Shown here: one piece after another, positions 1 to 64,000 of the stretch
How the letters are laid out: every line of letters starts with the position of its first letter
Position numbering within the stretch: position 1 is the first letter of the stretch
NCBI RefSeq assembly: GCF_004364975.1
Contig: NZ_SOBW01000008.1
Location: 496,001 to 560,000, forward strand
Reading direction: 5' to 3'
Source: Gelidibacter sediminis
GTDB taxonomy: Bacteria; Bacteroidota; Bacteroidia; Flavobacteriales; Flavobacteriaceae
Length of the DNA stretch: 64,000 nt
Position numbers and translations under genes: made by a program
Notes under the pieces: model-generated
What the model was told of the DNA's origin: nothing
Seen by the model: the letters and a program-made list of their open reading frames with translations, nothing else
The model's database searches: none

Positions 1-194
1 AATTCTTAATAAAAGATATCCACTAATTTATAAGTACTTAGCGGGTTATAATGTATGGCTTTATAGGAGGTTCTGTATGTTAACTTAAAACTCAATTGAG
101 AATTAAAAGGGCGATTATGAAACTCATAAAATGGTTGTGCGGGCCATAAGTTAGGCTGCCTAAAGAATGGTAAGCCTTCTTTTTGCGCTATCCA

Positions 195-713
195 TTATGA
201 AGATTTTTTTTGTAGGTCTCTAATCATCAACCTGGCTTTCAATTTTACCTCAAAGTGGTCCATAGTAATTTTTGAAAGTTGTCTTAACATTAAAGATTCC
301 TTGGCACTCATTACTCGAGGTTTTTGATCGATGATACAAAAAGTACCGAGATTAAAGCCACAAGAGGACCTTAATGGTGCTGCGGCATAAAATTGTAGCA
401 CCAAGACCCCAACAACTAAAGGGTTGGCTAAAGTTCTTGGGTCAATTCTCGCGTTTTCAACAATATAAACATCATCAGATATAATTGCAGAACTACATAG
501 ACCGGGGTTACGCGGTATTTCTTCAGCGTCAATGCCAAAAGAAGATTTAAACCAAATACGATCAGTATCCACAAGTGATATAATAGCAATTGGCACGTCA
601 AAAATTTTGGAAGCTAAAGACGTCATATCATCATAACAGCCGTCAGGAGGCGTGTCGAGAATTTCATACTGATACAAATTCTCGATTCTAGCAACTTCAT
701 GTGAATTTTCCAT
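195..713 (-). CDS. GAF-domain sensor protein
   Basis: A 172-residue protein that is almost entirely one GAF domain, a small-molecule or redox sensing fold. The usual GAF signatures of stand-alone bacterial sensors are visible: an N-terminal YEILDTPPDG segment, an IISLVD(T)DRIWFKS strand/helix, and an FYAAAPLRS...NLGTFCIID segment near residues 108-130. There is no output domain, signal peptide or membrane segment, so it is probably a cytoplasmic ligand-binding module working with a separate partner. A histidine kinase and a receiver protein lie 3-5 kb away on the same strand, but no partner is shown by the sequence. It starts with ATG at 713. Domain call is secure; ligand and role are unknown. 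Confidence 0.8.
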   Translation of the reverse strand: MENSHEVARIENLYQYEILDTPPDGCYDDMTSLASKIFDVPIAIISLVDTDRIWFKSSFGIDAEEIPRNPGLCSSAIISDDVYIVENARIDPRTLANPLVVGVLVLQFYAAAPLRSSCGFNLGTFCIIDQKPRVMSAKESLMLRQLSKITMDHFEVKLKARLMIRDLQKKSS

Positions 714-1042
714 TAATTAACGATTATATAAAATAGTTTAATGCGCAAACAGTTATTTGTTACCAAATAGACAACCCTTTATGCAGAATTAAAAATACAA
801 TACTCGCCCTGAATTTCCGATAAAATCTCTAATAATTTAACATTATCCCATTTTATCTGTAATATAAAACTTGAGCGGATAGGCCAAAGGGTTAATTGCG
901 CGGTCGCTTTAGCATCACATATTTAGGTAATGAATAACGCACCAAGTGCTGTAGAGCACGTTAGTTTGGCAAATTGCATTGTCAAAACTATAAGAACCGC
1001 GTATGATGTAGACACAGATTAGGAGGTGTGCATCGCCGTATG
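714..1042. other. Intergenic region, nothing recognised
   Basis: 329 bases between two minus-strand genes. I see one short hairpin (GTGCTGTAGAGCAC, about 950-964) with no T-tract, and no convincing coding frame or RNA gene. Confidence 0.5.
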
Positions 1043-2164
1043 TTACCAAGGACCATTCTGGGTTATATTAACAAATTTGCCATTCTCCAATCGGAATGCC
1101 CCTCCAAACCCAACAAACCAAAGCCTGTCTTTCTGATCTTTGTAGATTTGGAAAATTACGGGTCCTTTATGGTCATCTGATTTTTGATATTCTGAAATGG
1201 TATTACCATCATATCTATATAAATAATGCTGATTGGAGGTAAACCACAACGTTCCATTTTTATCCTCAGCAATACTGCCGATGCCCTTACCAACTTCAAT
1301 TTTATCTTTTGTGATATTGGTGAATCCCTTTGCGCTGAGACGGAACAAATCCTGTTTTGTAGAAATCCACAAGGTTCCTTTTTCATCTTCAAACACCTCA
1401 TTTACAAAATTGGTTTTGATGTCAATATTATCAGACACGTTAATGAGTTGATTATTTGCGTATGAAAACAATCCGGCATTGGTACTGAACCACATGGTGC
1501 CTTTACGATCTTCCATAATATGATGAACCATTTTGGCGCTAGAAACGCCACGAGTGGCATCTGCTTTACCTTCAGGCAATTTAAAATTCGAGAATTCGAG
1601 TCCATTAAAAGTACAAACCCCGTCTATGGTACCAATCCAAATAGTACCAGTTCTGTCTGCCGTTATACACCATACGTCATTGTTCAATAAACCATCAGTT
1701 TCATAGTAGTTTGTCACTATGGTGCCGTCTATGCTACTGATACCATCGGTATGTCCAAGCCATATTTTACCCTCTTTGTCTTCAGTAATGTCTTTAATGG
1801 TGACCCCTTTTCCTGAGTCCCCTTTAATGTCATCAATGTGCGTTAACACCTGTCCATCATATTTAAATGCGCCGTTTTGGGTACCAAACCATAGGTGTCC
1901 TTTGCTGTCTTGGAAAACCGTTCTTACAACATCACTTATCTGCTTGTCAAAATTTTCAAGTTGAAACATACGCTCACCATTCAATTGTGGAATTTGAGGT
2001 TTTTCCAGAGTTGTATCACTAGTCTTTGTAGTGGTGCTATCAGTGGCGTCTTGTAAATCAATTTTACTCACTTGTCCTTTACATGAGGTTATGATGATAC
2101 TTGCAACAACTACTGTCCATACTTTTATCTCGTGCAGTGTAAGTTTTGTTTTCATGTGATTCAT
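1043..2164 (-). CDS. Two-component-regulator-type propeller lipoprotein
   Basis: A 373-residue predicted lipoprotein: the N-terminus is hydrophobic and ends in a lipobox-like IITSC near residue 28. The rest is seven Reg_prop-type repeats of the form D..G.(L/I/M)WFGT..G...(Y/F).G, for example DSKGHLWFGTQNG, DKEGKIWLGHTDG, DRTGTIWIGTIDG and DQKDRLWFVGFGG. Seven repeats fit one beta-propeller. In hybrid two-component systems this propeller forms the periplasmic sensor, but here it stands alone without kinase or HTH domains, so it is more likely a surface or periplasmic binding protein. The start may be the first ATG (2164) or the fourth codon. Its ligand is unknown. Confidence 0.8.
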   Translation of the reverse strand: MNHMKTKLTLHEIKVWTVVVASIIITSCKGQVSKIDLQDATDSTTTKTSDTTLEKPQIPQLNGERMFQLENFDKQISDVVRTVFQDSKGHLWFGTQNGAFKYDGQVLTHIDDIKGDSGKGVTIKDITEDKEGKIWLGHTDGISSIDGTIVTNYYETDGLLNNDVWCITADRTGTIWIGTIDGVCTFNGLEFSNFKLPEGKADATRGVSSAKMVHHIMEDRKGTMWFSTNAGLFSYANNQLINVSDNIDIKTNFVNEVFEDEKGTLWISTKQDLFRLSAKGFTNITKDKIEVGKGIGSIAEDKNGTLWFTSNQHYLYRYDGNTISEYQKSDDHKGPVIFQIYKDQKDRLWFVGFGGAFRLENGKFVNITQNGPW

Positions 2165-2470
2165 TTTGAATTGAAACCCAGAATAACCCTACATAAAGGT
2201 TGTGGGTATTATAAATAACTAATATAATAAATCAAACTGATTAATTGTTACACCCTATAAGCTATTGGAATTTGATACATGGTGATGTCTTTCTACATCT
2301 TTTTATTAGGCTTGTAAACAGATTGCCAATGCGTTTTAATCATTGTTTTTTTTAAAAATTATATTTCTAACCTAATGAAAATTTTAGTTTACATCCGATT
2401 AATCTTCAATACATTTTCTATGCATATTGTGGTGCGAGTCCTCAGATATGGATATCCCGCTAATTAGTTA
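2165..2470. other. Intergenic region, nothing recognised
   Basis: 306 AT-rich bases between two minus-strand genes. It probably contains the promoter of the propeller lipoprotein. No RNA gene, repeat or clear terminator was found. Confidence 0.4.
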
Positions 2471-3400
2471 TTATGAGATTTGTAAAAGAAAACTTTTGAT
2501 GTGGGACAAATATTCTTCTTTTTGATCTAACCAACCATAATGCCCACACTCTTCCAAAAAGAATACACTTGAATTAGAGAAAACTTTTTGTGCAGTCAAC
2601 GCTAGAGATTCCGGGATAACATCTTGTTTGCCCTGTAAAATTAGCACAGGTTTATTGAAGGATTTTAGGTTTTCTTTACAATCAAAATTGATGTTAAACA
2701 TAGCGTTCCAAACCAATCGATTCAATCTCATATCACCCTGCATTAATCTTTGACTTACAACGGGGATGTGTTTTTTATCATACACATAGGCGGACGCTAG
2801 ATACTCACTGAACTTTCTTCGATTGTATGCCGTGCCATTTGCTCTGTTTTTAGTTCTCCAAAAGCTCAAGGAATCAACTTCTTGCGGTGATAATCTAGCA
2901 TGTAAATTGGCTTGCGCATTTTCAATCAAATGTAAGTCTAGGCCGCCGGATGATGAATGGATCATGGCCTTTACTTTATCAGGATAATGAGCAGCATAAT
3001 AATTGGCAAGCATGCCTCCAAATGAATGACCAAATACGATCCAATGGGCAACACCAAAATCCCTTCGTATGAATTCAATGTCTTGAATCATTAAATTTAG
3101 GGTTATAGTAGAACTGTCAACTGTACTGAGAGTGGAATTTCCAGTGCCTCTTTGATCATATAGTATAGCTGTATATCCAAATGAGGAGAGTTCTTTGGCT
3201 ATATCTGCAAAGCCTTCACTACTGAACCCAGGTCCTCCATTAATGATTAATATTGGTTGGCCAACACCAATCGTTTTATAGTGAATTTTGCCATCTTTTG
3301 TAAGTATTGTCTTTGACTCCTGACCATAAGACATTTGAATGCACATTACTATAATAGTGAATTTTAGTAATGATTTTGCGATGTTGCTAGTAGTTAACAT
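2471..3400 (-). CDS. Exported alpha/beta hydrolase (proline-iminopeptidase-like)
   Basis: An alpha/beta-hydrolase fold enzyme. The oxyanion-hole motif NGGPG, the YDQRGTGNS motif, the nucleophile elbow GHSFGG, an acid in LILQGKQDV and the catalytic histidine in EECGHYGW are all present in the order expected. NGGPG plus DQRG(T)G is typical of the prolyl iminopeptidase (peptidase S33) subgroup. The frame stays open upstream to a TTG at 3436. I prefer the ATG at 3400, because it gives a standard signal peptide (hydrophobic stretch ending near SYGQ). The true substrate cannot be told from sequence and could be a peptide, an ester or a lactone. Confidence 0.8.
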   Translation of the reverse strand: MLTTSNIAKSLLKFTIIVMCIQMSYGQESKTILTKDGKIHYKTIGVGQPILIINGGPGFSSEGFADIAKELSSFGYTAILYDQRGTGNSTLSTVDSSTITLNLMIQDIEFIRRDFGVAHWIVFGHSFGGMLANYYAAHYPDKVKAMIHSSSGGLDLHLIENAQANLHARLSPQEVDSLSFWRTKNRANGTAYNRRKFSEYLASAYVYDKKHIPVVSQRLMQGDMRLNRLVWNAMFNINFDCKENLKSFNKPVLILQGKQDVIPESLALTAQKVFSNSSVFFLEECGHYGWLDQKEEYLSHIKSFLLQIS

Positions 3401-3680
3401 ATTAAATAATGGCAAATTATGAAGTAAGACATCCAATTTAATAAATAAATTTCAGAGTCTGTGATTCATAGGTTAAAATTGGAATACCACCTATTTTGTC
3501 GATATCTCATTGTGCAATTATAAGTAGTGGTTTGTTAACGCTATCCATATCATTGGCAACACCTGTTCTGTTGGACCTGTCTCGCAACTCGCGTAACTTT
3601 CACCTTTTGCTGCTCATTTGCAAGAAGCAGCAGGACTGCCATTTAAAACCCGTTGCAAAGCATTTTTTAAGGAAAACAAT

Positions 3681-5345
3681 TTAAGAGGCATAAGGCAGGT
3701 AAATAATAAACTCTGCACCTTCATTGCTTTCGCTCTTAGCTTCAATAAAGCCATTGTGGTTTTCTATAATTTTTTTGACAATTGATAATCCTATTCCAGT
3801 GCCTTCAAATTCTTTACGTGTATGCAGGCGCTTAAAAACATCAAAAATTTTCTCACCTGAACTCTGGTTAAAACCGATGCCATTATCTTTTATACGTATT
3901 ACAGTGTAGGATTTATTAGGGTCAATTTTATTATTCTCGATAGAAGCTCCAGGAACTTTAGAAGCAGAAAATGCAACGATTAATTTTCGTGAGTGGTCTC
4001 TAAATTTAATCGCGTTGGAAATTAAATTATACAATACCTGCTTAAACTGAAATGGAATTACCGATACTTCTGTAGAGGCATTAAGAACGAGTTGTCCGTC
4101 TACCATATTCAACTCTTCCTTAAGGTCATTATTGATTTCATTGAAAATTAATTTGAAATCGAAATTTTCTAAGGTTCTGTCGCTGTCATTAGTGCGCGAA
4201 TAGGCAAGCAAATCATTGATTAAGGTTTGCATGCGCTGCGCAGACGCTTCTAATCTGTTGATTCTCGTTTTACTTTTTTCGGAGAGATTGTCAAAATCTT
4301 CTAGGACAATTTGTGATGTAAACGTTCTTATTTTCCGTAAGGGTTCCTGAAGGTCATGACTTGAGATATAGGCAAACGACTGTAATTCTTCATTAGATTT
4401 TTCAAGTTTCAGATTGGTCTCTTTTAATTCTTGGGTTCTCAGTTCAACTTTCTTTTCCAATTCATCAGAAAATAATTTTTTATCATGAATGTCTAAGGAA
4501 GAACTGACCGCACTTTCAAAAGTTTTATCATCTGAAAGTTTTGGCATAAAATAGGTGGCGATCCATCTGTATTGACCATTTTTATCCAGCATCTTTAATT
4601 CAGATTCCCAATGGTCATTAAGTTCCATATGTCTTAGGTAATCTTTTAGGGCCTGTTCTTTTTGTGAAGGGTGCACCAATTCTATCCAGCCCAAATTTTG
4701 CAATTCGCGCGTAGATTTCCCTGAGAAATTTGACCACGCCTGATTGAAATAAACCGCATTTTTTGTCTTATCGGCCATAGCAATCATCATCGAATTTCCT
4801 TCTGCAATTTTTCTAAAACGTTCTTCGCTAGCCACCAATGCCCTATTGGCCAACACTGACGTAGTTGTTTCATTCATAATAATGAGAATTCCCGCTATGT
4901 CATTATCTACATCCCTAACAGGACTAAATCCATAAGACCAATAGGCATCTTCAAGAGTGCCATTACGTTCTATGGGCATTAATTGATTGCTTTTCCAGGT
5001 GGCCTCACCGCCGTGTTTTAAGTTCAGTAATTCAGGGCCAAAATCATCCCAGATTTCAGACCAAAACTCAGCCGCTGGCATGCCTAAATTAGAAGGATGT
5101 TTACCGGTGGTACCTAAACTTTGCCTAAAAACGTCATTGTAAAAGCATATCAAATCTTCTCCCCAAGTAAGAATCATGGGAGATTTGCTGTTGAGTATAA
5201 TATTGAGGCAGGTTTTTAAACTTACGGACCAGTTCTGGGCAGGTCCCATAGAAGTATCACTCCAATCTTTACTTTTGATAAGGGTTCCCATTTCTCCCTC
5301 ACTTTTTAAAAATTGCAGCGCTTCGTTAAATGTACTTTCTTTCAT
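3681..5345 (-). CDS. PAS-domain sensor histidine kinase
   Basis: A 554-residue soluble histidine kinase with no membrane segment. The N-terminal part (about residues 30-160) looks like a degenerate PAS domain (LTWGEDLICFYND). A second PAS/PAC domain spans about 165-290 (KTKNAVYFNQAW...GWIELVHP). A coiled coil (about 290-325) leads to a HisKA domain with the phosphoacceptor in SYISSHDLQEP-type sequence (FAYISSHDLQEPLRK), then a HATPase_c domain with N, G1 (IKDNGIGF), F (FKRLHTRKEFEGTG) and G2 (GIGLSIVKK) boxes. Its ATG overlaps the stop codon of the upstream receiver gene by 4 bases, so the two are translationally coupled and probably partners. The stimulus is unknown; bacteriophytochrome-like photosensing is not supported because no chromophore-binding GAF/PHY region is present. 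Confidence 0.9.
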   Translation of the reverse strand: MKESTFNEALQFLKSEGEMGTLIKSKDWSDTSMGPAQNWSVSLKTCLNIILNSKSPMILTWGEDLICFYNDVFRQSLGTTGKHPSNLGMPAAEFWSEIWDDFGPELLNLKHGGEATWKSNQLMPIERNGTLEDAYWSYGFSPVRDVDNDIAGILIIMNETTTSVLANRALVASEERFRKIAEGNSMMIAMADKTKNAVYFNQAWSNFSGKSTRELQNLGWIELVHPSQKEQALKDYLRHMELNDHWESELKMLDKNGQYRWIATYFMPKLSDDKTFESAVSSSLDIHDKKLFSDELEKKVELRTQELKETNLKLEKSNEELQSFAYISSHDLQEPLRKIRTFTSQIVLEDFDNLSEKSKTRINRLEASAQRMQTLINDLLAYSRTNDSDRTLENFDFKLIFNEINNDLKEELNMVDGQLVLNASTEVSVIPFQFKQVLYNLISNAIKFRDHSRKLIVAFSASKVPGASIENNKIDPNKSYTVIRIKDNGIGFNQSSGEKIFDVFKRLHTRKEFEGTGIGLSIVKKIIENHNGFIEAKSESNEGAEFIIYLPYAS

Positions 5346-5779
5346 GTAATGGCAATTAAAAAATTCTTATGGTTAACACCATCATTGATGGTAGAAAGTG
5401 CAGTCTTAATAGCATCGATTAGTGATAAATAATTACTTGGTTTACGAAGGTAATGGTTGGCACCATCCTCCTGTAAAATTGTCGCTACCTCTGGATTATA
5501 AGAGGTAGAAAAGATGATGATTTTTAAATCATCATATTTTGGATTGGAACGTAAAATTTTGAGGCATTCGTGCCCATCCATGACAGGCATATTTAAATCT
5601 AAAAAAATAGCGTCTGGCCTGAGGTCAGGGTATTGTTCAAGCAACTGGATGGCTTCCATGCCGTGTTCTGCCATCTTAAACTGTACTGGATTTCCAAGCG
5701 CCTCTAGTGCCTCTTGAAAAAAAATGCGATCATCTTCGTCATCATCCACCAGTAGAATAAGTTTATCTTTTAGCTTCAT
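5342..5779 (-). CDS. CheY-like single-domain response regulator
   Basis: A 145-residue stand-alone receiver domain of the Rcp1/CheY type. The acidic pocket (LILLVDDDEDD), the phosphoacceptor aspartate in DAIFLDLNMPVMDG, the conserved Ser/Thr (IIFSTSYNPE) and the lysine in YLRKPSNY are all present. There is no DNA-binding or enzymatic output domain. Its 3' end overlaps the start of the PAS histidine kinase by 4 bases (ATGA), so both come from one transcript. The receiver-then-kinase order resembles other soluble phosphorelay pairs in bacteria. Output is probably by protein-protein contact. Confidence 0.9.
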   Translation of the reverse strand: MKLKDKLILLVDDDEDDRIFFQEALEALGNPVQFKMAEHGMEAIQLLEQYPDLRPDAIFLDLNMPVMDGHECLKILRSNPKYDDLKIIIFSTSYNPEVATILQEDGANHYLRKPSNYLSLIDAIKTALSTINDGVNHKNFLIAIT

Positions 5780-6083
5780 TTAACTCTAATATTGATAACA
5801 ACAATCGGTTTTCTAAAACAAATTTAAAAAATATATAAATTGATGGTGTATATCAAAAAGAAAATATTAACGCAAAGACTAAAATATTAAGCGTTATCTA
5901 AAAATTTTCATTAATAGCACTGACTATTTTTTAAAAAAAATGTGATTTATGCAGCTCAAGGCACCTCTATATGGTTACTAATCAGGTTGCCCATTTGGCA
6001 TGACACATGGCTAAAGCTAAATATTATAGTCATAAGTTTTTAAAATAGGCGAGGGCATGCTCTTATTGATACCCTATAAGCGA
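5780..6083. other. Intergenic region, nothing recognised
   Basis: 304 AT-rich bases upstream of the receiver gene. It should carry the promoter of the receiver-kinase operon. No RNA gene or repeat was seen. Confidence 0.4.
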
Positions 6084-6917
6084 TCAGTCTTTTGGGGTAT
6101 AGTTTGTATAATCTGCGGCATTTTCCAATAGGTATTTTGGACTGTTTCCTAAGAAAATATCAAAGTAAGCTGTGTGTGTTGCCCCCATAATGATTAACAC
6201 CCTGTCGTTTTTTGTTAAGGGAATATCTGAAAAATTGGAGTACATTCTTAAATTTCGTTTATAAAAATCGGCTATAATATCAGAGCCCTCAAAATTATTT
6301 GGTGTATGCATAGTGGCCAGAAAATTATAGAGGTCAAATGTTTCCATTTTATATTCCGTAGTGTTGATTTCAGTATATTGTTGGAGGAGTGGCTTGTTGT
6401 TTAAAGTTTCATAACCATCCATAATGGATTTAACATACAAGCTATCAGATGGGTTGCTATTGGCCAATGCAATGAGTTTTGGATAATTAAACCCGATGGG
6501 GTTATCAATCCCATAAATTTTTTTTGCGCCACTCAATCGCGCCACCTCAAGTCCAATAACGTTTACCTCCTCTGAATAATTAATGCGGTTGCTTTGGTCC
6601 GTCTTATACTTTTCAAATGTTTTATTGATGAATTGGGTGCTTTCAGGCGGAATTTCCACACAAATAATTGTGGGTTTAAATTGAACCAATTGTTTTACTA
6701 TTTGGGCTATCTCAGCTTTAGCCTTGGCACTATTAACATTGGTAACAGAAGAATAGGCGTCTGTGCTTCCACTCAGATGCACTGACGCAAAATTCAGAAC
6801 AGGTATTTTCTCTGTAGATGCGTTTTCTGATGGGATTTCCGTTTTTAGCTTCGTATTAGACTCCAATTGACAGGCTGATACTGTCAAAATCAAAACGAAG
6901 AGCAGTAAATTTTTCAT
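6084..6917 (-). CDS. DUF5694-like lipoprotein
   Basis: A 277-residue predicted lipoprotein (MKNLLLFVLILTVSAC, lipobox at residues 13-16). The body resembles the TraB/GumN/DUF5694 group: a segment saying a protein set IVKQLVQFKPTIICVEIPPE, and a C-terminal VLIIMGATHTAYFDIFL motif. The family has no firmly established activity, although TraB-like proteins have been proposed to be metal-dependent hydrolases. It lies just outside the left end of the island and is the last clearly chromosomal gene on that side. The family assignment is from memory of motif shape, so it is moderate. Confidence 0.55.
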   Translation of the reverse strand: MKNLLLFVLILTVSACQLESNTKLKTEIPSENASTEKIPVLNFASVHLSGSTDAYSSVTNVNSAKAKAEIAQIVKQLVQFKPTIICVEIPPESTQFINKTFEKYKTDQSNRINYSEEVNVIGLEVARLSGAKKIYGIDNPIGFNYPKLIALANSNPSDSLYVKSIMDGYETLNNKPLLQQYTEINTTEYKMETFDLYNFLATMHTPNNFEGSDIIADFYKRNLRMYSNFSDIPLTKNDRVLIIMGATHTAYFDIFLGNSPKYLLENAADYTNYTPKD

Positions 6918-7307
6918 AAGTGGTTGGAGTTTTTTTAAATCGTACTACCTCATTTGTAAACTCATGTGTGCCTATTATTTAAGCTTTAACACAGACCTTA
7001 AAGTTGCACATAGATATTACTCTATTTTGAATTCATCTAGTCACACAAATTTAAACGAATTCATAGTTGTGCATCAATTAATTGTGAGAAATTAGCGCAT
7101 TAAAGACAAGCGCAGGTACTATTACGGAAACGAAGTTTGAGAGTGTTTGAGTGTTTTTGTATACCTGTGATACTTGCAATTTTTTGGACCTACACGAGTA
7201 TGACTATTTGGGTGTTGAAGATATCATTTAAAAAACGGATGTTAGTCATTAATACGCTGATTGTTAAAGCATTGCGTAACATAGGGAGATGAAGATGACG
7301 TTGTTCT

Positions 7308-7324
7308 GACCTCCGGGTTATGAA
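7308..7324. repeat. Left attachment core (attL), 17-bp direct repeat
   Basis: GACCTCCGGGTTATGAA, identical to 51428-51444 inside tRNA-Met. Flanking bases differ at both ends, so the identity is exactly 17 bases. It matches the anticodon stem-loop region, a common crossover site for tyrosine recombinases. Confidence 0.85.
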
Positions 7325-7429
7325 AATTCAAAATCGTCCACTAAAATACATCAAAATAATTCAAAATCAATTAGTTACATAAAATTCTATTTTACATAAT
7401 ATCAATTGATATCAAGGAAAATGACCATT

Positions 7430-7451
7430 TGTTGTACCTATGTTGTACCTA
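7430..7451. repeat. Tandem 11-bp repeats, candidate integrase arm-type sites (left)
   Basis: Two perfect head-to-tail copies of TGTTGTACCTA (7430-7440 and 7441-7451), between the attachment core and the integrase start. The right end carries the same pair at 51334-51355, one copy with a single mismatch. Paired repeats at both ends near the cores are what arm-type integrase binding sites look like. Confidence 0.7.
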
Positions 7452-7485
7452 AAAATTAGTAACTTAAGAGTCTAATTTTCAAGTT

Positions 7486-8691
7486 ATGGCATCTATTCAA
7501 ACAGTCCTTAGAAATAAACCAAATGCACGGAGTTTGTATCCAATTGCGATACGGATCACAAAAGATCGAAAAACATCCTACATTTTTACGGGTCAATATA
7601 TAGATAAGATGGAATGGAATGAGCAGAAGGGGCTGGTTAAAAAATCTCATCCAAATGCCCTGTCTATAAATCAATTAATTTTTTCCAAACTTAGCCAAGC
7701 CAATAAGCGACTTTTAAATGCGGAATCTGATCGAGAATATCAATCCGTTGCTACAATAAAAACCAGTATCGTTAAAAAAGAGCGTTTCGATTTTTTTAGT
7801 GCAGTGAAAATTCAATTGAGACGTTTAGAAGAACGCGGTCAGTTTCATCAACGAGATGTTGTAAAACAAAGAATGGCAAAGTTTAAAGCTTTTGCAAAAG
7901 CAGACAAGCTCCATTTTAATGAAATAACTCTAGATCTTCTCAAACGTTTCGAAGCTTATTTAAAGAATGATAGAGGGTTAGCATATAGAACGACCGTGAA
8001 TTATATGATTGCTATTAGAACTATATACAATATTGCGATAGGTGAGAAGTGGGCAGAACGCAATCATTATCCGTTTGGTAGAGGCGGCTATACGATTAAA
8101 TTTTTGGAGTCTCAAAAAATTGGGCTCACTGTAGAAGAAGTGAAGTTACTTGAAAAGACAGAAATTGTAACCCCCGCTCAGCAGCATGCTTTAAATATTT
8201 GGTTGATAAGCTTCTATTTTGCAGGCATAAGAATTGGTGATGTCATGCAGCTTAAGTGGTCAGATTTTATTGATAATAGATTACGTTATCGGATGGGGAA
8301 AAATCAAAAATTGGTTTCGCTAAAAATTCCTGAGAAAGTAAAGCCAATACTCGCACATTACAAGGACATTGCTGTGGATGACTTTGTTTTCGAAGAATTG
8401 AGAATGGTTGACCCTAAAGATGCAAAAACACTACGTACAAGAATAAAGACCGTTACCCGAACGTGTAATAGGCATTTGAAGAATATTGCTGACGATCTAA
8501 GGATTAACAAAAATTTGAGTATGCATATTGCTCGTCATAGTTTTGGTAATATATCAGGAAGTAAAATTCCTATACAAATGCTTCAAAAGTTATACCGTCA
8601 TTCTTCGGTTACCACCACGATTATGTATCAATCTAATTTTATGCAAGATGATGTGGATGATGCCTTGGATAGAGTTGTGAATTTTCAATAA
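7486..8691 (+). CDS. Tyrosine recombinase / site-specific integrase
   Basis: A full-length 401-residue Bacteroidota phage-type integrase. The N-terminal arm-binding region (about 1-100) has the start MASIQTVLRNKPNARSLYPIAIR typical of the family. A SAM-like core-binding domain follows (about 105-215), then the catalytic domain. The catalytic set is visible: R249 (FAGIRIGD), H347 and R350 (HIARHSFG), H372 (LYRHSS) and the nucleophile Y381 (TIMYQS); a lysine in the beta-hairpin near residue 275 is likely. It lies next to attL and reads into the island. A 329-base degraded relative of its middle part lies at 48172-48500. It should catalyse integration and excision at the tRNA-Met site, but the element specificity is inferred from position only. 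Confidence 0.95.
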   Translation: MASIQTVLRNKPNARSLYPIAIRITKDRKTSYIFTGQYIDKMEWNEQKGLVKKSHPNALSINQLIFSKLSQANKRLLNAESDREYQSVATIKTSIVKKERFDFFSAVKIQLRRLEERGQFHQRDVVKQRMAKFKAFAKADKLHFNEITLDLLKRFEAYLKNDRGLAYRTTVNYMIAIRTIYNIAIGEKWAERNHYPFGRGGYTIKFLESQKIGLTVEEVKLLEKTEIVTPAQQHALNIWLISFYFAGIRIGDVMQLKWSDFIDNRLRYRMGKNQKLVSLKIPEKVKPILAHYKDIAVDDFVFEELRMVDPKDAKTLRTRIKTVTRTCNRHLKNIADDLRINKNLSMHIARHSFGNISGSKIPIQMLQKLYRHSSVTTTIMYQSNFMQDDVDDALDRVVNFQ

Positions 8692-8719
8692 TTTTTTTAT
8701 TTTTTGTTAGACTGCATAA

Positions 8720-8754
8720 GCAGAAGGCCATTGGTTCGAATCTATTTCCCGCTA
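8720..8754 (+). pseudogene. tRNA 3'-half remnant
   Basis: Just after the integrase stop codon the plus strand reads AAGGCC, then a T-arm box GGTTCGAATC (8733-8742), then TTTCCCGCT, which matches the layout variable loop, T-arm, acceptor 3' strand of a tRNA whose 5' acceptor would start GCGGGAA (a Gly-type acceptor). No 5' half precedes it and the T stem has mismatches, so it is a scar rather than a gene. It is followed by a terminator, as a chromosomal tRNA gene would be. It suggests an earlier integration at another tRNA. Confidence 0.55.
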
Positions 8755-8765
8755 TTACTAAAACC

Positions 8766-8796
8766 AAGGCTTTACAGAAATCTGAGGCCTTTTTTG
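8766..8796 (+). terminator. Rho-independent terminator after the integrase/tRNA remnant
   Basis: Stem AAGGC...CAG paired with CTG..GCCTT (8766-8791), followed by a run of T. It separates the integrase from the fucI operon. Confidence 0.7.
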
Positions 8797-8964
8797 TTCT
8801 AAGGAGTACAGCATATCTACATCATAGTACTGTTTTTATCCTGCTCAATAGGGATCAAGTCCAATTGTTGTAGTTAGTGTCTTAAAAAAATGCTCTAAAA
8901 GGTTACTAGTAGTTCGTCTTTGAAAGAAATACCAATAATTAGCATTGATTGATATGCACAAGGG

Positions 8965-9011
8965 TTTCATATAGATATTTTTTTGATATATTTGCTAAAT
9001 CAATTTAGCAA
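8965..9011 (+). promoter_or_regulatory. fucI promoter with overlapping LacI-type operator
   Basis: A TAnnTTTG box (TATATTTG, 8987-8994) with a TTTC element 18 bases upstream (8965-8968) fits the Bacteroidota sigma-factor consensus. A 20-bp near-perfect palindrome, TTGCTAAATCAATTTAGCAA (8992-9011), begins inside the -7 box. Such overlap implies repression by blocking the promoter. Five similar palindromes occur elsewhere in the locus. Confidence 0.75.
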
Positions 9012-9099
9012 ATTAGCTAATTAATTTAATCATTTAAACATTTAGTATTCAAATTAAACTAAAAAATCCATTTAACTTTTAAATTTAACTACAGATAGT

Positions 9100-10878
9100 A
9101 TGAATTATAAAAATTTAGTAGGGCGATTGCCAAAAATAGGAATTAGACCAACCATCGACGGTAGATTGGATGGAGTAAGGGAATCTTTAGAGGAATCAAC
9201 AATGCAAATGGCCAAAAACGCAGCCTTATTTCTGGAAAGCAATTTAAGACATGCTGATGGCAGTAAAGTAGAATGTGTAATTTCTGATACATGTATTGGT
9301 GGAGTAGTTGAGGCTGCAGCTTCTGCAGATAAATTTAGTAGAGAAGGAGTTGGTTTATCTTTAACTGTTACACCCTGCTGGTGCTATGGAACTGAGACCA
9401 TTGATATGGATTCTACAATTCCAAAAGCAATTTGGGGATTTAATGGTACAGAACGACCAGGAGCTGTTTATTTAGCAGCTGCTTTGGCAGGCCACAATCA
9501 AAAAGGAATTCCTGCATTTAGTATTTATGGAAGGGATGTACAGGATAGTGGTGTTACAACCATACCTGATGATGTTCAGGAAAAATTATTGCGTTTTGCA
9601 CGTGCTGGTCTTGCAGTGGCTACTATGAAAGGTAAATCATATCTTTCAATGGGTGCGGTATCTATGGGAATTGCAGGTTCAATTATTGATGCTGATTTCT
9701 TTGAGAGTTTTTTAGGAATGCGTTGTGAAAGCATTGATATGTCTGAGTTCATTAGAAGAATTGAAGAAGGAATATATGACAAAGATGAATATGAGAAAGC
9801 CTTAGCTTGGACTAAAAAAAATTGCAAAGAAGGAAAAGATTACAATCCAAAAGACAGAAAAAAATCGAGAGAAGATTTGGATAAAGACTGGGAGTTTGTT
9901 GTTAAAATGGCGCTAATTGGTCGTGATCTAATGATTGGTAATCCTAAATTGAAAGCAATGGGGTATGGCGAGGAGGCCTTAGGTAGAAATGCCCTGGTTA
10001 GTGGTTTCCAAGGTCAAAGACAATGGACAGACCATTTTCCAAACGGAGATTTTATGGAAGCAATTTTAACTTCTTCTTTTGATTGGAATGGCGTTAGGCA
10101 ACCATTTATGGTAGCTACTGAAAATGATAGCTTAAATGGAGTCTCTATGTTATTTGGACACCTTATTAATGGAGCAGCTCAGGTCTTTAGCGACGTTCGA
10201 ACCTATTGGAGTCCAGAATCTGTTAAACGCGTAACAGGATATGAATTAACTGGTGATGCTGAAAATGGATTCATTCATTTAATAAATTCTGGAGCATCAG
10301 CCTTAGATGGATCGGGAGAGCAAAGCATTAATGGAAAACCTGCAATGAAATCATGGTGGGATATTCAAGAAGATGAGGTTCAAAAATGTTTAGACAAAAC
10401 AACTTGGGGACCTGGAATGTTGGAATACTTTAGGGGAGGTGGCTTTTCATCAACTTTTAATACAAAAGGAGGAATGCCAATAACGATGTGTAGAATTAAT
10501 ATTGTTAAAGGAATAGGTCCTGTGTTACAAATTGCAGAAGGTAAAACAATTGATTTACCTAAAAATGTGCATGATACTCTGGTTGAGAGAACAAATCCAA
10601 CTTGGCCTACCACTTGGTTTGTTCCTAACTTAACTGGGGAAGGCGCTTTTAAAGATGTATATAGTGTAATGGCTAATTGGGGGGCTAATCATGGAGCTTT
10701 TACTTATGGACATATAGGAGCAGATTTAATAACATTAGCATCAATGCTTAGAATACCAGTGAATATGCATAATGTTGTTGAGGAAAAGTTATTTAGACCA
10801 AGTGCTTGGGCTTCTTTTGGAATGGATAAAGAAGGAGCGGATTATAGAGCCTGTTCAACATATGGTTCATTATACTAA
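9100..10878 (+). CDS. fucI: L-fucose isomerase / D-arabinose isomerase
   Basis: A 592-residue protein colinear with E. coli FucI (591 residues) along its whole length, with long identical blocks ([49 protein letters not shown]). FucI interconverts L-fucose and L-fuculose, and equally D-arabinose and D-ribulose, using a manganese ion. The metal and catalytic residues are in place: E341, D365 and H531, equivalent to E337, D361 and H528 of the E. coli enzyme. It is the first gene behind an operator-controlled promoter and lies 20 bases upstream of an AraB-type ribulokinase, not a fuculokinase. This pairing argues that D-arabinose is a real, perhaps the main, substrate. The enzyme is cytoplasmic. 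Confidence 0.97.
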
Positions 10879-10898
10879 TCCTTGAAATTGTTTTAATT

Positions 10899-12524
10899 AT
10901 GAGAAATGACACTTATGTTATTGGTATAGATTACGGAAGTGATTGTGTTAGGGCTGTAGTTATCAGTGCTTTAAATGGAGATGAAATATCTACGGCAACA
11001 AAGGATTATAATCGATGGAGTCAAGGTTTGTATTGTGACCCTTTAAAGAATCAATATAGACAACACCCCTTAGATTATATCGAAGCTCTTGAAGAAGTAG
11101 TTAAGGATGTTTTATCCACATGTGATTCTGTAGTAACAAATAATATAGTTGCATTGAGTTTTGATACAACTGGTAGCACACCTGTCTTGGTGGATCAAAA
11201 AGGAATGCCGTTAGCTTTAAAACCTGAATTTTTTGAAAATCCAAATGCAATGTTTGTATTATGGAAAGATCATACGGCAATTAAAGAAGCGGAAGAAATA
11301 AATAAATTGGCTAAGCAATGGAGAGAAGATTATACAAAATATGAAGGAGGTATTTATTCTTCAGAATGGGTTTGGGCTAAAATGCTACATGTTTTAAGAG
11401 AAGACGAATCTATCAGAAAAGAGGCTTTTTCTTGGGTAGAACATTGCGATTGGATGCCGGCTTTAGTAACAGGAAATACACTACCTAAAGAAATCAAGAG
11501 AAGTAGATGCGCGGCAGGACATAAAGCAATGTGGCATACTGATTGGGAAGGTTTACCTTCTGAAGCGTTTTTATCAACTTTAGATCCGTTATTATTAGGA
11601 TTTAGAGAAAGATTATATAACGAAACTTTTACGAGCGGAGTTAGTGTTGGAAACTTATCTGATGAGTGGGCAGTAAGGTTGGGATTAACGACTAATGTAA
11701 AAGTAGGGGTAGGTATTTTTGATGCACATTCAGGAGCAGTTGGCGGTGAGATAAAACCCGGAGCATTATTGAGGATTATAGGTACATCAACCTGTGACAT
11801 AATGGTAGTTCCTTATGAACAAATTAATGACAGACTAATACAAGGTATTTGTGGGCAAGTTGATGGTTCTGTAGTGCCTGGATTAATTGGATTAGAAGCT
11901 GGACAAAGTGCTTTTGGTGATATTTATGCTTGGTTTAAGGAAATTCTATCTTGGCCACTTACATTGATAAAAGATCAAAAGTTAGTTGCAAGAGTAGAAG
12001 CAGAAATAATTGAACAATTATCTTTTGAAGCGTCAAAATTACCAGTTACAGAATGTGATATTATTGCAACAGATTGGTTAAATGGAAGACGCACTCCAGA
12101 TGCAGATCAAACCTTAAAAGCGACTATTACAGGACTAACGTTGGGGACTACAGCTCCAATGATTTTTAAGTCTTTAGTGGAAGCCTCAGCTTTTGGATCA
12201 AAAGCTATTGTAAATAGGCTTGTTGAAAATAGTATAGAGATTAAAGAAATAATTGCGTTAGGTGGAGTCGCTAAAAAGTCAGAATTTGTTATGCAAACAC
12301 TTTCCAATGTTTTGAACTTGAAGATTAAAGTAGCAAAATCAAATGAAACTTGTGCTCTGGGAGCAGCTATGTATGCTGCAGTTGTTGGAGGCGTGTATAA
12401 TACGTTACAAGAGGCACAAAAAGCTATGGGATATGGTATGGAGAAAGAATATTTCCCAAATGCTTCAAAAGCTAAAGTTTATGAATCTAATTACAATAAA
12501 TATACAAAATTAGGTAAATGTTAA
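10899..12524 (+). CDS. araB: Ribulokinase (FGGY family, AraB type)
   Basis: A 541-residue FGGY carbohydrate kinase that follows E. coli AraB closely from start to end: GIDYGSD.VRAV, DTTGSTPVL, PNAMFVLWKDHTAI.EA, GGIYSSEW.WAK.LHV, CDW.PAL.(T/S)G, GICGQVDGSVVPG.IGLEAGQSAFGDIYAWF and DW.NGRRTP. It is not like FucK or RhaB. AraB phosphorylates ribulose at O5, and the E. coli enzyme is known to accept D-ribulose as well as L-ribulose. With FucI directly upstream and no araA or araD in the window, the simplest product is D-ribulose 5-phosphate from D-arabinose. Whether it also phosphorylates L-fuculose is not known. Confidence 0.93.
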   Translation: MRNDTYVIGIDYGSDCVRAVVISALNGDEISTATKDYNRWSQGLYCDPLKNQYRQHPLDYIEALEEVVKDVLSTCDSVVTNNIVALSFDTTGSTPVLVDQKGMPLALKPEFFENPNAMFVLWKDHTAIKEAEEINKLAKQWREDYTKYEGGIYSSEWVWAKMLHVLREDESIRKEAFSWVEHCDWMPALVTGNTLPKEIKRSRCAAGHKAMWHTDWEGLPSEAFLSTLDPLLLGFRERLYNETFTSGVSVGNLSDEWAVRLGLTTNVKVGVGIFDAHSGAVGGEIKPGALLRIIGTSTCDIMVVPYEQINDRLIQGICGQVDGSVVPGLIGLEAGQSAFGDIYAWFKEILSWPLTLIKDQKLVARVEAEIIEQLSFEASKLPVTECDIIATDWLNGRRTPDADQTLKATITGLTLGTTAPMIFKSLVEASAFGSKAIVNRLVENSIEIKEIIALGGVAKKSEFVMQTLSNVLNLKIKVAKSNETCALGAAMYAAVVGGVYNTLQEAQKAMGYGMEKEYFPNASKAKVYESNYNKYTKLGKC

Positions 12525-12650
12525 GTTAAAGTAATTAATTTAGACAAATAAATTGATTTGAAGGGATATCACTTTATTTATAATTTAATAAGTTTTATTA
12601 GGAAGAAAATATCAAAACGAAAGGAAATAATAAGTAAATCTAAAGGTTAT

Positions 12651-13655
12651 ATGAAGAAGGTAAGTTTGAGTGATATTTCTAAAGAATTAGGAGTTTCTAA
12701 AACATTAGTGTCTTTCGTTATGAATGGTAGAGCCAAGGAGAAGAGGATTAATGATGAAGTAGCAAAGAAAGTACTCGCTAAAGCAAAAGAATTAGGGTAT
12801 AAAGCTGATTACCTTGCTAGAGCTATGAGAACAGGGAAATCTCAAACAATAGGATTAGTTATGGCAGATATTTCGAATCCATTTTTTTCAAAATTAGCAA
12901 GAAGTATTGAAAATGAAATAGCGAAATTTGGTTATAATGTAATTTTTGGTAGTTCTGATGAGGATCATATTAAATCAGGTAAATTAATTGAAGTATTTAA
13001 AGATAAAAAGGTAGATGGACTTATTATTTGCCCTACCGTAGGAGATAAAAATCACATCAAGAAATTAAATAAAGAAAAATATCCATATGTTTTGGTTGAT
13101 AGGTATTTTAAAGAAATACCATCAAATAATGTAATGGTGGATAACTATGGAGGTTCTTTTGAAATCGTTGATAATCAAATTAAATCAGGAAGAAAAAAAA
13201 TTGCTTTTATTAATTTTAATGTAGAGTTAATTAACATGATGGATCGTTTCCATGGGTATCTAGAAGCTTTAAAAGTGAATGGATATGAATTAGACAACAC
13301 ATTAGTTAAGAATGTAAGTTTTAAAGATATTGAAAAGGAAACTTATGAAGCAATGGAAGAGTTATTGAATGTTAACCCAAAGATTGATTCTATATATTTT
13401 GCTAATAATCGATTGGCTTTCCTAGGTATAAAATATCTCATTGAAAACAATATTAACGACCTTAAAAAACTACAGTTATCATCATTTGATGGTTTCGATT
13501 TTATGCCTTTGATGCAAATGCATATCAGTTATGGAATCCAGCCTATAGAGCAGTTGGGGATATCAGCGGTAGATTCTATTATGAAACAAATAAATAATAA
13601 AGAAGAATCTTCGAAACATGCTATGCTTCCAATGGATCTTTCCTTAATAAATTAA
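12651..13655 (+). CDS. LacI-family transcriptional regulator
   Basis: A 334-residue LacI/GalR protein. The helix-turn-helix lies at the N-terminus (VSLSDISKELGVSKTLVSFVMNG), followed by the hinge helix region (GYKADYLARAMRTGKS) and a periplasmic-binding-protein-like sensor domain (TIGLVMADISNPFFSKLARSIE). I start it at the ATG at 12651, because the open frame reaching back to 12558 begins with TTG and adds 31 basic residues before the conserved HTH. It lies third in the fucI-araB operon, 126 bases after araB. The six palindromes centred on TCGA in this locus are typical LacI operators, so it probably represses the whole utilization locus, including its own operon, until a sugar effector binds. 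The effector is not known. Confidence 0.92.
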   Translation: MKKVSLSDISKELGVSKTLVSFVMNGRAKEKRINDEVAKKVLAKAKELGYKADYLARAMRTGKSQTIGLVMADISNPFFSKLARSIENEIAKFGYNVIFGSSDEDHIKSGKLIEVFKDKKVDGLIICPTVGDKNHIKKLNKEKYPYVLVDRYFKEIPSNNVMVDNYGGSFEIVDNQIKSGRKKIAFINFNVELINMMDRFHGYLEALKVNGYELDNTLVKNVSFKDIEKETYEAMEELLNVNPKIDSIYFANNRLAFLGIKYLIENNINDLKKLQLSSFDGFDFMPLMQMHISYGIQPIEQLGISAVDSIMKQINNKEESSKHAMLPMDLSLIN

Positions 13656-13700
13656 TGGATTTTTCCCGTTATCACATATTTGTTTTAGGATAGTGTCTTT

Positions 13701-13749
13701 TTTGGATAACTATTAAAAATATGGTACTTTAGCTAAATCGATTCAGCAA
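13701..13749 (+). promoter_or_regulatory. Promoter and LacI-type operator upstream of the permease
   Basis: TTTG (13701-13704), 20 bases, then TACTTTAG (13725-13732, near TAnnTTTG). The operator core GCTAAATCGATTCAGC (13732-13747) starts at the last base of the -7 box. One half-site base differs from the perfect palindrome. Confidence 0.7.
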
Positions 13750-13899
13750 TATGAAAATATTGGTTTTGAGAAACTAACGTTTTTCCTTTTATATTGACAT
13801 ACTTTATTTAAAGTAAAATACGAAACTGAGAATATTATTTTAGAAACTAAAAAGAATGGCCTTTAGAGAATTCCGTATGTGAGATTTGATTGGAAAATT

Positions 13900-15237
13900 A
13901 TGAATAAAGAAATTAAAAAAGTTGATAAGAATAAATCTATGGTAGATTTTTCTAATGGTCAGATCCCAATTGTTTCAAAGCAAGTGCTGATCCCATTTAT
14001 TTTAATAACGTCCTTATTTGCTTTATGGGGTTTTGCAAATGATATTACCAATCCAATGGTTTCTGCATTTAAAAAAATCATGGAACTAGACAATTTTCAA
14101 GCCTCATTAGTGCAATTGGCTTTTTATGGAGGATATGGAACCATGGCATTGCCTGCTGCAATTTTTATAAAGAGATACTCTTATAAAAAGGGAATATTGA
14201 TGGGGTTAACGCTCTATGCTGTTGGAGCATTATTGTTTTATCCTGCAGCAGTTTACGAACAGTATTATTACTTTTTGGCAGCCTTGTATATTTTAACTTT
14301 CGGACTAGCATTTTTAGAAACCACAGCCAACCCTTATATATTGGCAATGGGAGATGAAAGAACAGCAACCCAACGTTTAAACTTGGCGCAGGCTTTTAAT
14401 CCTATAGGGGCATTGTCAGGGTTATTTGTTGCTCAAACTTTTGTGTTAGGAGCTTTACAATCTGACGATGTAAACTTTTCAGCATTAACTGAAGACGCCA
14501 AATCAGTAATTAAAACATCTGATTTATTGGTGATAAGAGACCCATATGTGGCTTTAGGAGCTTTTGTATTGTTGATGTTAGCTGTTATTGCCTTTGTGAA
14601 AATGCCAGAAAATATGGAAAGCAATCAATCAAGTGTTTGGGAGTCTATAAAAAGATTGTTTAAAAAAGAGCGTTTTGTAGGTGGGGTAATTGCACAAACA
14701 TTTTATGTTGGTGCACAAATTATGTGTTGGACCTATATTTATCAATATGCCGAAATATTGGGGATTGACAACCAAACGACTGTTTATTACGCCATGTCTG
14801 CTTTAGGAGTATTTTTAGCTGGACGTTGGATTTGTACTTTTCTTTTGAAATATATAAACTCAGGAAAGCTATTATTAATTCTTTCCTTAGGAGCAATTGG
14901 TTGTACTCTCGGAGCCATATTTATTCATGGAATGGGAGGTTTGTATAGTTTGGTGGCTATTTCTTTCTGTATGTCTTTAATGTTTCCAACAATTTACGGA
15001 ATTGCTTTAAAAGGTTTAGGCGACGATGCCAAATATGCTTCAGCATTCTTAGTAATGGCCATTGTTGGTGGTGCAATTATGCCATCATTGCAAGGTTTAA
15101 TTTTAGATATTGGAGGTCCAGGATATAAAGATGTTTCAATATTAGGTGTGCCTGAAGTGAATTTTTCATTTTTTCTACCATTAACGTGCTATGTGGTAGT
15201 TGCGTTATACGGTTACCGAGCAATTAGGTATAATTAG
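13900..15237 (+). CDS. fucP: FucP-type MFS sugar/proton symporter
   Basis: A 445-residue major facilitator protein of the FucP/GluP branch with about 12 hydrophobic segments. Family motifs are visible: LFALWGFANDITNPMV in the first helix, the AFYGGYGTMALPAAIFIKRYSYKKGI region, and LETTANPYILAMGDERTATQRLNLAQAFNPIGA. E. coli FucP carries L-fucose and also D-arabinose and L-galactose across the inner membrane with protons, which fits either substrate model here. The start is set at the ATG at 13900 rather than a GTG 21 bases earlier. It follows its own operator and heads a long run of plus-strand genes. Confidence 0.9.
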   Translation: MNKEIKKVDKNKSMVDFSNGQIPIVSKQVLIPFILITSLFALWGFANDITNPMVSAFKKIMELDNFQASLVQLAFYGGYGTMALPAAIFIKRYSYKKGILMGLTLYAVGALLFYPAAVYEQYYYFLAALYILTFGLAFLETTANPYILAMGDERTATQRLNLAQAFNPIGALSGLFVAQTFVLGALQSDDVNFSALTEDAKSVIKTSDLLVIRDPYVALGAFVLLMLAVIAFVKMPENMESNQSSVWESIKRLFKKERFVGGVIAQTFYVGAQIMCWTYIYQYAEILGIDNQTTVYYAMSALGVFLAGRWICTFLLKYINSGKLLLILSLGAIGCTLGAIFIHGMGGLYSLVAISFCMSLMFPTIYGIALKGLGDDAKYASAFLVMAIVGGAIMPSLQGLILDIGGPGYKDVSILGVPEVNFSFFLPLTCYVVVALYGYRAIRYN

Positions 15238-15276
15238 AAACAAGTCAATGGACTGTAATTAAAAACACTATAAATC

Positions 15277-16536
15277 ATGAAAAATACATTTAATAATGTA
15301 ATTATAACAGTAATTGTTTTGATAATTACAGTTTCGTGCCATACTAAAAAAAATAAAAAAGTGGAAAAAACAACTGAAGAAAAAACAATAGAGGAAAAAG
15401 GAACTTTCGGTTACGATAAAGCCTTTCTTCTAAAGCATTACAAAAACACCATCGTTTTAGAAAGCAATGACGGTAAATCAGGTATGGTACTTTCTCCAGA
15501 ATTGCAAGGACGTGTTATGACAAGTACTTTAAATGGAGAAGAAGGAATGAGTTTTGGTTGGTTGAATTATGACTTGATCAGCTCAAAAGAAACCAAAAAT
15601 CATTTCAATCCTACCGGTGGTGAAGAACGCTTTTGGTTAGGGCCAGAAGGCGGTCAATTTTCAATTTATTTTGCAAAAGATAAAAGTTTTGAATTTGAAA
15701 ACTGGTATGTTCCGGCATCAATAGATACAGAGGCATTTACAGTAATTGAACAAAATGACCATAGCGTATTGTTTAAAAAAGAAATGAATTTGGTAAATTA
15801 TTCAGGCACAAAATTCAATATTGATGTAAATAGGAAAGTTAGCCTTCTAACGAAACAGCAGGTTCTAGAAACATTGGAGCTATCAAATGACAAGTTCAAC
15901 ATGGTAGCCTATGAAACTCAAAACAAGGTCAAGAACATAGGTAAGGAGCCATGGAGCAAAGATTCAGGATTGTTGTCAATATGGTTACTGAGTATGATGA
16001 CTCCTTCTCCTGAAGTAACCGTAGTTGTCCCTATAAAAGAAGGTTTAGAAAGTGAAAAAGGAATAAAAGTGAACGATAATTATTTTGGGAAAGTAGCTGA
16101 TGATAGATTAAAAAGTACTCAACGCAATGTGTTTTTTAAAGCTGATGGAAAAAGTCGCGGAAAAATTGGATTTTCTCCGCAAAGGTCAACTGAATTTATA
16201 GGAAGCTATGACGCTCAAAATAAAGTGCTAACTATTTTGCAGATTCCAGAACCAAAACCTACAGATAAATATGTAAACTCAGCATGGGAATTGCAAAAAG
16301 ACCCCTATTCTGGAGACGTATTAAACTCTTATAATGATGGTCCTTTAGAAGATGGTTCTCAAATGGGGCCTTTTTATGAATTAGAGAGTTCTTCTCCTGC
16401 CTTGGCTCTAAAACCTAATCAGAGTTATATCCATACACAGCGTATCTATCATTTTAAAGGTTCAAAAGTAGTATTGAATAAAATAGCAAAACAATTATTA
16501 AAAGTTTCAATTGAAGAGATTGAAGCAGTCTTTTAA
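15277..16536 (+). CDS. Mutarotase-like lipoprotein (DUF6786-like)
   Basis: A 419-residue predicted lipoprotein (hydrophobic stretch then TVSC at about residues 18-21). The body looks like the all-beta galactose-mutarotase superfamily: GMVLSPELQGRVMTSTLNGEEGMSFGWLNYD, and GGEERFWLGPEGGQFSIYF. I associate this pattern with DUF6786 proteins found in Bacteroidota sugar loci, but have no enzymatic evidence. A role in sugar epimerization or glycan binding in the periplasm is plausible. It lies between the permease and a GH29 gene and is probably cotranscribed. Confidence 0.55.
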   Translation: MKNTFNNVIITVIVLIITVSCHTKKNKKVEKTTEEKTIEEKGTFGYDKAFLLKHYKNTIVLESNDGKSGMVLSPELQGRVMTSTLNGEEGMSFGWLNYDLISSKETKNHFNPTGGEERFWLGPEGGQFSIYFAKDKSFEFENWYVPASIDTEAFTVIEQNDHSVLFKKEMNLVNYSGTKFNIDVNRKVSLLTKQQVLETLELSNDKFNMVAYETQNKVKNIGKEPWSKDSGLLSIWLLSMMTPSPEVTVVVPIKEGLESEKGIKVNDNYFGKVADDRLKSTQRNVFFKADGKSRGKIGFSPQRSTEFIGSYDAQNKVLTILQIPEPKPTDKYVNSAWELQKDPYSGDVLNSYNDGPLEDGSQMGPFYELESSSPALALKPNQSYIHTQRIYHFKGSKVVLNKIAKQLLKVSIEEIEAVF

Positions 16537-16546
16537 AAAAATAATT

Positions 16547-18748
16547 ATGATTAATAAAATTTTAACCTGCGCATTTTGTGTACTAATATTCACAGCAGCT
16601 AATGCACAAGGTCAGCGAACAATAAAAATAAATTCAGAAGATTCACACGACGATATTATCGAAAAAGCAGCTTTGGTGGTTCCAACTGCCAACCAATATG
16701 CTTATAAAAAACTAGAGTTCACATGTTTTGTTCATTTTGGAGTGAATACGTTTACTAGAAAAGAATGGGGAGATGGGTTTGAAGACCCAAAAATTTTTAA
16801 TCTCCAAAATTTAGATACCGACCAATGGTGTAGAACGGCGAAAGAAGCAGGGATGAAATTGGTTATGTTTACCGCGAAACATCACGATGGATTTGTTCTT
16901 TGGCAATCACGATACACCAAGCATGGTGTAATGTCTTCACCATTTAAAGATGGTAAAGGGGATGTGCTTAAGGAACTAGCGGCATCTTGCCAAAAATATG
17001 GATTGAAGCTAGGTGTGTACCTTTCTCCGGCAGACTTATATCAGATAGAAAATAAAGAAGGACTTTATGGAAACTTAAGTGAATATACCGAACGTGTAAT
17101 TCCTCGACCTATAGAGGGAAGGCCTTTTGCTAACAAAACATCTTTTAAATTTAAGGTAGACGATTATAATGAGTATGTTTTGAACCAGCTTTTTGAATTG
17201 TTAACAGAATATGGGCCAATCCATGAAGTATGGTTTGATGGAGCACATCCAAAGCGTAAGGGAGATCAACAATACAATTATTTGGCGTGGAAAAAATTGA
17301 TACAAACTTTGGCTCCAGAGGCTGTTATTTTTGGAAAAGAAGACGTTCGCTGGTGCGGTAATGAATCGGGTGCTACGCGTGAATCTGAATGGGATGTGGT
17401 TACCTTTGATGAAGACCCTCATCAAATGAATCTTTTTCCAGATATGCATGGAGATTTAGGGAGTCGAGAAAAATTATTTGATGCAAAATATTTGCATTAT
17501 TTACCGGCAGAGACAGATACGTCTATTAGAGAAGGTTGGTTTTATAGAGATGAGACAGATCAAAAGGTGCGTAGTGCAGATGATGTGTTCGATATCTACG
17601 AACGATCGGTTGGAGGGAATGCTACATTTTTGTTAAATATACCGCCCAATAGAGAAGGAAAGTTTTCTGATGAAGATGTAAGCGTACTTAAAGAAGTAGG
17701 GAAAAGAATAAGAGAAACTTATGGTAATGATCTCTTGAAAAATGCCAAAGGAGAAAGTGCTATACTTGATGCAAATGAAGATTCTTATGTTTTGGGAGAA
17801 AATGGTAAAGATACTTTTATCATTACTTTACCAAAGACGATAACATTGAATCGTTTTGTATTACAAGAAGCCATTCAAACTCATGGACAACGCATAGAAA
17901 AACATGCATTAGATGCATGGGTAAATGATAAATGGGAACATGTAGCGGAAGGTACTACAATAGGATATAAAAAAATATTAAGATTTGCTGATGTGACCGC
18001 CAACAAACTGAGAGTAAGAATATTAAAATCACGTTCAAAATTTTCCTTATCTAAAGTATCTGCACATTATTATACACCGCGTCCACCGCAATTGTCAATT
18101 AACCGTAACCTTAACGGCCAAGTAACTATTGCACCTAAAAAAAGTGATTTCGGATGGAAATTACATGGAGAAGGTTTTCAAAAGGATTTATCAAATGACT
18201 TGGAAATTAGATACACTACAGATGGTACCGTTCCTAATAAAAACTCTAAAATTTTTACAAATAGTTTTTTCTTGAAATCAGGTGGAGTCAAAGCTATTGC
18301 ATTCGAAAAGGAACAAACAGGAAGTTTGTCAGAAAGAGAATTTGGGTTGGTTAAAAAGAACTGGACTGTCAAAGGTACAACTGATAATAAGAACAAGCCA
18401 GAAAATGCAATTGATGCCGACGAGAAAACGTATTGGAATTCCGGAAATGGAGTACCAGAATTAACAATCGATTTAAAAGAAACTAAATCGATTCGAGGGT
18501 TTATTTATACGCCACCATTAAACTTTAAAGAAGGACTTATTGAGAAAGGAATTATAAAAGTAAGTAAAAACGGGGAATCATGGAAAACAGTACAAACTTT
18601 TGATTTAGGAAACCTTATCAATGACCCAACGGCACGGACAATACAATTTACCAAAAAAGTAAAAGGACAATATATTCGAATAGAAGCAATAATAGGTGCG
18701 GGAGGAAGCACTTCAGCAACCATTGCAGAAATTGATATATTAGAATAA
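16547..18748 (+). CDS. GH29 alpha-L-fucosidase-type enzyme with C-terminal beta domains
   Basis: A 733-residue secreted protein. I start at the ATG at 16547, which gives a signal peptide ending near ANAQ; the longer frame from 16511 overlaps the upstream gene and lacks a leader. The catalytic barrel (about 40-400) has GH29 landmarks: FVHFGVNTFT, FTAKHHDGFVLW, LGVYLSPAD and the nucleophile D231 in VWFDG. The sequence resembles the GH29-B branch. C-terminal parts are an F5/8-type segment (about 420-510), a chitobiase/hexosaminidase C-terminal-like repeat (YTTDGTVPNKNS, about 545-610) and a second F5/8/CBM32-like domain to the end. GH29 releases alpha-L-fucose; some members accept alpha-L-galactosides, and beta-D-arabinopyranosides are stereochemically similar. 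Confidence 0.9.
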   Translation: MINKILTCAFCVLIFTAANAQGQRTIKINSEDSHDDIIEKAALVVPTANQYAYKKLEFTCFVHFGVNTFTRKEWGDGFEDPKIFNLQNLDTDQWCRTAKEAGMKLVMFTAKHHDGFVLWQSRYTKHGVMSSPFKDGKGDVLKELAASCQKYGLKLGVYLSPADLYQIENKEGLYGNLSEYTERVIPRPIEGRPFANKTSFKFKVDDYNEYVLNQLFELLTEYGPIHEVWFDGAHPKRKGDQQYNYLAWKKLIQTLAPEAVIFGKEDVRWCGNESGATRESEWDVVTFDEDPHQMNLFPDMHGDLGSREKLFDAKYLHYLPAETDTSIREGWFYRDETDQKVRSADDVFDIYERSVGGNATFLLNIPPNREGKFSDEDVSVLKEVGKRIRETYGNDLLKNAKGESAILDANEDSYVLGENGKDTFIITLPKTITLNRFVLQEAIQTHGQRIEKHALDAWVNDKWEHVAEGTTIGYKKILRFADVTANKLRVRILKSRSKFSLSKVSAHYYTPRPPQLSINRNLNGQVTIAPKKSDFGWKLHGEGFQKDLSNDLEIRYTTDGTVPNKNSKIFTNSFFLKSGGVKAIAFEKEQTGSLSEREFGLVKKNWTVKGTTDNKNKPENAIDADEKTYWNSGNGVPELTIDLKETKSIRGFIYTPPLNFKEGLIEKGIIKVSKNGESWKTVQTFDLGNLINDPTARTIQFTKKVKGQYIRIEAIIGAGGSTSATIAEIDILE

Positions 18749-18857
18749 ATGATGCATTATACCTTTTAAAATGAGGAGGGAAATATATCAAAAAAAGAAT
18801 GTTTTTTTTAGATTTAAAATTAGCCAATAGAAACTTTTATTACCAAAATACAGAAAA

Positions 18858-19862
18858 ATGAAATCAATAAACATAGTTGTAGCAATAGTGGTCACTCTAA
18901 CCATATCTTCATGTAACATCAGTAAAGCGCAAATCAATAAACCCAATGAGCAAGGGTTGTCGCTGTTGGAACTTGCTGATATACCCTATTTAAAAGGAGA
19001 AAGTCGACAAATATTTGATCCAAAACCAGCTAAGGATTTTGATGAAAACAAATGGTTCACTAATGATCATTGTTTTGTAACCGATAAAAAAGGAGAACTT
19101 CATTGGTTTGGAATCAATAATCCTTTTCCTCCAGAAGGGAAAGAACTATATAGATACCATCCCTATTTAGGTCATTTAACTTCAAATAGTGCAACCGAAA
19201 ACTGGAAACGTCAACCTTTTGCTATTAATGAAATTGAAGGAACTGAATACGTTGGAGCTCCATTTGTTGTATGGCATGATGAATCTAATCGTTGGGTAAT
19301 GGTTGTAGAACAATGGAGAGAGAAAAGGCAATTAGAGGTTTATTGGTCTACAGATTTAATGAACTGGGAAGAAACTAAAACCGCCATTTTACCAAATAAA
19401 TTAAGGATAGGAACAAGAGATCCTCATATCATGAAAGGCTCTGATGGAAAATATTGGATTCACGTGGTGGCAACTGGAAATAAAGGTGTAAAGCAATCAC
19501 AGGTACTTAGAATTAGAACTAAAGATTTCATCACTTTTGAAGACCCTGAAACCATCTTAGGGATTAATGACATAGAATGGGCAACTTTAATAGAATCTCC
19601 TTATTTAAAAGAACACAACGGACTTTGGTATTTGTTTTTTACCTATGCCCACAGACGTTATGCAGAGACATTAGTAGTTGTCTCAGATGATCCAGATCAT
19701 TTTGATTACGAAAAAAATGTGGTAACAACCTTATTTGGTCATGCGGCAGAAATAGTCAATTATAAAGGAAAAGAATATATCACTTCTTGTGGTCCTGAAG
19801 ATGCACATTATTTGAATGGTCATGGTGTGACTATGACTGAATTGGGGTGGTTAAAACAATAA
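18858..19862 (+). CDS. GH43-clan five-bladed propeller lipoprotein
   Basis: A 334-residue predicted lipoprotein (TISSC at about 15-19). The body has the three acidic motifs of the GH32/43/68/117 five-bladed propeller superfamily in order: WFTNDHCF (in place of NDP), GTRDPHIM (the RDP transition-state-stabilising motif) and LIESPYL (acid/base glutamate). It cannot be placed in a named family by eye; GH43- or GH117-like is the safest wording. A paralog with the same NDH motif lies at 23551-24549. Enzymes of this clan act on arabinofuranosides, fructosides and anhydrogalactosides, so an exo-acting role on a furanosidic sugar is a reasonable guess. Confidence 0.65.
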   Translation: MKSINIVVAIVVTLTISSCNISKAQINKPNEQGLSLLELADIPYLKGESRQIFDPKPAKDFDENKWFTNDHCFVTDKKGELHWFGINNPFPPEGKELYRYHPYLGHLTSNSATENWKRQPFAINEIEGTEYVGAPFVVWHDESNRWVMVVEQWREKRQLEVYWSTDLMNWEETKTAILPNKLRIGTRDPHIMKGSDGKYWIHVVATGNKGVKQSQVLRIRTKDFITFEDPETILGINDIEWATLIESPYLKEHNGLWYLFFTYAHRRYAETLVVVSDDPDHFDYEKNVVTTLFGHAAEIVNYKGKEYITSCGPEDAHYLNGHGVTMTELGWLKQ

Positions 19863-19891
19863 TAAATAATTGAAATAAAAAATATAAAGTC

Positions 19892-22504
19892 GTGAATAGA
19901 TTATATGCCATTATTTTAATGGGACTGTTCGTATTGAATGTAACAGCTCAAACAGATAAGAAAAGTAAATTAGAAGGCAGTTCAACAAATGAATTAAAGT
20001 ATATTGGAATGCCCGTGGGAGGAATCTGTGCAGGACAAGTATACCTTGGAGGTGATGGCCAACTTTGGTATTGGGATATTTTCAACGTAGCAATGTTAAA
20101 CCCAGGTAATGAAGGAGGACATCGATATTATGAAAACCCACTAACCCAAGATAAAAAGTTTGAAAACGGTTTTGGATTGACCATTCGCCAAGGAGATCGT
20201 GTTCTTGTGAGAGCTTTAAACAGTACAGGTTTTTCGGATGTGCTATTTGAAGGAGAATATCCTGTTGGTAAAGTTTCTTATAATGATGATAGGTTACCAG
20301 TAAGTGCAAACTTAGTAGCTTATTCTCCTTTTATCCCAACAGATGCTAAGAATTCTGGATTACCAGTTACAATATTAGAATATACAGTAAGCAATAATGA
20401 TGATGAAGATGTAGCTATAGAATTATCAGGATGGTTACAAAATATGTCAAGTTTCTTAAGTGCAGAAGGCAATGAAGGAAAGCATACTAATAAAGTGATT
20501 TCAACAGAAGAATATACTCGTTTGGTATGTGAGAGCGATGATAAATTTAAAGATAAATTACCCGATTGGGGCTCAATGAGTTTGACTTTAGTTGGTAAAG
20601 GAAAGGCTACTGCAGAATCTATTGATTCAAAAGGATTGCCAATTTTTAACGCGAATGGTGACAAGAAGGAAGCCTCGACAAGTCTTGGAAATAAGCTAGT
20701 CGGTAGCGTATCTGGATCTACAGTTTTAAAACCAGGAGAAAGCAAGACTTTTACGTTTCATTTAAGTTGGTACTTTCCAAATATTCATTTGTGGGATGGA
20801 GGGCATCATTGGAAAAATAAAGAAAACCTAAGACATTATTATACGACATATTTTAATAGTTCTAAAGAGGTGTCTGATTATTTACTAAATAATAATAATC
20901 TTTTGGAAACCACCAAAACATGGAATAAAACTTGGTATGATTCTTCCTTGCCAAAATGGTTTTTAGACAGAACATTTGTCAATGTTAGTACTTTGGCTAC
21001 CACAGCCTCGGTAAGGTTTAACGATCTAACCGATTCTCCAGAAAGTGAAGGACGCTTTTATACTTTTGAAGGAGTTTATCTAGGTGAAGGAACTTGCACC
21101 CATGTTTTTCATTATGAGCAAGCTATGGGTAGAGTTTTCCCAAACTTGGCACGACAACTTAGAGAACAGATAGATTTAGGCTTGTCATATGAAGAAAATG
21201 GTATTATTGGTTATCGGGGTGAATTTAGTAATACAGGACGTCATGATGGACGAGGATTTGCTATTGATGGGCACGCAGGTACGATAATGCGCATTTACCG
21301 TGAACATTTAATGTCTTCAGACAAAACATTTCTAAAAAATAACTGGAAGAGAATTAAGAAATCTATCCAGGTTATGATAGATCAGGATAAGGAAAAAACA
21401 GGACGTGCTGATGGGATTTTGGAAGGTAAACAATACAATACCTTAGATAGAACTTGGTATGGAAAAATTACTTGGATAAGTGGTTTGTATGCAGCTTCTT
21501 TAAGAGCAGGGGTTGAAATGGCAAAGGAAATGGGTGACTCTAAATTTTCTAGGGAATGTGAAAAAATAGCAAATAAATCATTCAAAAATATTTCTAAGGA
21601 ATTATTTAATGGAGAATATTTTATTCAAAAAACAGATATGGAACATCCTGATTCTCCAAATACCAATATAGGCTGTCATACCGATCAATTATTGGGGCAA
21701 TATTGGACGACTCAAACAGGGTTGGGAGATATTTTACCAAGCGATCAGGTAAAAAAAGCACTTCAATCTATTATGAAATACAATTTTACCGATAACTATG
21801 GAGACTATTTGAAGCATGCAGATATTCCTGTAAAACGTTTCTATGCTGATAAAGATGAACAAGGAATTATTATGTGCACCTTTCCAAAAGGCGGTACAGA
21901 TGAGGCTCCTGGAATTATTAAAAATGAATGGGAAAATCTGGTTATAGGTTATTTTAGTGAAATATGGACCGGACAGGAACATCAATTGGCGGCAACTCTT
22001 ATCTCTGAGGGACTTGTAGAAGAGGCTATGAAAATTGAAAAAGCGGTACATGATCGCTATGCTCCTTCAAAAAGAAACCCATATAACGAGATTGAGTATG
22101 GGAATCATTATACCAGAGCAATGAGTGGTTATGCTCCTTTTATTGCGGCTTCTGGCTTTAAATATTATGGCCCAAAGGGAATTATTGGTTTTGCACCGAA
22201 GATGAATCCGGAAAACTTTAAATCAGCCTTTATAACAGCAGAAGGCTGGGGAAGTTTTAGTCAACAGGTAACGGATTCTTCCCAAGAAGTACAGTTGAGT
22301 ATGAATTATGGCAAATTAAACCTGAATCAAATCCAACTCGAACTTCCTAAGGGGAAAAAAGCTTCCAAGTGGCAGATTACCTTAAATGGAGAAGCTGTGA
22401 CGACCCTTGACTCTAAATCTATAGAAGGAGCATTAAATATAAGAACAGCTCCCATTTCCTTAGAGAAAGGAGATGTTATAAAAGCAGTGTTAGTCCTGAA
22501 ATAA
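19892..22504 (+). CDS. GH116-like glycoside hydrolase
   Basis: An 870-residue secreted protein starting with GTG at 19892, with a signal peptide ending VTAQ. The N-terminal domain (about 30-330) begins YIGMPVGGICAGQVYLGGDGQLWYWDIFN, characteristic of the GH116 N-terminal beta-sandwich. The C-terminal (alpha/alpha)6 domain contains GTCTHVFHYEQAMGRVFP, the region holding the catalytic glutamate, and NTLDRTWYGKITWISGLYAASLRAG, the region holding the acid/base aspartate. Characterised GH116 enzymes are beta-glucosidases, beta-xylosidases or N-acetylglucosaminidases. Six bases separate it from the next gene, so they are cotranscribed. Confidence 0.85.
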   Translation: MNRLYAIILMGLFVLNVTAQTDKKSKLEGSSTNELKYIGMPVGGICAGQVYLGGDGQLWYWDIFNVAMLNPGNEGGHRYYENPLTQDKKFENGFGLTIRQGDRVLVRALNSTGFSDVLFEGEYPVGKVSYNDDRLPVSANLVAYSPFIPTDAKNSGLPVTILEYTVSNNDDEDVAIELSGWLQNMSSFLSAEGNEGKHTNKVISTEEYTRLVCESDDKFKDKLPDWGSMSLTLVGKGKATAESIDSKGLPIFNANGDKKEASTSLGNKLVGSVSGSTVLKPGESKTFTFHLSWYFPNIHLWDGGHHWKNKENLRHYYTTYFNSSKEVSDYLLNNNNLLETTKTWNKTWYDSSLPKWFLDRTFVNVSTLATTASVRFNDLTDSPESEGRFYTFEGVYLGEGTCTHVFHYEQAMGRVFPNLARQLREQIDLGLSYEENGIIGYRGEFSNTGRHDGRGFAIDGHAGTIMRIYREHLMSSDKTFLKNNWKRIKKSIQVMIDQDKEKTGRADGILEGKQYNTLDRTWYGKITWISGLYAASLRAGVEMAKEMGDSKFSRECEKIANKSFKNISKELFNGEYFIQKTDMEHPDSPNTNIGCHTDQLLGQYWTTQTGLGDILPSDQVKKALQSIMKYNFTDNYGDYLKHADIPVKRFYADKDEQGIIMCTFPKGGTDEAPGIIKNEWENLVIGYFSEIWTGQEHQLAATLISEGLVEEAMKIEKAVHDRYAPSKRNPYNEIEYGNHYTRAMSGYAPFIAASGFKYYGPKGIIGFAPKMNPENFKSAFITAEGWGSFSQQVTDSSQEVQLSMNYGKLNLNQIQLELPKGKKASKWQITLNGEAVTTLDSKSIEGALNIRTAPISLEKGDVIKAVLVLK

Positions 22505-22510
22505 TATACA

Positions 22511-23437
22511 ATGAAAATAAGATCCAATTTTGTTATAACCATATTTACCCTGATTTCTATCTTTTTGAATATGTCTTGCTCCTCAACAGAAAAAGTTCTT
22601 GGCAGTAAAAGACAGCCCTTGGCCAAACATATTATTTTGGTAGGGGCCGATGGGTTAGGAGCTTATGCCTTTGATAAAGCAGAGATGCCTAATATAAGAA
22701 AAATGATGGAGGGAGGAGCATATTCTTTAAGTGCTAGAGCAGTACTACCTTCTTCAAGTGCTGTAAATTGGGCTTCCATGATAATGGGATCGGGACCAGA
22801 GCTTCATGGCTTTACGGAATGGGGAAGCAAAAAACCAGAGTTACCTTCTGTTGTTCTGGGAAAAAGCGGACTTTATCCTACCATTTTTAGTGTTATAGAT
22901 CAGCAATTGCCAAAGGCTAAAATGGGGGTGTCCTATAGTTGGTCAGGAATAGGCTATCTTTTTGAAAAAGAGTTGGTCGATCTGGACAGAAAAGGTGAAA
23001 CAGAAGAAGAAACGATGCAGAATGGCATTGATTTTATTATCCATGAAAAGCCCGCCTTTACTTTTATACATCTAGATGAGCCAGATCATACAGGTCATGC
23101 TATTGGCCACGATACTCCTGAATATTACAGCGCTGTATCTCGTATAGATAAGCTGGTAGGAAACCTTTTAGAAGCCTTGGAAAAGGAAAATTTAATGCAA
23201 GAGACTATCATTATTTTTACCGCAGACCATGGTGGAATAATTACTGGCCATGGAGGAAAAACTTTATTAGAAACTCAGATTCCTTGGATCGCCTATGGAA
23301 AAGGAATATTGGGGAAAGGCGAACTTAAAAACACTATTGTTACCTATGATACGGCAGCTACCATTGCATATCTATTAGGGTTAAAAGTTCCAGAATCATG
23401 GCGTGGAAAACCGGTAACCGAAATTTTTACCCCCTAG
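22511..23437 (+). CDS. Type I phosphodiesterase / nucleotide-pyrophosphatase-like lipoprotein
   Basis: A 308-residue predicted lipoprotein (NMSC at about 17-20) of the alkaline phosphatase superfamily. The two-metal site can be traced: LVGADGLGAYAF, the nucleophile region LPSSSAVNWASM (a serine where many family members have threonine), DEPDHTGHAIGH, FTADHGG and TGHGG. This set supports an active NPP-type phosphodiesterase rather than a sulfatase, since no CxPxR or SxPxR formylglycine motif is present. It is tightly linked to the GH116-like gene. A possible job is removal of a phosphodiester substituent from the glycan in the periplasm. Confidence 0.8.
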   Translation: MKIRSNFVITIFTLISIFLNMSCSSTEKVLGSKRQPLAKHIILVGADGLGAYAFDKAEMPNIRKMMEGGAYSLSARAVLPSSSAVNWASMIMGSGPELHGFTEWGSKKPELPSVVLGKSGLYPTIFSVIDQQLPKAKMGVSYSWSGIGYLFEKELVDLDRKGETEEETMQNGIDFIIHEKPAFTFIHLDEPDHTGHAIGHDTPEYYSAVSRIDKLVGNLLEALEKENLMQETIIIFTADHGGIITGHGGKTLLETQIPWIAYGKGILGKGELKNTIVTYDTAATIAYLLGLKVPESWRGKPVTEIFTP

Positions 23438-23550
23438 ATATTATATCAAAAAATAGTATTATAAAATAAGTATGTCGGAAACTAATTTAATTTAGGAGTT
23501 AAGATATGTTAGTTGCACAGGACGATAAAAAATCAATAAATAGGATATAT

Positions 23551-24549
23551 ATGAAAAATAAATTTTTAAAATTACCCTTTTCCCTAATGTTGGCAGGAAT
23601 AACGATGATTCCTATGGGATGCAAACAGAAATCCATAAAAACAGAGAAACCGAAAGAAGCTACCTTTAAGGTAGAAACTCCCATAATTTCTGGTGAATGG
23701 GAACATATATTTAATCCAAATGATACCCGTTCTGAAATCGATACGACTTGGTACACCAACGACCATTGTTTTGCCAAGGGGCCAGACGGCAAATGGCATG
23801 CCTATGGTATTATTGGTCATAAACCCATTAACCCCTGGACCGGAGAAAATAAACTTTTCCATATTTCTGCTGATAGCATTTCCCAATTAAAGTGGGAAGA
23901 CCACGATTATGCTCTTAAGGTAAAGCCTGGAGTTGAACGGGTGCTATGGGCACCCCATGTCTTTCAGGAAAACGGTAAAAATTACATGTTCTATAATATA
24001 GGCAATTTACAGGAAAATGCACCAAATTATGCCAGTTGGGGACAGTTGTGTATGGCAGAATCCGATGATATGTTTAATTGGAAACGGCATGAATTAAACC
24101 CTTTGTTTAGCGACCCTGGGCATGCCCGAGACTCGTATATTTTTAAAGACAATGGTATGTACTACTTTTATTATACCCGAACCTTCAATGAAGTGGATAT
24201 TCGATCTTGTGTAGCAGTTAGAACCAGTCCGGATCTGAAACATTGGAGTGGACCAAAAATTGTTCACACCCAACCCTATGAAGCGGATTGGGGAGGTGAT
24301 TCCGAGAGTCCCTTTATAGTAAAAAGAGATGGTTTATACTACCTATTTGTGTGTCTTGCACTCACCGATTATAATGAAACCCATGTATATTGGTCAAAAG
24401 ACCCTACAAATTTTCCCATAGAAAATTTAGTGACCTCCCTGCCTTTGCATGCCCCTGAGGTAATTAAGGTTAGTGAAGATGAATGGTATATCTCCAATAC
24501 TGGTTGGGATAAAAAAGGATTATCCATAGCTAAATTGGAATGGAAATAA
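23551..24549 (+). CDS. GH43-clan five-bladed propeller lipoprotein (second paralog)
   Basis: A 332-residue predicted lipoprotein starting at the ATG at 23551; the open frame reaching back to 23506 adds 15 residues before the signal sequence (lipobox PMGC). It repeats the motif order seen in the protein at 18858: WYTNDHCFA, HARDSYIFKDNG (RD with Ser in place of Pro) and DSESPFIVKRDGLYYLF. This is a GH43/GH32-type five-bladed propeller without a family name that I can assign. The loss of the proline after RD and the shared NDH motif mark the pair as a distinct subgroup. Confidence 0.65.
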   Translation: MKNKFLKLPFSLMLAGITMIPMGCKQKSIKTEKPKEATFKVETPIISGEWEHIFNPNDTRSEIDTTWYTNDHCFAKGPDGKWHAYGIIGHKPINPWTGENKLFHISADSISQLKWEDHDYALKVKPGVERVLWAPHVFQENGKNYMFYNIGNLQENAPNYASWGQLCMAESDDMFNWKRHELNPLFSDPGHARDSYIFKDNGMYYFYYTRTFNEVDIRSCVAVRTSPDLKHWSGPKIVHTQPYEADWGGDSESPFIVKRDGLYYLFVCLALTDYNETHVYWSKDPTNFPIENLVTSLPLHAPEVIKVSEDEWYISNTGWDKKGLSIAKLEWK

Positions 24550-24556
24550 TTTTAGT

Positions 24557-25474
24557 ATGAAGGATAATATAGATAGAAGAAGTGTTATTAAAAAATTAGG
24601 AATCGGAGCAGGTGCAATGTTGATGCCGCAACTCGGGAATTCACAAAAATTTGATGAGGAAGGCAATGGTAAAAAAGTGTTGACAATTGCACATATTACC
24701 GATATTCATATGCGACCAGAATTGAATGCTCCAATGCGATTTAGGCAATGTATGGCCAATATTAAATCACATAAAATTGACTTCTTTCTCAATGGGGGTG
24801 ATACAATTTATGCTGCGGATTATGTTGATATTAGACGAGAACGGGTAGAGGAACAATGGAACCTATGGCAAGAATTAAGAAGTGAATTATCTGAATACGA
24901 AATTTATAGTTGTCTAGGGAATCATGATATGTGGTGGGCCGCTCCGGATAATATGGATAGAATGTATGGAAAGGATTATGTTGTGAGTCAATTGGGAATA
25001 CCCAACAGGTATTATAGTTTTGACAAAGAAGGATGGCATTTCATTATTTTGGATAGTAATAATGGCAAGGCTGGCTCATTGGATGAAGAGCAGCGCGTTT
25101 GGTTACAGGAGGACTTAAAGTCGCTTGATCAAGGAAGCAATGTTTTAATAATGTCACATTATCCGATTTTGGGGGTTTGTACAATATTAGATGGTGGAAA
25201 TCATACGGACAGTGCTGAAATTGCTTCCTTGTTTTATGAGCATCGGGACAAGAAGATAAATTGTCTAAGTGGACATGTACATTTGTTGGATACTGCTCAG
25301 TATAATGGAGTAAATTATTTCTGCAATGGAGCTCTTAGCGGATTTTGGTGGGAGGAAGGCAATGAGCAATCCAAAGGAAAATATTGGTATAAAGAAACGC
25401 CCCCAGGGTATGCAATTGTCAATCTATACCATGATGGTCTCATCGAAAATAAGTATTATCCTCATTCTTTCTAA
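24557..25474 (+). CDS. Calcineurin-like metallophosphoesterase with Tat-type leader
   Basis: A 305-residue metallophosphatase. The five metal-binding motifs are complete: ITDIHM (D-x-H), NGGDTIY (GD), CLGNHDMWW (GNHD), MSHYP and SGHVHLLD (GHVH). The N-terminus carries twin arginines (DRRSVIKKLGIGAGAML), suggesting Tat export of a folded, metal-loaded enzyme. Eight bases separate it from the upstream propeller gene. Together with the NPP-type enzyme two genes away it suggests that the target glycan carries phosphate or phosphodiester groups; a housekeeping phosphatase role cannot be excluded. Confidence 0.85.
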   Translation: MKDNIDRRSVIKKLGIGAGAMLMPQLGNSQKFDEEGNGKKVLTIAHITDIHMRPELNAPMRFRQCMANIKSHKIDFFLNGGDTIYAADYVDIRRERVEEQWNLWQELRSELSEYEIYSCLGNHDMWWAAPDNMDRMYGKDYVVSQLGIPNRYYSFDKEGWHFIILDSNNGKAGSLDEEQRVWLQEDLKSLDQGSNVLIMSHYPILGVCTILDGGNHTDSAEIASLFYEHRDKKINCLSGHVHLLDTAQYNGVNYFCNGALSGFWWEEGNEQSKGKYWYKETPPGYAIVNLYHDGLIENKYYPHSF

Positions 25475-25913
25475 GGCTAAAAATTATAGAGGTGAGATAT
25501 TTTTAAGAACAATAGGGTACCTAATGAAAAAACCCAAAGGTTAAATTTTAATATATTTTTAGTAAAATATTATTGTTTTAATTTATTTTTTATACATTAG
25601 CTAAATCGAATTAGCGTAAGATAAGAGTATTTAACCGGATCTAACTACATAGATATTTTTTTAATTATTTTGCTAAATCGAATTAGCTTTATAATTAAAG
25701 GCTATTTATTATTAGGGTGTTTTTTTTTAAACTATTCGCTGAAACGGTTAAACTAAAATAGCGGTTTATTAAAATATCTGCGCGCCAGATAAAATTAAAT
25801 ATTAACCTATGAATAATTATATATGACATAAAATGTAAAAACAAAGGCCGATTCAAAAGAATAATGTGGCATGAAAAATTTGAAAATTATCAACCAACTA
25901 CCAAAACTAAAAT
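25475..25913 (+). promoter_or_regulatory. susC regulatory region with two identical LacI-type operators
   Basis: 439 bases without a gene. Two identical 16-bp operators, GCTAAATCGAATTAGC, lie at 25600-25615 and 25672-25687, 72 bases apart centre to centre, about seven helical turns. The first overlaps a TACATTAG box (25593-25600) that has a TTG 17 bases upstream (25573-25575). A weaker look-alike, GCTGAAACGGTTAA, follows at 25738-25751. The paired sites suggest looping or cooperative repression of susC/susD. About 160 bases of leader follow before the susC start. Confidence 0.75.
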
Positions 25914-28900
25914 ATGATGAAAAACTCTTGTTTTGATAAAAAATTACAATTCTTGCTAAACCAAGTAATAAGAAAGGGTATTCTCTTTTTATCTATCGCT
26001 TCGTTGACAAGTTTCAATGCACATGCAGAAAGCAATGTGAATATTCCGGTATTACGACAAAATTTATTGGTCAGTAATTCCATTTTAACAGACGCATTTA
26101 GCCTTTCTGACAATGTTCAAGACGGTATCGTTAAAGGTTCTATTACCGATGGAAGTGGAATGCCATTACCTGGTGCAAATGTTGTTGTTATAAGTAGTAA
26201 TATAGGTGCAGTAGCAGATTTTGATGGTAACTACTCTATTAAGGCGAAAAGAGGTGATGTTCTGGAGTTTTCATATTTAGGAATGCATAAAAAATCTATT
26301 ACTGTAGGAGACACTAATACTATTAATGTTGTTCTAGAAGAAGATGCCAACGCCTTGGAAGAGGTGATTGTGGTTGGGTATGGGACACAAAACAGAAAGA
26401 CTTTAGCTGGTGCTGTGGACCAAATTGGTTCTCAAATTATTGAAGATAGACCAGTAAATAACATAACTACCGCATTGCAGGGGGCTATACCGGGACTAAC
26501 AATCACTAAGAGCAGTGGACAACCTGGTAGAGAGAACTTTAATATTAACATTCGTGGTTTTTCATCTATTAATGGAGGTAATAATCCATTGGTTATTATT
26601 GATGGGATTCCTGGAGATTTAAGTTTGTTAAATCCTAATGATATAGCGAATGTTACGGTATTAAAAGATGCAGCAGCCTCTATTTATGGAGCTCGTGCTG
26701 CTGGTGGTGTCCTTTTAATTACAACTAAAAAAGGGAAAAAAGGAGGTAAACCAAAAATTGAGCTCAATTCTACTTACGCTATTAGCTCGCCAGCAAACCT
26801 ATTTGAATTGGTAGATGTTAGGCAGTGGGCAGAAATGGAGATTGATGCCATAGCAAATGCTGGAGGAAGGTCTGATTGGGAAGATTGGATTGATGATATT
26901 GGTCCAGATACACCACCGTTATACTTAGATGCGGCTGGTAATGCTATCTTCTTCCAAACTACTAACTTAAATGATATTGTGTTTGAAAATGGACACCAAC
27001 AACAGTATAACGCTAGCATAAGCGGAGGTGGAGAACATTCAGATTATTTATTTTCGGCGGGGTATGTGTTTACAGATGGTATTATTGCACCAGCATCAGA
27101 CGATAATGAAAGATTAAACTTAAGAATGAATTATGGGTTTGATATTTCAAATAAATTAAGAATAGATACCCGTATATCTATAGAAGATAACAAAAGAAGA
27201 GAGTCTGCCGATGTACATACAGGAGCACGAACAAGTTCTATAGATAGAGCTTTAGAATCGGTTGTCTCAAATTATGTTTGGTTTCCTGCTTTAACTCCAG
27301 AAGGAAGACCGTTTGGTCAATGGGGTTGGGGTAGCCCGATTGGACAGTTTGATAATGGTCTTAAACAACAAAATACCAATGTTATTAGAACCAATGCCTC
27401 TGTTAAGTGGAAACCCATTAAAGGACTTACTGTAACTGGACAGGCAGGCATTACAAGTACAAACAGAAATACCAGTAATAGAACTAAGCAAGTGCCATTA
27501 TATAATGGAAGAGATGAATTTGCTTATTTTGAATGGGGTACTAATATTCCTTTTGCGTATAAACAAAATGAAAAAACTACGTACAGAAACTATACTGGTT
27601 TTTTTGATTACGAAACTACGTTTGATGATAAGCATGAGATTAGTGTAACAGCAGGAGCAAGTCACGAAGAGCAAGAATTTCAGTGGTTTTTTGCGCAAAG
27701 ACAAGATTTTTCTCAAGAGGAGCTATTTGCTTTAAGTTTAGGAGGGTCAGAAAATCAACAAGCTGCTGGTGGTGGTAACCACTGGGCAATTAAATCTTTT
27801 TTTGGTAGAGCTAGGTATGTGTTTGATTCCAAGTATATTCTTGAAGGAAACTTTAGAAGAGATGGAACGTCTCGTTTTTCGCCAGATCAAAGATGGGGTA
27901 ATTTTTATGGAGTATTTGGAGCCTGGGTACTTTCGGAAGAAAGCTTTATGGCAAATCAAAATGTTTTTGATAACTTAAAGTTAAGGGCTTCATGGGGGCA
28001 AACAGGTAATCAAAGTGCTGGTGGACTATACGATTACTTGCCAAATATTAATTTAGGAATTAATAATTACCCATTTGGGGCTTCTCCATCAGCCACATTA
28101 GGTGCTGGCGAAGCTGGATTGGTTTCAACTATAAGAACATGGGAAAACCTTGAAACAACCAATCTTGGTATCGATGCTTCTTTCTTAAATTCAAGATTAA
28201 ATGTAGGTTTCGATTACTTTATTAAGAATAACGATAATATGTTGGTAGGGGTTAATTTACCAGCTGTTTTAGGAGGTACACCACCAGCTCAAAACATAGG
28301 TGAGTTAGAGACTAAAGGTTGGGAATTAAACTTAGGTTGGAACGACCAAACAAGCTCTGGTTTTTCTTATGGTGTTAAGTTTAATTTGGCTGATAACACA
28401 AATAAGCTAATAGATTTAAATGGTGCTGATTTAGCTCGTTCAGGTTTAAATGGTGTTAGGGAAGGTTTTCCGATTAATACCTATTTTGGATATAATTTTA
28501 CCGGTCTAATACAAAATCAGCAGGAATTAGATGCTTTTTCAAGCCTTGAAAACGTGCCGTCAAGTCAGTTAGGTCTGGGAGATTCAATGTTTGAAGATAT
28601 AAATGGTGATGGAAAACTGTCTGCTGTAGATGACGATGGTAATGACGCTGATATCGTGCCTTTAGGAACCATACAACCAAGATATACCTTTGGTGTAAAT
28701 TTAACAGCTGCTTACAAAGGCTGGGATTTTAGTGCCTTTATACAAGGGGTTGGCAAGCGAACACATTTCTATCAAGGTGATTTTGCCATACCATGGTCAC
28801 AACCTTGGAGACCACCACTTAAAAGGTTCTATGGTAATACTTGGACACCAGAAAACACTGGTGCCCCATTCCCAAGATTAATACAAAACGATGTAAGATG

Positions 28901-29156
28901 GCATAACTGGAGACATTCTACGTTGTTCAAGGTAAATGGTGCTTATGCGCGATTAAAAAACGTAACTATAGGCTATACATTACCTAGTGATGTTATGAAT
29001 AAAGTTGGAATTGAAAAAATGAGAATTTACTTTAGTGGAGAAGATTTATTCACAATAGATCATTTAGATGGAGGTTATGATCCGGAGAATAATGGAGCTT
29101 CTAATATTTATCCATTTACGAAGCGATACGCTTTTGGAATAAACATAACACTTTAA
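25914..29156 (+). CDS. SusC-type TonB-dependent outer-membrane glycan importer
   Basis: A 1080-residue SusC-family protein. After a signal region (about 1-40) comes a carboxypeptidase-D-like regulatory domain (VKGSITDGSGMPLPGANVVV...DFDGNYSIKA, about 75-150), then the plug (RPVNNITTALQGAIPGLTI...NIRGFSSINGGNNPLVIIDGIPGD...VLKDAAASIYGARAAGGVLLITTKKGK, about 170-290), then the 22-strand barrel ending YAFGINITL. No N-terminal STN domain is seen, so it is a plain importer and not a sigma/anti-sigma transducer. It pairs with SusD (gap of 4 bases) to bind and import oligosaccharides. It is preceded by two LacI-type operators. Confidence 0.95.
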   Translation: MMKNSCFDKKLQFLLNQVIRKGILFLSIASLTSFNAHAESNVNIPVLRQNLLVSNSILTDAFSLSDNVQDGIVKGSITDGSGMPLPGANVVVISSNIGAVADFDGNYSIKAKRGDVLEFSYLGMHKKSITVGDTNTINVVLEEDANALEEVIVVGYGTQNRKTLAGAVDQIGSQIIEDRPVNNITTALQGAIPGLTITKSSGQPGRENFNINIRGFSSINGGNNPLVIIDGIPGDLSLLNPNDIANVTVLKDAAASIYGARAAGGVLLITTKKGKKGGKPKIELNSTYAISSPANLFELVDVRQWAEMEIDAIANAGGRSDWEDWIDDIGPDTPPLYLDAAGNAIFFQTTNLNDIVFENGHQQQYNASISGGGEHSDYLFSAGYVFTDGIIAPASDDNERLNLRMNYGFDISNKLRIDTRISIEDNKRRESADVHTGARTSSIDRALESVVSNYVWFPALTPEGRPFGQWGWGSPIGQFDNGLKQQNTNVIRTNASVKWKPIKGLTVTGQAGITSTNRNTSNRTKQVPLYNGRDEFAYFEWGTNIPFAYKQNEKTTYRNYTGFFDYETTFDDKHEISVTAGASHEEQEFQWFFAQRQDFSQEELFALSLGGSENQQAAGGGNHWAIKSFFGRARYVFDSKYILEGNFRRDGTSRFSPDQRWGNFYGVFGAWVLSEESFMANQNVFDNLKLRASWGQTGNQSAGGLYDYLPNINLGINNYPFGASPSATLGAGEAGLVSTIRTWENLETTNLGIDASFLNSRLNVGFDYFIKNNDNMLVGVNLPAVLGGTPPAQNIGELETKGWELNLGWNDQTSSGFSYGVKFNLADNTNKLIDLNGADLARSGLNGVREGFPINTYFGYNFTGLIQNQQELDAFSSLENVPSSQLGLGDSMFEDINGDGKLSAVDDDGNDADIVPLGTIQPRYTFGVNLTAAYKGWDFSAFIQGVGKRTHFYQGDFAIPWSQPWRPPLKRFYGNTWTPENTGAPFPRLIQNDVRWHNWRHSTLFKVNGAYARLKNVTIGYTLPSDVMNKVGIEKMRIYFSGEDLFTIDHLDGGYDPENNGASNIYPFTKRYAFGINITL

Positions 29157-29160
29157 AATT

Positions 29161-30819
29161 ATGAAAAAGATGATAAATAAAATTAAAACAATAGCGGTAA
29201 TAGTTTTAGCTATAGTCTTAAATTCATGTGACAAAGACTTAGACTTGGCTCCTTTAGATCAATTGTCTCCCGCTACATTTTGGAAAAGTGGTGATGATTG
29301 GAGATCTTGGGCTAACAATTACTATGGGAACTTAGGAAGTCATGCTAGCGGAACCTTAGATCTTAATTCAGATTTTAGCATGGGACAGGGTTCTAATGGT
29401 GTAAGTTCAGGTAATATTCTTTTATCTCAATCAGATGGTGCTTGGAATGGTTCATACGAGGCTATTCGTTCTATGAATATTGCCATAGCGCAATATGATC
29501 TGGTTTCACCAGAAATTCAAGATGAAGCAGAAAGATATGTGGCAGAGATACGCTTTTTCCGTGCTTGGACCTATTTTGGACTTCTAAAGCGTTTTGGAGG
29601 TGTTCCTTTAGTAGATAAACCTTTAGATATCGATTCAGAAGAATTATTTGCTCCAAGATCAACTAGAGGTGAGGTGGCAGATTTTATAATAGCTGATTTG
29701 GATTGGGCCATATCAAGATTGCCTGGTCATAATGAAATAGGTGATAGCGAATTAGGTCGTATTTCTGCTGATGCTGCACAAGCCTTTAAATCTAGAGTAG
29801 GGCTTTTTGAAGGAACATGGCAAAAATACCATGGCGGTGGTGATAGTGGTCGCTTTTTAGATGCAGCTATAAATGGAGCTAATGCTGTTATTAATGGTGG
29901 TAACTTTGGTATCTATGATGATATGGGAGCAGACAGTTACTATTTCTTGTTTTTAGATGAAGGACAAGGTAGTTCAGAAACTATTTTAGCACGTAGATAT
30001 GATGCTGGTTTAAACCAAACACATAATACATCGCGTTGGGTAGATACACAACATGCTGCACCAACTAAAAATTTAGCTGATTTATATGTGTGTACAGATG
30101 GATTACCAATAGAGGATTCTCCTTTATTTCAAGGCAAAGCTACTTTGAGTTCTGAATTTGAAAATAGGGATTTAAGAATGTTAGGAACTATCATGAAACC
30201 AGGTACTATTAGAAATGTTGACGGGAATGATGTTGAGCAGCGTCCGGTAATTGGAACAGGTAATGGGTTAACACCAACAGGATACCAGTCCAGAAAGTTT
30301 CTTGCTAATGGTGCCAATGCGACTTCTGGCCAACAAACTTATGATTGGATGGCTATTCGTTATGCTGAGGTACTGCTTAACCTAGCTGAAGCATTATACG
30401 AAAAGGACGGCAGTATTTCTGATGCAGATCTTAACAGATCTATTAACCATTTAAGAGCCAGAGCAGGTGTTGCCGATTTAACAAATGCTTTTGTAACTAT
30501 TAATAGTCTCGATATGTTAGAAGAGATTAGAAGAGAAAGAAATGTTGAATTAGCTTACGAAGGATTTAGATACGATGACCTTAGACGTTGGAAAACGGCT
30601 CAGGATGTACTGCCAATGGCTTTAAGAGGCGTGCAGTTTGATGGAACCGAATTTGAGACAGAATATCCAGATGTTGTTGTTAATACGGATGGCGATGGAT
30701 TTATTGTTGTAGATCCGGCGGCTACTAGATCATTTGTAGATCCTAAGAATTACCTATTTTCAATTCCTACGGATGAAATACAGCTAAATGACAATCTAGA
30801 GCAAAACCCAGGTTGGTAA
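29161..30819 (+). CDS. SusD/RagB-type glycan-binding lipoprotein
   Basis: A 552-residue surface lipoprotein (NSCDKD lipobox at about 21-23), directly after susC. SusD landmarks are present: LDLAPLDQLSPATFWKSGDDW, the EIRFFRAWTYFGLLKRFGGVPLVDKPL segment (helical TPR-like region), WMAIRYAEVLLNLAEALYE, EEIRRERNVELAYEGFRYDDLRRWK and the C-terminal YLFSIPTDEIQLNDNLEQNPGW. It forms the lid on the SusC barrel. No carbohydrate specificity can be read from sequence. Confidence 0.95.
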   Translation: MKKMINKIKTIAVIVLAIVLNSCDKDLDLAPLDQLSPATFWKSGDDWRSWANNYYGNLGSHASGTLDLNSDFSMGQGSNGVSSGNILLSQSDGAWNGSYEAIRSMNIAIAQYDLVSPEIQDEAERYVAEIRFFRAWTYFGLLKRFGGVPLVDKPLDIDSEELFAPRSTRGEVADFIIADLDWAISRLPGHNEIGDSELGRISADAAQAFKSRVGLFEGTWQKYHGGGDSGRFLDAAINGANAVINGGNFGIYDDMGADSYYFLFLDEGQGSSETILARRYDAGLNQTHNTSRWVDTQHAAPTKNLADLYVCTDGLPIEDSPLFQGKATLSSEFENRDLRMLGTIMKPGTIRNVDGNDVEQRPVIGTGNGLTPTGYQSRKFLANGANATSGQQTYDWMAIRYAEVLLNLAEALYEKDGSISDADLNRSINHLRARAGVADLTNAFVTINSLDMLEEIRRERNVELAYEGFRYDDLRRWKTAQDVLPMALRGVQFDGTEFETEYPDVVVNTDGDGFIVVDPAATRSFVDPKNYLFSIPTDEIQLNDNLEQNPGW

Positions 30820-31161
30820 AAATTTTAAATAATAGTAAAAGTTGTTTTAGTTTTTTTAATTGAGTTGAGTTTAGTTTTACGTTTAGTTAGCGTGAATATT
30901 AGGGAGCCGAAAGGCTCCCTATTTTTATAACTGATGTATACCATTTATGTCATAGAATAGTTGTGAAAACCAACTGGATATACATAAGTGTTAAATATTT
31001 ACATATAATATAAAAATTTAAATACTAGAACTATATTGCTAAATCTATTTAGCAAATTGAATGTTATTGGGTCAAGCTATGAATATAATGACTATAGAGT
31101 GCAGTTAACGGATAAGTCATTTTGGCATTTGTCATTCTTTTCATCCATAAACTATTTTAGA
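30820..31161 (+). promoter_or_regulatory. Intergenic region: terminator then LacI-type operator
   Basis: 342 bases. The susCD terminator occupies 30900-30926. A 20-bp near-perfect palindrome, TTGCTAAATCTATTTAGCAA, lies at 31036-31055, 106 bases upstream of the split GH172 gene. The same repressor is thus expected to act on the next transcription unit. Confidence 0.75.
30900..30926 (+). terminator. Rho-independent terminator of susCD
   Basis: Perfect 8-bp stem AGGGAGCC/GGCTCCCT with a GAAA loop (30901-30920), followed by ATTTTT. A GNRA-type loop and a U-tract make this a strong terminator. Confidence 0.92.
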
Positions 31162-33177
31162 ATGAAGATACATATAGCTGTTCCGTTTTTATTGTTAATA
31201 GGTTCCGTTGCAGGACAAGAAATTGTTGCCAATCCGGATATAACCATAGCTACTCTTTTAGATGAAATGGTTAATAAGGATGAATTGGCAACGCTTCCCA
31301 TGTATTCCTTTAAAACCTTACAAGCCAGTAGTTACTCGCGTCAGTCGATTGCAAAAAACAAGGAGGGTTGGTTTGATAATGCAGATGCTAGTCAGTTTGT
31401 ACGTGCTGAAGTTAATGAAGGTCGTAAAGAACATGTTCTTATGGATGCGGAAGGTCCAGGAGCCATTGTAAGGTTTTGGAGCACTTGGCATGCACAAAAA
31501 TTTTCTATGGGTACCCTTAGGATTTATTTTGATAATGCGTCAAGTCCACAGATAGAAGGTAGGATAGATGAAATTATCTCTTCAAATAAATATGTAGGTG
31601 CCCCTCTGTCGCAACGAGTAGCCTCGTTTCAGGAGAACGGGGGTTGGTTTGAAGGGCATAACCTATATTTTCCATTGCCCTATGCCAAACATTGTAAAGT
31701 AACGTACCAGAAGGAAGATGAAAGTGTAGACGATGTGCTTTATTATCAAATTAATTATCGGTAGTATACCTCTGAAGTATTGATGAAGTCTTATATAAAA
31801 GGAGATTGGGAAAATGGAAAATTTCAGAAGAACATAAGTATTACATCTCAAAAATTCGGACTTCACGAATCGACTATCAGCAACGGAAAGAAATCTTCAT
31901 TTAGCGGTGTTTTAAAGGCAGGTGAATCCATATCAACTAGGGTCAATGGAGGTAGGGCAATAAGGAAGTTAGCTGTAAAGTTAAATGCAGTACATATGGA
32001 ACAAGCCTTACGTGCTACAGTAATAGCTATGGAGTTTGATGGAAAAAACACTGTTTGGGTACCCGTAGGAGATTTATTTGGAACTGGTTACAAGATTTCA
32101 CCATATAAAGGTTTGCTGAGTGAAGTAAATGAAGAGGGGGGAATGACATTGTATTTTCCGATGCCTTTTCAGGAATCAGCAAAAATTACGATTCATAATT
32201 ATGGAAAAGAGGCTATTGAATTGGTGAAAATGGATGTGCACCATGCTTCTTGGGAATGGGATGAAAGAAGCCTTTATTTTCATGCTAACTGGCGTAATTA
32301 TCCAAATATTGAAACTTCAGAAAAAAAGGATGTCAATTTTATTACTATTTCAGGAAAAGGCAAATATGTTGGAGATGTATTGACACTTTTTAACAATAGT
32401 TATCATTGGTGGGGAGAAGGTGATGAAAAGATTTTTGTGGATGGAGAAAAGTTCCCTTCTAATTTCGGAACAGGTACAGAAGACTATTATGGCTATGCTT
32501 GGTGTAGTGTTGCTGATTTTGAAGCACCATTTATTGCCCAACCTATTGGAGATGGCAATAGAAGCCCAGGGTTAACGGTCAATAGTCGTTGGAGATCGTT
32601 GGATGTAATTCCCTTTGAGAAATCGTTAAAGTTTGATATGGAAATTTGGCATTGGGCATCCACCCACATGGACTATGCGCCTACTACATTTTGGTATGGA
32701 ACTAAAGATGCTAAAGCAGAATTTTCAGAAAGCGTAAAAAATGTTCAAATCCCGGTAAGATTTGCTGATAAATTCGAAGCCGAAGGTTTTGCTATTAATG
32801 AGGTAAGGGGAGGAGAAGCGATCATTCAAGCTTTTCTTTTGTTTGATTGGAGTGCTCGTAATCATTTGTTATGGAAGGGTATTAAAAAGAATGACGTATT
32901 AAAGACTGGTTTTTACTCTGAAAATGAACGTTTGGGTGAATTGACCATGGTATTTACCCATGCAGCCGATTACGTAATAGTTGACGTAATGTTGAACGAT
33001 GAATTAATTTTTGAAAACTTGGATTTATATAATGAAAAGCTGAGTATTAAAAAACACCCTTTAAGGAATGGAAAAATAAAGAAAGGAAATAATACACTAA
33101 AACTAATAGTTAAAGGAGCTAATAAAGCTAACCCTAAGGCAGATAAATTGGGAGTCGATTATTTAATTGTAGAATAG
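31162..33177 (+). pseudogene. GH172 (DUF2961) gene interrupted by one in-frame TAG
   Basis: The reading frame starts at the ATG at 31162 (signal peptide MKIHIAVPFLLLIGSVAGQ), reaches TAG at 31762-31764 after YYQINYR, and continues in the same frame to 33177. The paralog at 38363 has REY at this point where this gene has R-stop-Y, so one base change (GAG to TAG) explains the break. Both halves align with GH172: PGAIVRFWSTWHA upstream, and WWGEGDEKIFVDGE plus GTGTEDYY (the two catalytic glutamate motifs) downstream. Full-length it would be 671 residues. GH172 members include difructose-anhydride and alpha-D-arabinofuranosidase enzymes. Possible explanations are a true nonsense mutation, readthrough or a sequencing error. 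Confidence 0.85.
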
Positions 33178-33216
33178 TTTAAAAAATATATATAGGAATA
33201 CTAAAAAGAGGTAGTT

Positions 33217-34347
33217 ATGGGTTTTGATGGATTAAATATGTCATTAGGGAATTTAAGTCTGCTTTCAAATGCGCAATCACGCTGTATTACCGCAGAAAAC
33301 CCTACAGGAGGAATTGGAGCAGGTGGAAGAGCAAAAAAAGGTTTTGCTGAAAAACAGGCCAGTGAGTTAGGACAAGGCTGGAAAGTAAACCCTGCAATCA
33401 CAATTGCTCCGAAGGAAACTGTTGTGATAGCAGATATTCAAGAGATGGGTAATATTCAAAGTATTTGGATGACTGGTCTTATATCCAGAGATCTGATTAT
33501 TAGAATCTATTGGGATAATCAAGAACATCCATCTGTAGAAGTGCCATTTCCAGATTTTTTTGCGAGTGGTTATATTGATAATACTGATATGTTGTTGGGT
33601 GGTGAATTCGACCCTTTGGTTTCAATTCCAGTAGCAGTAAATCCTTCAAATGCATTTAACTGTTTTTGGTCTATGCCGTTTAAGGAACGGTGTTACTTCA
33701 CCATAGAAAACAGAAGTGATATTGATAGGGTTTTATATTATCAGATCAATTACCAATTAACACGAATACCTGAAAAATGTGCCTACTTTCATGCTTCATT
33801 TAGAAGATCAAACCCTGTTAAAAAAAATGAGGTTCATACTATTATAGACAATATAGAAGGAGAAGGTCATTATGTCGGTACAGCCATGAGTGTTGGTTTA
33901 AACGGTGCCGGTGGATGGTGGGGAGAAGGTGAAGTAAAGTTTTTTATCGATAAGGATGATGAATTCCCTACAATTTGTGGTACTGGCTTGGAAGATTATT
34001 TTTTAGGAGCCTTTAATTGGGAAACAAATAAAGGATACACAATGTATAATTCACCTTATGGAGGCTTCCATAAGTATGAAGCTCCAGATGGTTTATATAA
34101 AATTCAACCACGATTTTCATTGTACCGTTGGCATATACAAGATCCTATTCGGTTTAAAGGAAAATTAAAAGTTACTGTACAGGACCTTGGCTGGAAGAAT
34201 TTCAATACAAAACAGTTTGACAACGTTGAAGAACGAAAGTATTTAATGCGTCAAGATGATATAGCTACAGTTGCCTTTTGGTACCAGACATTACCAAGTA
34301 TTCAATTGAAAGCATTACCAAATAAAGAAGGACTGTCTATTCAATAA
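33217..34347 (+). CDS. Cytoplasmic GH172 (DUF2961) glycoside hydrolase
   Basis: A 376-residue GH172 protein without a signal peptide, hence cytoplasmic. It starts MGFDGLNMSLGNLSLLSNAQSRCITAENPTGG, the common N-terminus of the family. The glutamates of the catalytic centre lie in WWGEGEVKFFID (E237/E239) and GTGLEDYF (E259). Size matches characterised hexameric GH172 enzymes (about 380-450 residues). Known activities in the family are alpha-D-fructofuranosidase/difructose dianhydride I synthase and alpha-D-arabinofuranosidase. A GPH symporter gene starts 16 bases downstream, implying that a short oligosaccharide is imported and split inside the cell. Confidence 0.88.
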   Translation: MGFDGLNMSLGNLSLLSNAQSRCITAENPTGGIGAGGRAKKGFAEKQASELGQGWKVNPAITIAPKETVVIADIQEMGNIQSIWMTGLISRDLIIRIYWDNQEHPSVEVPFPDFFASGYIDNTDMLLGGEFDPLVSIPVAVNPSNAFNCFWSMPFKERCYFTIENRSDIDRVLYYQINYQLTRIPEKCAYFHASFRRSNPVKKNEVHTIIDNIEGEGHYVGTAMSVGLNGAGGWWGEGEVKFFIDKDDEFPTICGTGLEDYFLGAFNWETNKGYTMYNSPYGGFHKYEAPDGLYKIQPRFSLYRWHIQDPIRFKGKLKVTVQDLGWKNFNTKQFDNVEERKYLMRQDDIATVAFWYQTLPSIQLKALPNKEGLSIQ

Positions 34348-34363
34348 ACATTTATAATAAATA

Positions 34364-35725
34364 ATGAATTTGAACAAAAATAAAGATCAGGTAGGATTGC
34401 TTGAAAAAATAGGATATGGATTGGGCGATACTGCAGGTAACTTTGTGTATCAATCAGTATTATTATTACTTGGTTTTTTCTATACAGAAATTTATGGACT
34501 GAGTACAACTACAGTAGCCACCATTTTTTTAGTGGTAAGAATTGTAGATGCCGTTACAGATCCCATAATGGGGGCTATCGTTGATAGAACTAATACAAAA
34601 TGGGGGAAATACCGTCCATATTTAATCATATTAGCGGTTCCTTATGCCATAGCCAGTGTGCTGGTTTTTACAGTTCCGGATTTGGGTCCTGAAGGAAAAG
34701 TTATTTATGCTTACGCCACATATACCACCTTAATGTTATTATTTACGGCTACTAATATACCTTATGGAGCCTTAACCGGTGTCATGACAAGTGATCCTAA
34801 AGAGAGAGCATCAATAAATGCAACTAGATTTATGTTTGCTACAGGAGGTGGGCTTATTGTAACATCCTTAGTGCTTCCTTTAACGAACTATTGGAGCGAT
34901 CCGGCAATAGGATATAGAAATGCCATGATTTTAATGGCTATTTTATCTGTTATACTGTTTGTAATCTGTTTTGCTACAACCAAAGAACGTGTTAAAGGGC
35001 TGGCTTCAGAAAAAGGAAAGGGGAATTTTATTAAGGATATCAAATTTGTTTTTAAAAATGATCAATATCGTTTGGTAGCTCTGGCAACACTATTAATGGT
35101 GAGTGCACAAACAATTAAAAATACAACACAATTATTCTACATAACCATTTATGTTGAAGACGCAGTGGCCTATTCAGCTTTATTTTTATCCATTTGGATG
35201 GTTGGAGGAATGATAGGAGCACAGCTAGCAACAAAAGTGCTGGATATAATGGATAAAAGAAAGGCATATATTATGTTATTGTATATATGTGCTATTATGT
35301 CTGCAATTTCCTATTTCGTTGGAAACACAAATATCATTTTAATTATGGTAATACAGTTTTTTGTAGGATTCTTTAACCAAATGATTGCTCCTATATGGTT
35401 CACATTTACAGCAGATGCTGTTGATTATGGTGAGTTGAAATTTTACAAACGAATGGACGGATTAACACTTTCATTTACCTTGTTTTCTTTAAAATTAGGA
35501 CTTTCGATAGGAGGTGCATTAGCCATGACGATTATGGGCTATTATGGATATGTAAGTGGAGGAGTTGAACAAACCCTTAAAGCTACGAATGGTATTCTAT
35601 TTGTCTTCGCAATTGTCCCAGCAATTGTATTTGTATTAACTGCGTTGGTGGTGAGTTTATTTAAATTAAATAGCAAAACAATAGCTCTAAATGCTTTAAA
35701 ACTTCAAGAGTTAAGAATTAAATAA
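34364..35725 (+). CDS. GPH-family (MelB/XylP-type) sugar-cation symporter
   Basis: A 453-residue membrane protein with about 12 hydrophobic segments. The glycoside-pentoside-hexuronide symporter signatures are clear: GYGLGDTAGNFVYQ at the start, VRIVDAVTDPIMGAIVDRTNTKWGKYRPYL between helices 2 and 3, and DAVDYGELKFYKRMDGL in the second half. These transporters use Na+ or H+ to import glycosides and pentosides. Its position next to the cytoplasmic GH172 suggests a di- or oligosaccharide substrate, complementing the FucP-type permease for free monosaccharide. Confidence 0.9.
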   Translation: MNLNKNKDQVGLLEKIGYGLGDTAGNFVYQSVLLLLGFFYTEIYGLSTTTVATIFLVVRIVDAVTDPIMGAIVDRTNTKWGKYRPYLIILAVPYAIASVLVFTVPDLGPEGKVIYAYATYTTLMLLFTATNIPYGALTGVMTSDPKERASINATRFMFATGGGLIVTSLVLPLTNYWSDPAIGYRNAMILMAILSVILFVICFATTKERVKGLASEKGKGNFIKDIKFVFKNDQYRLVALATLLMVSAQTIKNTTQLFYITIYVEDAVAYSALFLSIWMVGGMIGAQLATKVLDIMDKRKAYIMLLYICAIMSAISYFVGNTNIILIMVIQFFVGFFNQMIAPIWFTFTADAVDYGELKFYKRMDGLTLSFTLFSLKLGLSIGGALAMTIMGYYGYVSGGVEQTLKATNGILFVFAIVPAIVFVLTALVVSLFKLNSKTIALNALKLQELRIK

Positions 35726-35756
35726 AATGAATAATTAAATAAAAAATATATCAATA

Positions 35757-38117
35757 ATGAATGTAAAAAAACAAAGAAAAATAAGCTTTTTATTAGTCTT
35801 GTTATTAGCAGGTATAAATAATGCGTTTGCACAATATACACAGTTTTATGTATCTCCTTTGGGTAGTAATTTCAATGTTGGTTCTAAAGAAAAACCATGG
35901 AAAACTTTAGAATACGCAAAAGATCAGGCAAGAAAAGTAGAAGACTATGTTGTAATAAACCTTTTTGATGGCATTTATACATTAAATAAATCATTAACAC
36001 TAAGTAGTGAAGATTCTAATATTTCGTTTAAAGCTGTTGATGGTTCAAAACCAATAATTAGTGGTGGGGTAAAGATTACTAGATGGAAGGACACCAATAA
36101 AGATGGGATATGGACAGCAAAAGTGTCTTCAGGTTTAGAAGGAAGGCACCTATATATTAATGGTAAAAGAGCTATAAGGGCACGAACCGTTAATGCCGAT
36201 GGATGGGAAAGAATAGCACACACACCTAAACAATGTGGATCTGTATCATGTAGAGATGATGAAAATACACCAAATGGATTTAAGGTGCCAAAAGATTTTC
36301 CTAAGCTGTCAAATGTAGCAGATGTTGAAATGGTGAACATTATGCGTTGGAAAATGTATAGAGGTAAACTTCATAAAATAGAAGATAATATCGCTTATGT
36401 CGATCAGAAATATTGGGATCTTGCCAAAATTGGACCTTTTGGACTTTTGAACAATAAGGCCACAGAAGCAGTTAACTGGTTGGAAAATGCCATTGAATTT
36501 TTGGATGAAGATGGAGAGTGGTATTTAGATAAAAAGAATGGTACTCTTTACTATAAACCTAGACAAGGAGAGCAATTAAATGAGTCTGATGTGGTCATCT
36601 CGAATGTTGAAAAACTTGTTAATGCTGACGGAGTAGAAAATGTATCTTTTGAAGGAATAACGTTTGCTTATGCAAATTGGAATCAACCTTCTACATCTCT
36701 TGGTTATGTGAGTATCCAATCTGGTGCTGTTCTCGCAGATCCAGATTACCAGTCTATCGAAGATGCTTTTGAAGGTTTGGTTGATATTCCAGGGAATGTT
36801 CATTTTAAAAATTCAAGAAATGTAGTGATGAAAGGAAACACCTTTCAGCATCTGGGAGGAACGGCTTTGAATTTTGATACGAATAACCAATATGTTAATA
36901 TTTTCGGTAATACCTTCAACGATATTTCAGGTTCGGCCATTACGATTGGGAATTTACAAGATCATCATATTGTAAATGAAAAAATAAGCCGTGAAATTAT
37001 TATCGACAATAATAGTATTAAAAATGTAGGTGTTGAGTACTGGGATGTTTGTGCTATTAAATGTTCGTTTGTGAAGGATGCAGCGATTGTTAACAATTCA
37101 ATCAATGGATCTTCAGCAGGTGGAATTACCCTTGGATGGGGTTGGGGGCGTTATGACGTTGATAACTTCGATTTCTGGAAAGATGGTTCTGATAAAGCAT
37201 ACAACCATCCTACAGTTGCCGGCGGTGTTTTGGTAGCACATAATAAAATTACCAATGTAACTACAAAACTGGGTGATACTGCTGCTATATATAATTTAGG
37301 AGCTTCTCCAGACACAAAATGGTATGCCAATTATATTGAAAATGTGGCGCATCCAGAAGCTCGATTTTGTAGTGCCTATAGTCATGGAATCTATATTGAC
37401 AATGGATCTAGAGGAATAGAAATTAAAGATAATATAGTAATAGGTAGTTCTCATGAACCTTATTTAGCAAACGGATCTCATGATTATAACATACGTGGTG
37501 AAGCCTACTATTATAAAGATGATGCTGGAGAATACCCGGCGTGGATAAAAGAAAAATCAGGTGTAAAACCTGAAATTTCAGAATTAAGGCATAGAGAGGA
37601 AATTGAAAAATTATTTCCTGAGGCCTTACCTGTCAATAATAAATTCTATATAGAAACAAAAGGTGTAGCTGTAGGTAGAAATATAATAGCTGTGGGTAGT
37701 GCTATAAACAGTAAAGCATCGTTTGCTACAGATGGCAAAACAGAAACTTACTGGAGAGGCAAAGGAAAAGAAGGAGAGTTGGTTTTAGATTTAGGTAAAG
37801 TATCTGATATATACTATGTGAATTCGGCTTTTGGCTACATTGAGCAAGGAACAAAAAAGGAAGTGTATTTCAAAAACGGTTACGAATTCGAGTATTTTAC
37901 TTCTATGGATGGTATAAAATGGACTTCTTATGGTGAAGGGAAAAAAGTGTCAACACTTGCTATAAATCAACAATATGGTGAAGATCAAAAGCCCGTTGAA
38001 GCTAGATATGTGAAACTGAAAGTTCATAGTTCAGGAGATCATCAGTTAGGTGTATTACGATTTAAAGTGGTAGACCAAGAGCCTGTTTATGGAGGCCGTA
38101 AATTTGGACCACAATAG
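35757..38117 (+). CDS. GH141-like right-handed beta-helix enzyme with CBM32-like tail
   Basis: A 786-residue secreted protein with a signal peptide ending AFAQ. The region TQFYVSPLGSNFNVGSKEKPWKTLEYAKDQAR, then ISGGVKITRW..., then RHLYINGKRAIRARTVNADGW is the hallmark N-terminus of GH141 proteins. Parallel beta-helix repeats follow (about 290-560: VSFEGITFAYANWN, NVHFKNSRNVVMKGNTFQHLGG, NIFGNTFNDISGSAI). The C-terminal 130 residues look like an F5/8/CBM32 domain (INSKASFATDGKTETYWRGKGKEGELVLDLG). Characterised GH141 enzymes are alpha-L-fucosidases and xylanases. The catalytic residues cannot be marked by eye. Confidence 0.75.
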   Translation: MNVKKQRKISFLLVLLLAGINNAFAQYTQFYVSPLGSNFNVGSKEKPWKTLEYAKDQARKVEDYVVINLFDGIYTLNKSLTLSSEDSNISFKAVDGSKPIISGGVKITRWKDTNKDGIWTAKVSSGLEGRHLYINGKRAIRARTVNADGWERIAHTPKQCGSVSCRDDENTPNGFKVPKDFPKLSNVADVEMVNIMRWKMYRGKLHKIEDNIAYVDQKYWDLAKIGPFGLLNNKATEAVNWLENAIEFLDEDGEWYLDKKNGTLYYKPRQGEQLNESDVVISNVEKLVNADGVENVSFEGITFAYANWNQPSTSLGYVSIQSGAVLADPDYQSIEDAFEGLVDIPGNVHFKNSRNVVMKGNTFQHLGGTALNFDTNNQYVNIFGNTFNDISGSAITIGNLQDHHIVNEKISREIIIDNNSIKNVGVEYWDVCAIKCSFVKDAAIVNNSINGSSAGGITLGWGWGRYDVDNFDFWKDGSDKAYNHPTVAGGVLVAHNKITNVTTKLGDTAAIYNLGASPDTKWYANYIENVAHPEARFCSAYSHGIYIDNGSRGIEIKDNIVIGSSHEPYLANGSHDYNIRGEAYYYKDDAGEYPAWIKEKSGVKPEISELRHREEIEKLFPEALPVNNKFYIETKGVAVGRNIIAVGSAINSKASFATDGKTETYWRGKGKEGELVLDLGKVSDIYYVNSAFGYIEQGTKKEVYFKNGYEFEYFTSMDGIKWTSYGEGKKVSTLAINQQYGEDQKPVEARYVKLKVHSSGDHQLGVLRFKVVDQEPVYGGRKFGPQ

Positions 38118-38192
38118 TGCAATTTTTTCTAAACAACATGTAAAAAAAATTATATAATCGGTACTATTATAAATTTTTAATTCCATCATATT

Positions 38193-38336
38193 ATGTACAA
38201 ACTCATATCATTATCATTAGTGATTGTTGTTTTCTCTAATGTTGGCTGTACATTAAAAAAGATACATGAAATAAATACTTATAAGATTATTCCTCAGCCT
38301 GTTAAACTTGTTATGGGCAGAAATTCAATTAATTAA
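38193..38336 (+). pseudogene. 5' remnant of a GH20 beta-hexosaminidase-like lipoprotein gene
   Basis: A 47-codon open frame starting at the ATG at 38193: a lipoprotein leader (MYKLISLSLVIVVFSNVGC) followed by YKIIPQPVKLVMG, which is the opening of the GH20 N-terminal domain (compare AIIPKPLAMETAKGKF in the intact GH20 gene at 46250). The frame then stops at 38334-38336, just before the next GH172 gene. It appears to be the stump of a second hexosaminidase gene lost by deletion. Confidence 0.7.
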
Positions 38337-38362
38337 ATAGTTTAAATATTAAAATCAGATTA

Positions 38363-40093
38363 ATGAAAAAAAAATTAAAAATTAAAGCGGTTTTTTTCCT
38401 GATTTCATTTGCTCTTTTTAGTGGAGTATGGGCGCAAAAGAAATCAAAAGTTAACATGGAAACACTTCTCAAGGAAATGACCTCTAGGGAACAGTTAACC
38501 CGCTTCCCAGATCCATCTTTCATTACTAAACACGTAAGTAGTTATGACCGTTCAAGTACCTCTCCTAAAGAGGGAAACTGGTTTCATAATTGGGATATGA
38601 ATCAATGGGAAGGCATTGAGAAAACTAAAAATGGAAAAGAATATGTTCTAATGGATGTAAAATCACCAGGAGCCATTACCCATTTTTGGATGACTGGGGC
38701 TGGAGAAAATAGAGGACAAGGTATTTTACGAATTTATATTGATGGTAAAGAAGAACCAGTAATAAGTCAGACCATACGAAGTTTTATTGGGGAAAACAAC
38801 GAAGTAGGCTATCCAATGAGTTGTTCTGTGTCTCCGGAGACTATAGCCGATGAACGAGGCCATAATTTATATTTGCCAATACCTTATGCAAAATCTTGCA
38901 AAATAACCTATCAGTCTGATTTGATCAAGGAAGGAAACCCTTGGGAAACAAAAAGTGAAATTTTATATTATAATATTGATTATAGAGAATATGCTGCAGG
39001 AGCAAAAATTGAAAGTTTCACTAAAAATTCCATAAGTCAAAATAAGTCAATTATTCAGGCAGCCAATCAAATGTTGTTAGATGGAAGGTTTAGTCAAGAA
39101 AGGAAGTTAAAGGAGCTTGATAATTTTCAAATAAAATTAACTCCTGGTGAAGAATTGGTTGTTTCTAAAAAAGATGCTGGAGCCGCTATTGAACAATTGA
39201 ATATGCGTATTCAGGAAGATAACCCAACACAATCGTTAAGGTCTGTCATCATCAAATGTACTTTTGACGATCAACAAACAGTATGGGCTCCTTTAGGTGA
39301 TTTTTTTGGAGCAGGTTATCGAATAGATGCTTTTGAAACAAGGTATAACAAAGTATCTGTAGACGGTAATTTGACCTCCAAATGGCTTATGCCTTTTAAA
39401 AATTCTTGTAAAATTACTTTAGAAAATATTGGAGAAACAACCATAGGAGTTAATGGATCGTTACAGTATTCTTCATATAAATGGAATAAAAACGCTATGC
39501 ATTTTTATACATCATGGCACCAATATACAAAAGTAAATACTGGAGTTCCTAAAAATATGTTAGGAGGTGAAGGTGTTAGAGACGTAAATTTTGTAACTCT
39601 AAAAGGTAAAGGAGTATATGTGGGTGATGTATTAACATTGTTTAATGATAATTTGCCTATAGGAAAAACAAGTTGGACCAAAGAAGAGGGAACTTTTAAT
39701 TATTGCTGGTGGGGAGAAGGAGATGAAAAAATATACATTGATGGTGAGCAATTTCCATCACATTTTGGAACAGGAACAGAGGATTACTATAATTATGCTT
39801 GGTGCAAGGGGGAAAAGTTTTCACACCCGTTTATTGCCCAGCCTTCAGGTGAAGGGAATATGACGCCAGGTTACACCGTAAACACAAGAGTTAGAGCCCT
39901 TGATGTGTTGCCTTTTAATACAAGTTTGAAGTTTGATATGGAGTTGTGGCACTGGAATAAGGCCACACTCAATTATGCTCCAACAACTTTTTATTATATG
40001 ATGCCTGGTGGAGAATCTAATATAAAGTCCGATTATAAAGGTGCTAAAGAAGAAGTGTTATTGGATTTTGAAAAAATACACCCTGTTAAATAG
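38363..40093 (+). CDS. Secreted GH172 (DUF2961) glycoside hydrolase
   Basis: A 576-residue GH172 protein with a signal peptide ending GVWAQ. It is colinear with the interrupted gene at 31162: TLLKEMTSREQLTRFPDPSF, PGAITHFWMTGAG, the catalytic WWGEGDEKIYIDGE (E452, E455) and GTGTEDYYNYAWC (E473), then LPFNTSLKFDMELWHW. It lacks the C-terminal extension of about 100 residues found in that paralog. Possible activities are those of the family (alpha-D-arabinofuranosidase or alpha-D-fructofuranosidase), acting on oligosaccharides in the periplasm. It follows a GH20 gene stump and is followed by an operator for the next unit. Confidence 0.88.
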   Translation: MKKKLKIKAVFFLISFALFSGVWAQKKSKVNMETLLKEMTSREQLTRFPDPSFITKHVSSYDRSSTSPKEGNWFHNWDMNQWEGIEKTKNGKEYVLMDVKSPGAITHFWMTGAGENRGQGILRIYIDGKEEPVISQTIRSFIGENNEVGYPMSCSVSPETIADERGHNLYLPIPYAKSCKITYQSDLIKEGNPWETKSEILYYNIDYREYAAGAKIESFTKNSISQNKSIIQAANQMLLDGRFSQERKLKELDNFQIKLTPGEELVVSKKDAGAAIEQLNMRIQEDNPTQSLRSVIIKCTFDDQQTVWAPLGDFFGAGYRIDAFETRYNKVSVDGNLTSKWLMPFKNSCKITLENIGETTIGVNGSLQYSSYKWNKNAMHFYTSWHQYTKVNTGVPKNMLGGEGVRDVNFVTLKGKGVYVGDVLTLFNDNLPIGKTSWTKEEGTFNYCWWGEGDEKIYIDGEQFPSHFGTGTEDYYNYAWCKGEKFSHPFIAQPSGEGNMTPGYTVNTRVRALDVLPFNTSLKFDMELWHWNKATLNYAPTTFYYMMPGGESNIKSDYKGAKEEVLLDFEKIHPVK

Positions 40094-40250
40094 TAAAAAT
40101 TATTGGATAATAACTTATTCATGAAATAAAAAATTAAAGTTAAGGGTAATATAATTATTTGATAAGACAAAAATGATTATAGGTAAATAATTAATAATGT
40201 GATCGAGTTTATTAGGAATAAGAGATAAATAAGAGTTGTCAATAAATTAT

Positions 40251-40293
40251 TTGCTAAATCGATTCAGCAAATAAATTATTTTTATTACATTTG
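40251..40293 (+). promoter_or_regulatory. LacI-type operator and promoter of the GH29/GH151 unit
   Basis: The 20-bp near-palindrome TTGCTAAATCGATTCAGCAA (40251-40270) matches the copy at 13732 in its core. A TACATTTG box (40286-40293, matching TAnnTTTG) follows 16 bases later and could be the -7 element, which would put the operator in the -33 region rather than over the start site. Confidence 0.7.
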
Positions 40294-40353
40294 AATCCTA
40301 CGACGTTTATATAAGTTAAAAATTAAAGAAATTGGGATATATATAAGTTTAAA

Positions 40354-42438
40354 ATGATGATAAAAATTAATTATTTATCGCTACTAATAGCTGTTTTATG
40401 TTTTAATTCTTGTAAACAAGTGCCTCCGCCTAAAGTTTTTGGGCCAGCACCTTCTGAGCGTCAAATGAAGTGGCATGAAATGGAGTATTATGCCTTTGTA
40501 CATTTTAGCATGAATACCTTTACCGATATTGAGTGGGGCTATGGTGATAAAGATCCTGCTTTGTTCAACCCAACCAACCTTGATACACGGCAGTGGGTTA
40601 AAATTTTTAAAGAAGCAGGTATGAAAGGGGTTATCATCACAGCAAAACACCATGATGGATTTTGTTTGTGGCCATCAAAATATACCGAATATTCCGTTAA
40701 AAACTCGCCTTGGAAAGATGGTAAGGGAGATTTGTTAAAAGAATTATCTGAAGCTTGTAAAGAAGCCGGATTGAAATTTGGGGTGTATTTATCGCCTTGG
40801 GATCGCAATCATCCCGATTATGGCAAACCAGAATATATTACTTATTTCCGAAATCAGTTAAAAGAGTTATTAACGAATTATGGCGATATTTTTGAAGTTT
40901 GGTTCGATGGAGCAAATGGAGGTTCTGGATATTATGGAGGAGCCAATGAAAACAGAAATGTCGATAGGAAAATCTATTACGATTGGGAGAATACTTATAA
41001 AATTGTACGAGAACTACAGCCTGATGCCATGTTGTTTAGTGATGCTGGACCAGACACACGCTGGTGTGGTAATGAAGAAGGGTGGGTTGGTGAAACCAAC
41101 TGGAACCTATTAAGAAGGGATGAAGTATGGCCTGGGTACCCTCATTATAAAGAATTGAGGTATGGTCATAAAGATGGGACCCATTGGGTACCAGCCGAAG
41201 TGGATGTATCTATTCGCCCAGGTTGGTTTTATCATAAATCCGAAGACCATAAAGTAAAAACAGTGCCACATTTATTGGATATTTACTATAATTCCGTAGG
41301 TAGAGGAGGAAGCCTATTGTTAAACTTTCCGGTAGATCAAAGAGGGTTGATACATGAAATCGACGAAAAGCAAGTTCGAGGTTTAGCTTCGGTATTGAGC
41401 GAAGATTTTAAAGTAGAATTGGTTAAAAATAAAAATGTTGAAGCAAGTAGTACTAGAGGTAATTCCTCTATATATGCCGCTTCTAATGTAAATGATGGCA
41501 ACTTGGAAACCTATTGGACGACCGATGATAGCATTACTACAGCTTCATTGACCATTGATCTAGAAGAACCCATGGCGATCAATCGATTTTTAATTCAGGA
41601 GTATATTCAACTTGGCCAACGTGTGGAAGCGTTTACTGTTGAAGGCTTTATTAATGGAAAGTGGAGTGAGTTGGCTTCTCAGTCAACAATTGGTTACAAA
41701 AGAATTTTGAGGCTACCAACAGTTACTGTTTCAAAACTTCGTTTAATTATTAAAAAATCAAAGGCTTGTCCTGTAATTTCTAATATTGAAGTGTATAAAG
41801 CGCCTAAGGTTGTTGTAGCGCCTATAATTAAGAGGGATAAAGAAGGTGTTGTCACCATTTCCTCTCCAGATAAAGAATTAGAAGTGTATTATACAACAGA
41901 CGGTTCAGAACCTACCGAAAAATCCAGTACATACGATGAACCATTCGAGTTTGATAAGAAATCGGTAATTAGATCAATAGTAGTAGACAAGCAATCTGGA
42001 AAGTCGAGTCCAATCGCTTCAGAAAGCTTTGATGTGTCAAAGAAGCTGTGGAATATTTTAAACATAAAAGATGAAAATGTTTTAAGGGTATTGGATGGGG
42101 AAACGTCCACATCTTGGGTGCTTACTGGAGAGAACATGCCATTAGACCTTATTGTAGATTTAGGTGAAAGTCATAGAATAAAAGGGTTCAAATATTTGCC
42201 CGATCAAAATAGGTGGTCATCCGGTATTATATTTAATTATGAATTCTATACGTCAAATAATGGTAAGGATTGGAGTTTACAAAGCAAGGGGGAATTTTCT
42301 AATATAAAGAATAGTCCTATTTGGCAAACTAAATTGTTTGATATAACCAATGCCCAATATATAAAGTTACGGGCCATTAACAATACAGATAATAATAACA
42401 AAGCAGGATATGCTGAACTGGAAATAATCACAGAATAA
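40354..42438 (+). CDS. GH29 alpha-L-fucosidase-type lipoprotein with C-terminal beta domains
   Basis: A 694-residue lipoprotein (FNSC at about 17-20). The GH29 barrel spans about 35-360: YYAFVHFSMNTFTDIEWGYGDKDP, ITAKHHDGFCLWPSKYTEYS, FGVYLSPWDRN and the nucleophile D185 in EVWFDGANGG. The tail repeats the organisation of the enzyme at 16547: F5/8-like segment, hexosaminidase-C-terminal-like segment (EVYYTTDGSEPTEKSS) and a terminal F5/8/CBM32-like domain. The two are clear paralogs of the GH29-B type. Seven bases separate it from the next GH29 gene. Confidence 0.92.
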   Translation: MMIKINYLSLLIAVLCFNSCKQVPPPKVFGPAPSERQMKWHEMEYYAFVHFSMNTFTDIEWGYGDKDPALFNPTNLDTRQWVKIFKEAGMKGVIITAKHHDGFCLWPSKYTEYSVKNSPWKDGKGDLLKELSEACKEAGLKFGVYLSPWDRNHPDYGKPEYITYFRNQLKELLTNYGDIFEVWFDGANGGSGYYGGANENRNVDRKIYYDWENTYKIVRELQPDAMLFSDAGPDTRWCGNEEGWVGETNWNLLRRDEVWPGYPHYKELRYGHKDGTHWVPAEVDVSIRPGWFYHKSEDHKVKTVPHLLDIYYNSVGRGGSLLLNFPVDQRGLIHEIDEKQVRGLASVLSEDFKVELVKNKNVEASSTRGNSSIYAASNVNDGNLETYWTTDDSITTASLTIDLEEPMAINRFLIQEYIQLGQRVEAFTVEGFINGKWSELASQSTIGYKRILRLPTVTVSKLRLIIKKSKACPVISNIEVYKAPKVVVAPIIKRDKEGVVTISSPDKELEVYYTTDGSEPTEKSSTYDEPFEFDKKSVIRSIVVDKQSGKSSPIASESFDVSKKLWNILNIKDENVLRVLDGETSTSWVLTGENMPLDLIVDLGESHRIKGFKYLPDQNRWSSGIIFNYEFYTSNNGKDWSLQSKGEFSNIKNSPIWQTKLFDITNAQYIKLRAINNTDNNNKAGYAELEIITE

Positions 42439-42445
42439 TAAATAA

Positions 42446-43933
42446 ATGATGAGAAAAATAGTTTTTAAAGCTTTAGTTATATGTTTGGTAGGAATCCAAA
42501 CTAATTTTGCCCAGAAAAAGTATGAGGCAACTTGGGAGTCCATAGATAGCCGTCCGATAGCGCCATGGTTTGAGGATGCTAAATTTGGGATATTCATTCA
42601 CTGGGGACCATATTCGGTTCCGGCATGGAGTCCTAAAGGAACGTATTCAGAATGGTATCAGCATTGGTTACAAAGTAAATCCCTTTTTGGTAATGGTAAG
42701 TTTACAGGAACTGAGGTATACGATCATCATGTTAAAACCTATGGACCTCATTTCAGCTATTATAATTTTGGAGAAATGTTTACTGCTCGAAGTTTTGATG
42801 CAGATAAATGGGCTAGGTTATTTGTAGATGCTGGAGCCAAATATATGATGATTACGTCTAAACACCATGATGGTTTTACACTATGGCCTAGTCAGGAAGC
42901 TAATAAAACTTGGGGTTTCCCTTGGAATGCAAAAGATGTTGGAGCAAAAAGGGATTTATTAAAAGAATTAGAAGTAGCAGTTAAAAAGACTGATGTAAAA
43001 TTCGGAACCTACTATTCTTTATATGAATGGTTCAATCCATTGTGGAAAAAAGATAAAGAAAAATTTGCCTTGGAACATACGCATCCTCAATTCAAAGATT
43101 TAGTTGAAAATTACAAACCAGACCTAATTTGGTCAGACGGAGACTGGGATGCTAAACCCGAAACTTGGCATTCGCCTGAGTTGCTAAAATGGTTGTTCAA
43201 TGAGTCAGCAGTGGCAGAATCTGTTGTGGTGAATGATCGTTGGGGAGATGGAATACGTTTTAATCATGGAGGTTATTATACAACTGAATATGGTTCAGAA
43301 TTGGATGGAAGTAAACCATGGGAAGAATGTAGAGGAATTGGCTTTTCTTTTGGATACAATGCCAATGAAGATTCTTGGGATTATGCTTCAGACAGAACGC
43401 TAATTTATTTGCTATTAAATGTAGTAAGTAATGGGGGGAATTTATTGCTTGATATTGGTCCAGATGCAAACGGTAACATTCCACCAATTATGCAGGATAG
43501 ATTATTAGCAATTGGTGATTGGTTAAAGGTGAATGGAGAAGCTATTTATGGTACAAGGAAATGGGAACGTGCTTGCCAATGGTCTAAAAATGGGAAAAAG
43601 GATTGGAAACCAGAAGGCGCTCATTACCTTCCTGCGGATTTCATTTTAAAACAAACCATTGATCCAGAGCCTGGATATGGGGTTCGTGAGATTTTCTTTA
43701 CTAAAAAAGGAAAAGATGTATTTGCAATTGTACCAAAATGGCCTAAAGAAACATTGGTTATTAGAGATATTAAGGCAAGTTCAACTACCGAAATTATTTT
43801 AGTAGGAACTGATTTAAAAGTTGAATTTGTTCAAAAAGGAAAGAATTTAATTCTGAAAGTTCCAAATCTCACACCTGATGAATTACCATCAAAGTATGCT
43901 TATACCTTTAAAATTAGCAAAGTAGTAAAATAA
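42446..43933 (+). CDS. GH29 alpha-L-fucosidase (classical A-type)
   Basis: A 495-residue secreted enzyme (signal peptide ending NFAQ). It matches the classical fucosidase layout: PIAPWFEDAKFGIFIHWGPYSVPAW, SEWYQHWLQ, MMITSKHHDGFTLWPS, the nucleophile D231 in LIWSDGDWD, and GNLLLDIGPDANGNIPPIMQDRLLAIGDWLKVNGEAIYGTRKW. A small C-terminal beta domain ends the protein. GH29-A enzymes are broad-specificity alpha-L-fucosidases. It differs clearly from the two B-type GH29 proteins, so the locus can attack different fucoside-like linkages. Confidence 0.94.
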   Translation: MMRKIVFKALVICLVGIQTNFAQKKYEATWESIDSRPIAPWFEDAKFGIFIHWGPYSVPAWSPKGTYSEWYQHWLQSKSLFGNGKFTGTEVYDHHVKTYGPHFSYYNFGEMFTARSFDADKWARLFVDAGAKYMMITSKHHDGFTLWPSQEANKTWGFPWNAKDVGAKRDLLKELEVAVKKTDVKFGTYYSLYEWFNPLWKKDKEKFALEHTHPQFKDLVENYKPDLIWSDGDWDAKPETWHSPELLKWLFNESAVAESVVVNDRWGDGIRFNHGGYYTTEYGSELDGSKPWEECRGIGFSFGYNANEDSWDYASDRTLIYLLLNVVSNGGNLLLDIGPDANGNIPPIMQDRLLAIGDWLKVNGEAIYGTRKWERACQWSKNGKKDWKPEGAHYLPADFILKQTIDPEPGYGVREIFFTKKGKDVFAIVPKWPKETLVIRDIKASSTTEIILVGTDLKVEFVQKGKNLILKVPNLTPDELPSKYAYTFKISKVVK

Positions 43934-44028
43934 AGAGGATAAAATTTTTGGTAGGGTTCTGTATTTGAGTGTTTACTAAGATTCAGAGATTAACAGAATT
44001 AAAATATTAATAAAGGAAAATAATAGAT

Positions 44029-46095
44029 GTGAAGAAAGCAATAGAAAAATATATCATTCTTAGTTTCATTTTGATGCTAATATCGAATCAAGCATATTCT
44101 CAATCAAAAAAAGGTTTTTACAAGGGAGAAGGATCCAGACAAGTACATCTTGATTTTCATACTACTGAAAAACTGGAGAATATAGGAAGTAGCTGGAAGA
44201 AAGAAGAATGGCAACAAGCATTAAAAGAAGGGCATGTAAATTCCATAAATATTTTTGCCAAAGGGCATCATGGTTGGGCATATTATAATACAGAAGTTGG
44301 TAAACGACACCCCAATTTAAAATTTGATTTGCTTAAAGCTCAAATTGAAGCAAACAAAGAAATTGGAGTTTCATCTCAGGCCTATGTAACTGTTGGTTGG
44401 AACGTACTGGATGCAAGAGAACATCCAGAATGGGTATCGACAGGTAAAGATGGTAAAAATACTTTTGCTGAAATGGAGGCAAATTCAAAACCAGGAGAAC
44501 ATTTTTCTTGGGGATGGCCAACAATGTATCCAGAAGGTCCTTATATGGAACATTTGTTGAAGCATACTGAAGAAATTGTAAAGAATTATGATGTTGATGG
44601 TTTTTGGTTTGATATTGTACCTGTTGGAAATATCAATTACAATGCGTACAGTAAAAAAGATATGGAAGCCAATGGTATAGATTGGAATAATGAAGAAGAA
44701 GCATGGGCATATCATTGCAAAAAAATGCATAGGTATTTTCGGAAGACAAATGCACTTATAAAAAAATATAAACCTAACGCTACAATTTATTATAACTGGA
44801 CGACTCCAATTAGCAATAAGCGCATTTTGGATGAACATTATGATCAATACAATACGAAACAAGATTTAGAAGATTTACCAACCACTTGGGCAGGTTATGA
44901 TGTGTTTCCAGTAAGAGCAAAATATTATGCAAATACAGGTAAGCCTATTGTGGCGATGAGCGGTAAATTCCATTCGGCCTGGGGCGAGTTTGGAGGCTTT
45001 AAACATAAAGATGCTATCTGGTATGAAGCAGCGAGTATGCTTTCTTATGGCGCCATGGCTAATTTTGGAGATCAATTACATCCTACAGGGAAATTAGAAA
45101 AAGCAACTTATAATAATATTGGTCACGCTTATAAGTATATTGAAAAAATTGAAGATTATTGTTTAAACTCAAAACAGTTGGCTAAAACAGCCATATGGTT
45201 AAGTTTTACAGGAAGAGATAATGACTTGACCAAAATGTTGCTGGAAAAACAAGTGAATTTTGTGGTGGCAAATAATTTAAATGATTGGAGTGATTTAAAA
45301 TTAATAATCTTACACAGTGGTGTTAAGTTAAATGAGGAAGAAACAATAAAGGTTCAAGCATTTATTGATAAGGGAGGGAAACTGTTTATTCTTGAAAAAG
45401 GAGCTTTTGAAAACGGGAAGTGGAAATTTGATATTGGAGCAACATATTTAGGAGATGCTATAACCGATGTTGATTATACATTAGTCTCAGATAAATTGAC
45501 AGAAGATTTAGTACAATCACCATTTTTAAATCGTTTTCCTGCAGTTCGCGTTCAACCTGAAGTAACAACAGAAATACTGGCAAAAATTCACGAACCATAT
45601 TTTAATCGAACCGTTGAGCATTGGACATCTCATGATAATACACCATATAATACAAAAGCAGCTGCTCATCCTGCAATTATTAGAAAAGGAAATATTGTAT
45701 GGAGTGCCCATAGATTGGAAGAAAATTATGGAAAAGAAGGATCAAGAGTGCATAAGCAATTATTTTTTAACACCTTGAAACAGTTGCTTGAAGAACCTTT
45801 TGTAGAAGTCGATTTGCCAAGTAGTGGTCGTGTAAATTTATTACATCAATCGCAAGAAAATCGTTATGTAGTGCATTTAACATATGCTACGCCGCATCAA
45901 CGCGGTCGAGCCCAAGTAATTGAAGATTTGGTGCCTTTATACAACGTGCCTGTACGTGTGGATTTTGAAAAAAAAATCAAAAAAGCGTATACCATTCCTG
46001 ATATGAATAAATTAAAAATAAAAAAAGTAGGAAATAAATTAGAAGTTGTTGTTCCTGAATTTAGATGCCATACTGGTATTGTGTTTGAATATTAA
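44029..46095 (+). CDS. GH151-like (GHL6-type) putative alpha-L-fucosidase
   Basis: A 688-residue secreted protein starting with GTG at 44029 (an ATG two bases earlier is out of frame and meets a stop); signal peptide ends AYSQ. The N-terminal barrel reads RQVHLDFHTTEKLENIG, SINIFAKGHHGWAYYNTEVGKRHPNLKFDLLKAQI and DGFWFDIVPVG, which is the hypothetical-glycosyl-hydrolase-6 pattern that I associate with GH151. A trimerisation-like domain (about 390-560) precedes the C-terminal beta region. Members of GH151 are alpha-L-fucosidases. Family assignment is from motif memory and should be treated as moderate; GH42-like beta-galactosidase is the main alternative. Confidence 0.6.
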   Translation: MKKAIEKYIILSFILMLISNQAYSQSKKGFYKGEGSRQVHLDFHTTEKLENIGSSWKKEEWQQALKEGHVNSINIFAKGHHGWAYYNTEVGKRHPNLKFDLLKAQIEANKEIGVSSQAYVTVGWNVLDAREHPEWVSTGKDGKNTFAEMEANSKPGEHFSWGWPTMYPEGPYMEHLLKHTEEIVKNYDVDGFWFDIVPVGNINYNAYSKKDMEANGIDWNNEEEAWAYHCKKMHRYFRKTNALIKKYKPNATIYYNWTTPISNKRILDEHYDQYNTKQDLEDLPTTWAGYDVFPVRAKYYANTGKPIVAMSGKFHSAWGEFGGFKHKDAIWYEAASMLSYGAMANFGDQLHPTGKLEKATYNNIGHAYKYIEKIEDYCLNSKQLAKTAIWLSFTGRDNDLTKMLLEKQVNFVVANNLNDWSDLKLIILHSGVKLNEEETIKVQAFIDKGGKLFILEKGAFENGKWKFDIGATYLGDAITDVDYTLVSDKLTEDLVQSPFLNRFPAVRVQPEVTTEILAKIHEPYFNRTVEHWTSHDNTPYNTKAAAHPAIIRKGNIVWSAHRLEENYGKEGSRVHKQLFFNTLKQLLEEPFVEVDLPSSGRVNLLHQSQENRYVVHLTYATPHQRGRAQVIEDLVPLYNVPVRVDFEKKIKKAYTIPDMNKLKIKKVGNKLEVVVPEFRCHTGIVFEY

Positions 46096-46180
46096 AATCT
46101 AATAGCTTAGCTAGTAGTAAAATAAATTTAAGTAAGAATACTCTGTTCACAAATAATACATTAGAAATTAAATTGATTTT

Positions 46181-46211
46181 AATAACTACAGCAGAAACTG
46201 ATGTAGTTATT
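46181..46211 (+). other. Perfect 10-bp inverted repeat before the GH20 gene
   Basis: AATAACTACA (46181-46190) and TGTAGTTATT (46202-46211) flank an 11-base loop. There is no T-tract, so it may be a weak terminator of the previous unit or an operator for the GH20 gene, which starts 38 bases later. Confidence 0.5.
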
Positions 46212-46249
46212 GATTATAAGATAATAAATTAACAAATAAATAAATTACA

Positions 46250-47935
46250 ATGAGACTATTAGTTATTCTATGCTTATATGTTTTAAGCATATCCTGTTCC
46301 AATAAGTATAAGGAGGCAGTTAATTCAGATAAAGATTATGCAATAATTCCAAAACCCTTAGCTATGGAAACAGCTAAAGGAAAGTTTTTAGTAGATAAAA
46401 ATACCAAAATTTACGGAGAGGCATCTTTAGCAAAAGAAGGACAATTTTTAGCTGCTTTATTAGAAGCGGCTACTGGACAAGAAATTTTATTTACTGAAGG
46501 TAAAAAGGGAAATATTCAGCTTAAGTTAGATTCTTCAATTGATAATTCCGAAGGATATCACTTAGAAGTAACCTACAATAAAATTATAATAGCAGGTAAA
46601 AATGCTAAGGGTGTTTTTTATGGTATTCAGACCTTACGTCAATTAATGCCGGCGGCAATTGAGTTAGGTAATGGTAGTTTGAAAGAGTTAACGATACCAG
46701 CTGTAATTGTAAAAGATGCTCCAAGATATGTATATAGAGGCATGCATTTAGATGTAGCTAGACATTATTACCCCGTGGATTTCATTAAGAAGTTTATAGA
46801 TTTAATCGCGATGCACAAAATGAATACCTTCCATTGGCACCTTACGGAAGATCAGGGATGGCGCATTGAAATAAAAAAATATCCAAAGCTTACAGAAATA
46901 GGCTCCAAACGCCATGGAACAATTATTGGCCATCACCCAGGTACAGGTAACGACGAAACGGAGTACGGCGGGTTTTACACTCAAGAGGAGGTAAAAGACA
47001 TTGTTAAGTACGCTTCAGAAAGGCATGTAACCGTGATTCCAGAAATTGAGCTTCCAGGTCATAGTAGTGCAGCCATCGCTGCATACCCTTTTTTAAGTTG
47101 TTTTCCAGAAGAGCCAACAAAAATATATGGAGATATGGGGTCAAAAAAAAGTAAGCAATTCCAGGCCAATGGGACTCCTAAAGTTGTTCAGGAAACATGG
47201 GGAGTGATGGATGATGTTTACTGTGCCGGTAAGGATGAAACTTTTGAATTTTTACAAGACGTGTTGGATGAGGTGTTGCCGTTATTTCCATCCAATTATA
47301 TTCATATTGGTGGCGATGAATGTCCAAAAAAGAATTGGGAAAGATGTCCGAATTGTCAAAAAAGAATTAAGGAAGAAGGTTTAAAAGATGAACACGAATT
47401 GCAGAGTTATTTTATTCAACGTATTGAAAAATATCTGAATTCCAAAGGAAAAAAAATTATAGGTTGGGATGAAATTCTTGAGGGCGGATTGGCACCCAAT
47501 GCTACGGTAATGTCCTGGAGAGGCGAAGAAGGAGGAATTGAAGCCGCTAAGCAGCACCACGATGTGATTATGACCCCTGGACACTCCTGCTATTTTGATC
47601 ATTATCAAGCTGAAGATAATGAAAATGAGCCTTTAGCTATTGGTGGAAAAACAACTGTGGCCGATGTTTATGCATATAATCCAACTCCAAAAGAATTAAA
47701 CCAAGATGAACAAAAATATATTCTTGGAGCACAAGGTAATGTTTGGACTGAGTATATGAAAACAACTGATTATGTAGAATATATGATTCTACCACGAATG
47801 ACTGCGTTGTCTGAGGTTGTTTGGTCTGATCTAGAAGTTAAGGATTGGAGTGATTTTAGAATTAGGCTCAAAGTCTTTTTAAATCGACTTGATGCGATGG
47901 GATTAAACTATGCAAAACATGTGGTTGAAGAGTAA
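46250..47935 (+). CDS. GH20 beta-N-acetylhexosaminidase lipoprotein
   Basis: A 561-residue lipoprotein (SISC at about 13-16). The N-terminal GH20b domain (about 25-160) begins YAIIPKPLAMETAKGKFLV. The catalytic barrel starts RYVYRGMHLDVARHYYPVDFIKKFIDLIAMHKMNTFHWHLTEDQGWRIEIKKYPKL and contains the substrate-assisted catalytic pair D356-E357 in IHIGGDECPKKNWE. It also has the cysteines CPNCQ seen in many Bacteroidota members. It removes terminal beta-GlcNAc or GalNAc. It is the last intact gene of the utilization locus; a truncated relative lies at 38193. Confidence 0.94.
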   Translation: MRLLVILCLYVLSISCSNKYKEAVNSDKDYAIIPKPLAMETAKGKFLVDKNTKIYGEASLAKEGQFLAALLEAATGQEILFTEGKKGNIQLKLDSSIDNSEGYHLEVTYNKIIIAGKNAKGVFYGIQTLRQLMPAAIELGNGSLKELTIPAVIVKDAPRYVYRGMHLDVARHYYPVDFIKKFIDLIAMHKMNTFHWHLTEDQGWRIEIKKYPKLTEIGSKRHGTIIGHHPGTGNDETEYGGFYTQEEVKDIVKYASERHVTVIPEIELPGHSSAAIAAYPFLSCFPEEPTKIYGDMGSKKSKQFQANGTPKVVQETWGVMDDVYCAGKDETFEFLQDVLDEVLPLFPSNYIHIGGDECPKKNWERCPNCQKRIKEEGLKDEHELQSYFIQRIEKYLNSKGKKIIGWDEILEGGLAPNATVMSWRGEEGGIEAAKQHHDVIMTPGHSCYFDHYQAEDNENEPLAIGGKTTVADVYAYNPTPKELNQDEQKYILGAQGNVWTEYMKTTDYVEYMILPRMTALSEVVWSDLEVKDWSDFRIRLKVFLNRLDAMGLNYAKHVVEE

Positions 47936-48171
47936 TCATATAGTGGTATTATATCCGTAATAATAATCCTCGAAATGGTTAAGTCTATACTAGGGTATAT
48001 GGAGGTTGCGTTTATTTAAGTATAAATTGAAATCCTACTCCTTAAGTTTTATCGATTTAACTTTTTCGAGTTTTCAGTAATTAAATTGGACCATATAAAA
48101 GTAACAAAAAATTAGAGCAACAAGCGGCAGATAATATAGGAACCTAAGCTGTTGTCATGGTAGAAAGGCGA

Positions 48172-48500
48172 ATGCGACGCCTAGAAGAACGCGGGTAGTT
48201 TCATCAACGAGATGTTGTGAAACAAGGAATGGCAAAGTTTAAAGCTTTTGCAAAAGCAGAGAAATTACATATTAATGAAATAACCCTCGATCTGCTAGTA
48301 CGTTTTGAAGCCTATTTAAAAAATGAAAGGGGACGAGCACATAGAACTACGGTGAATTATATGATTGCTATTAGAACTATATACACTATTGCGATAGGAG
48401 AGAAGTGGGCAGAACGCAATCATTACCCATTTGGTAGAGGCGGTTATACAATTAAATTTTTGGAGTCTCTAAAAATAGGGCTCACTATGGAAGAAAAATA
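48172..48500 (+). pseudogene. Internal fragment of a second tyrosine recombinase
   Basis: This stretch is closely similar, without indels, to bases 7816-8144 of the intact integrase (about codons 111-220: the SAM-like domain). It contains an in-frame TAG at 48196-48198 where the intact gene has CAG, lacks both the arm-binding part and the whole catalytic domain, and ends where similarity stops (TMEEK then stop). It is a dead remnant of a related integrase, left over from a tandem or nested integration at the right end of the cargo. Confidence 0.88.
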
Positions 48501-48511
48501 AATCTGTTTGA

Positions 48512-49150
48512 ATAGAGCTAAAACTAAGAGACACCATCAATTCTTATGCTTTAGATATTGAGAAACTTAAAGCCCAGCCAATTAGTAGCACAATAATTCA
48601 AGAATATCTAATCGAACTATTAGATTATATATTTGGATTAACCGACAAGGATACATTAATTTTAAATACCAATTATTCACTTATTCATAATGAAGATATA
48701 GAACTTGTCAAATTTTTAAGACAAAAGGGGGAATTGAGAAAATATGTAATTATTGATGAACACATGATTACTTTAAAGCTCTCTGATCTTCAATTAAATT
48801 CTCAATTAGCAAAATTTTTAGTAGCAATTTTAAGTTATTCTCATTTCAGTCAGCCACATTTTAATTGTCTTTGTCATCCTGAATTTAGAGAGAAATATGA
48901 ATTTGATTTATTATCTGAAGGAAGTAAAAAAATAACTAAAAAATTACCAGACCCAGAATACATTAGATGGTTGGTAAAAGGTGAATTATCAAATAGAATA
49001 TCTGTTGAAGATTTTGAAGTCTTAAAAGAATACACTATTTATTATCCTCACTTATTTTTAAAACAACAGCATCAATCTTCCATTGACTACACTAAATTTC
49101 AGTCAATTCACTATCAAATGTTAACTCTTATTATTTACCCTGAAAAATAA
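48512..49150 (+). pseudogene. 5'-truncated open frame of unknown function
   Basis: A frame of about 212 codons is open from just after a TGA at 48509-48511 to the TAA at 49150, encoding NSYALDIEKLKAQPISSTIIQEYLIELL-type sequence in its first part and a conserved-looking C-terminal part (CHPEFREKYEFDLLSEG). There is no ATG in the first 80 codons; a TTG at 48734 would give 138 residues. It directly abuts the integrase fragment, so I read it as the 3' part of a gene cut by the same rearrangement. I do not recognise the family. Confidence 0.5.
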
Positions 49151-50159
49151 GAGAGGAAGTAGAGTACAATATTAAAGTTTTAAACAAATGTTCAAATACT
49201 GATTTACAAATACAAAAATATTAAGTAGATTAGAATAGTCCCCCTTATCGAAAAAAAAAGATTATTTTTTCAAAATGTGAAAAGACTTATACTTTGGAGG
49301 ATAGTCCACACTTCCAGCACATACTCCTTCCTTCGTTCCGCAGGCTACACTCCATCTCTTGTAAGAGCTTTCAGGATCACACATTACTCGTTGTAGCCAT
49401 TGCGCACCTGTCTATCGGACAGACGCTACATGGCCACAACCAGTATTTTTTGCCTACGCGCAAATAGCGATTTCATGAAACATTTGAAAAGAGCCTATTA
49501 ATTTAAATACGGACACAATTACCTTTCCCATAAAATTATAAAATTGATACCTAACGGATGGCATAATCAGGTTCATGCTTCACTCTTTTTATACATCCTT
49601 AATACGTATAAATTTTAAGTAGACGGCATTGGAAAAGGTAACAGTGAAGGCGCTATAGGAAGTAAGTGAATAAAATTGAAATGAGCCCTAATCTGTATCA
49701 TTTTGATATAAATAAAACTTGGAGATAACTAGAGAACATACTATTCCACCCCAATTGAAAAGGAAAACGCTCAAGATATAATAAGTATGTGATTTTAAAA
49801 GAAAATAGATGTCAAATTATATCAAAATAAACCATCTTTTATGAAATATTAAAATGGTTTAATTAATTGATTGTCAAGTCATTGAAATTATGTAAGTTCA
49901 ATTTATTACTAAAAAAGTTTAGGGTTAAATGTGCTTAAAATACCGTTCTAGCTTTGAATGAAAAGTAGGAACATCCCGAAAATGTAATGAAGGGATGGAG
50001 TAGCAAGAGGGTAACACGCTACGCGATGTTTCTACTCCTAATTTTTATGGAATCCCTTGCTATTGCTAGGATTCACTATTTTTTATTTTCATCAGCCTTC
50101 GACTTTTTTACTAAAAAACGAATTTAACCCAATGGAAGCAACATTTAATTTACTAAAAA
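49151..50159. other. 1-kb non-coding gap with hairpins
   Basis: No convincing coding frame. It holds a large imperfect hairpin at 49390-49440 (GTTGTAGCCAT paired with ATGGCCACAAC, enclosing CTGTC/GACAG) and, just upstream of the mobilization gene, nested inverted repeats: GGAGTAG/CTACTCC at 49997-50003 and 50032-50038, and GTAGC/GCTAC at 50000-50004 and 50018-50022. Base composition around 49300-49450 is visibly richer in G and C than its surroundings. It may contain an origin of transfer or remnants of another element. Confidence 0.45.
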
Positions 50160-50570
50160 ATGGATAGAGGATACGAAAAAGAACGATTTGTGACCATAAA
50201 AATCAAATCCTCGGTAGCACGAAAATTTAAACAGTTTTCTAAACGAATGTCAAAATCACAATCGATGACCTTGCTTTTAATGCTCGATTTTTTTGAAGTG
50301 AATGGCATCTCACCATCAGAAGCAATTGGACCGCAAATGGTAACCTTAGAAGCTAAGCTTGCAATGCTTATTAAAAAGCGAATGAATGGCATGATTGCCA
50401 TACTAAAAGACATAGAAAAAACGCAAACCAAACCTGCAGCAGCCATGCTATACGCTCTTTTTGAACAAGCAGAACAGCCCCAAAAGAAATTAATACTAGA
50501 AAAAAAATTCGTAAAGGAGACCAAGCAGGTTCGTTTTCGTGAAAAGAACAGCGATAGCACAAATACATAA
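50160..50570 (+). CDS. BfmA/BtgA-like mobilization protein
   Basis: A 136-residue basic protein. It opens MDRGYEKERFVTIKIKSSVARKFKQFSKRMSKSQSMTLLLMLDFFEVNGISPSE, the N-terminal pattern of the small BfmA/BtgA accessory mobilization proteins of Bacteroidota elements (ribbon-helix-helix-like DNA binding), and has helical segments up to a lysine-rich end. These proteins normally bind oriT and help a relaxase. No relaxase gene follows here, so it may be an orphan acting with a partner elsewhere. The next gene starts 4 bases downstream. Confidence 0.65.
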   Translation: MDRGYEKERFVTIKIKSSVARKFKQFSKRMSKSQSMTLLLMLDFFEVNGISPSEAIGPQMVTLEAKLAMLIKKRMNGMIAILKDIEKTQTKPAAAMLYALFEQAEQPQKKLILEKKFVKETKQVRFREKNSDSTNT

Positions 50571-50573
50571 CCA

Positions 50574-51245
50574 ATGGGAAAAGTAAATTACATCATCCAT
50601 ATGAATGCAGCATTCGAACGTTTCGACAATGATGCTCGAATTAAACAGGGTCATATTACGCTTTATCTTGCATTCTTTCAGAAATGGAATCGAGAATTTT
50701 TTAAAGATACGCTGACGATAAATAGCGCACTTATTATGGAGAGTGCTAAGATCAAGTCTAAAACAACCTATCATAACTATCTTAAAGATTTAAATGATTG
50801 GGGGTATTTGCACTATTTTCCTTCTTATCACCCTGCAAGAGGTTCCATAGTGAAGATGCCCATATTCGGGACAACTGATGGGACAGGTACGGTCCAAAAA
50901 TTGGCCAACAGCGTCCCAGAACCAGGCCAAAATATGGTATCTTTTTATAAACATAAAACAAAAGAAAACTTAAATAAACAGGCCACGCCTTTTAATGAAT
51001 TTGAAGTTTTACTTTTTTTTAAAGAAAACAAATGGAATGCTGATGAAGGAAAAAAATTCTATGCCCATTATCGATCTAGAAATTTGGAGCTGGGTAGAGG
51101 ACAAAAAATGCAAAACTGGAAAACTGCCGCGCGGCGCTATGTAGAAGAAGGTTTTGTGCCGATACAGGAACGAACCAATCCAATTTCTGGCTTTCTGGAT
51201 AATTTAAAGTCTGGTAGAAACAAAAATTATGATGAACCACTCTAA
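50574..51245 (+). CDS. Mobile-element protein of unknown function
   Basis: A 223-residue protein beginning MGKVNYIIHMNAAFERFDNDARIKQGHITLYLAFFQKWNREFF. The N-terminal 100 residues look like a winged-helix-type region (AKIKSKTTYHNYLKDLNDWGYLHYFPSYHPARGSIVKMPIFG), as in replication-initiation or transcription-control proteins. The C-terminal part (FNEFEVLLFFKENKWNADEGKKFYAHYRSRNLELGRG...NWKTAARRYVEEG) is the domain often found in phage and element replication proteins of Bacteroidota. It is coupled to the BfmA-like gene and lies next to the island's right end. Function is inferred only from this. Confidence 0.55.
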   Translation: MGKVNYIIHMNAAFERFDNDARIKQGHITLYLAFFQKWNREFFKDTLTINSALIMESAKIKSKTTYHNYLKDLNDWGYLHYFPSYHPARGSIVKMPIFGTTDGTGTVQKLANSVPEPGQNMVSFYKHKTKENLNKQATPFNEFEVLLFFKENKWNADEGKKFYAHYRSRNLELGRGQKMQNWKTAARRYVEEGFVPIQERTNPISGFLDNLKSGRNKNYDEPL

Positions 51246-51333
51246 TTCCCAAAAATTCAGACTCATAACCTGATCAATTGAACTTGTATGCTTTTGGTGG
51301 ATTTTGACTTTCTCGAATGTTAAAAAATGTTAA

Positions 51334-51355
51334 TGTTTTACCTATGTTGTACCTA
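51334..51355. repeat. Tandem 11-bp repeats, candidate integrase arm-type sites (right)
   Basis: TGTTTTACCTA (51334-51344) followed directly by TGTTGTACCTA (51345-51355). The second copy is identical to the pair at the left end (7430-7451) and the first differs by one base. It lies 72 bases inside the right attachment core. Confidence 0.7.
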
Positions 51356-51402
51356 GACAAAAAAAAGCAGCTACAAATTAATGTAACTGCCTGATAATCA
51401 AG

Positions 51403-51476
51403 TAGCGAGAGCGGGGCACGATCCCGCGACCTCCGGGTTATGAATCCGACGCTCTAACCAACTGAGCTACCTCGCC
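51403..51476 (-). tRNA. tRNA-Met (CAT anticodon)
   Basis: On the minus strand the gene begins GGCGAGGTAGCTCAGTTGG and folds into a full cloverleaf: acceptor GGCGAGG/TCTCGCT (two G-U pairs), D arm, anticodon arm with CAT in GGATTCATAACCC, variable AGGTC, T arm GCGGG/CCCGC with loop ATCGTGC, and discriminator A. The CCA end is not encoded. The anticodon loop could also belong to a tRNA-Ile with modified C34, but the body resembles elongator tRNA-Met. It is the integration site of the island; the gene remains intact because the element restores its 3' half. Confidence 0.9.
51428..51444. repeat. Right attachment core (attR) inside tRNA-Met
   Basis: Same 17 bases as 7308-7324. It covers the anticodon loop and the 3' side of the anticodon stem of tRNA-Met, reading on the minus strand TTCATAACCCGGAGGTC. 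Confidence 0.85.
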
Positions 51477-51619
51477 ATAATTTAAGGCTGCAAATATAAA
51501 AACAAAATTAATGTTCACAAACATTAAAGCCATTAAAAACCACATTAAATTATTTTCTATCAATTTGTTTTTAAACTAAACAATTAATTATATATTGAGC
51601 GGGCTAACAAAAAACATCT

Positions 51620-52012
51620 ATGGAAGAAAAAATAAAATTTGAATTGGAATTTCCTATCCATTCATCTCCCCAGCTTTTATATCAATATATATCGACACCG
51701 TCAGGCCTATCAGAATGGTTTGCTGACAATGTCAACTCACGAGGAGAACTGTTTACCTTTATTTGGAATGACAGTGAGGAAAAGGCAAAGTTACTAAGTA
51801 AAAAAAGTGGCGAACGTGTAAAGTTCAGATGGCTCAATGATGATGAAGATGGTCAATCGTATTATTTTGAAATTAGAATACAGGTAGATGAGATCACTAA
51901 GGACGTCTCAATTATTGTGACTGATTTTATTGATGAGGATGAAGTGGATGAAGCTAAAATGCTTTGGGAAAATCAAATTTCAGATTTGAAACAGGTTTTA
52001 GGATCTGCCTAG
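51620..52012 (+). CDS. START-like (SRPBCC/AHSA1-type) domain protein
   Basis: A 130-residue protein forming one START-like helix-grip domain: EFPIHSSPQLLYQYISTPSGLSEWFADNVNSRGELFTFIW, then GERVKFRWL, DVSIIVTDFI and a long C-terminal helix ENQISDLKQVLGSA. These are short Bacteroidota-wide proteins of the AHSA1-like/polyketide cyclase superfamily that bind hydrophobic ligands; no ligand is known. It is the first chromosomal gene right of the island and is followed after 61 bases by an aminotransferase gene. Confidence 0.85.
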   Translation: MEEKIKFELEFPIHSSPQLLYQYISTPSGLSEWFADNVNSRGELFTFIWNDSEEKAKLLSKKSGERVKFRWLNDDEDGQSYYFEIRIQVDEITKDVSIIVTDFIDEDEVDEAKMLWENQISDLKQVLGSA

Positions 52013-52073
52013 GAAGACTCTTTTTTAAATGGTATATTTGTCTCGATTTTTTTAAAACTTCGAGACTTTTTTT

Positions 52074-52919
52074 ATGGTTAATTTTAACGGTACACTTCAC
52101 GATTCTTCATCTCATTTATTATCAATTGAAAATAGGGGCTACGCTTACGGCGATGCACTTTTTGAAACCTTAAAAGTGGTGCACGGTAAAGTGTTGTTTT
52201 GGGAAGATCATTATTTCCGACTTATGGCGTCTATGCGCATTATGCGCATGGAAATTCCGATGAATTTTACGATGGAATTTCTTGAAAGTGAAATTTTAAA
52301 AACCATTGAAGCCAATCACCTCTCCAAAGCGACCGTCAGAGTCCGCGTCAATGTACACCGCATTGAAGGTGGAAAATACGGTCCAATCTCCAATGATATT
52401 AACTACAATATGGTTGCGGAGCGCATTGAAGCCGATTTTTACACATTGAATGAGGCGCCCTATACGGTTGAACTCTACAAGGATTTTTATGTCGCTCCAG
52501 GCTTATTGTCAACTTTAAAACACAACAATAAAAGTATTAATGTGCTTGGGAGTATTTTCGCCAAAGAAAATAAGTTCGATAACTGCTTGCTTTTAAACAC
52601 CAATAAAACTGTTGTAGAAGCGCTTAACGGGAATTTGTTTTTAGTAAAGAATCGTGCAATCAAAACGCCGCCTTTAACTGAAGGATGTCTTAAAGGAATT
52701 ATGCGTAAACAACTTATGGAGCTTATAGAAAAGTTGGAAGGCTACACTTTGGAAGAAGCGCCAATTTCGCCATTTGAATTGCAAAAAGCAGACGAACTGT
52801 TTATCACAAATGTGATTACCGGCATTCAACCCATTACTAGGTATAGAAAAAAAGATTTTACAACTGAGGTGTCGCAGTTGTTATTGGAAAGACTGAATAC
52901 GAAGATAAGACTCTCTTAA
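52074..52919 (+). CDS. Class IV PLP-dependent aminotransferase
   Basis: A 281-residue fold-type IV PLP enzyme. Family landmarks are ENRGYAYGDALFETLKV at the start, the cofactor lysine in TLKHNNK, and NTNKTVVEALNGNLFLVKNRAIKTPPLTEGCLKGIMRKQLME. This pattern covers branched-chain aminotransferases, D-amino-acid aminotransferases and aminodeoxychorismate lyase (PabC); lack of the long N-terminal domain points to the PabC/D-amino-acid type. Its stop codon overlaps the converging yqgE-like gene by four bases. Confidence 0.88.
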   Translation: MVNFNGTLHDSSSHLLSIENRGYAYGDALFETLKVVHGKVLFWEDHYFRLMASMRIMRMEIPMNFTMEFLESEILKTIEANHLSKATVRVRVNVHRIEGGKYGPISNDINYNMVAERIEADFYTLNEAPYTVELYKDFYVAPGLLSTLKHNNKSINVLGSIFAKENKFDNCLLLNTNKTVVEALNGNLFLVKNRAIKTPPLTEGCLKGIMRKQLMELIEKLEGYTLEEAPISPFELQKADELFITNVITGIQPITRYRKKDFTTEVSQLLLERLNTKIRLS

Positions 52920-53476
52920 TTGTAACTGGGGTTTTCAGGTGCATTAGACCAAATACTGTAATCGCCACCAAGTTCGAGCATTTTTTCTTTCCAGAAACTG
53001 CTGTCCTTTTTCTCAATTATAGATTTTTCGTAGACGTTTTCTGATACAATCCAGGAATTTGTCTCTAGTTCTTCTTCTAATTGAAAAGGTTCCCAGCCCG
53101 AGTACCCTAAAAAGAACCGGATATCTGAAGGTTTGATTTTTCCTTGGTTGATTAGGCTAAGCACGGTGTCAAAATCTCCTCCCCAATAAATACCTAATGA
53201 TATTTCAATACTTTCTGGAATAAGTTCTGGTACTTTATGTATAAAATAGAGATTGTCCTGTTCTACTGGCCCGCCGTTATATACCTTAAACGCAACCAAA
53301 GTATCAGGAACCAAATCGCGCAACGTGTATTCCAAGGGTTTATTTAAAATAAATCCAATAGACCCTTCATTGGTATGGTCTGCTAATAATACAACGGAAC
53401 GATTAAAGGAATTGTCGCCGATTATTGAAGGTTCGGCTATTAATAGATGTCCTTTCTTTGGCTTGATTGTAATCAT
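52916..53476 (-). CDS. YqgE/AlgH family protein (UPF0301)
   Basis: A 186-residue protein with the family signature KKGHLLIAEPSIIGDNSFNRSVVLLADHTNEGSIGFILNKPLE, then VYNGGPVEQDNLYFIHKVPE and the conserved RFFLGYSGWEPFQLEEEL. The family is widespread; no biochemical function is firmly established. It converges with the aminotransferase gene. Confidence 0.93.
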   Translation of the reverse strand: MITIKPKKGHLLIAEPSIIGDNSFNRSVVLLADHTNEGSIGFILNKPLEYTLRDLVPDTLVAFKVYNGGPVEQDNLYFIHKVPELIPESIEISLGIYWGGDFDTVLSLINQGKIKPSDIRFFLGYSGWEPFQLEEELETNSWIVSENVYEKSIIEKKDSSFWKEKMLELGGDYSIWSNAPENPSYN

Positions 53477-53544
53477 AAATCATGATTTGGAAATAAATCT
53501 AAAACATATTTGTTAAAAAAACAACAGATTTGTTAAAAAATACT

Positions 53545-53578
53545 AAAAAAAAAGTCTGCCCCAAAAGAGCAGACTTTT
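53545..53578 (-). terminator. Rho-independent terminator of the HU gene
   Basis: Stem AAGTCTGC (53552-53559) and GCAGACTT (53569-53576) with a 9-base loop, and a run of nine A on the plus strand next to it (T-run for the minus-strand transcript). Confidence 0.9.
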
Positions 53579-53597
53579 CAATATATACGGTAACTTA

Positions 53598-53870
53598 TTA
53601 GTTTACAGCACCACTTAAATCAGAACCAGCTTTAAACTTCACAACGTTTTTAGCTTTGATGTTTATAGTTTTTCCAGTTTGTGGATTTCTTCCTTCTCTT
53701 GCAGATCTTTTAGAAACTGACCAAGATCCAAATCCTACTAAAGATACTCTATCACCTTTCTTTAAGGAACCTTCGATATCAGTTAATAAAGAATCCAATG
53801 CTTTTTTTGCTGCTGCTTTGGTAATTCCAGCGTTTTCAGCCATTCCATTGATTAAATCTGTTTTGTTCAT
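53598..53870 (-). CDS. HU-family DNA-binding protein
   Basis: A 90-residue histone-like protein of standard HU length: MNKTDLINGMAENAGITKAAAKKALDSLLTDIEGSLKKGDRVSLVGFGSWSVSKRSAREGRNPQTGKTINIKA ends with KFKAGSDLSGAVN. The DNA-intercalating arm (REGRNPQTGKTI with its proline) is complete. It is an abundant nucleoid protein also needed as a host factor by many tyrosine-recombinase elements. Confidence 0.97.
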   Translation of the reverse strand: MNKTDLINGMAENAGITKAAAKKALDSLLTDIEGSLKKGDRVSLVGFGSWSVSKRSAREGRNPQTGKTINIKAKNVVKFKAGSDLSGAVN

Positions 53871-54063
53871 AAAATTAAATTTTAATTATTAATTAATAGT
53901 TGGGTTAAACATTTTGTTAAATCCTTCTACAAATTTATACGGATTATTCATTCACGCAAGTAATAGCAAGGGAAATCCAAAATAATGTTAATAACTTCGA
54001 CCATTTGTTAATAAAGTGGACGGGCATTAAGGTTTTTTTCGTAATATCAGTGTTCACAAGGGT

Positions 54064-55017
54064 TTAGAGCATTTTGTCTCCTTCAGAAAAACGATAACCG
54101 TTCAAAAGCGACTTTATGTCCATTTTTTTCTTCCCAGGTAACTGCATTTCCATAATCTTGAGATAACCGTCTTTGACTGAAACTTTTAACTCAGTTTTGG
54201 TTGCTATGAGCGTTCCAATAGCCTCTGATGGTGCAGCGTGTTCTTTTTCAACACCAAATAATTTTACACTCACAATGCCAGCATCTGTTTTAAGCTCACT
54301 CCAGGCTGCAGGAAATGGGTTTAAGCCTCTTATCTTATTGTAAATAGCATCTAAACTGTTAGTCCAATCAATTTTACAATTGTCCTTATTCAGCTTGTAA
54401 GCCGTTTTAGGCTGCTCTATCTTGGGTTGTATTGTGGTGGTTATGGTTCCGTTTTCAATATGTGTTAAGGTGTCTATCACCAATTGGCTGCCAATATCCT
54501 TTAGCCTATCATGAAGTGTACCAACGGTCTCATCGTCTTTAATAGCCACATCCTTTTGCAGAATAATGGCTCCGGTATCAATCTTTTCGTCAATAAAGAA
54601 GGTGGTAACACCAGTTTTTGATTCACCATTGATAATGGCCCAATGTATAGGGGCAGCACCTCGATAATCAGGAAGTAGGGAGGCATGTAAATTAAAAGTG
54701 CCGTATTCCGGCATTCGCCATACCACCTCAGGGAGCATTCTAAAAGCAACGACAATGTGTACATTGGCATTTAAGGACTTCAGTTCTGCCAAAAACTGTT
54801 CATCTTTTAAATTGGTAGGTTGTAATACTTTGAGATCTTGTGATAAGGCATATTTTTTAACATCCGACTGGTGCAACTTTTGTCCGCGTCCCGCAGGTTT
54901 GTCAGGGGCGGTTATAACACCAACTATCGTGTAATTGTGTGCTACCAATAATTTTAAGGTACCCACAGCAAATTCTGGGGTGCCCATAAATACAATTCTT
55001 AGGGGGTTCTTTGTCAT
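54064..55017 (-). CDS. fmt: Methionyl-tRNA formyltransferase
   Basis: A 317-residue enzyme that transfers a formyl group from 10-formyl-tetrahydrofolate to initiator Met-tRNA. The N-terminal Rossmann domain (RIVFMGTPEFAVGTL), the formyl-folate-binding signature FNLHASLLPDYRGAAPIHWAIINGE (with catalytic N, H and D residues in NLHASLLPDYRG...D) and the C-terminal OB-like domain (IYNKIRGLNPFPAAW) are complete. Its start overlaps the stop of recQ by 4 bases. Confidence 0.97.
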   Translation of the reverse strand: MTKNPLRIVFMGTPEFAVGTLKLLVAHNYTIVGVITAPDKPAGRGQKLHQSDVKKYALSQDLKVLQPTNLKDEQFLAELKSLNANVHIVVAFRMLPEVVWRMPEYGTFNLHASLLPDYRGAAPIHWAIINGESKTGVTTFFIDEKIDTGAIILQKDVAIKDDETVGTLHDRLKDIGSQLVIDTLTHIENGTITTTIQPKIEQPKTAYKLNKDNCKIDWTNSLDAIYNKIRGLNPFPAAWSELKTDAGIVSVKLFGVEKEHAAPSEAIGTLIATKTELKVSVKDGYLKIMEMQLPGKKKMDIKSLLNGYRFSEGDKML

Positions 55018-56918
55018 GAGTGTTTAATTTTATACGAATTGTTTGTAGTAATTTCAAGGATGTTATTGGAGAGCATTAATTTTAAAGTGTTTAATATGTC
55101 CTTTTCAGAATAGTCCAATTGCTCAACCAATGCCCTTGAGGTGAGTGGTTGTGTTTCTAAAAGCAAAATAATGGCATAGGAAATGTTCTTAGGCTTTTCA
55201 GGTTTGGCTTGCTTTGCTTTGCCCAGGCATACGGTACAAATGCCACACGGCGTACTTTTTAGCTCCCCAAAATAATCTAAAAGCTGCATGCTCTTACAGA
55301 TCTCATCATCCGTAATATAGTTTATTACAGCATCTATCTGACTTTCTTTAAGGTCTTGTTGTTGCTCTATAATATTAGCAATTCTATTTATTGTTTTATC
55401 ATCCTCTCGTGGTTGTAAAAAGGTCAATTCAGAGTCTGTATTGGTATGGTGAAAATCGACCACCCCATCTTTCTCCAATTGCTGAAGCACATGGATGATT
55501 TTATCTTCTTGTACTTGAGATTTTTCAGATATTAACGCAAGATTGATTTTCATGTTCTGATCAAAAATCCCACCATAGGTTCTCAAAATAGCTTTTATGA
55601 TGGGCTCAAATACTTTATGTGTATTTAAATAACCGAATAACGCTTGACTGCTAATTAAAAATTGCAGCTTAGTTTGATAGTTAAACTGTTGGGCCAAACT
55701 GATAATACTGTTTCTGTCTAGAATTTGAACGGCATTATAAGCCGTACTTGTTGGAAAACCATAGGTTTTGCAAAAGACATTAAAGTTAAACTGATGTTGG
55801 GTCAAAAAACCTTCACCGTAAGAAATTTGAAAGTAATTACAGAGTTTACGGTATACTGTTTTAATAAAGTCTACTGAAGGCAGCGCGCTTAAGTACTGAT
55901 GTTTTAACTGTTGCTCATCAGTTGAATTTTTTAAAATTACTGCGAAGGCTTTCTCATTATTTCGTCCTGCTCGGCCTGCCTCTTGATAATAACTTTCCAA
56001 ACTTTCTGGTAAATTAACATGAATGACGGTTTGGACATCAGGTTTATCAATGCCCATGCCAAATGCCGTGGTGGCTACCATAACCGTTTTTTGATTATTG
56101 CTCCACTGCTCTAAATGCTCATTCTTTTCTTTGGCGCTGATGCCACCGTGATAATAGGTAGCCGACATGCCTTTCGATTCCAAATATGTATGCAACTCCA
56201 ATGTGGCACGTCGGGTTCTGGCGTAGATAATGGATGGTCCAGGATATTTGCTTAAAATTTGTCCAATTTTATAATGTTTGTCCTGTGTATCCAAAACCAT
56301 ATAGGCAATATTGGGTCTTTTAAATGAGGCTTGAAAAACTTTTGGCGCCATATAATCCAATTCAGTCATAATTTCCTGTACCACATTAGGTTTTGCAGTA
56401 GCTGTCAGTGCAATCACGTTTACGGAGGGATGCAATTGGCGCAGCACCGCTATATTTTTATAAGCTGGGCGAAAATCATTGCCCCATTGGCTGATACAGT
56501 GTGCTTCATCTACTGCAATCAAATTGACAGGCATTTGCTGAATTCGATCTTGAACCAAAGTCTGTTGTAGTCTTTCTGGAGAGAGGTATAAAAATTTATA
56601 ATTGCCGTAAATACAATTATCCAATAGGGTGTCCAATGTTTTATAGGGGATACCGCTTGTAATTGCCATCGCTTTAATGCCTTTGGCTTTCAATTGGTCC
56701 ACCTGATCTTTCATTAAGGCAATTAATGGCGATACTACAATACATATCCCATCTTTAATTAAAGCGGGAACCTGAAAACAAATAGATTTTCCGCCACCAG
56801 TTGGTAGTAATACAAAGGTGTCTTCATTATTTAAAACAGCATTGATAATCTCCTCTTGCAATGGCCTGAAGGATGTATGATTCCAATAGCGTTCTAGAAT
56901 AGTGATTGGATGTGCCAT
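55014..56918 (-). CDS. recQ: ATP-dependent DNA helicase RecQ
   Basis: A 634-residue RecQ-family 3'-5' helicase. Helicase motifs are clear: SFRPLQEEII (motif 0), LLPTGGGKSICFQVPAL (I), VDEAHCISQWGNDFRPAY (II), ALTATA (III), YARTRRATLE (IV), TTAFGMGIDKPDVQTVIH (V) and QEAGRAGRN (VI). The zinc-binding RQC cysteines lie in CKSMQLLDYFGELKSTPCGICTVC. The C-terminus ends in a short winged-helix-like part and no HRDC domain is evident. The start is taken at the ATG at 56918; a GTG one codon earlier overlaps the stop of the upstream gene. Confidence 0.95.
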   Translation of the reverse strand: MAHPITILERYWNHTSFRPLQEEIINAVLNNEDTFVLLPTGGGKSICFQVPALIKDGICIVVSPLIALMKDQVDQLKAKGIKAMAITSGIPYKTLDTLLDNCIYGNYKFLYLSPERLQQTLVQDRIQQMPVNLIAVDEAHCISQWGNDFRPAYKNIAVLRQLHPSVNVIALTATAKPNVVQEIMTELDYMAPKVFQASFKRPNIAYMVLDTQDKHYKIGQILSKYPGPSIIYARTRRATLELHTYLESKGMSATYYHGGISAKEKNEHLEQWSNNQKTVMVATTAFGMGIDKPDVQTVIHVNLPESLESYYQEAGRAGRNNEKAFAVILKNSTDEQQLKHQYLSALPSVDFIKTVYRKLCNYFQISYGEGFLTQHQFNFNVFCKTYGFPTSTAYNAVQILDRNSIISLAQQFNYQTKLQFLISSQALFGYLNTHKVFEPIIKAILRTYGGIFDQNMKINLALISEKSQVQEDKIIHVLQQLEKDGVVDFHHTNTDSELTFLQPREDDKTINRIANIIEQQQDLKESQIDAVINYITDDEICKSMQLLDYFGELKSTPCGICTVCLGKAKQAKPEKPKNISYAIILLLETQPLTSRALVEQLDYSEKDILNTLKLMLSNNILEITTNNSYKIKHS

Positions 56919-56920
56919 CA

Positions 56921-57460
56921 CTATAAATTTAAGGAATCTATAATGAAATCTGCACGTTTTGCAACAGTATCAAAAGGAATGTCAATTAAAGTGTAATTAA
57001 AGCGGTTATAGGTTTTTAAAAGGTGTTGATGGATAAGCTCTGACTGCTCAAAAGTTTCATAGCGCACACTGTCACTTTTAAAAATTTCTTTCCATGGTGC
57101 CAAAATAAATACAGCATCATAAGTGTTGTTTTGTGAGATCTGTATAAAATCTTCGGGGTACGCACTGCCAAAATAGTCCATATAGGCCAACACATCAGGA
57201 AGGCCTCTATCTAAAAAAACGGTACTATTTTTATAGTTATTTGCTTCAACAAATTGTTTGGCTCTGCCTTCTAACAGCATTTGACTGAAGAGTAAGGGTT
57301 GGGTCAAAAAGAGCTGATCTACCCCGCTTTTTCTAGCCTCAAGGGTTACTTGTCTCGATATTTCATCAAAACAAATGTGTCCCCTTTTCTTTAATTCGTC
57401 TATAATTGAAGACTTTCCAGTTCCTGGGCCACCCGTAATAACAATCTTTTTAGTGTTCAA
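56921..57460 (-). CDS. AAA_28-type P-loop ATPase
   Basis: A 179-residue single-domain P-loop protein starting with TTG at 57460. The Walker A is ITGGPGTGKSSIIDEL, the Walker B-like segment is NSTVFLDRGLPDVLAY, and a conserved FILAPWKEIFKSDSVRYETFEQ segment follows. It belongs to the AAA_28/NadR-like ATPase-kinase group of small bacterial P-loop proteins. The function is unknown. It overlaps the beginning of recQ, forming an AAA-recQ-fmt operon. Confidence 0.85.
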   Translation of the reverse strand: MNTKKIVITGGPGTGKSSIIDELKKRGHICFDEISRQVTLEARKSGVDQLFLTQPLLFSQMLLEGRAKQFVEANNYKNSTVFLDRGLPDVLAYMDYFGSAYPEDFIQISQNNTYDAVFILAPWKEIFKSDSVRYETFEQSELIHQHLLKTYNRFNYTLIDIPFDTVAKRADFIIDSLNL

Positions 57461-57552
57461 TTTGGCAAGGTTTTGGCAACAAAAATCGTAATTTTAATAG
57501 GAATTAAAAAATGTAAAGTAAAATGTATCTTTGCAGCTGAATCAGAATCAAT

Positions 57553-57846
57553 ATGAGCACAGATAAATCACAAGAAGAATTTTATAGTAAATTAAGGACG
57601 CAACTTTATGAAACTTCAAGTTGGCCCTCAGAATATCTTTATAAATTTATAGTCAAAACGGATGCCCAAAAAATAGAAAAAATAGAATCTATATTTAACA
57701 ATATGGGTGCCGTTATTAAAACCATCCCTTCAAAAAATGGAAATTATACCAGTGTTTCCATTAATGTACAGCTACCAACTCCTGAAGTGGTCATTGAGAA
57801 GTACAAGGAAGTGACAGATAAGGTGGAAGGCGTTATTACTTTGTAA
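57553..57846 (+). CDS. DUF493 (YbeD-like) protein
   Basis: A 97-residue protein with the DUF493 pattern: SWPSEYLYKFIVKT, IESIFNNMGAVIKTIPSKNGNYTSVSINVQLPTPEVVIEKYKEVTDKVEGVITL. This is a ferredoxin-like ACT-type fold; the E. coli relative YbeD has no settled function. It is divergent from the AAA ATPase gene, with a 92-base promoter region between them. Confidence 0.92.
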   Translation: MSTDKSQEEFYSKLRTQLYETSSWPSEYLYKFIVKTDAQKIEKIESIFNNMGAVIKTIPSKNGNYTSVSINVQLPTPEVVIEKYKEVTDKVEGVITL

Positions 57847-58107
57847 ATCATACAAAACGTTATAAAATTGTAAACCAACCTAATTGGACTAAGCACAAAA
57901 TCTTGGCTCGTTTGTGCTTTAAAGCTACGCGCCATGGGGTCAGTATACAGCTCTTTACATAAATATCAGGTCAGGATCAGGGCAAGTTAATTTACCTATT
58001 CAAGAAACTTTTAAACCACAATTAATATTTCTTTATTTTTTTTCGTATTTTGCAGACTTGCACAACGTACTCCGCTGCAAAGCAATTAACACTACACCAT
58101 TTATATT

Positions 58108-58758
58108 TTGATAGACAATTTAGAATACAATACTGAGCGTGAGCATTTGATCATTCCTGAATACGGAAGACATCTACAAAAAATGATCAATTACGCCAAA
58201 GAACGTCCTACCATTGAAGAACGTAATGAGGTGGCCAAAGCCATCATTTCTGTAATGGGCAATTTACAACCTCATTTAAGAGACGTGCCCGATTTTCAAC
58301 ACAAATTATGGGATCAGCTGTTTATTATGGCCGATTTTGATTTGGATGTTAATTCACCCTATCCCCAACCTTCAAAAGAGGAATTGCAAGCTCATCCAGA
58401 CCCTTTAGAATATCCGCAGAATTTCCCAAAATACCGATTCTATGGAAACAACATCAAAACTATGATTGACGTTGCGAATACCTGGGAAGAAGGTGATTTA
58501 AAGGAAGCTCTGATTTATACCATTGCCAACCACATGAAAAAATGTTTCCTAAACTGGAACAAAGACACTGTGGAAGATGATGTGATATTTAATCATTTGT
58601 ACGAATTGTCTGGGGGTAAAATCAATTTAAAGGTAGAAAATGAAGATTTATCTGATGCTTCTACATTAATGCGAAACAAGAAGAAGTACACCAATACCAG
58701 TAACAAAAAAACACACAGTAAAAAAAGCAATACCAACCGCAACAGAAAACGCTACTAA
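58108..58758 (+). CDS. DUF4290 family protein
   Basis: A 216-residue Bacteroidota-specific protein, starting with TTG at 58108 (no ATG fits before the conserved start DNLEYNTEREHLIIPEYGRHLQKMI). The body contains VAKAIISVMGNLQPHLRDVPDFQHKLWDQLFIMADFDLDVNSPYP; the last 40 residues are lysine- and asparagine-rich and likely disordered. The family occurs next to murA throughout the phylum and its role is unknown. Six bases separate it from murA. Confidence 0.9.
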   Translation: MIDNLEYNTEREHLIIPEYGRHLQKMINYAKERPTIEERNEVAKAIISVMGNLQPHLRDVPDFQHKLWDQLFIMADFDLDVNSPYPQPSKEELQAHPDPLEYPQNFPKYRFYGNNIKTMIDVANTWEEGDLKEALIYTIANHMKKCFLNWNKDTVEDDVIFNHLYELSGGKINLKVENEDLSDASTLMRNKKKYTNTSNKKTHSKKSNTNRNRKRY

Positions 58759-58764
58759 CCATAC

Positions 58765-60075
58765 ATGGCAACATTTATAATTGAAGGAGGTCATCAATTA
58801 AAAGGAAGTATCCAACCTCAAGGTGCAAAAAATGAAGCATTACAAATCTTATGTGCTGTTTTATTAACACCAGAAACTGTCACTATACATAATATTCCAG
58901 ACATCATAGATGTCAATAAACTCATTTCGCTGTTAGAAAAATTAGGTGTCAAAATCGAGAAGATTGGTTCTGGCTCTTATACGTTTAAGGCTGATGAAGT
59001 CAATATGAAATATCTCGAATCGGCCGAATTTAAGGAAGACGGTAAAGGATTGCGAGGTTCCATCATGATTGTTGGTCCGCTTTTAGCGCGTTTTGGAAAA
59101 GGGTATATCCCAAAGCCTGGAGGTGATAAGATTGGGCGACGAAGATTGGACACCCACTTTGAAGGCTTTATCAATTTAGGAGCAAAATTCCGTTACAACC
59201 GTGAAGAGCATTTTTATGGCGTAGAAGCTGACCGATTGAAAGGCGCATATATGCTGTTGGATGAAGCATCAGTAACAGGGACGGCCAATATTGTAATGGC
59301 TGCCGTTTTGGCAGAAGGCACAACTACTATTTATAATGCCGCCTGTGAGCCTTATTTGCAGCAATTATGTAAAATGCTCAACAGGATGGGCGCTAAGATC
59401 AGTGGTGTAGGCTCAAACATGCTTATTATTGAAGGTGTGGATAACTTAAAAGGTACTGATCATAAAATGCTTCCAGACATGATTGAAATTGGAAGTTGGA
59501 TAGGATTGGCTGCCATGACCAAAAGTGAACTGACCATTAAAAACGTGAGTTGGGATGATTTGGGACAAATTCCGGATGTGTTCAGAAAATTAGGAATTAC
59601 CGTTGAACGTAAAGGGGAAGATATTTACATCCCTGCGCATAAAGATGGTTATGAAATACAGAGTTATATTGACGGCTCAATATTAACGGTTGCTGATGCG
59701 CCTTGGCCTGGGTTTACGCCAGACTTGTTAAGTATTGTATTGGTTATTGCTACACAGGCTAGAGGTTCTGTGTTAGTGCACCAAAAAATGTTTGAGAGCC
59801 GATTGTTCTTCGTGGATAAGTTAATTGATATGGGGGCAAAAATTATACTTTGCGATCCGCATCGTGCCACCGTGATTGGACATGATTTTAAATCGAGTTT
59901 AAAAGCCACTACCATGACCTCGCCAGATATTAGAGCTGGGGTTTCCTTGTTAATTGCCGCTTTGTCTGCAAAAGGAACATCTACCATTCATAATATTGAA
60001 CAAATTGATCGTGGCTATGAGCGTATTGATGAGCGCTTAAGAGCCATCGGTGCAAAGATTACTAGGGTGAGTTAA
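58765..60075 (+). CDS. murA: UDP-N-acetylglucosamine 1-carboxyvinyltransferase
   Basis: A 436-residue enzyme for the first committed step of peptidoglycan synthesis, adding enolpyruvate to UDP-GlcNAc. The EPSP-synthase fold is complete: GGHQLKGSIQPQGAKNEALQILCAVLLTPE, GPLLARFGKGYIPKPGGDKIGRRRLDTHFEG, TSPDIRAGVSLLIAALSAKGTSTIHNIEQIDRGYE. The loop residue equivalent to the catalytic cysteine (Cys115 in E. coli) is aspartate D121, as in fosfomycin-insensitive MurA enzymes of other phyla. It is transcribed with the DUF4290 gene. Confidence 0.97.
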   Translation: MATFIIEGGHQLKGSIQPQGAKNEALQILCAVLLTPETVTIHNIPDIIDVNKLISLLEKLGVKIEKIGSGSYTFKADEVNMKYLESAEFKEDGKGLRGSIMIVGPLLARFGKGYIPKPGGDKIGRRRLDTHFEGFINLGAKFRYNREEHFYGVEADRLKGAYMLLDEASVTGTANIVMAAVLAEGTTTIYNAACEPYLQQLCKMLNRMGAKISGVGSNMLIIEGVDNLKGTDHKMLPDMIEIGSWIGLAAMTKSELTIKNVSWDDLGQIPDVFRKLGITVERKGEDIYIPAHKDGYEIQSYIDGSILTVADAPWPGFTPDLLSIVLVIATQARGSVLVHQKMFESRLFFVDKLIDMGAKIILCDPHRATVIGHDFKSSLKATTMTSPDIRAGVSLLIAALSAKGTSTIHNIEQIDRGYERIDERLRAIGAKITRVS

Positions 60076-60102
60076 TTGATCAAACCATAATCATACTATA
60101 AA

Positions 60103-60133
60103 AAAAACACCTCAAAGTATTGGGGTGTTTTTC
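60103..60133 (+). terminator. Rho-independent terminator of murA
   Basis: Stem AAACACCTCAA paired with TTGGGGTGTTT (one mismatch, 4-base loop) ending in TTTTT; placed 28 bases after the murA stop and also fit to stop the converging photolyase transcript. Confidence 0.88.
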
Positions 60134-60187
60134 GTTTTCTTAGGTACGGTGGGTGTAAAGTTAATTCGATTACGCACCGTAATTGTC

Positions 60188-61492
60188 TTAATTTAAAGCA
60201 CGCTTATAAGTTGCTAAACAGCGTTCGCGCGCTTCTTTATGGTCTACCATTTTATCAGGATACGTCAATTCCTGAAATTCTGGGACCCATTTACTAATGT
60301 ATTTTAAATCTTTGTCAAACTTTTCAATTTGTGTTGTCGGATTAAAAATTCTGAAATAAGGTGCGGCATCCACACCGCTACCCGCAACCCATTGCCAATT
60401 GCCAACATTGCTCGATAGTTCATAATCGTGCAGTTTTTCTGCAAAATAGGCTTCACCCCAACGCCAATCAATGAGTAAGTGCTTGCACAAAAAGCTGCCC
60501 ACTAGCATACGCACACGGTTGTGCATAAAACCTGTGGCATTTAATTGCCGCATCCCAGCATCTACTAACGGATAGCCCGTAGTGCCATTGCACCATTTTT
60601 TAAATTCAGCTTCATTATTGCGCCATTCAATCCGGTCATATTTGGGTTTAAAACTTTCCTCAACGGTATGAGGGAAATGCCATATTATTTGCATAAAAAA
60701 TTCACGCCAAATCAGTTCTTGCCAAAAGATTTCATTGTGTTCTGCAATGGCTTTTTTCATCATCTTACGCACGCTCACCGTCCCAAAGCGTAAGTGTGGT
60801 CCTAAACGGGAGGTGCCATCTTTAGCGGGAAAATTCCTTGTTTTTTCGTACGTTTGAATAAGTGTGGGTGTCACATCGTAGGGTTTGATCTCTTGAGAAG
60901 ATTTTTTAAAACTCATATCAGATAAAGTCAAATTAGGTAGACGTGTGTTTTTAACTAAATTGTCAAGATAGGAATTGGTATAAAAAATCTCCAAATCAAT
61001 GGTTTTGAACTTTTCCTTCCATACTTTCATATAAGGCGTATACACCACATACGGATCACCATCTTTCTTTACAACCTCATTTTTTTCAAAAATGACCTGA
61101 TCTTTAAAGGTTTTAAATACAATGGAATGCGTGTTGAACAATTCCGCTAGTTCGGCATCCCGTTTGGTGGCGTAAGGCTCATAATCGTGATTGGTAAACA
61201 CGGCAGAAATTTCATAGTCTTCAAGGAGCTGTTTATAAACCTCTAGAGGCTTCCCGTGAAACATGGCCAAACAACTCCCGTGGTCATTTTGAAGCGTATC
61301 GCGCATACGTTGTACAGTATCGTAAATAAACGTAACCCGTGCATCATCTTCAGGAAGTTCATCCAAAATATCAGTATCAAAAATAAAAATAGGCAAAACA
61401 GGTTGTTCCGATCTTAAGGCTTCATAGAATCCGACATTATCATCCAATCGTAAATCACGACGGAACCAGAAAATGGTCAAGGGAGTTTGCAT
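60188..61492 (-). CDS. phrB: Deoxyribodipyrimidine photolyase
   Basis: A 434-residue class I photolyase/cryptochrome protein. The N-terminal antenna domain begins TIFWFRRDLRLDDNVGF, and the FAD-binding domain has WREFFMQIIWHFP, WCNGTTGYPLVDAGMRQLNATGFMHNRVRMLVGSFLCKHLLIDWRWGE and SSNVGNWQWVAGSGVDAAPYFRIFNP, with the tryptophan and asparagine residues of light-driven DNA repair. This composition favours a CPD photolyase over a signalling cryptochrome. It is the last gene of a minus-strand run with an SRPBCC gene (1-base gap), tspO-like and glutathione peroxidase genes. Confidence 0.95.
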   Translation of the reverse strand: MQTPLTIFWFRRDLRLDDNVGFYEALRSEQPVLPIFIFDTDILDELPEDDARVTFIYDTVQRMRDTLQNDHGSCLAMFHGKPLEVYKQLLEDYEISAVFTNHDYEPYATKRDAELAELFNTHSIVFKTFKDQVIFEKNEVVKKDGDPYVVYTPYMKVWKEKFKTIDLEIFYTNSYLDNLVKNTRLPNLTLSDMSFKKSSQEIKPYDVTPTLIQTYEKTRNFPAKDGTSRLGPHLRFGTVSVRKMMKKAIAEHNEIFWQELIWREFFMQIIWHFPHTVEESFKPKYDRIEWRNNEAEFKKWCNGTTGYPLVDAGMRQLNATGFMHNRVRMLVGSFLCKHLLIDWRWGEAYFAEKLHDYELSSNVGNWQWVAGSGVDAAPYFRIFNPTTQIEKFDKDLKYISKWVPEFQELTYPDKMVDHKEARERCLATYKRALN

Positions 61493-61493
61493 A

Positions 61494-61973
61494 TTAATGG
61501 TGTTTTCTCATGTTATAGACTCCAAACAATTCCTCTAATTTTTGTGTCCGATAATTAAAAATCTCTTCCAATTTTGGTTTCACCAGTAGAGGATGCACCA
61601 ACTGTCCTAAACTACCGAAAGGAAGCTTATAGTCGATTATATCTTCCATTTCTACGCCTCCATCTATAGCTTTAATAAAGTGTTTGTGGTGCCACAGGTC
61701 ATAAGGTCCAAAACGTTGTTCATCTACAAAATATTGATTGGTAACACTATGGGTAATTTCCGTTACCCATTTGGTTTTGATACCTAATATGGGTGTTACA
61801 ATATACTGAATAATTTGGCCTGCAAACATAGGTCGGTCAGCACCAGAAAGAATATCAAAGCCCATATAATCTGGAGTAATGGTTTTTAGATTCTTCGGAT
61901 TTGATAAAAATTCCCATGCTGTTTCAATACTTATAGGAAGTTTTTGAGTTTTATGAAGAGTGTATATTTTCAT
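61494..61973 (-). CDS. SRPBCC-family protein (ligand-binding)
   Basis: A 159-residue START/SRPBCC fold protein: LPISIETAWEFLSNPKNLKTITPDYMGFDIL, GQIIQYIVTPILGIKTKWVTEITHS, FVDEQRFGPYDLWHHKHFIKAIDGGVEMEDIIDYKLPFGSLG and FNYRTQKLEELFG. Some members are annotated as cell-division inhibitors, but binding of a hydrophobic ligand is all the fold supports. Its proximity to the photolyase is common in Bacteroidota. Confidence 0.85.
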   Translation of the reverse strand: MKIYTLHKTQKLPISIETAWEFLSNPKNLKTITPDYMGFDILSGADRPMFAGQIIQYIVTPILGIKTKWVTEITHSVTNQYFVDEQRFGPYDLWHHKHFIKAIDGGVEMEDIIDYKLPFGSLGQLVHPLLVKPKLEEIFNYRTQKLEELFGVYNMRKHH

Positions 61974-61990
61974 AGCAATGTTGATGTCCT

Positions 61991-62452
61991 TTAATTATTG
62001 ATAAGGATGTATAGGTTGAGTGAGGTGGCTACAAAAATCCAAATGACGTAGGGGAGGATAAGGATGTTTTTAATTTTCATCACCTTAAAATAGGTGACTA
62101 AAAAAACGGTAATGATAAACGTCAGTGCGGTTATGATGATAAAACCTATAAAGAGCTGATATTGATTGAAAAAAACAAAATTCCAAGCCACATTTAATAC
62201 CACTTGCAGTGCAAATAAGGTGATGACTTTTTTAGTGGGCTGCTTTAAGTAGAGGAGTGCCATATATAAGGAAAAACACAACATAATAAGCGTCCAGGCG
62301 GCACCAAACATCCAATTGGGTGGTGTCCACGGGGCTTGATTTAGTGAAGTGTACCATTGGCTGGTGGCACCGTCTCCCATCAAGAAAACGCCTAGGCCTA
62401 ACGCACTGAAATTGATGACAAGAAAAAGAAGAAAGAACTTTAATGATTTCAT
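61991..62452 (-). CDS. tspO: TspO/MBR-family membrane protein
   Basis: A 153-residue protein with five hydrophobic segments, matching the TspO/translocator-protein family: SLNQAPWTPPNWMFGAAWTLIMLCFSLYMALLYL followed by LFALQVVLNVAWNFVFFNQYQLFIGFIIITALTF. The conserved PPNW, FGAAWT and NVAWNF patterns are present. TspO binds tetrapyrroles and porphyrins and influences stress responses. It stands next to photolyase and glutathione peroxidase genes, so a light- and oxidative-stress operon is likely. Confidence 0.93.
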   Translation of the reverse strand: MKSLKFFLLFLVINFSALGLGVFLMGDGATSQWYTSLNQAPWTPPNWMFGAAWTLIMLCFSLYMALLYLKQPTKKVITLFALQVVLNVAWNFVFFNQYQLFIGFIIITALTFIITVFLVTYFKVMKIKNILILPYVIWIFVATSLNLYILINN

Positions 62453-62461
62453 CAGTAGGCC

Positions 62462-62935
62462 TTACTTTAAATGCTTCGTGATTTTGGTGCTGGAGGGCTT
62501 CGTCAAGGAGTAAAAGTAATCAATCAACCGCCCTTCCTGATCAATCAAATACTTCTGGAAATTCCATTTCACTGAGGCGTTTTTGACGCCATTTTTTTCT
62601 TTGCTAGTCAGATATTGGTATAGTGGATGCTGCTGTTTGCCTTTCACGTCAACTTTTTCAGTCATCAAAAATGAGACCCCATAATTCAGATCACAAAAGG
62701 CGTTGATGTCTTTTGCATCACCCGGTTCTTGACCACCAAACTGATTGCAAGGCACGCCAATAATTACCAATTGATCCTTAAATTGCTCATATAAAGCTTG
62801 CAAATCTTTGTATTGCGGTGTAAAGCCACATTTGGAAGCCAAGTTTACAATAAGTATATACTTGCCTTTATAAGCACCTAAATTAATGGGCAAGCCCTGC
62901 AAACTATTAATTTGAATATCGTAAAATGAGGTCAA
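62462..62935 (-). CDS. Glutathione peroxidase-type thiol peroxidase
   Basis: A 157-residue enzyme starting with TTG at 62935. The GPx motifs are complete: NLASKCGFTPQYKDLQALYEQF (catalytic cysteine in place of selenocysteine), GVPCNQFGGQEPG (conserved Gln), and VKWNFQKYLID (conserved Trp-Asn). Bacterial non-seleno GPx enzymes usually use thioredoxin. It reduces hydroperoxides in the cytoplasm and starts the run tspO-SRPBCC-phrB. Confidence 0.93.
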   Translation of the reverse strand: MTSFYDIQINSLQGLPINLGAYKGKYILIVNLASKCGFTPQYKDLQALYEQFKDQLVIIGVPCNQFGGQEPGDAKDINAFCDLNYGVSFLMTEKVDVKGKQQHPLYQYLTSKEKNGVKNASVKWNFQKYLIDQEGRLIDYFYSLTKPSSTKITKHLK

Positions 62936-63175
62936 AGTGAGTTAGGTTTTAAGAAATTAATATAATACGACATAAGCTATAATGGCAATGATCGGAAGCT
63001 GTTATCGTTGCAACCTCAGTACAATAACTAAAAAGTGGTGAGTTTGCCTGACTACTTATAGCAGCTGCCTCCTCACCACCTTGATAATTTATTGCGTCCA
63101 ATAGATGTTTTGTTGACGCTAAGGCGCAGGATATGTCACGAAAATCTCCATAGAAAAACTGTCAATCTAACAGGT

Positions 63176-63400
63176 CTATGCTACTAAAGGTTTTCCGTTT
63201 AAGCGTTTTTCAACTTTGCGTTTTATAGCGGTCAAACGCTTCATGATGTCCATGATCTGTTCATCCTTCTTGCGTTTATAAATTTCATTTAAGCCTAAAA
63301 TTAATGTTTTAGCTTGTCTAGAAATTTCGATACGATCACTAGTGGATAGTGACTTCAATTTTCGTTGTTCAAATTCAAGTGCTTCATTAATAATGTCCAT
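63176..63400 (-). CDS. Small helical protein of unknown function
   Basis: A 74-residue highly charged protein beginning MDIINEALEFEQRKLKSLSTSDRIEISRQAKTLILGLNEIYKRKKDEQIMDIMKRLTAIKRKVEKRLNGKP, predicted almost fully alpha-helical. It lies 4 bases downstream of folE in the same direction, so it is part of that operon. I do not recognise the family; no metal or catalytic motif is visible. Confidence 0.7.
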   Translation of the reverse strand: MDIINEALEFEQRKLKSLSTSDRIEISRQAKTLILGLNEIYKRKKDEQIMDIMKRLTAIKRKVEKRLNGKPLVA

Positions 63401-63404
63401 AATC

Positions 63405-64000
63405 TTAATCTTTTAAATAATTTTGCAATTCGGCAATTTTTTGCGGTGTGCCAAATTTTCCACCGTAATGTGACGTTACTGTTGCAGACGCTTCATCTTT
63501 AATGCCTCTTGAGGAGACACATAAGTGTTTTGCATCAATAATAACAGCAACATCTTCAGTACCTAAAATATGCTTTAGTTCTTCTGCAATCTGATTGGTC
63601 AAACGTTCCTGTACTTGCGGACGTTGTGCGTAATACTGCACAATACGATTCAATTTTGAGAGCCCAATCACTTTTCCCGAAGAAATGTAAGCCACGTGTG
63701 CTTTTCCAAAAATGGGTACAAAATGATGTTCACAATTGGAATAAAGTGTAATATTTTTTTCAACCAACATCTGATTGTATTGATATGAATTCTCAAACAA
63801 AGTAATTTTTGGTTTGTTGGCTGGATTTAAACCTGAAAAGATTTCATCTATATACATTTTGGCAACGCGCTGTGGCGTGCCTTTTAACGAGTCATCACTT
63901 AAATCCAATCCCATCACATCCATAATTTCCTCAAAAAGTAACGCAATGCGTTGCTTCTTTACTTCATCAGAATGTTTAAAAGCATCAGGTTTTAATGGGG
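63405..64000 (-). CDS. folE: GTP cyclohydrolase I (partial, runs off the right edge)
   Basis: The visible 198 codons form the C-terminal part of GTP cyclohydrolase I, the first enzyme of tetrahydrofolate and queuosine-precursor synthesis. The frame is open to the window edge; the upstream codons read PLKPDAFKHSDEVKKQRIALLFEEIMDVMGLDLSDDSLKGTPQRVAKMY, so the ATG at 63923 is internal. Zinc and catalytic residues are present in LYSNCEHHFVPIFGKAHVAYIS and KHLCVSSRGIKDEASATVTSHYGG. About 20-30 N-terminal residues are missing from the window. Confidence 0.95.
   Translation of the reverse strand, partial: PLKPDAFKHSDEVKKQRIALLFEEIMDVMGLDLSDDSLKGTPQRVAKMYIDEIFSGLNPANKPKITLFENSYQYNQMLVEKNITLYSNCEHHFVPIFGKAHVAYISSGKVIGLSKLNRIVQYYAQRPQVQERLTNQIAEELKHILGTEDVAVIIDAKHLCVSSRGIKDEASATVTSHYGGKFGTPQKIAELQNYLKD

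Follow-up and report, generated by a model that had tools for sequence, protein, structure and literature searches.

Why does a locus rich in fucosidase-type genes pair an L-fucose isomerase homolog (FucI) with a kinase of the AraB type? We addressed this question in a window of 64,000 nt of the Gelidibacter sediminis genome (contig NZ_SOBW01000008.1, positions 496,001 to 560,000), for which the original prediction was a two-step, aldolase-free route for D-arabinose, a rare sugar, fed by D-arabinofuranosidases. Taken as a whole, the explanation that we regard as very likely is that the locus is a PUL ending in a dedicated D-arabinose route, with L-fucose oxidized separately. The features of the locus are listed in Table 1.

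Table 1. Features of the locus, with positions counted from the first nucleotide of the window
Feature	Position	Strand	Evidence
Palindrome before fucI	8994..9009	.	16-bp, operator-like
FucI-family isomerase, predicted D-arabinose to D-ribulose	9100..10878	+	NCBIfam TIGR01089 1064 bits (cutoff 850, residues 9-592); best PDB match 3a9r, 1003 bits
AraB-family kinase, predicted D-ribulose to D-ribulose 5-phosphate	10899..12524	+	NCBIfam ribulokinase PRK04123 699 bits (cutoff 428); PDB ribulokinase 3qdk 318 bits
LacI-family regulator, proposed palindrome owner	12651..13655	+	PF00532 87 bits (cutoff 22.2); start codon picked by eye within ORF 12558-13655
Palindrome before fucP	13732..13747	.	16-bp, operator-like
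FucP-type permease, proposed D-arabinose importer	13879..15237	+	TIGR00885 539 bits (cutoff 280)
DUF6786 protein, role not assigned	15277..16536	+	PF20583 545 bits; accompanies FucI-kinase modules
GH29 fucosidase-type enzyme	16511..18748	+	PF01120 143 bits
GH43/GH32-like five-bladed-propeller type enzyme (weak)	18858..19862	+	PF00251 31 bits (cutoff 22.1); PF04616 below cutoff
GH116, proposed exo-beta-D-arabinofuranosidase	19892..22504	+	PDB 8ic6 (ExoMA2) 261 bits
Type I phosphodiesterase family protein	22511..23437	+	PF01663 104 bits
GH43-like enzyme	23506..24549	+	PF04616 62.5 bits
Calcineurin-like phosphoesterase	24557..25474	+	PF00149 48 bits
Palindrome before susC, copy 1	25600..25615	.	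16-bp, operator-like
Palindrome before susC, copy 2	25672..25687	.	16-bp, operator-like
SusC-type TonB receptor	25914..29156	+	PF07715, PF13715
SusD-type lipoprotein	29161..30819	+	PF07980 179 bits
Palindrome before interrupted GH172	31038..31053	.	16-bp, operator-like
GH172 gene, interrupted	about 31162..33177	+	In-frame TAG 31762-31764; piece 31780-33177 with PF11175 215 bits
GH172, proposed exo-alpha-D-arabinofuranosidase	33217..34347	+	PDB 8ic8 (ExoMA1) 313 bits
MFS_2 sugar transporter	34364..35725	+	PF13347 297 bits
GH141-domain enzyme	35757..38117	+	PF21231 47 bits (cutoff 27)
GH172 with one partial and one full DUF2961 domain	38363..40093	+	PF11175 212 bits
Palindrome before second GH29	40253..40268	.	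16-bp, operator-like
GH29 fucosidase-type enzyme	40354..42438	+	PF01120 139 bits; closest PDB chains 8ayr and 5k9h, both GH29-type
GH29 fucosidase-type enzyme	42446..43933	+	PF01120 383 bits
GHL6-domain enzyme, fucosidase type, presumably GH151	44029..46095	+	PF14871 95 bits; PDB 6tvk alpha-L-fucosidase 387 bits
GH20 enzyme	46250..47935	+	PF00728 419 bits

Isomerase and kinase

The first gene of the pair had been called FucI-like, with correct boundaries, and its full-length product matches E. coli K-12 FucI at 67% across 584 aa. Its best PDB match was deposited as a D-arabinose isomerase, and the chains named L-fucose isomerase score lower, at about 890-900 bits. The metal ligands Glu, Asp and His of the E. 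coli enzyme (E337, D361, and H528, named in PMC6894278) are kept as E341, D365, and H531. The product of the next gene, as predicted, resembles AraB and not FucK: it matches E. coli AraB at 47% over 537 aa and FucK only partially (22% over 297 aa). It falls narrowly below the cutoff of a second ribulokinase model, TIGR01234 (564 versus 583 bits), and reaches 44 bits with the L-fuculokinase model, the cutoff of which is 471.

The L-ribulose-binding positions G92, K209, D275, and E333 are identical in all 65 kinases that are linked to araA/araD or come from E. coli, as well as in all 11 FucI-linked kinases, and since they are invariant, a preference for D-ribulose is not readable from them. Three of the four are taken by us to be substrate positions; for the other, A96 of 3QDK is named as such in PMC12307932. 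Three changes specific to the five-member kinase clade of the window, I273, L394, and N470, do not occur in the remaining six FucI-linked proteins; we therefore claim no specificity signature.

Absence of aldolase and arabinose isomerase genes

The window contains 54 ORFs of at least 100 aa, some of them spurious. Among the 40 ORFs scanned with Pfam, no domains of the fucA, fucO, aldA, araA, or araD type were found, in agreement with the original prediction. In the whole genome, the completeness of which is listed as 99.95%, the class II aldolase domain of FucA, AraD, and RhaD (Aldolase_II, PF00596) gave 0 matches, with the control matched in 12 of 14, and AraA_N (PF02610) also gave 0, with its control matched in 5. 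A fucA set elsewhere in the genome, named beforehand as an observation that would speak against the D-arabinose route, was thus not found by the PF00596 search. The only other FGGY kinase gene is glpK (glycerol kinase), and ribulose-phosphate 3-epimerase (Rpe) is encoded.

Both the FucK-type kinase and the class II aldolase of the FucI-FucK-FucA pathway are therefore missing, and the AraB-type kinase has no genetic link to araA/araD. No complete use of the FucI-kinase pair was found other than the conversion of D-arabinose to D-ribulose and then to D-ribulose 5-phosphate. The kinase might still serve L-arabinose by acting on L-ribulose, its place beside FucI being incidental; this would suit its AraB family membership and unchanged binding positions, but is scarcely credible in a genome without AraA or AraD-type proteins and given that the FucI-kinase pairing is seen repeatedly, on different branches, in the kinase tree.

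Hydrolases and transport

The susC/susD pair (25914-30819) lies together with carbohydrate-active enzymes, as in Bacteroidota PULs. The GH116 product matches ExoMA2 far above the next class, beta-glucosidases (93 bits), and keeps four of the four residues checked: E393, H404, R442, and D519 correspond to E431, H446, R483, and D557 of ExoMA2. By these residues, it is proposed to be of the exo-beta-D-arabinofuranosidase type. This gene, the strongest candidate supplier of D-arabinose, was absent from the text of the original prediction.

Three GH172 genes had been predicted, of which two are intact, whereas the first is broken by an in-frame stop codon; its relatives in G002, G277, and G258 have uninterrupted frames of 690, 679, and 678 aa, respectively. 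The product of 33217-34347 is proposed to be exo-alpha-D-arabinofuranosidase-like, as its match to ExoMA1 compares with 115 bits for the alpha-D-fructofuranosidase-type chain 7v1v. For 38363-40093 the best PDB match is 7v1v itself (91 bits), with ExoMA1 at just 56 bits. Since GH116 and one GH172 best match characterized D-arabinofuranosidases, since genes of the locus share the palindrome described below, and since PF00596 and AraA are absent genome-wide with GlpK as the only other FGGY kinase, the two-step route is supported, the specificities of its enzymes being predicted ones.

Five genes of the locus are of the fucosidase type. The GH29 enzymes had also been expected to supply beta-D-arabinopyranose. 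This suggestion did not hold up, because the three GH29 products match alpha-L-fucosidase families and the genome has a putative separate route for L-fucose. Fucoidan was considered as the target glycan and set aside; Pfam names no sulfatase proper within the locus, and the product of 22511-23437 fits PF01663 best and PF00884 more weakly.

Titles cited by PMC6894278 indicate that some FucI enzymes take D-altrose or L-galactose, and one of these could be the real substrate. We give this a very slim chance, since the adjoining hydrolases resemble D-arabinofuranosidases and D-ribulose is a product that AraB-type kinases are known to accept.

The DUF6786 gene is also located close to FucI in six other loci (L003, L006, L056, L123, L127, and L128). 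An AlphaFold2 model of its product, built from four sequences, had a mean pLDDT of 56.1, inadequate for a fold search, and a literature search for the term DUF6786 found no paper in the library covered.

Operator-like palindrome

A 16-bp palindrome occurs in six copies in the window, before fucI, fucP, susC (two copies), GH172, and GH29, compared with 0.28 copies expected for a consensus that was drawn from the same window. The identical 16 letters precede fucI in four further loci (L003, L006, L123, and L128). The palindrome recurs at the same kinds of site in G001, G002, G277, and G258 and once in L056, whereas 86 control loci (1.44 Mb) contain a single match. It was not found around L127, L030, L131, L138, or L139. 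The six copies probably constitute one LacI-type regulon. The regulator encoded between the kinase and fucP, whose HTH model PF00356 scores slightly below the cutoff (25.1 versus 27), is their candidate owner, both this pairing and its effector being predicted.

Distribution of the FucI-kinase pair

Among 299 genomes surveyed in the family, 20 encode FucI: in 7 an AraB-type kinase adjoins FucI or lies one gene away, in 8 there is an aldolase, and in 5 neither. PF00596 is wholly missing from four of the seven genomes with the AraB-type pair (the other three have PF00596 genes) and from none of the remaining 13 (Fisher, 0.0072). In the same four, but in none of the 13, a GH172 gene lies no more than about 30 kb from FucI (Fisher, 0.0072); this contrast was picked post hoc, on draft contigs, and is not independent of the first. 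The presence of any GH172 was rejected as a marker (5/7 versus 4/8 aldolase-type genomes, p 0.61), and only physical linkage of GH172 to FucI separates the two types.

The isomerase-kinase pair stands inside a hydrolase locus in G000, G001, G002, G277, G258, and G233. The 19.5 kb from G233 read LacI-DUF6786-FucI-FucP-kinase-GH172-GH172, without GH29. Relatives that carry the module include Salegentibacter echinorum DSM 24579 and Arenibacter sp. 6A1; two genomes of the same genus as the window lack FucI. A Salegentibacter relative with the same module had no GH172 match, and in G167 and G069, the FucI proteins of which fall within the FucI clade of the window, no AraB-type kinase was found in the 19.5 kb read.

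The best 80 of 590 confirmed kinase loci comprise, in the DNA covered around each, 64 with AraA and/or AraD (one of them, L040, matching at 26% only), 4 with FucI, and 12 with neither, several of which are short contigs. In the kinase tree, the AraB-type kinases that adjoin FucI fall in several distinct positions. On this quick tree, with SH-aLRT support only and long branches for L138, L139, L128, L127, and Ec_AraB, the FucI label requires six changes, at least four of them forced by starred branches, whether as gains or losses. Checked against a genome-wide aldolase search, the pairing yields a simple reading rule for "fucose" loci: where FucI adjoins an AraB-type kinase and an aldolase is missing, the sugar to assign is D-arabinose. 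Through the palindrome, this rule can be tested by transcription.

Putative oxidative L-fucose cluster

About 340 kb from the locus, the genome contains a cluster (L147) that looks built for L-fucose oxidation and has its own FucP, 58% to that of the locus. Its L-fucose dehydrogenase (FucDH) scores 403 bits (cutoff 300). The putative lactonase and hydrolase have the respective models as top matches, yet reach 278 bits (cutoff 400) and 355 bits (cutoff 500), and the second dehydrogenase matches general SDR only. The dehydratase matches the L-fuconate dehydratase 1yey at 570 bits, ranked third after 4ip4 and human ENOSF1 (4a35). A literature search for L-fucose oxidation by Flavobacteria found no paper.

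Analogs of D-arabinose can be substrates of L-fucose dehydrogenases and fuconate dehydratases. With such a cluster in the genome, D-arabinose might be oxidized there, leaving FucI and the kinase as a minor or salvage branch. This is very unlikely, as the cluster lacks the palindrome and the isomerase-kinase pair lies in the hydrolase locus of all six genomes named above. The five fucosidase-type genes could instead mean that the pair serves L-fucose via L-fuculose, with an unrecognized aldolase of a different fold downstream. We consider this improbable: PF00596 is absent from the genome, a full-looking oxidative cluster is at hand, the aldolase-bearing FucI loci of the same family carry FucK/RhaB-like kinases wherever a kinase is seen, and PMC6452873 describes AraB as a kinase that acts on O5 of 2-ketopentoses.

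Proposed pathway and known systems

On the preferred reading, a dedicated D-arabinose route, the cluster probably removes D-arabinose from a glycan, and two steps then channel the sugar into central metabolism. Exo-acting GH116 (beta) and GH172 (alpha) enzymes would release D-arabinofuranose, FucP would take up D-arabinose, FucI would convert it to D-ribulose, and the kinase would form D-ribulose 5-phosphate, which would enter the pentose phosphate pathway with no aldolase. The LacI-family regulator, acting at the six palindromes, would co-switch the isomerase-kinase operon, permease, SusCD, and hydrolases, and L-fucose released by the fucosidase-type enzymes would pass to the distant oxidative pathway. 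More tentatively, flavobacteria may have built a dedicated operon several times from the "underground" FucI and AraB route, to which E. coli came only under laboratory conditions, by recruiting AraB-type kinases from different branches, the present one being LacI-tuned to a previously undescribed heteroglycan with D-arabinofuranose and L-fucose, each with its own pathway.

Neither the chemistry, known from Klebsiella and evolved E. coli, nor the occurrence of FucI in D-arabinan PULs is new, so the present locus is a variant of these. PUL42 of Dysgonomonas gadei, a locus for D-arabinan utilization, likewise has FucI and three DUF2961/GH172 genes (PMC10115798), and PMC10509167 mentions in it a gene for a putative exo-beta-D-arabinofuranosidase of GH116. 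It differs in its DUF4185/GH183 endo-D-arabinanases, of which we detected none among the 40 scanned window ORFs and 0 in the genome, where the search controls were equally silent, and it differs from the present locus with its five fucosidase-type genes. The D-arabinan loci of PMC10115798 and PMC10509167 concern actinobacterial cell walls, and a D-arabinofuranosidase locus with fucosidase-type genes and no GH183 detected points to another D-arabinose-bearing glycan. A literature search on marine glycans with D-arabinofuranose and fucose, judged by title, found nothing to the point.

The D-arabinan cluster of Microbacterium arabinogalactanolyticum contains the GH172 ExoMA1 and GH116 ExoMA2, along with a putative isomerase and a putative kinase whose proposed end product is D-ribulose 5-phosphate, but belongs to a Gram-positive bacterium with an ABC transporter and GH183 (PMC10509167). 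Klebsiella aerogenes mutants use D-arabinose by the D-ribulose-5-phosphate route, and E. coli evolved on this sugar came to rely on FucI and AraB, the same two enzyme families and reactions, although there the two genes lie in separate regulons joined by mutation, whereas here they are neighbors among hydrolases (PMC6452873). Phosphorylation of D-ribulose by AraB occurs both in vitro and in the cell; in the Aau/AraB system of EHEC, AraB acts on D-ribulose, as proposed here, but after uptake of free D-ribulose, and E. coli DarK is a D-ribulokinase within a fucose locus, of the RbtK type as opposed to the AraB-type kinase in a glycan locus described here (PMC12307932).

Pathway Reconstruction

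The FucI and AraB-family kinase genes proposed to convert D-arabinose via D-ribulose to D-ribulose 5-phosphate are both real and correctly named, and they open a same-strand gene row reaching position 47935 (Table). The window spans G000:C2:496001-560000. The search of the remaining genome for fucA that the original prediction called for supports it. No Aldolase_II protein (FucA, AraD, RhaD) was detected in the whole genome (3.56 Mb, 15 contigs, listed as 99.95% complete), the control search being positive in 12 of 14 genomes, and AraA_N has no match anywhere in it. FGGY_C has two matches, the locus kinase and a glycerol kinase whose gene adjoins an aquaglyceroporin-like gene. Cleavage of L-fuculose 1-phosphate by the Aldolase_II family and the L-arabinose pathway are both unavailable to this genome. 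Since Aldolase_II and AraA_N are absent and ribulose-phosphate 3-epimerase is present, D-ribulose 5-phosphate is the product with a continuation. Enzyme specificities are predicted throughout.

A cluster some 340 kb away (L147), located via an MR_MLE_C search, reads as an oxidative, non-phosphorylating L-fucose route. It comprises an AraC-family regulator, a fuconate-dehydratase-like protein (570 bits to the solved L-fuconate dehydratase 1yey, behind 4ip4 and human 4a35), an SDR, an FAA hydrolase (top model 2,4-didehydro-3-deoxy-L-rhamnonate hydrolase, below cutoff), a lactonase (top model L-fucono-1,5-lactonase, below cutoff), an L-fucose dehydrogenase (403 bits, cutoff 300), the second FucP of the genome, and an FMN-dependent L-lactate-dehydrogenase-type protein. 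Counterparts of the dehydratase are 82-85% identical in G001, G002, and G277; the best matches reach 42% in G258 and 22% in G233, which has another strong match besides, and only about 100 bits in the aldolase- and AraA-bearing G022 and G167.

The isomerase and kinase reactions are already known. FucI enzymes generally accept D-arabinose and L-fucose alike (PMC6894278), AraB acts on D-ribulose (PMC12307932, PMC6452873), and E. coli evolved on D-arabinose uses fuc and ara enzymes jointly (PMC6452873). FucI, also present here, ranked first among the carbohydrate-active enzymes when D. gadei was grown on D-arabinan (PMC10115798), and an isomerase-kinase step to D-ribulose 5-phosphate was proposed for Microbacterium (PMC10509167). 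Searches of an open-access library turned up no paper describing a locus in which FucI and an AraB-type kinase occur together with GH116/GH172. New are the locus-level FucI-kinase pairing, checked against whole-genome absences, a palindrome common to the locus genes, the separation of the D-arabinose locus from the L-fucose route, and a mixed predicted hydrolase set for both sugars in one locus.

Coordinates of the features (window positions unless a contig or locus is named)
Feature	Position	Remark
17-bp repeat	7308-7324	copy of tRNA-Met piece
Tyrosine recombinase	7486-8691	intact, just inside the repeat
FucI	9100-10878	
AraB-family kinase	10899-12524	
DUF6786 protein	15277-16536	near FucI and FucP in L003, L006, L056, L123, L127, L128
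Phosphoesterase-family genes	22511-23437; 24557-25474	among the glycosidases
In-frame TAG	31762-31764	splits a GH172 gene; single open frame in three relatives
GH172	33217-34347	
GH172	38363-40093	
Recombinase remnant	48193-48495	89% alike to residues 118-218 of the intact recombinase
tRNA-Met gene	51402-51476	17-bp piece at 51428-51444
Oxidative fucose cluster (L147)	G000:C2:154925-163677	
Serine hydrolase (beta-lactamase fold, PF00144); D-serine ammonia-lyase	L147:8185-9870; L147:6735-8066	adjoin the cluster; hydrolase below every resistance-model cutoff shown

Gene Content and Predicted D-Arabinose Supply

After the kinase, the row encodes a LacI-family regulator, FucP, DUF6786, GH29, GH43-like, GH116, and phosphodiesterase proteins, followed by GH43-like, phosphoesterase, SusC, SusD, GH172 (interrupted), GH172, and MFS_2, and finally GH141-domain, GH172, two GH29, GHL6-domain fucosidase-type, and GH20 proteins. 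The module also occurs in the Flavobacteriaceae relatives Salegentibacter echinorum (L003) and Arenibacter sp. (L006). The interrupted GH172 may have become a pseudogene recently, may be a gene in two pieces, or may reflect an error in sequencing. The DUF6786 protein has an invariant Cys21 close to its N terminus and is probably a lipoprotein. Because two phosphoesterase-family genes stand between glycosidases, the target glycan is suggested to carry phosphate.

The GH116 protein scores 261 bits against the exo-beta-D-arabinofuranosidase ExoMA2 (8ic6) and at most 93 bits against GH116 beta-glucosidases. Its E393, D519, H404, and R442 align with ExoMA2 Glu431, Asp557, His446, and Arg483, respectively, taking the chain numbering as four higher than the paper's (an inferred offset). 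These residues are named in PMC10509167, according to which His446 and Arg483 are replaced in beta-glucosidase. The GH172 at 33217 scores 313 bits against the exo-alpha-D-arabinofuranosidase ExoMA1 (8ic8; next match 115), and that at 38363 scores higher against 7v1v (91 bits) than against ExoMA1 (56 bits). The structure nearest to FucI, 3a9r, was deposited as D-arabinose isomerase. A genome search for GH183 gave no matches, the positive-control genomes being equally silent.

Palindrome and Probable Regulon

Near-palindromes sought in the intergenic stretches of the window yielded sites like GCTAAATC-(R/T)-ATTTAGC. The symmetric 16-mer has six matches in 64 kb, each with one mismatch, and no others at up to 3 mismatches; six were reached in 0 of 100 shuffles, and the expectation of 0.28 flatters the 16-mer because the pattern was drawn from the same six sites. 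Its independent support is its sites in relatives: at up to 2 mismatches, two in L003, one in L056, five in G002 (L148, L149), three in G277 (L123, L150), and five in G258 (L128, L151), with one match among 86 control loci (1.44 Mb). The 16 letters of the fucI site are identical in L003, L006, L123, and L128. The palindrome was not found in L127, L030, L131, L138, L139, L122, or L124, nor in the scanned oxidative fucose cluster. The LacI-family protein of the locus would pair with it, and the genes that the six sites precede are probably a single regulon.

Distribution and Phylogeny

FucI scored above the cutoff in 20 of 299 genomes of the family, with a weak match in one more. In its neighborhood (1.5-kb flanks, then stretches of 4.8-19.5 kb), an AraB-type kinase is adjacent or one gene off in seven genomes (G000, G277, G258, G233, G220, G143, G102), an aldolase is adjacent or next-but-one in eight (G022, G129, G260, G010, G215, G181, G280, G306), and five have neither. 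PF00596 is lacking altogether in 4/7 AraB-type, 0/8 aldolase-type, and 0/5 remaining genomes; the same four AraB-type genomes, and 0/13 others, carry GH172 within about 30 kb of FucI on the same contig. Each contrast gives a Fisher value of 0.0072, although the two are not independent and the linkage contrast was picked after the data were seen. GH172 occurs anywhere in the genome in 5/7 AraB-type, 4/8 aldolase-type, 1/5 neither-type, and 11/279 other genomes (association with FucI in general, p 3e-8, kinship ignored); thus, GH172 tracks FucI in general rather than its pairing with an AraB-type kinase. Beyond the sampled genomes, one Arenibacter contig carries both GH172 and FucI, a GH172 search of Salegentibacter gave no match, and Parabacteroides sp. 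Marseille-P3160 shows the order GH172-GH172-FucI-SusC-SusD-AraB-type kinase.

In a quick kinase tree that includes the best 80 of 590 confirmed loci, FucI-linked kinases are not a single group: five, including that of the window, form one clade (SH-aLRT 100), the L056 kinase lies within Prolixibacteraceae kinases, most of them araA/araD-linked, and the L030 kinase within a Bacteroidales set, likewise mostly araA/araD-linked; the FucI link requires 6 changes, and starred branches force at least 4 of these, although some branches are flagged as long. In the FucI tree, aldolase-linked proteins cluster (2 changes) and AraB-linked ones require 5. The clade of the window FucI includes those of G167 (L122) and G069 (L124), which are 85-86% identical to it and have no kinase or aldolase within the surrounding 19.5 kb; in L122, FucI adjoins a GH127-family gene and a sodium:solute symporter.

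The locus resembles a genomic island sited at a tRNA-Met gene, and both same-genus genomes in the sample (2/2) lack FucI. A 17-bp piece of this gene is repeated upstream of fucI, beside an intact tyrosine recombinase gene, and a recombinase remnant lies just beyond the end of the row.
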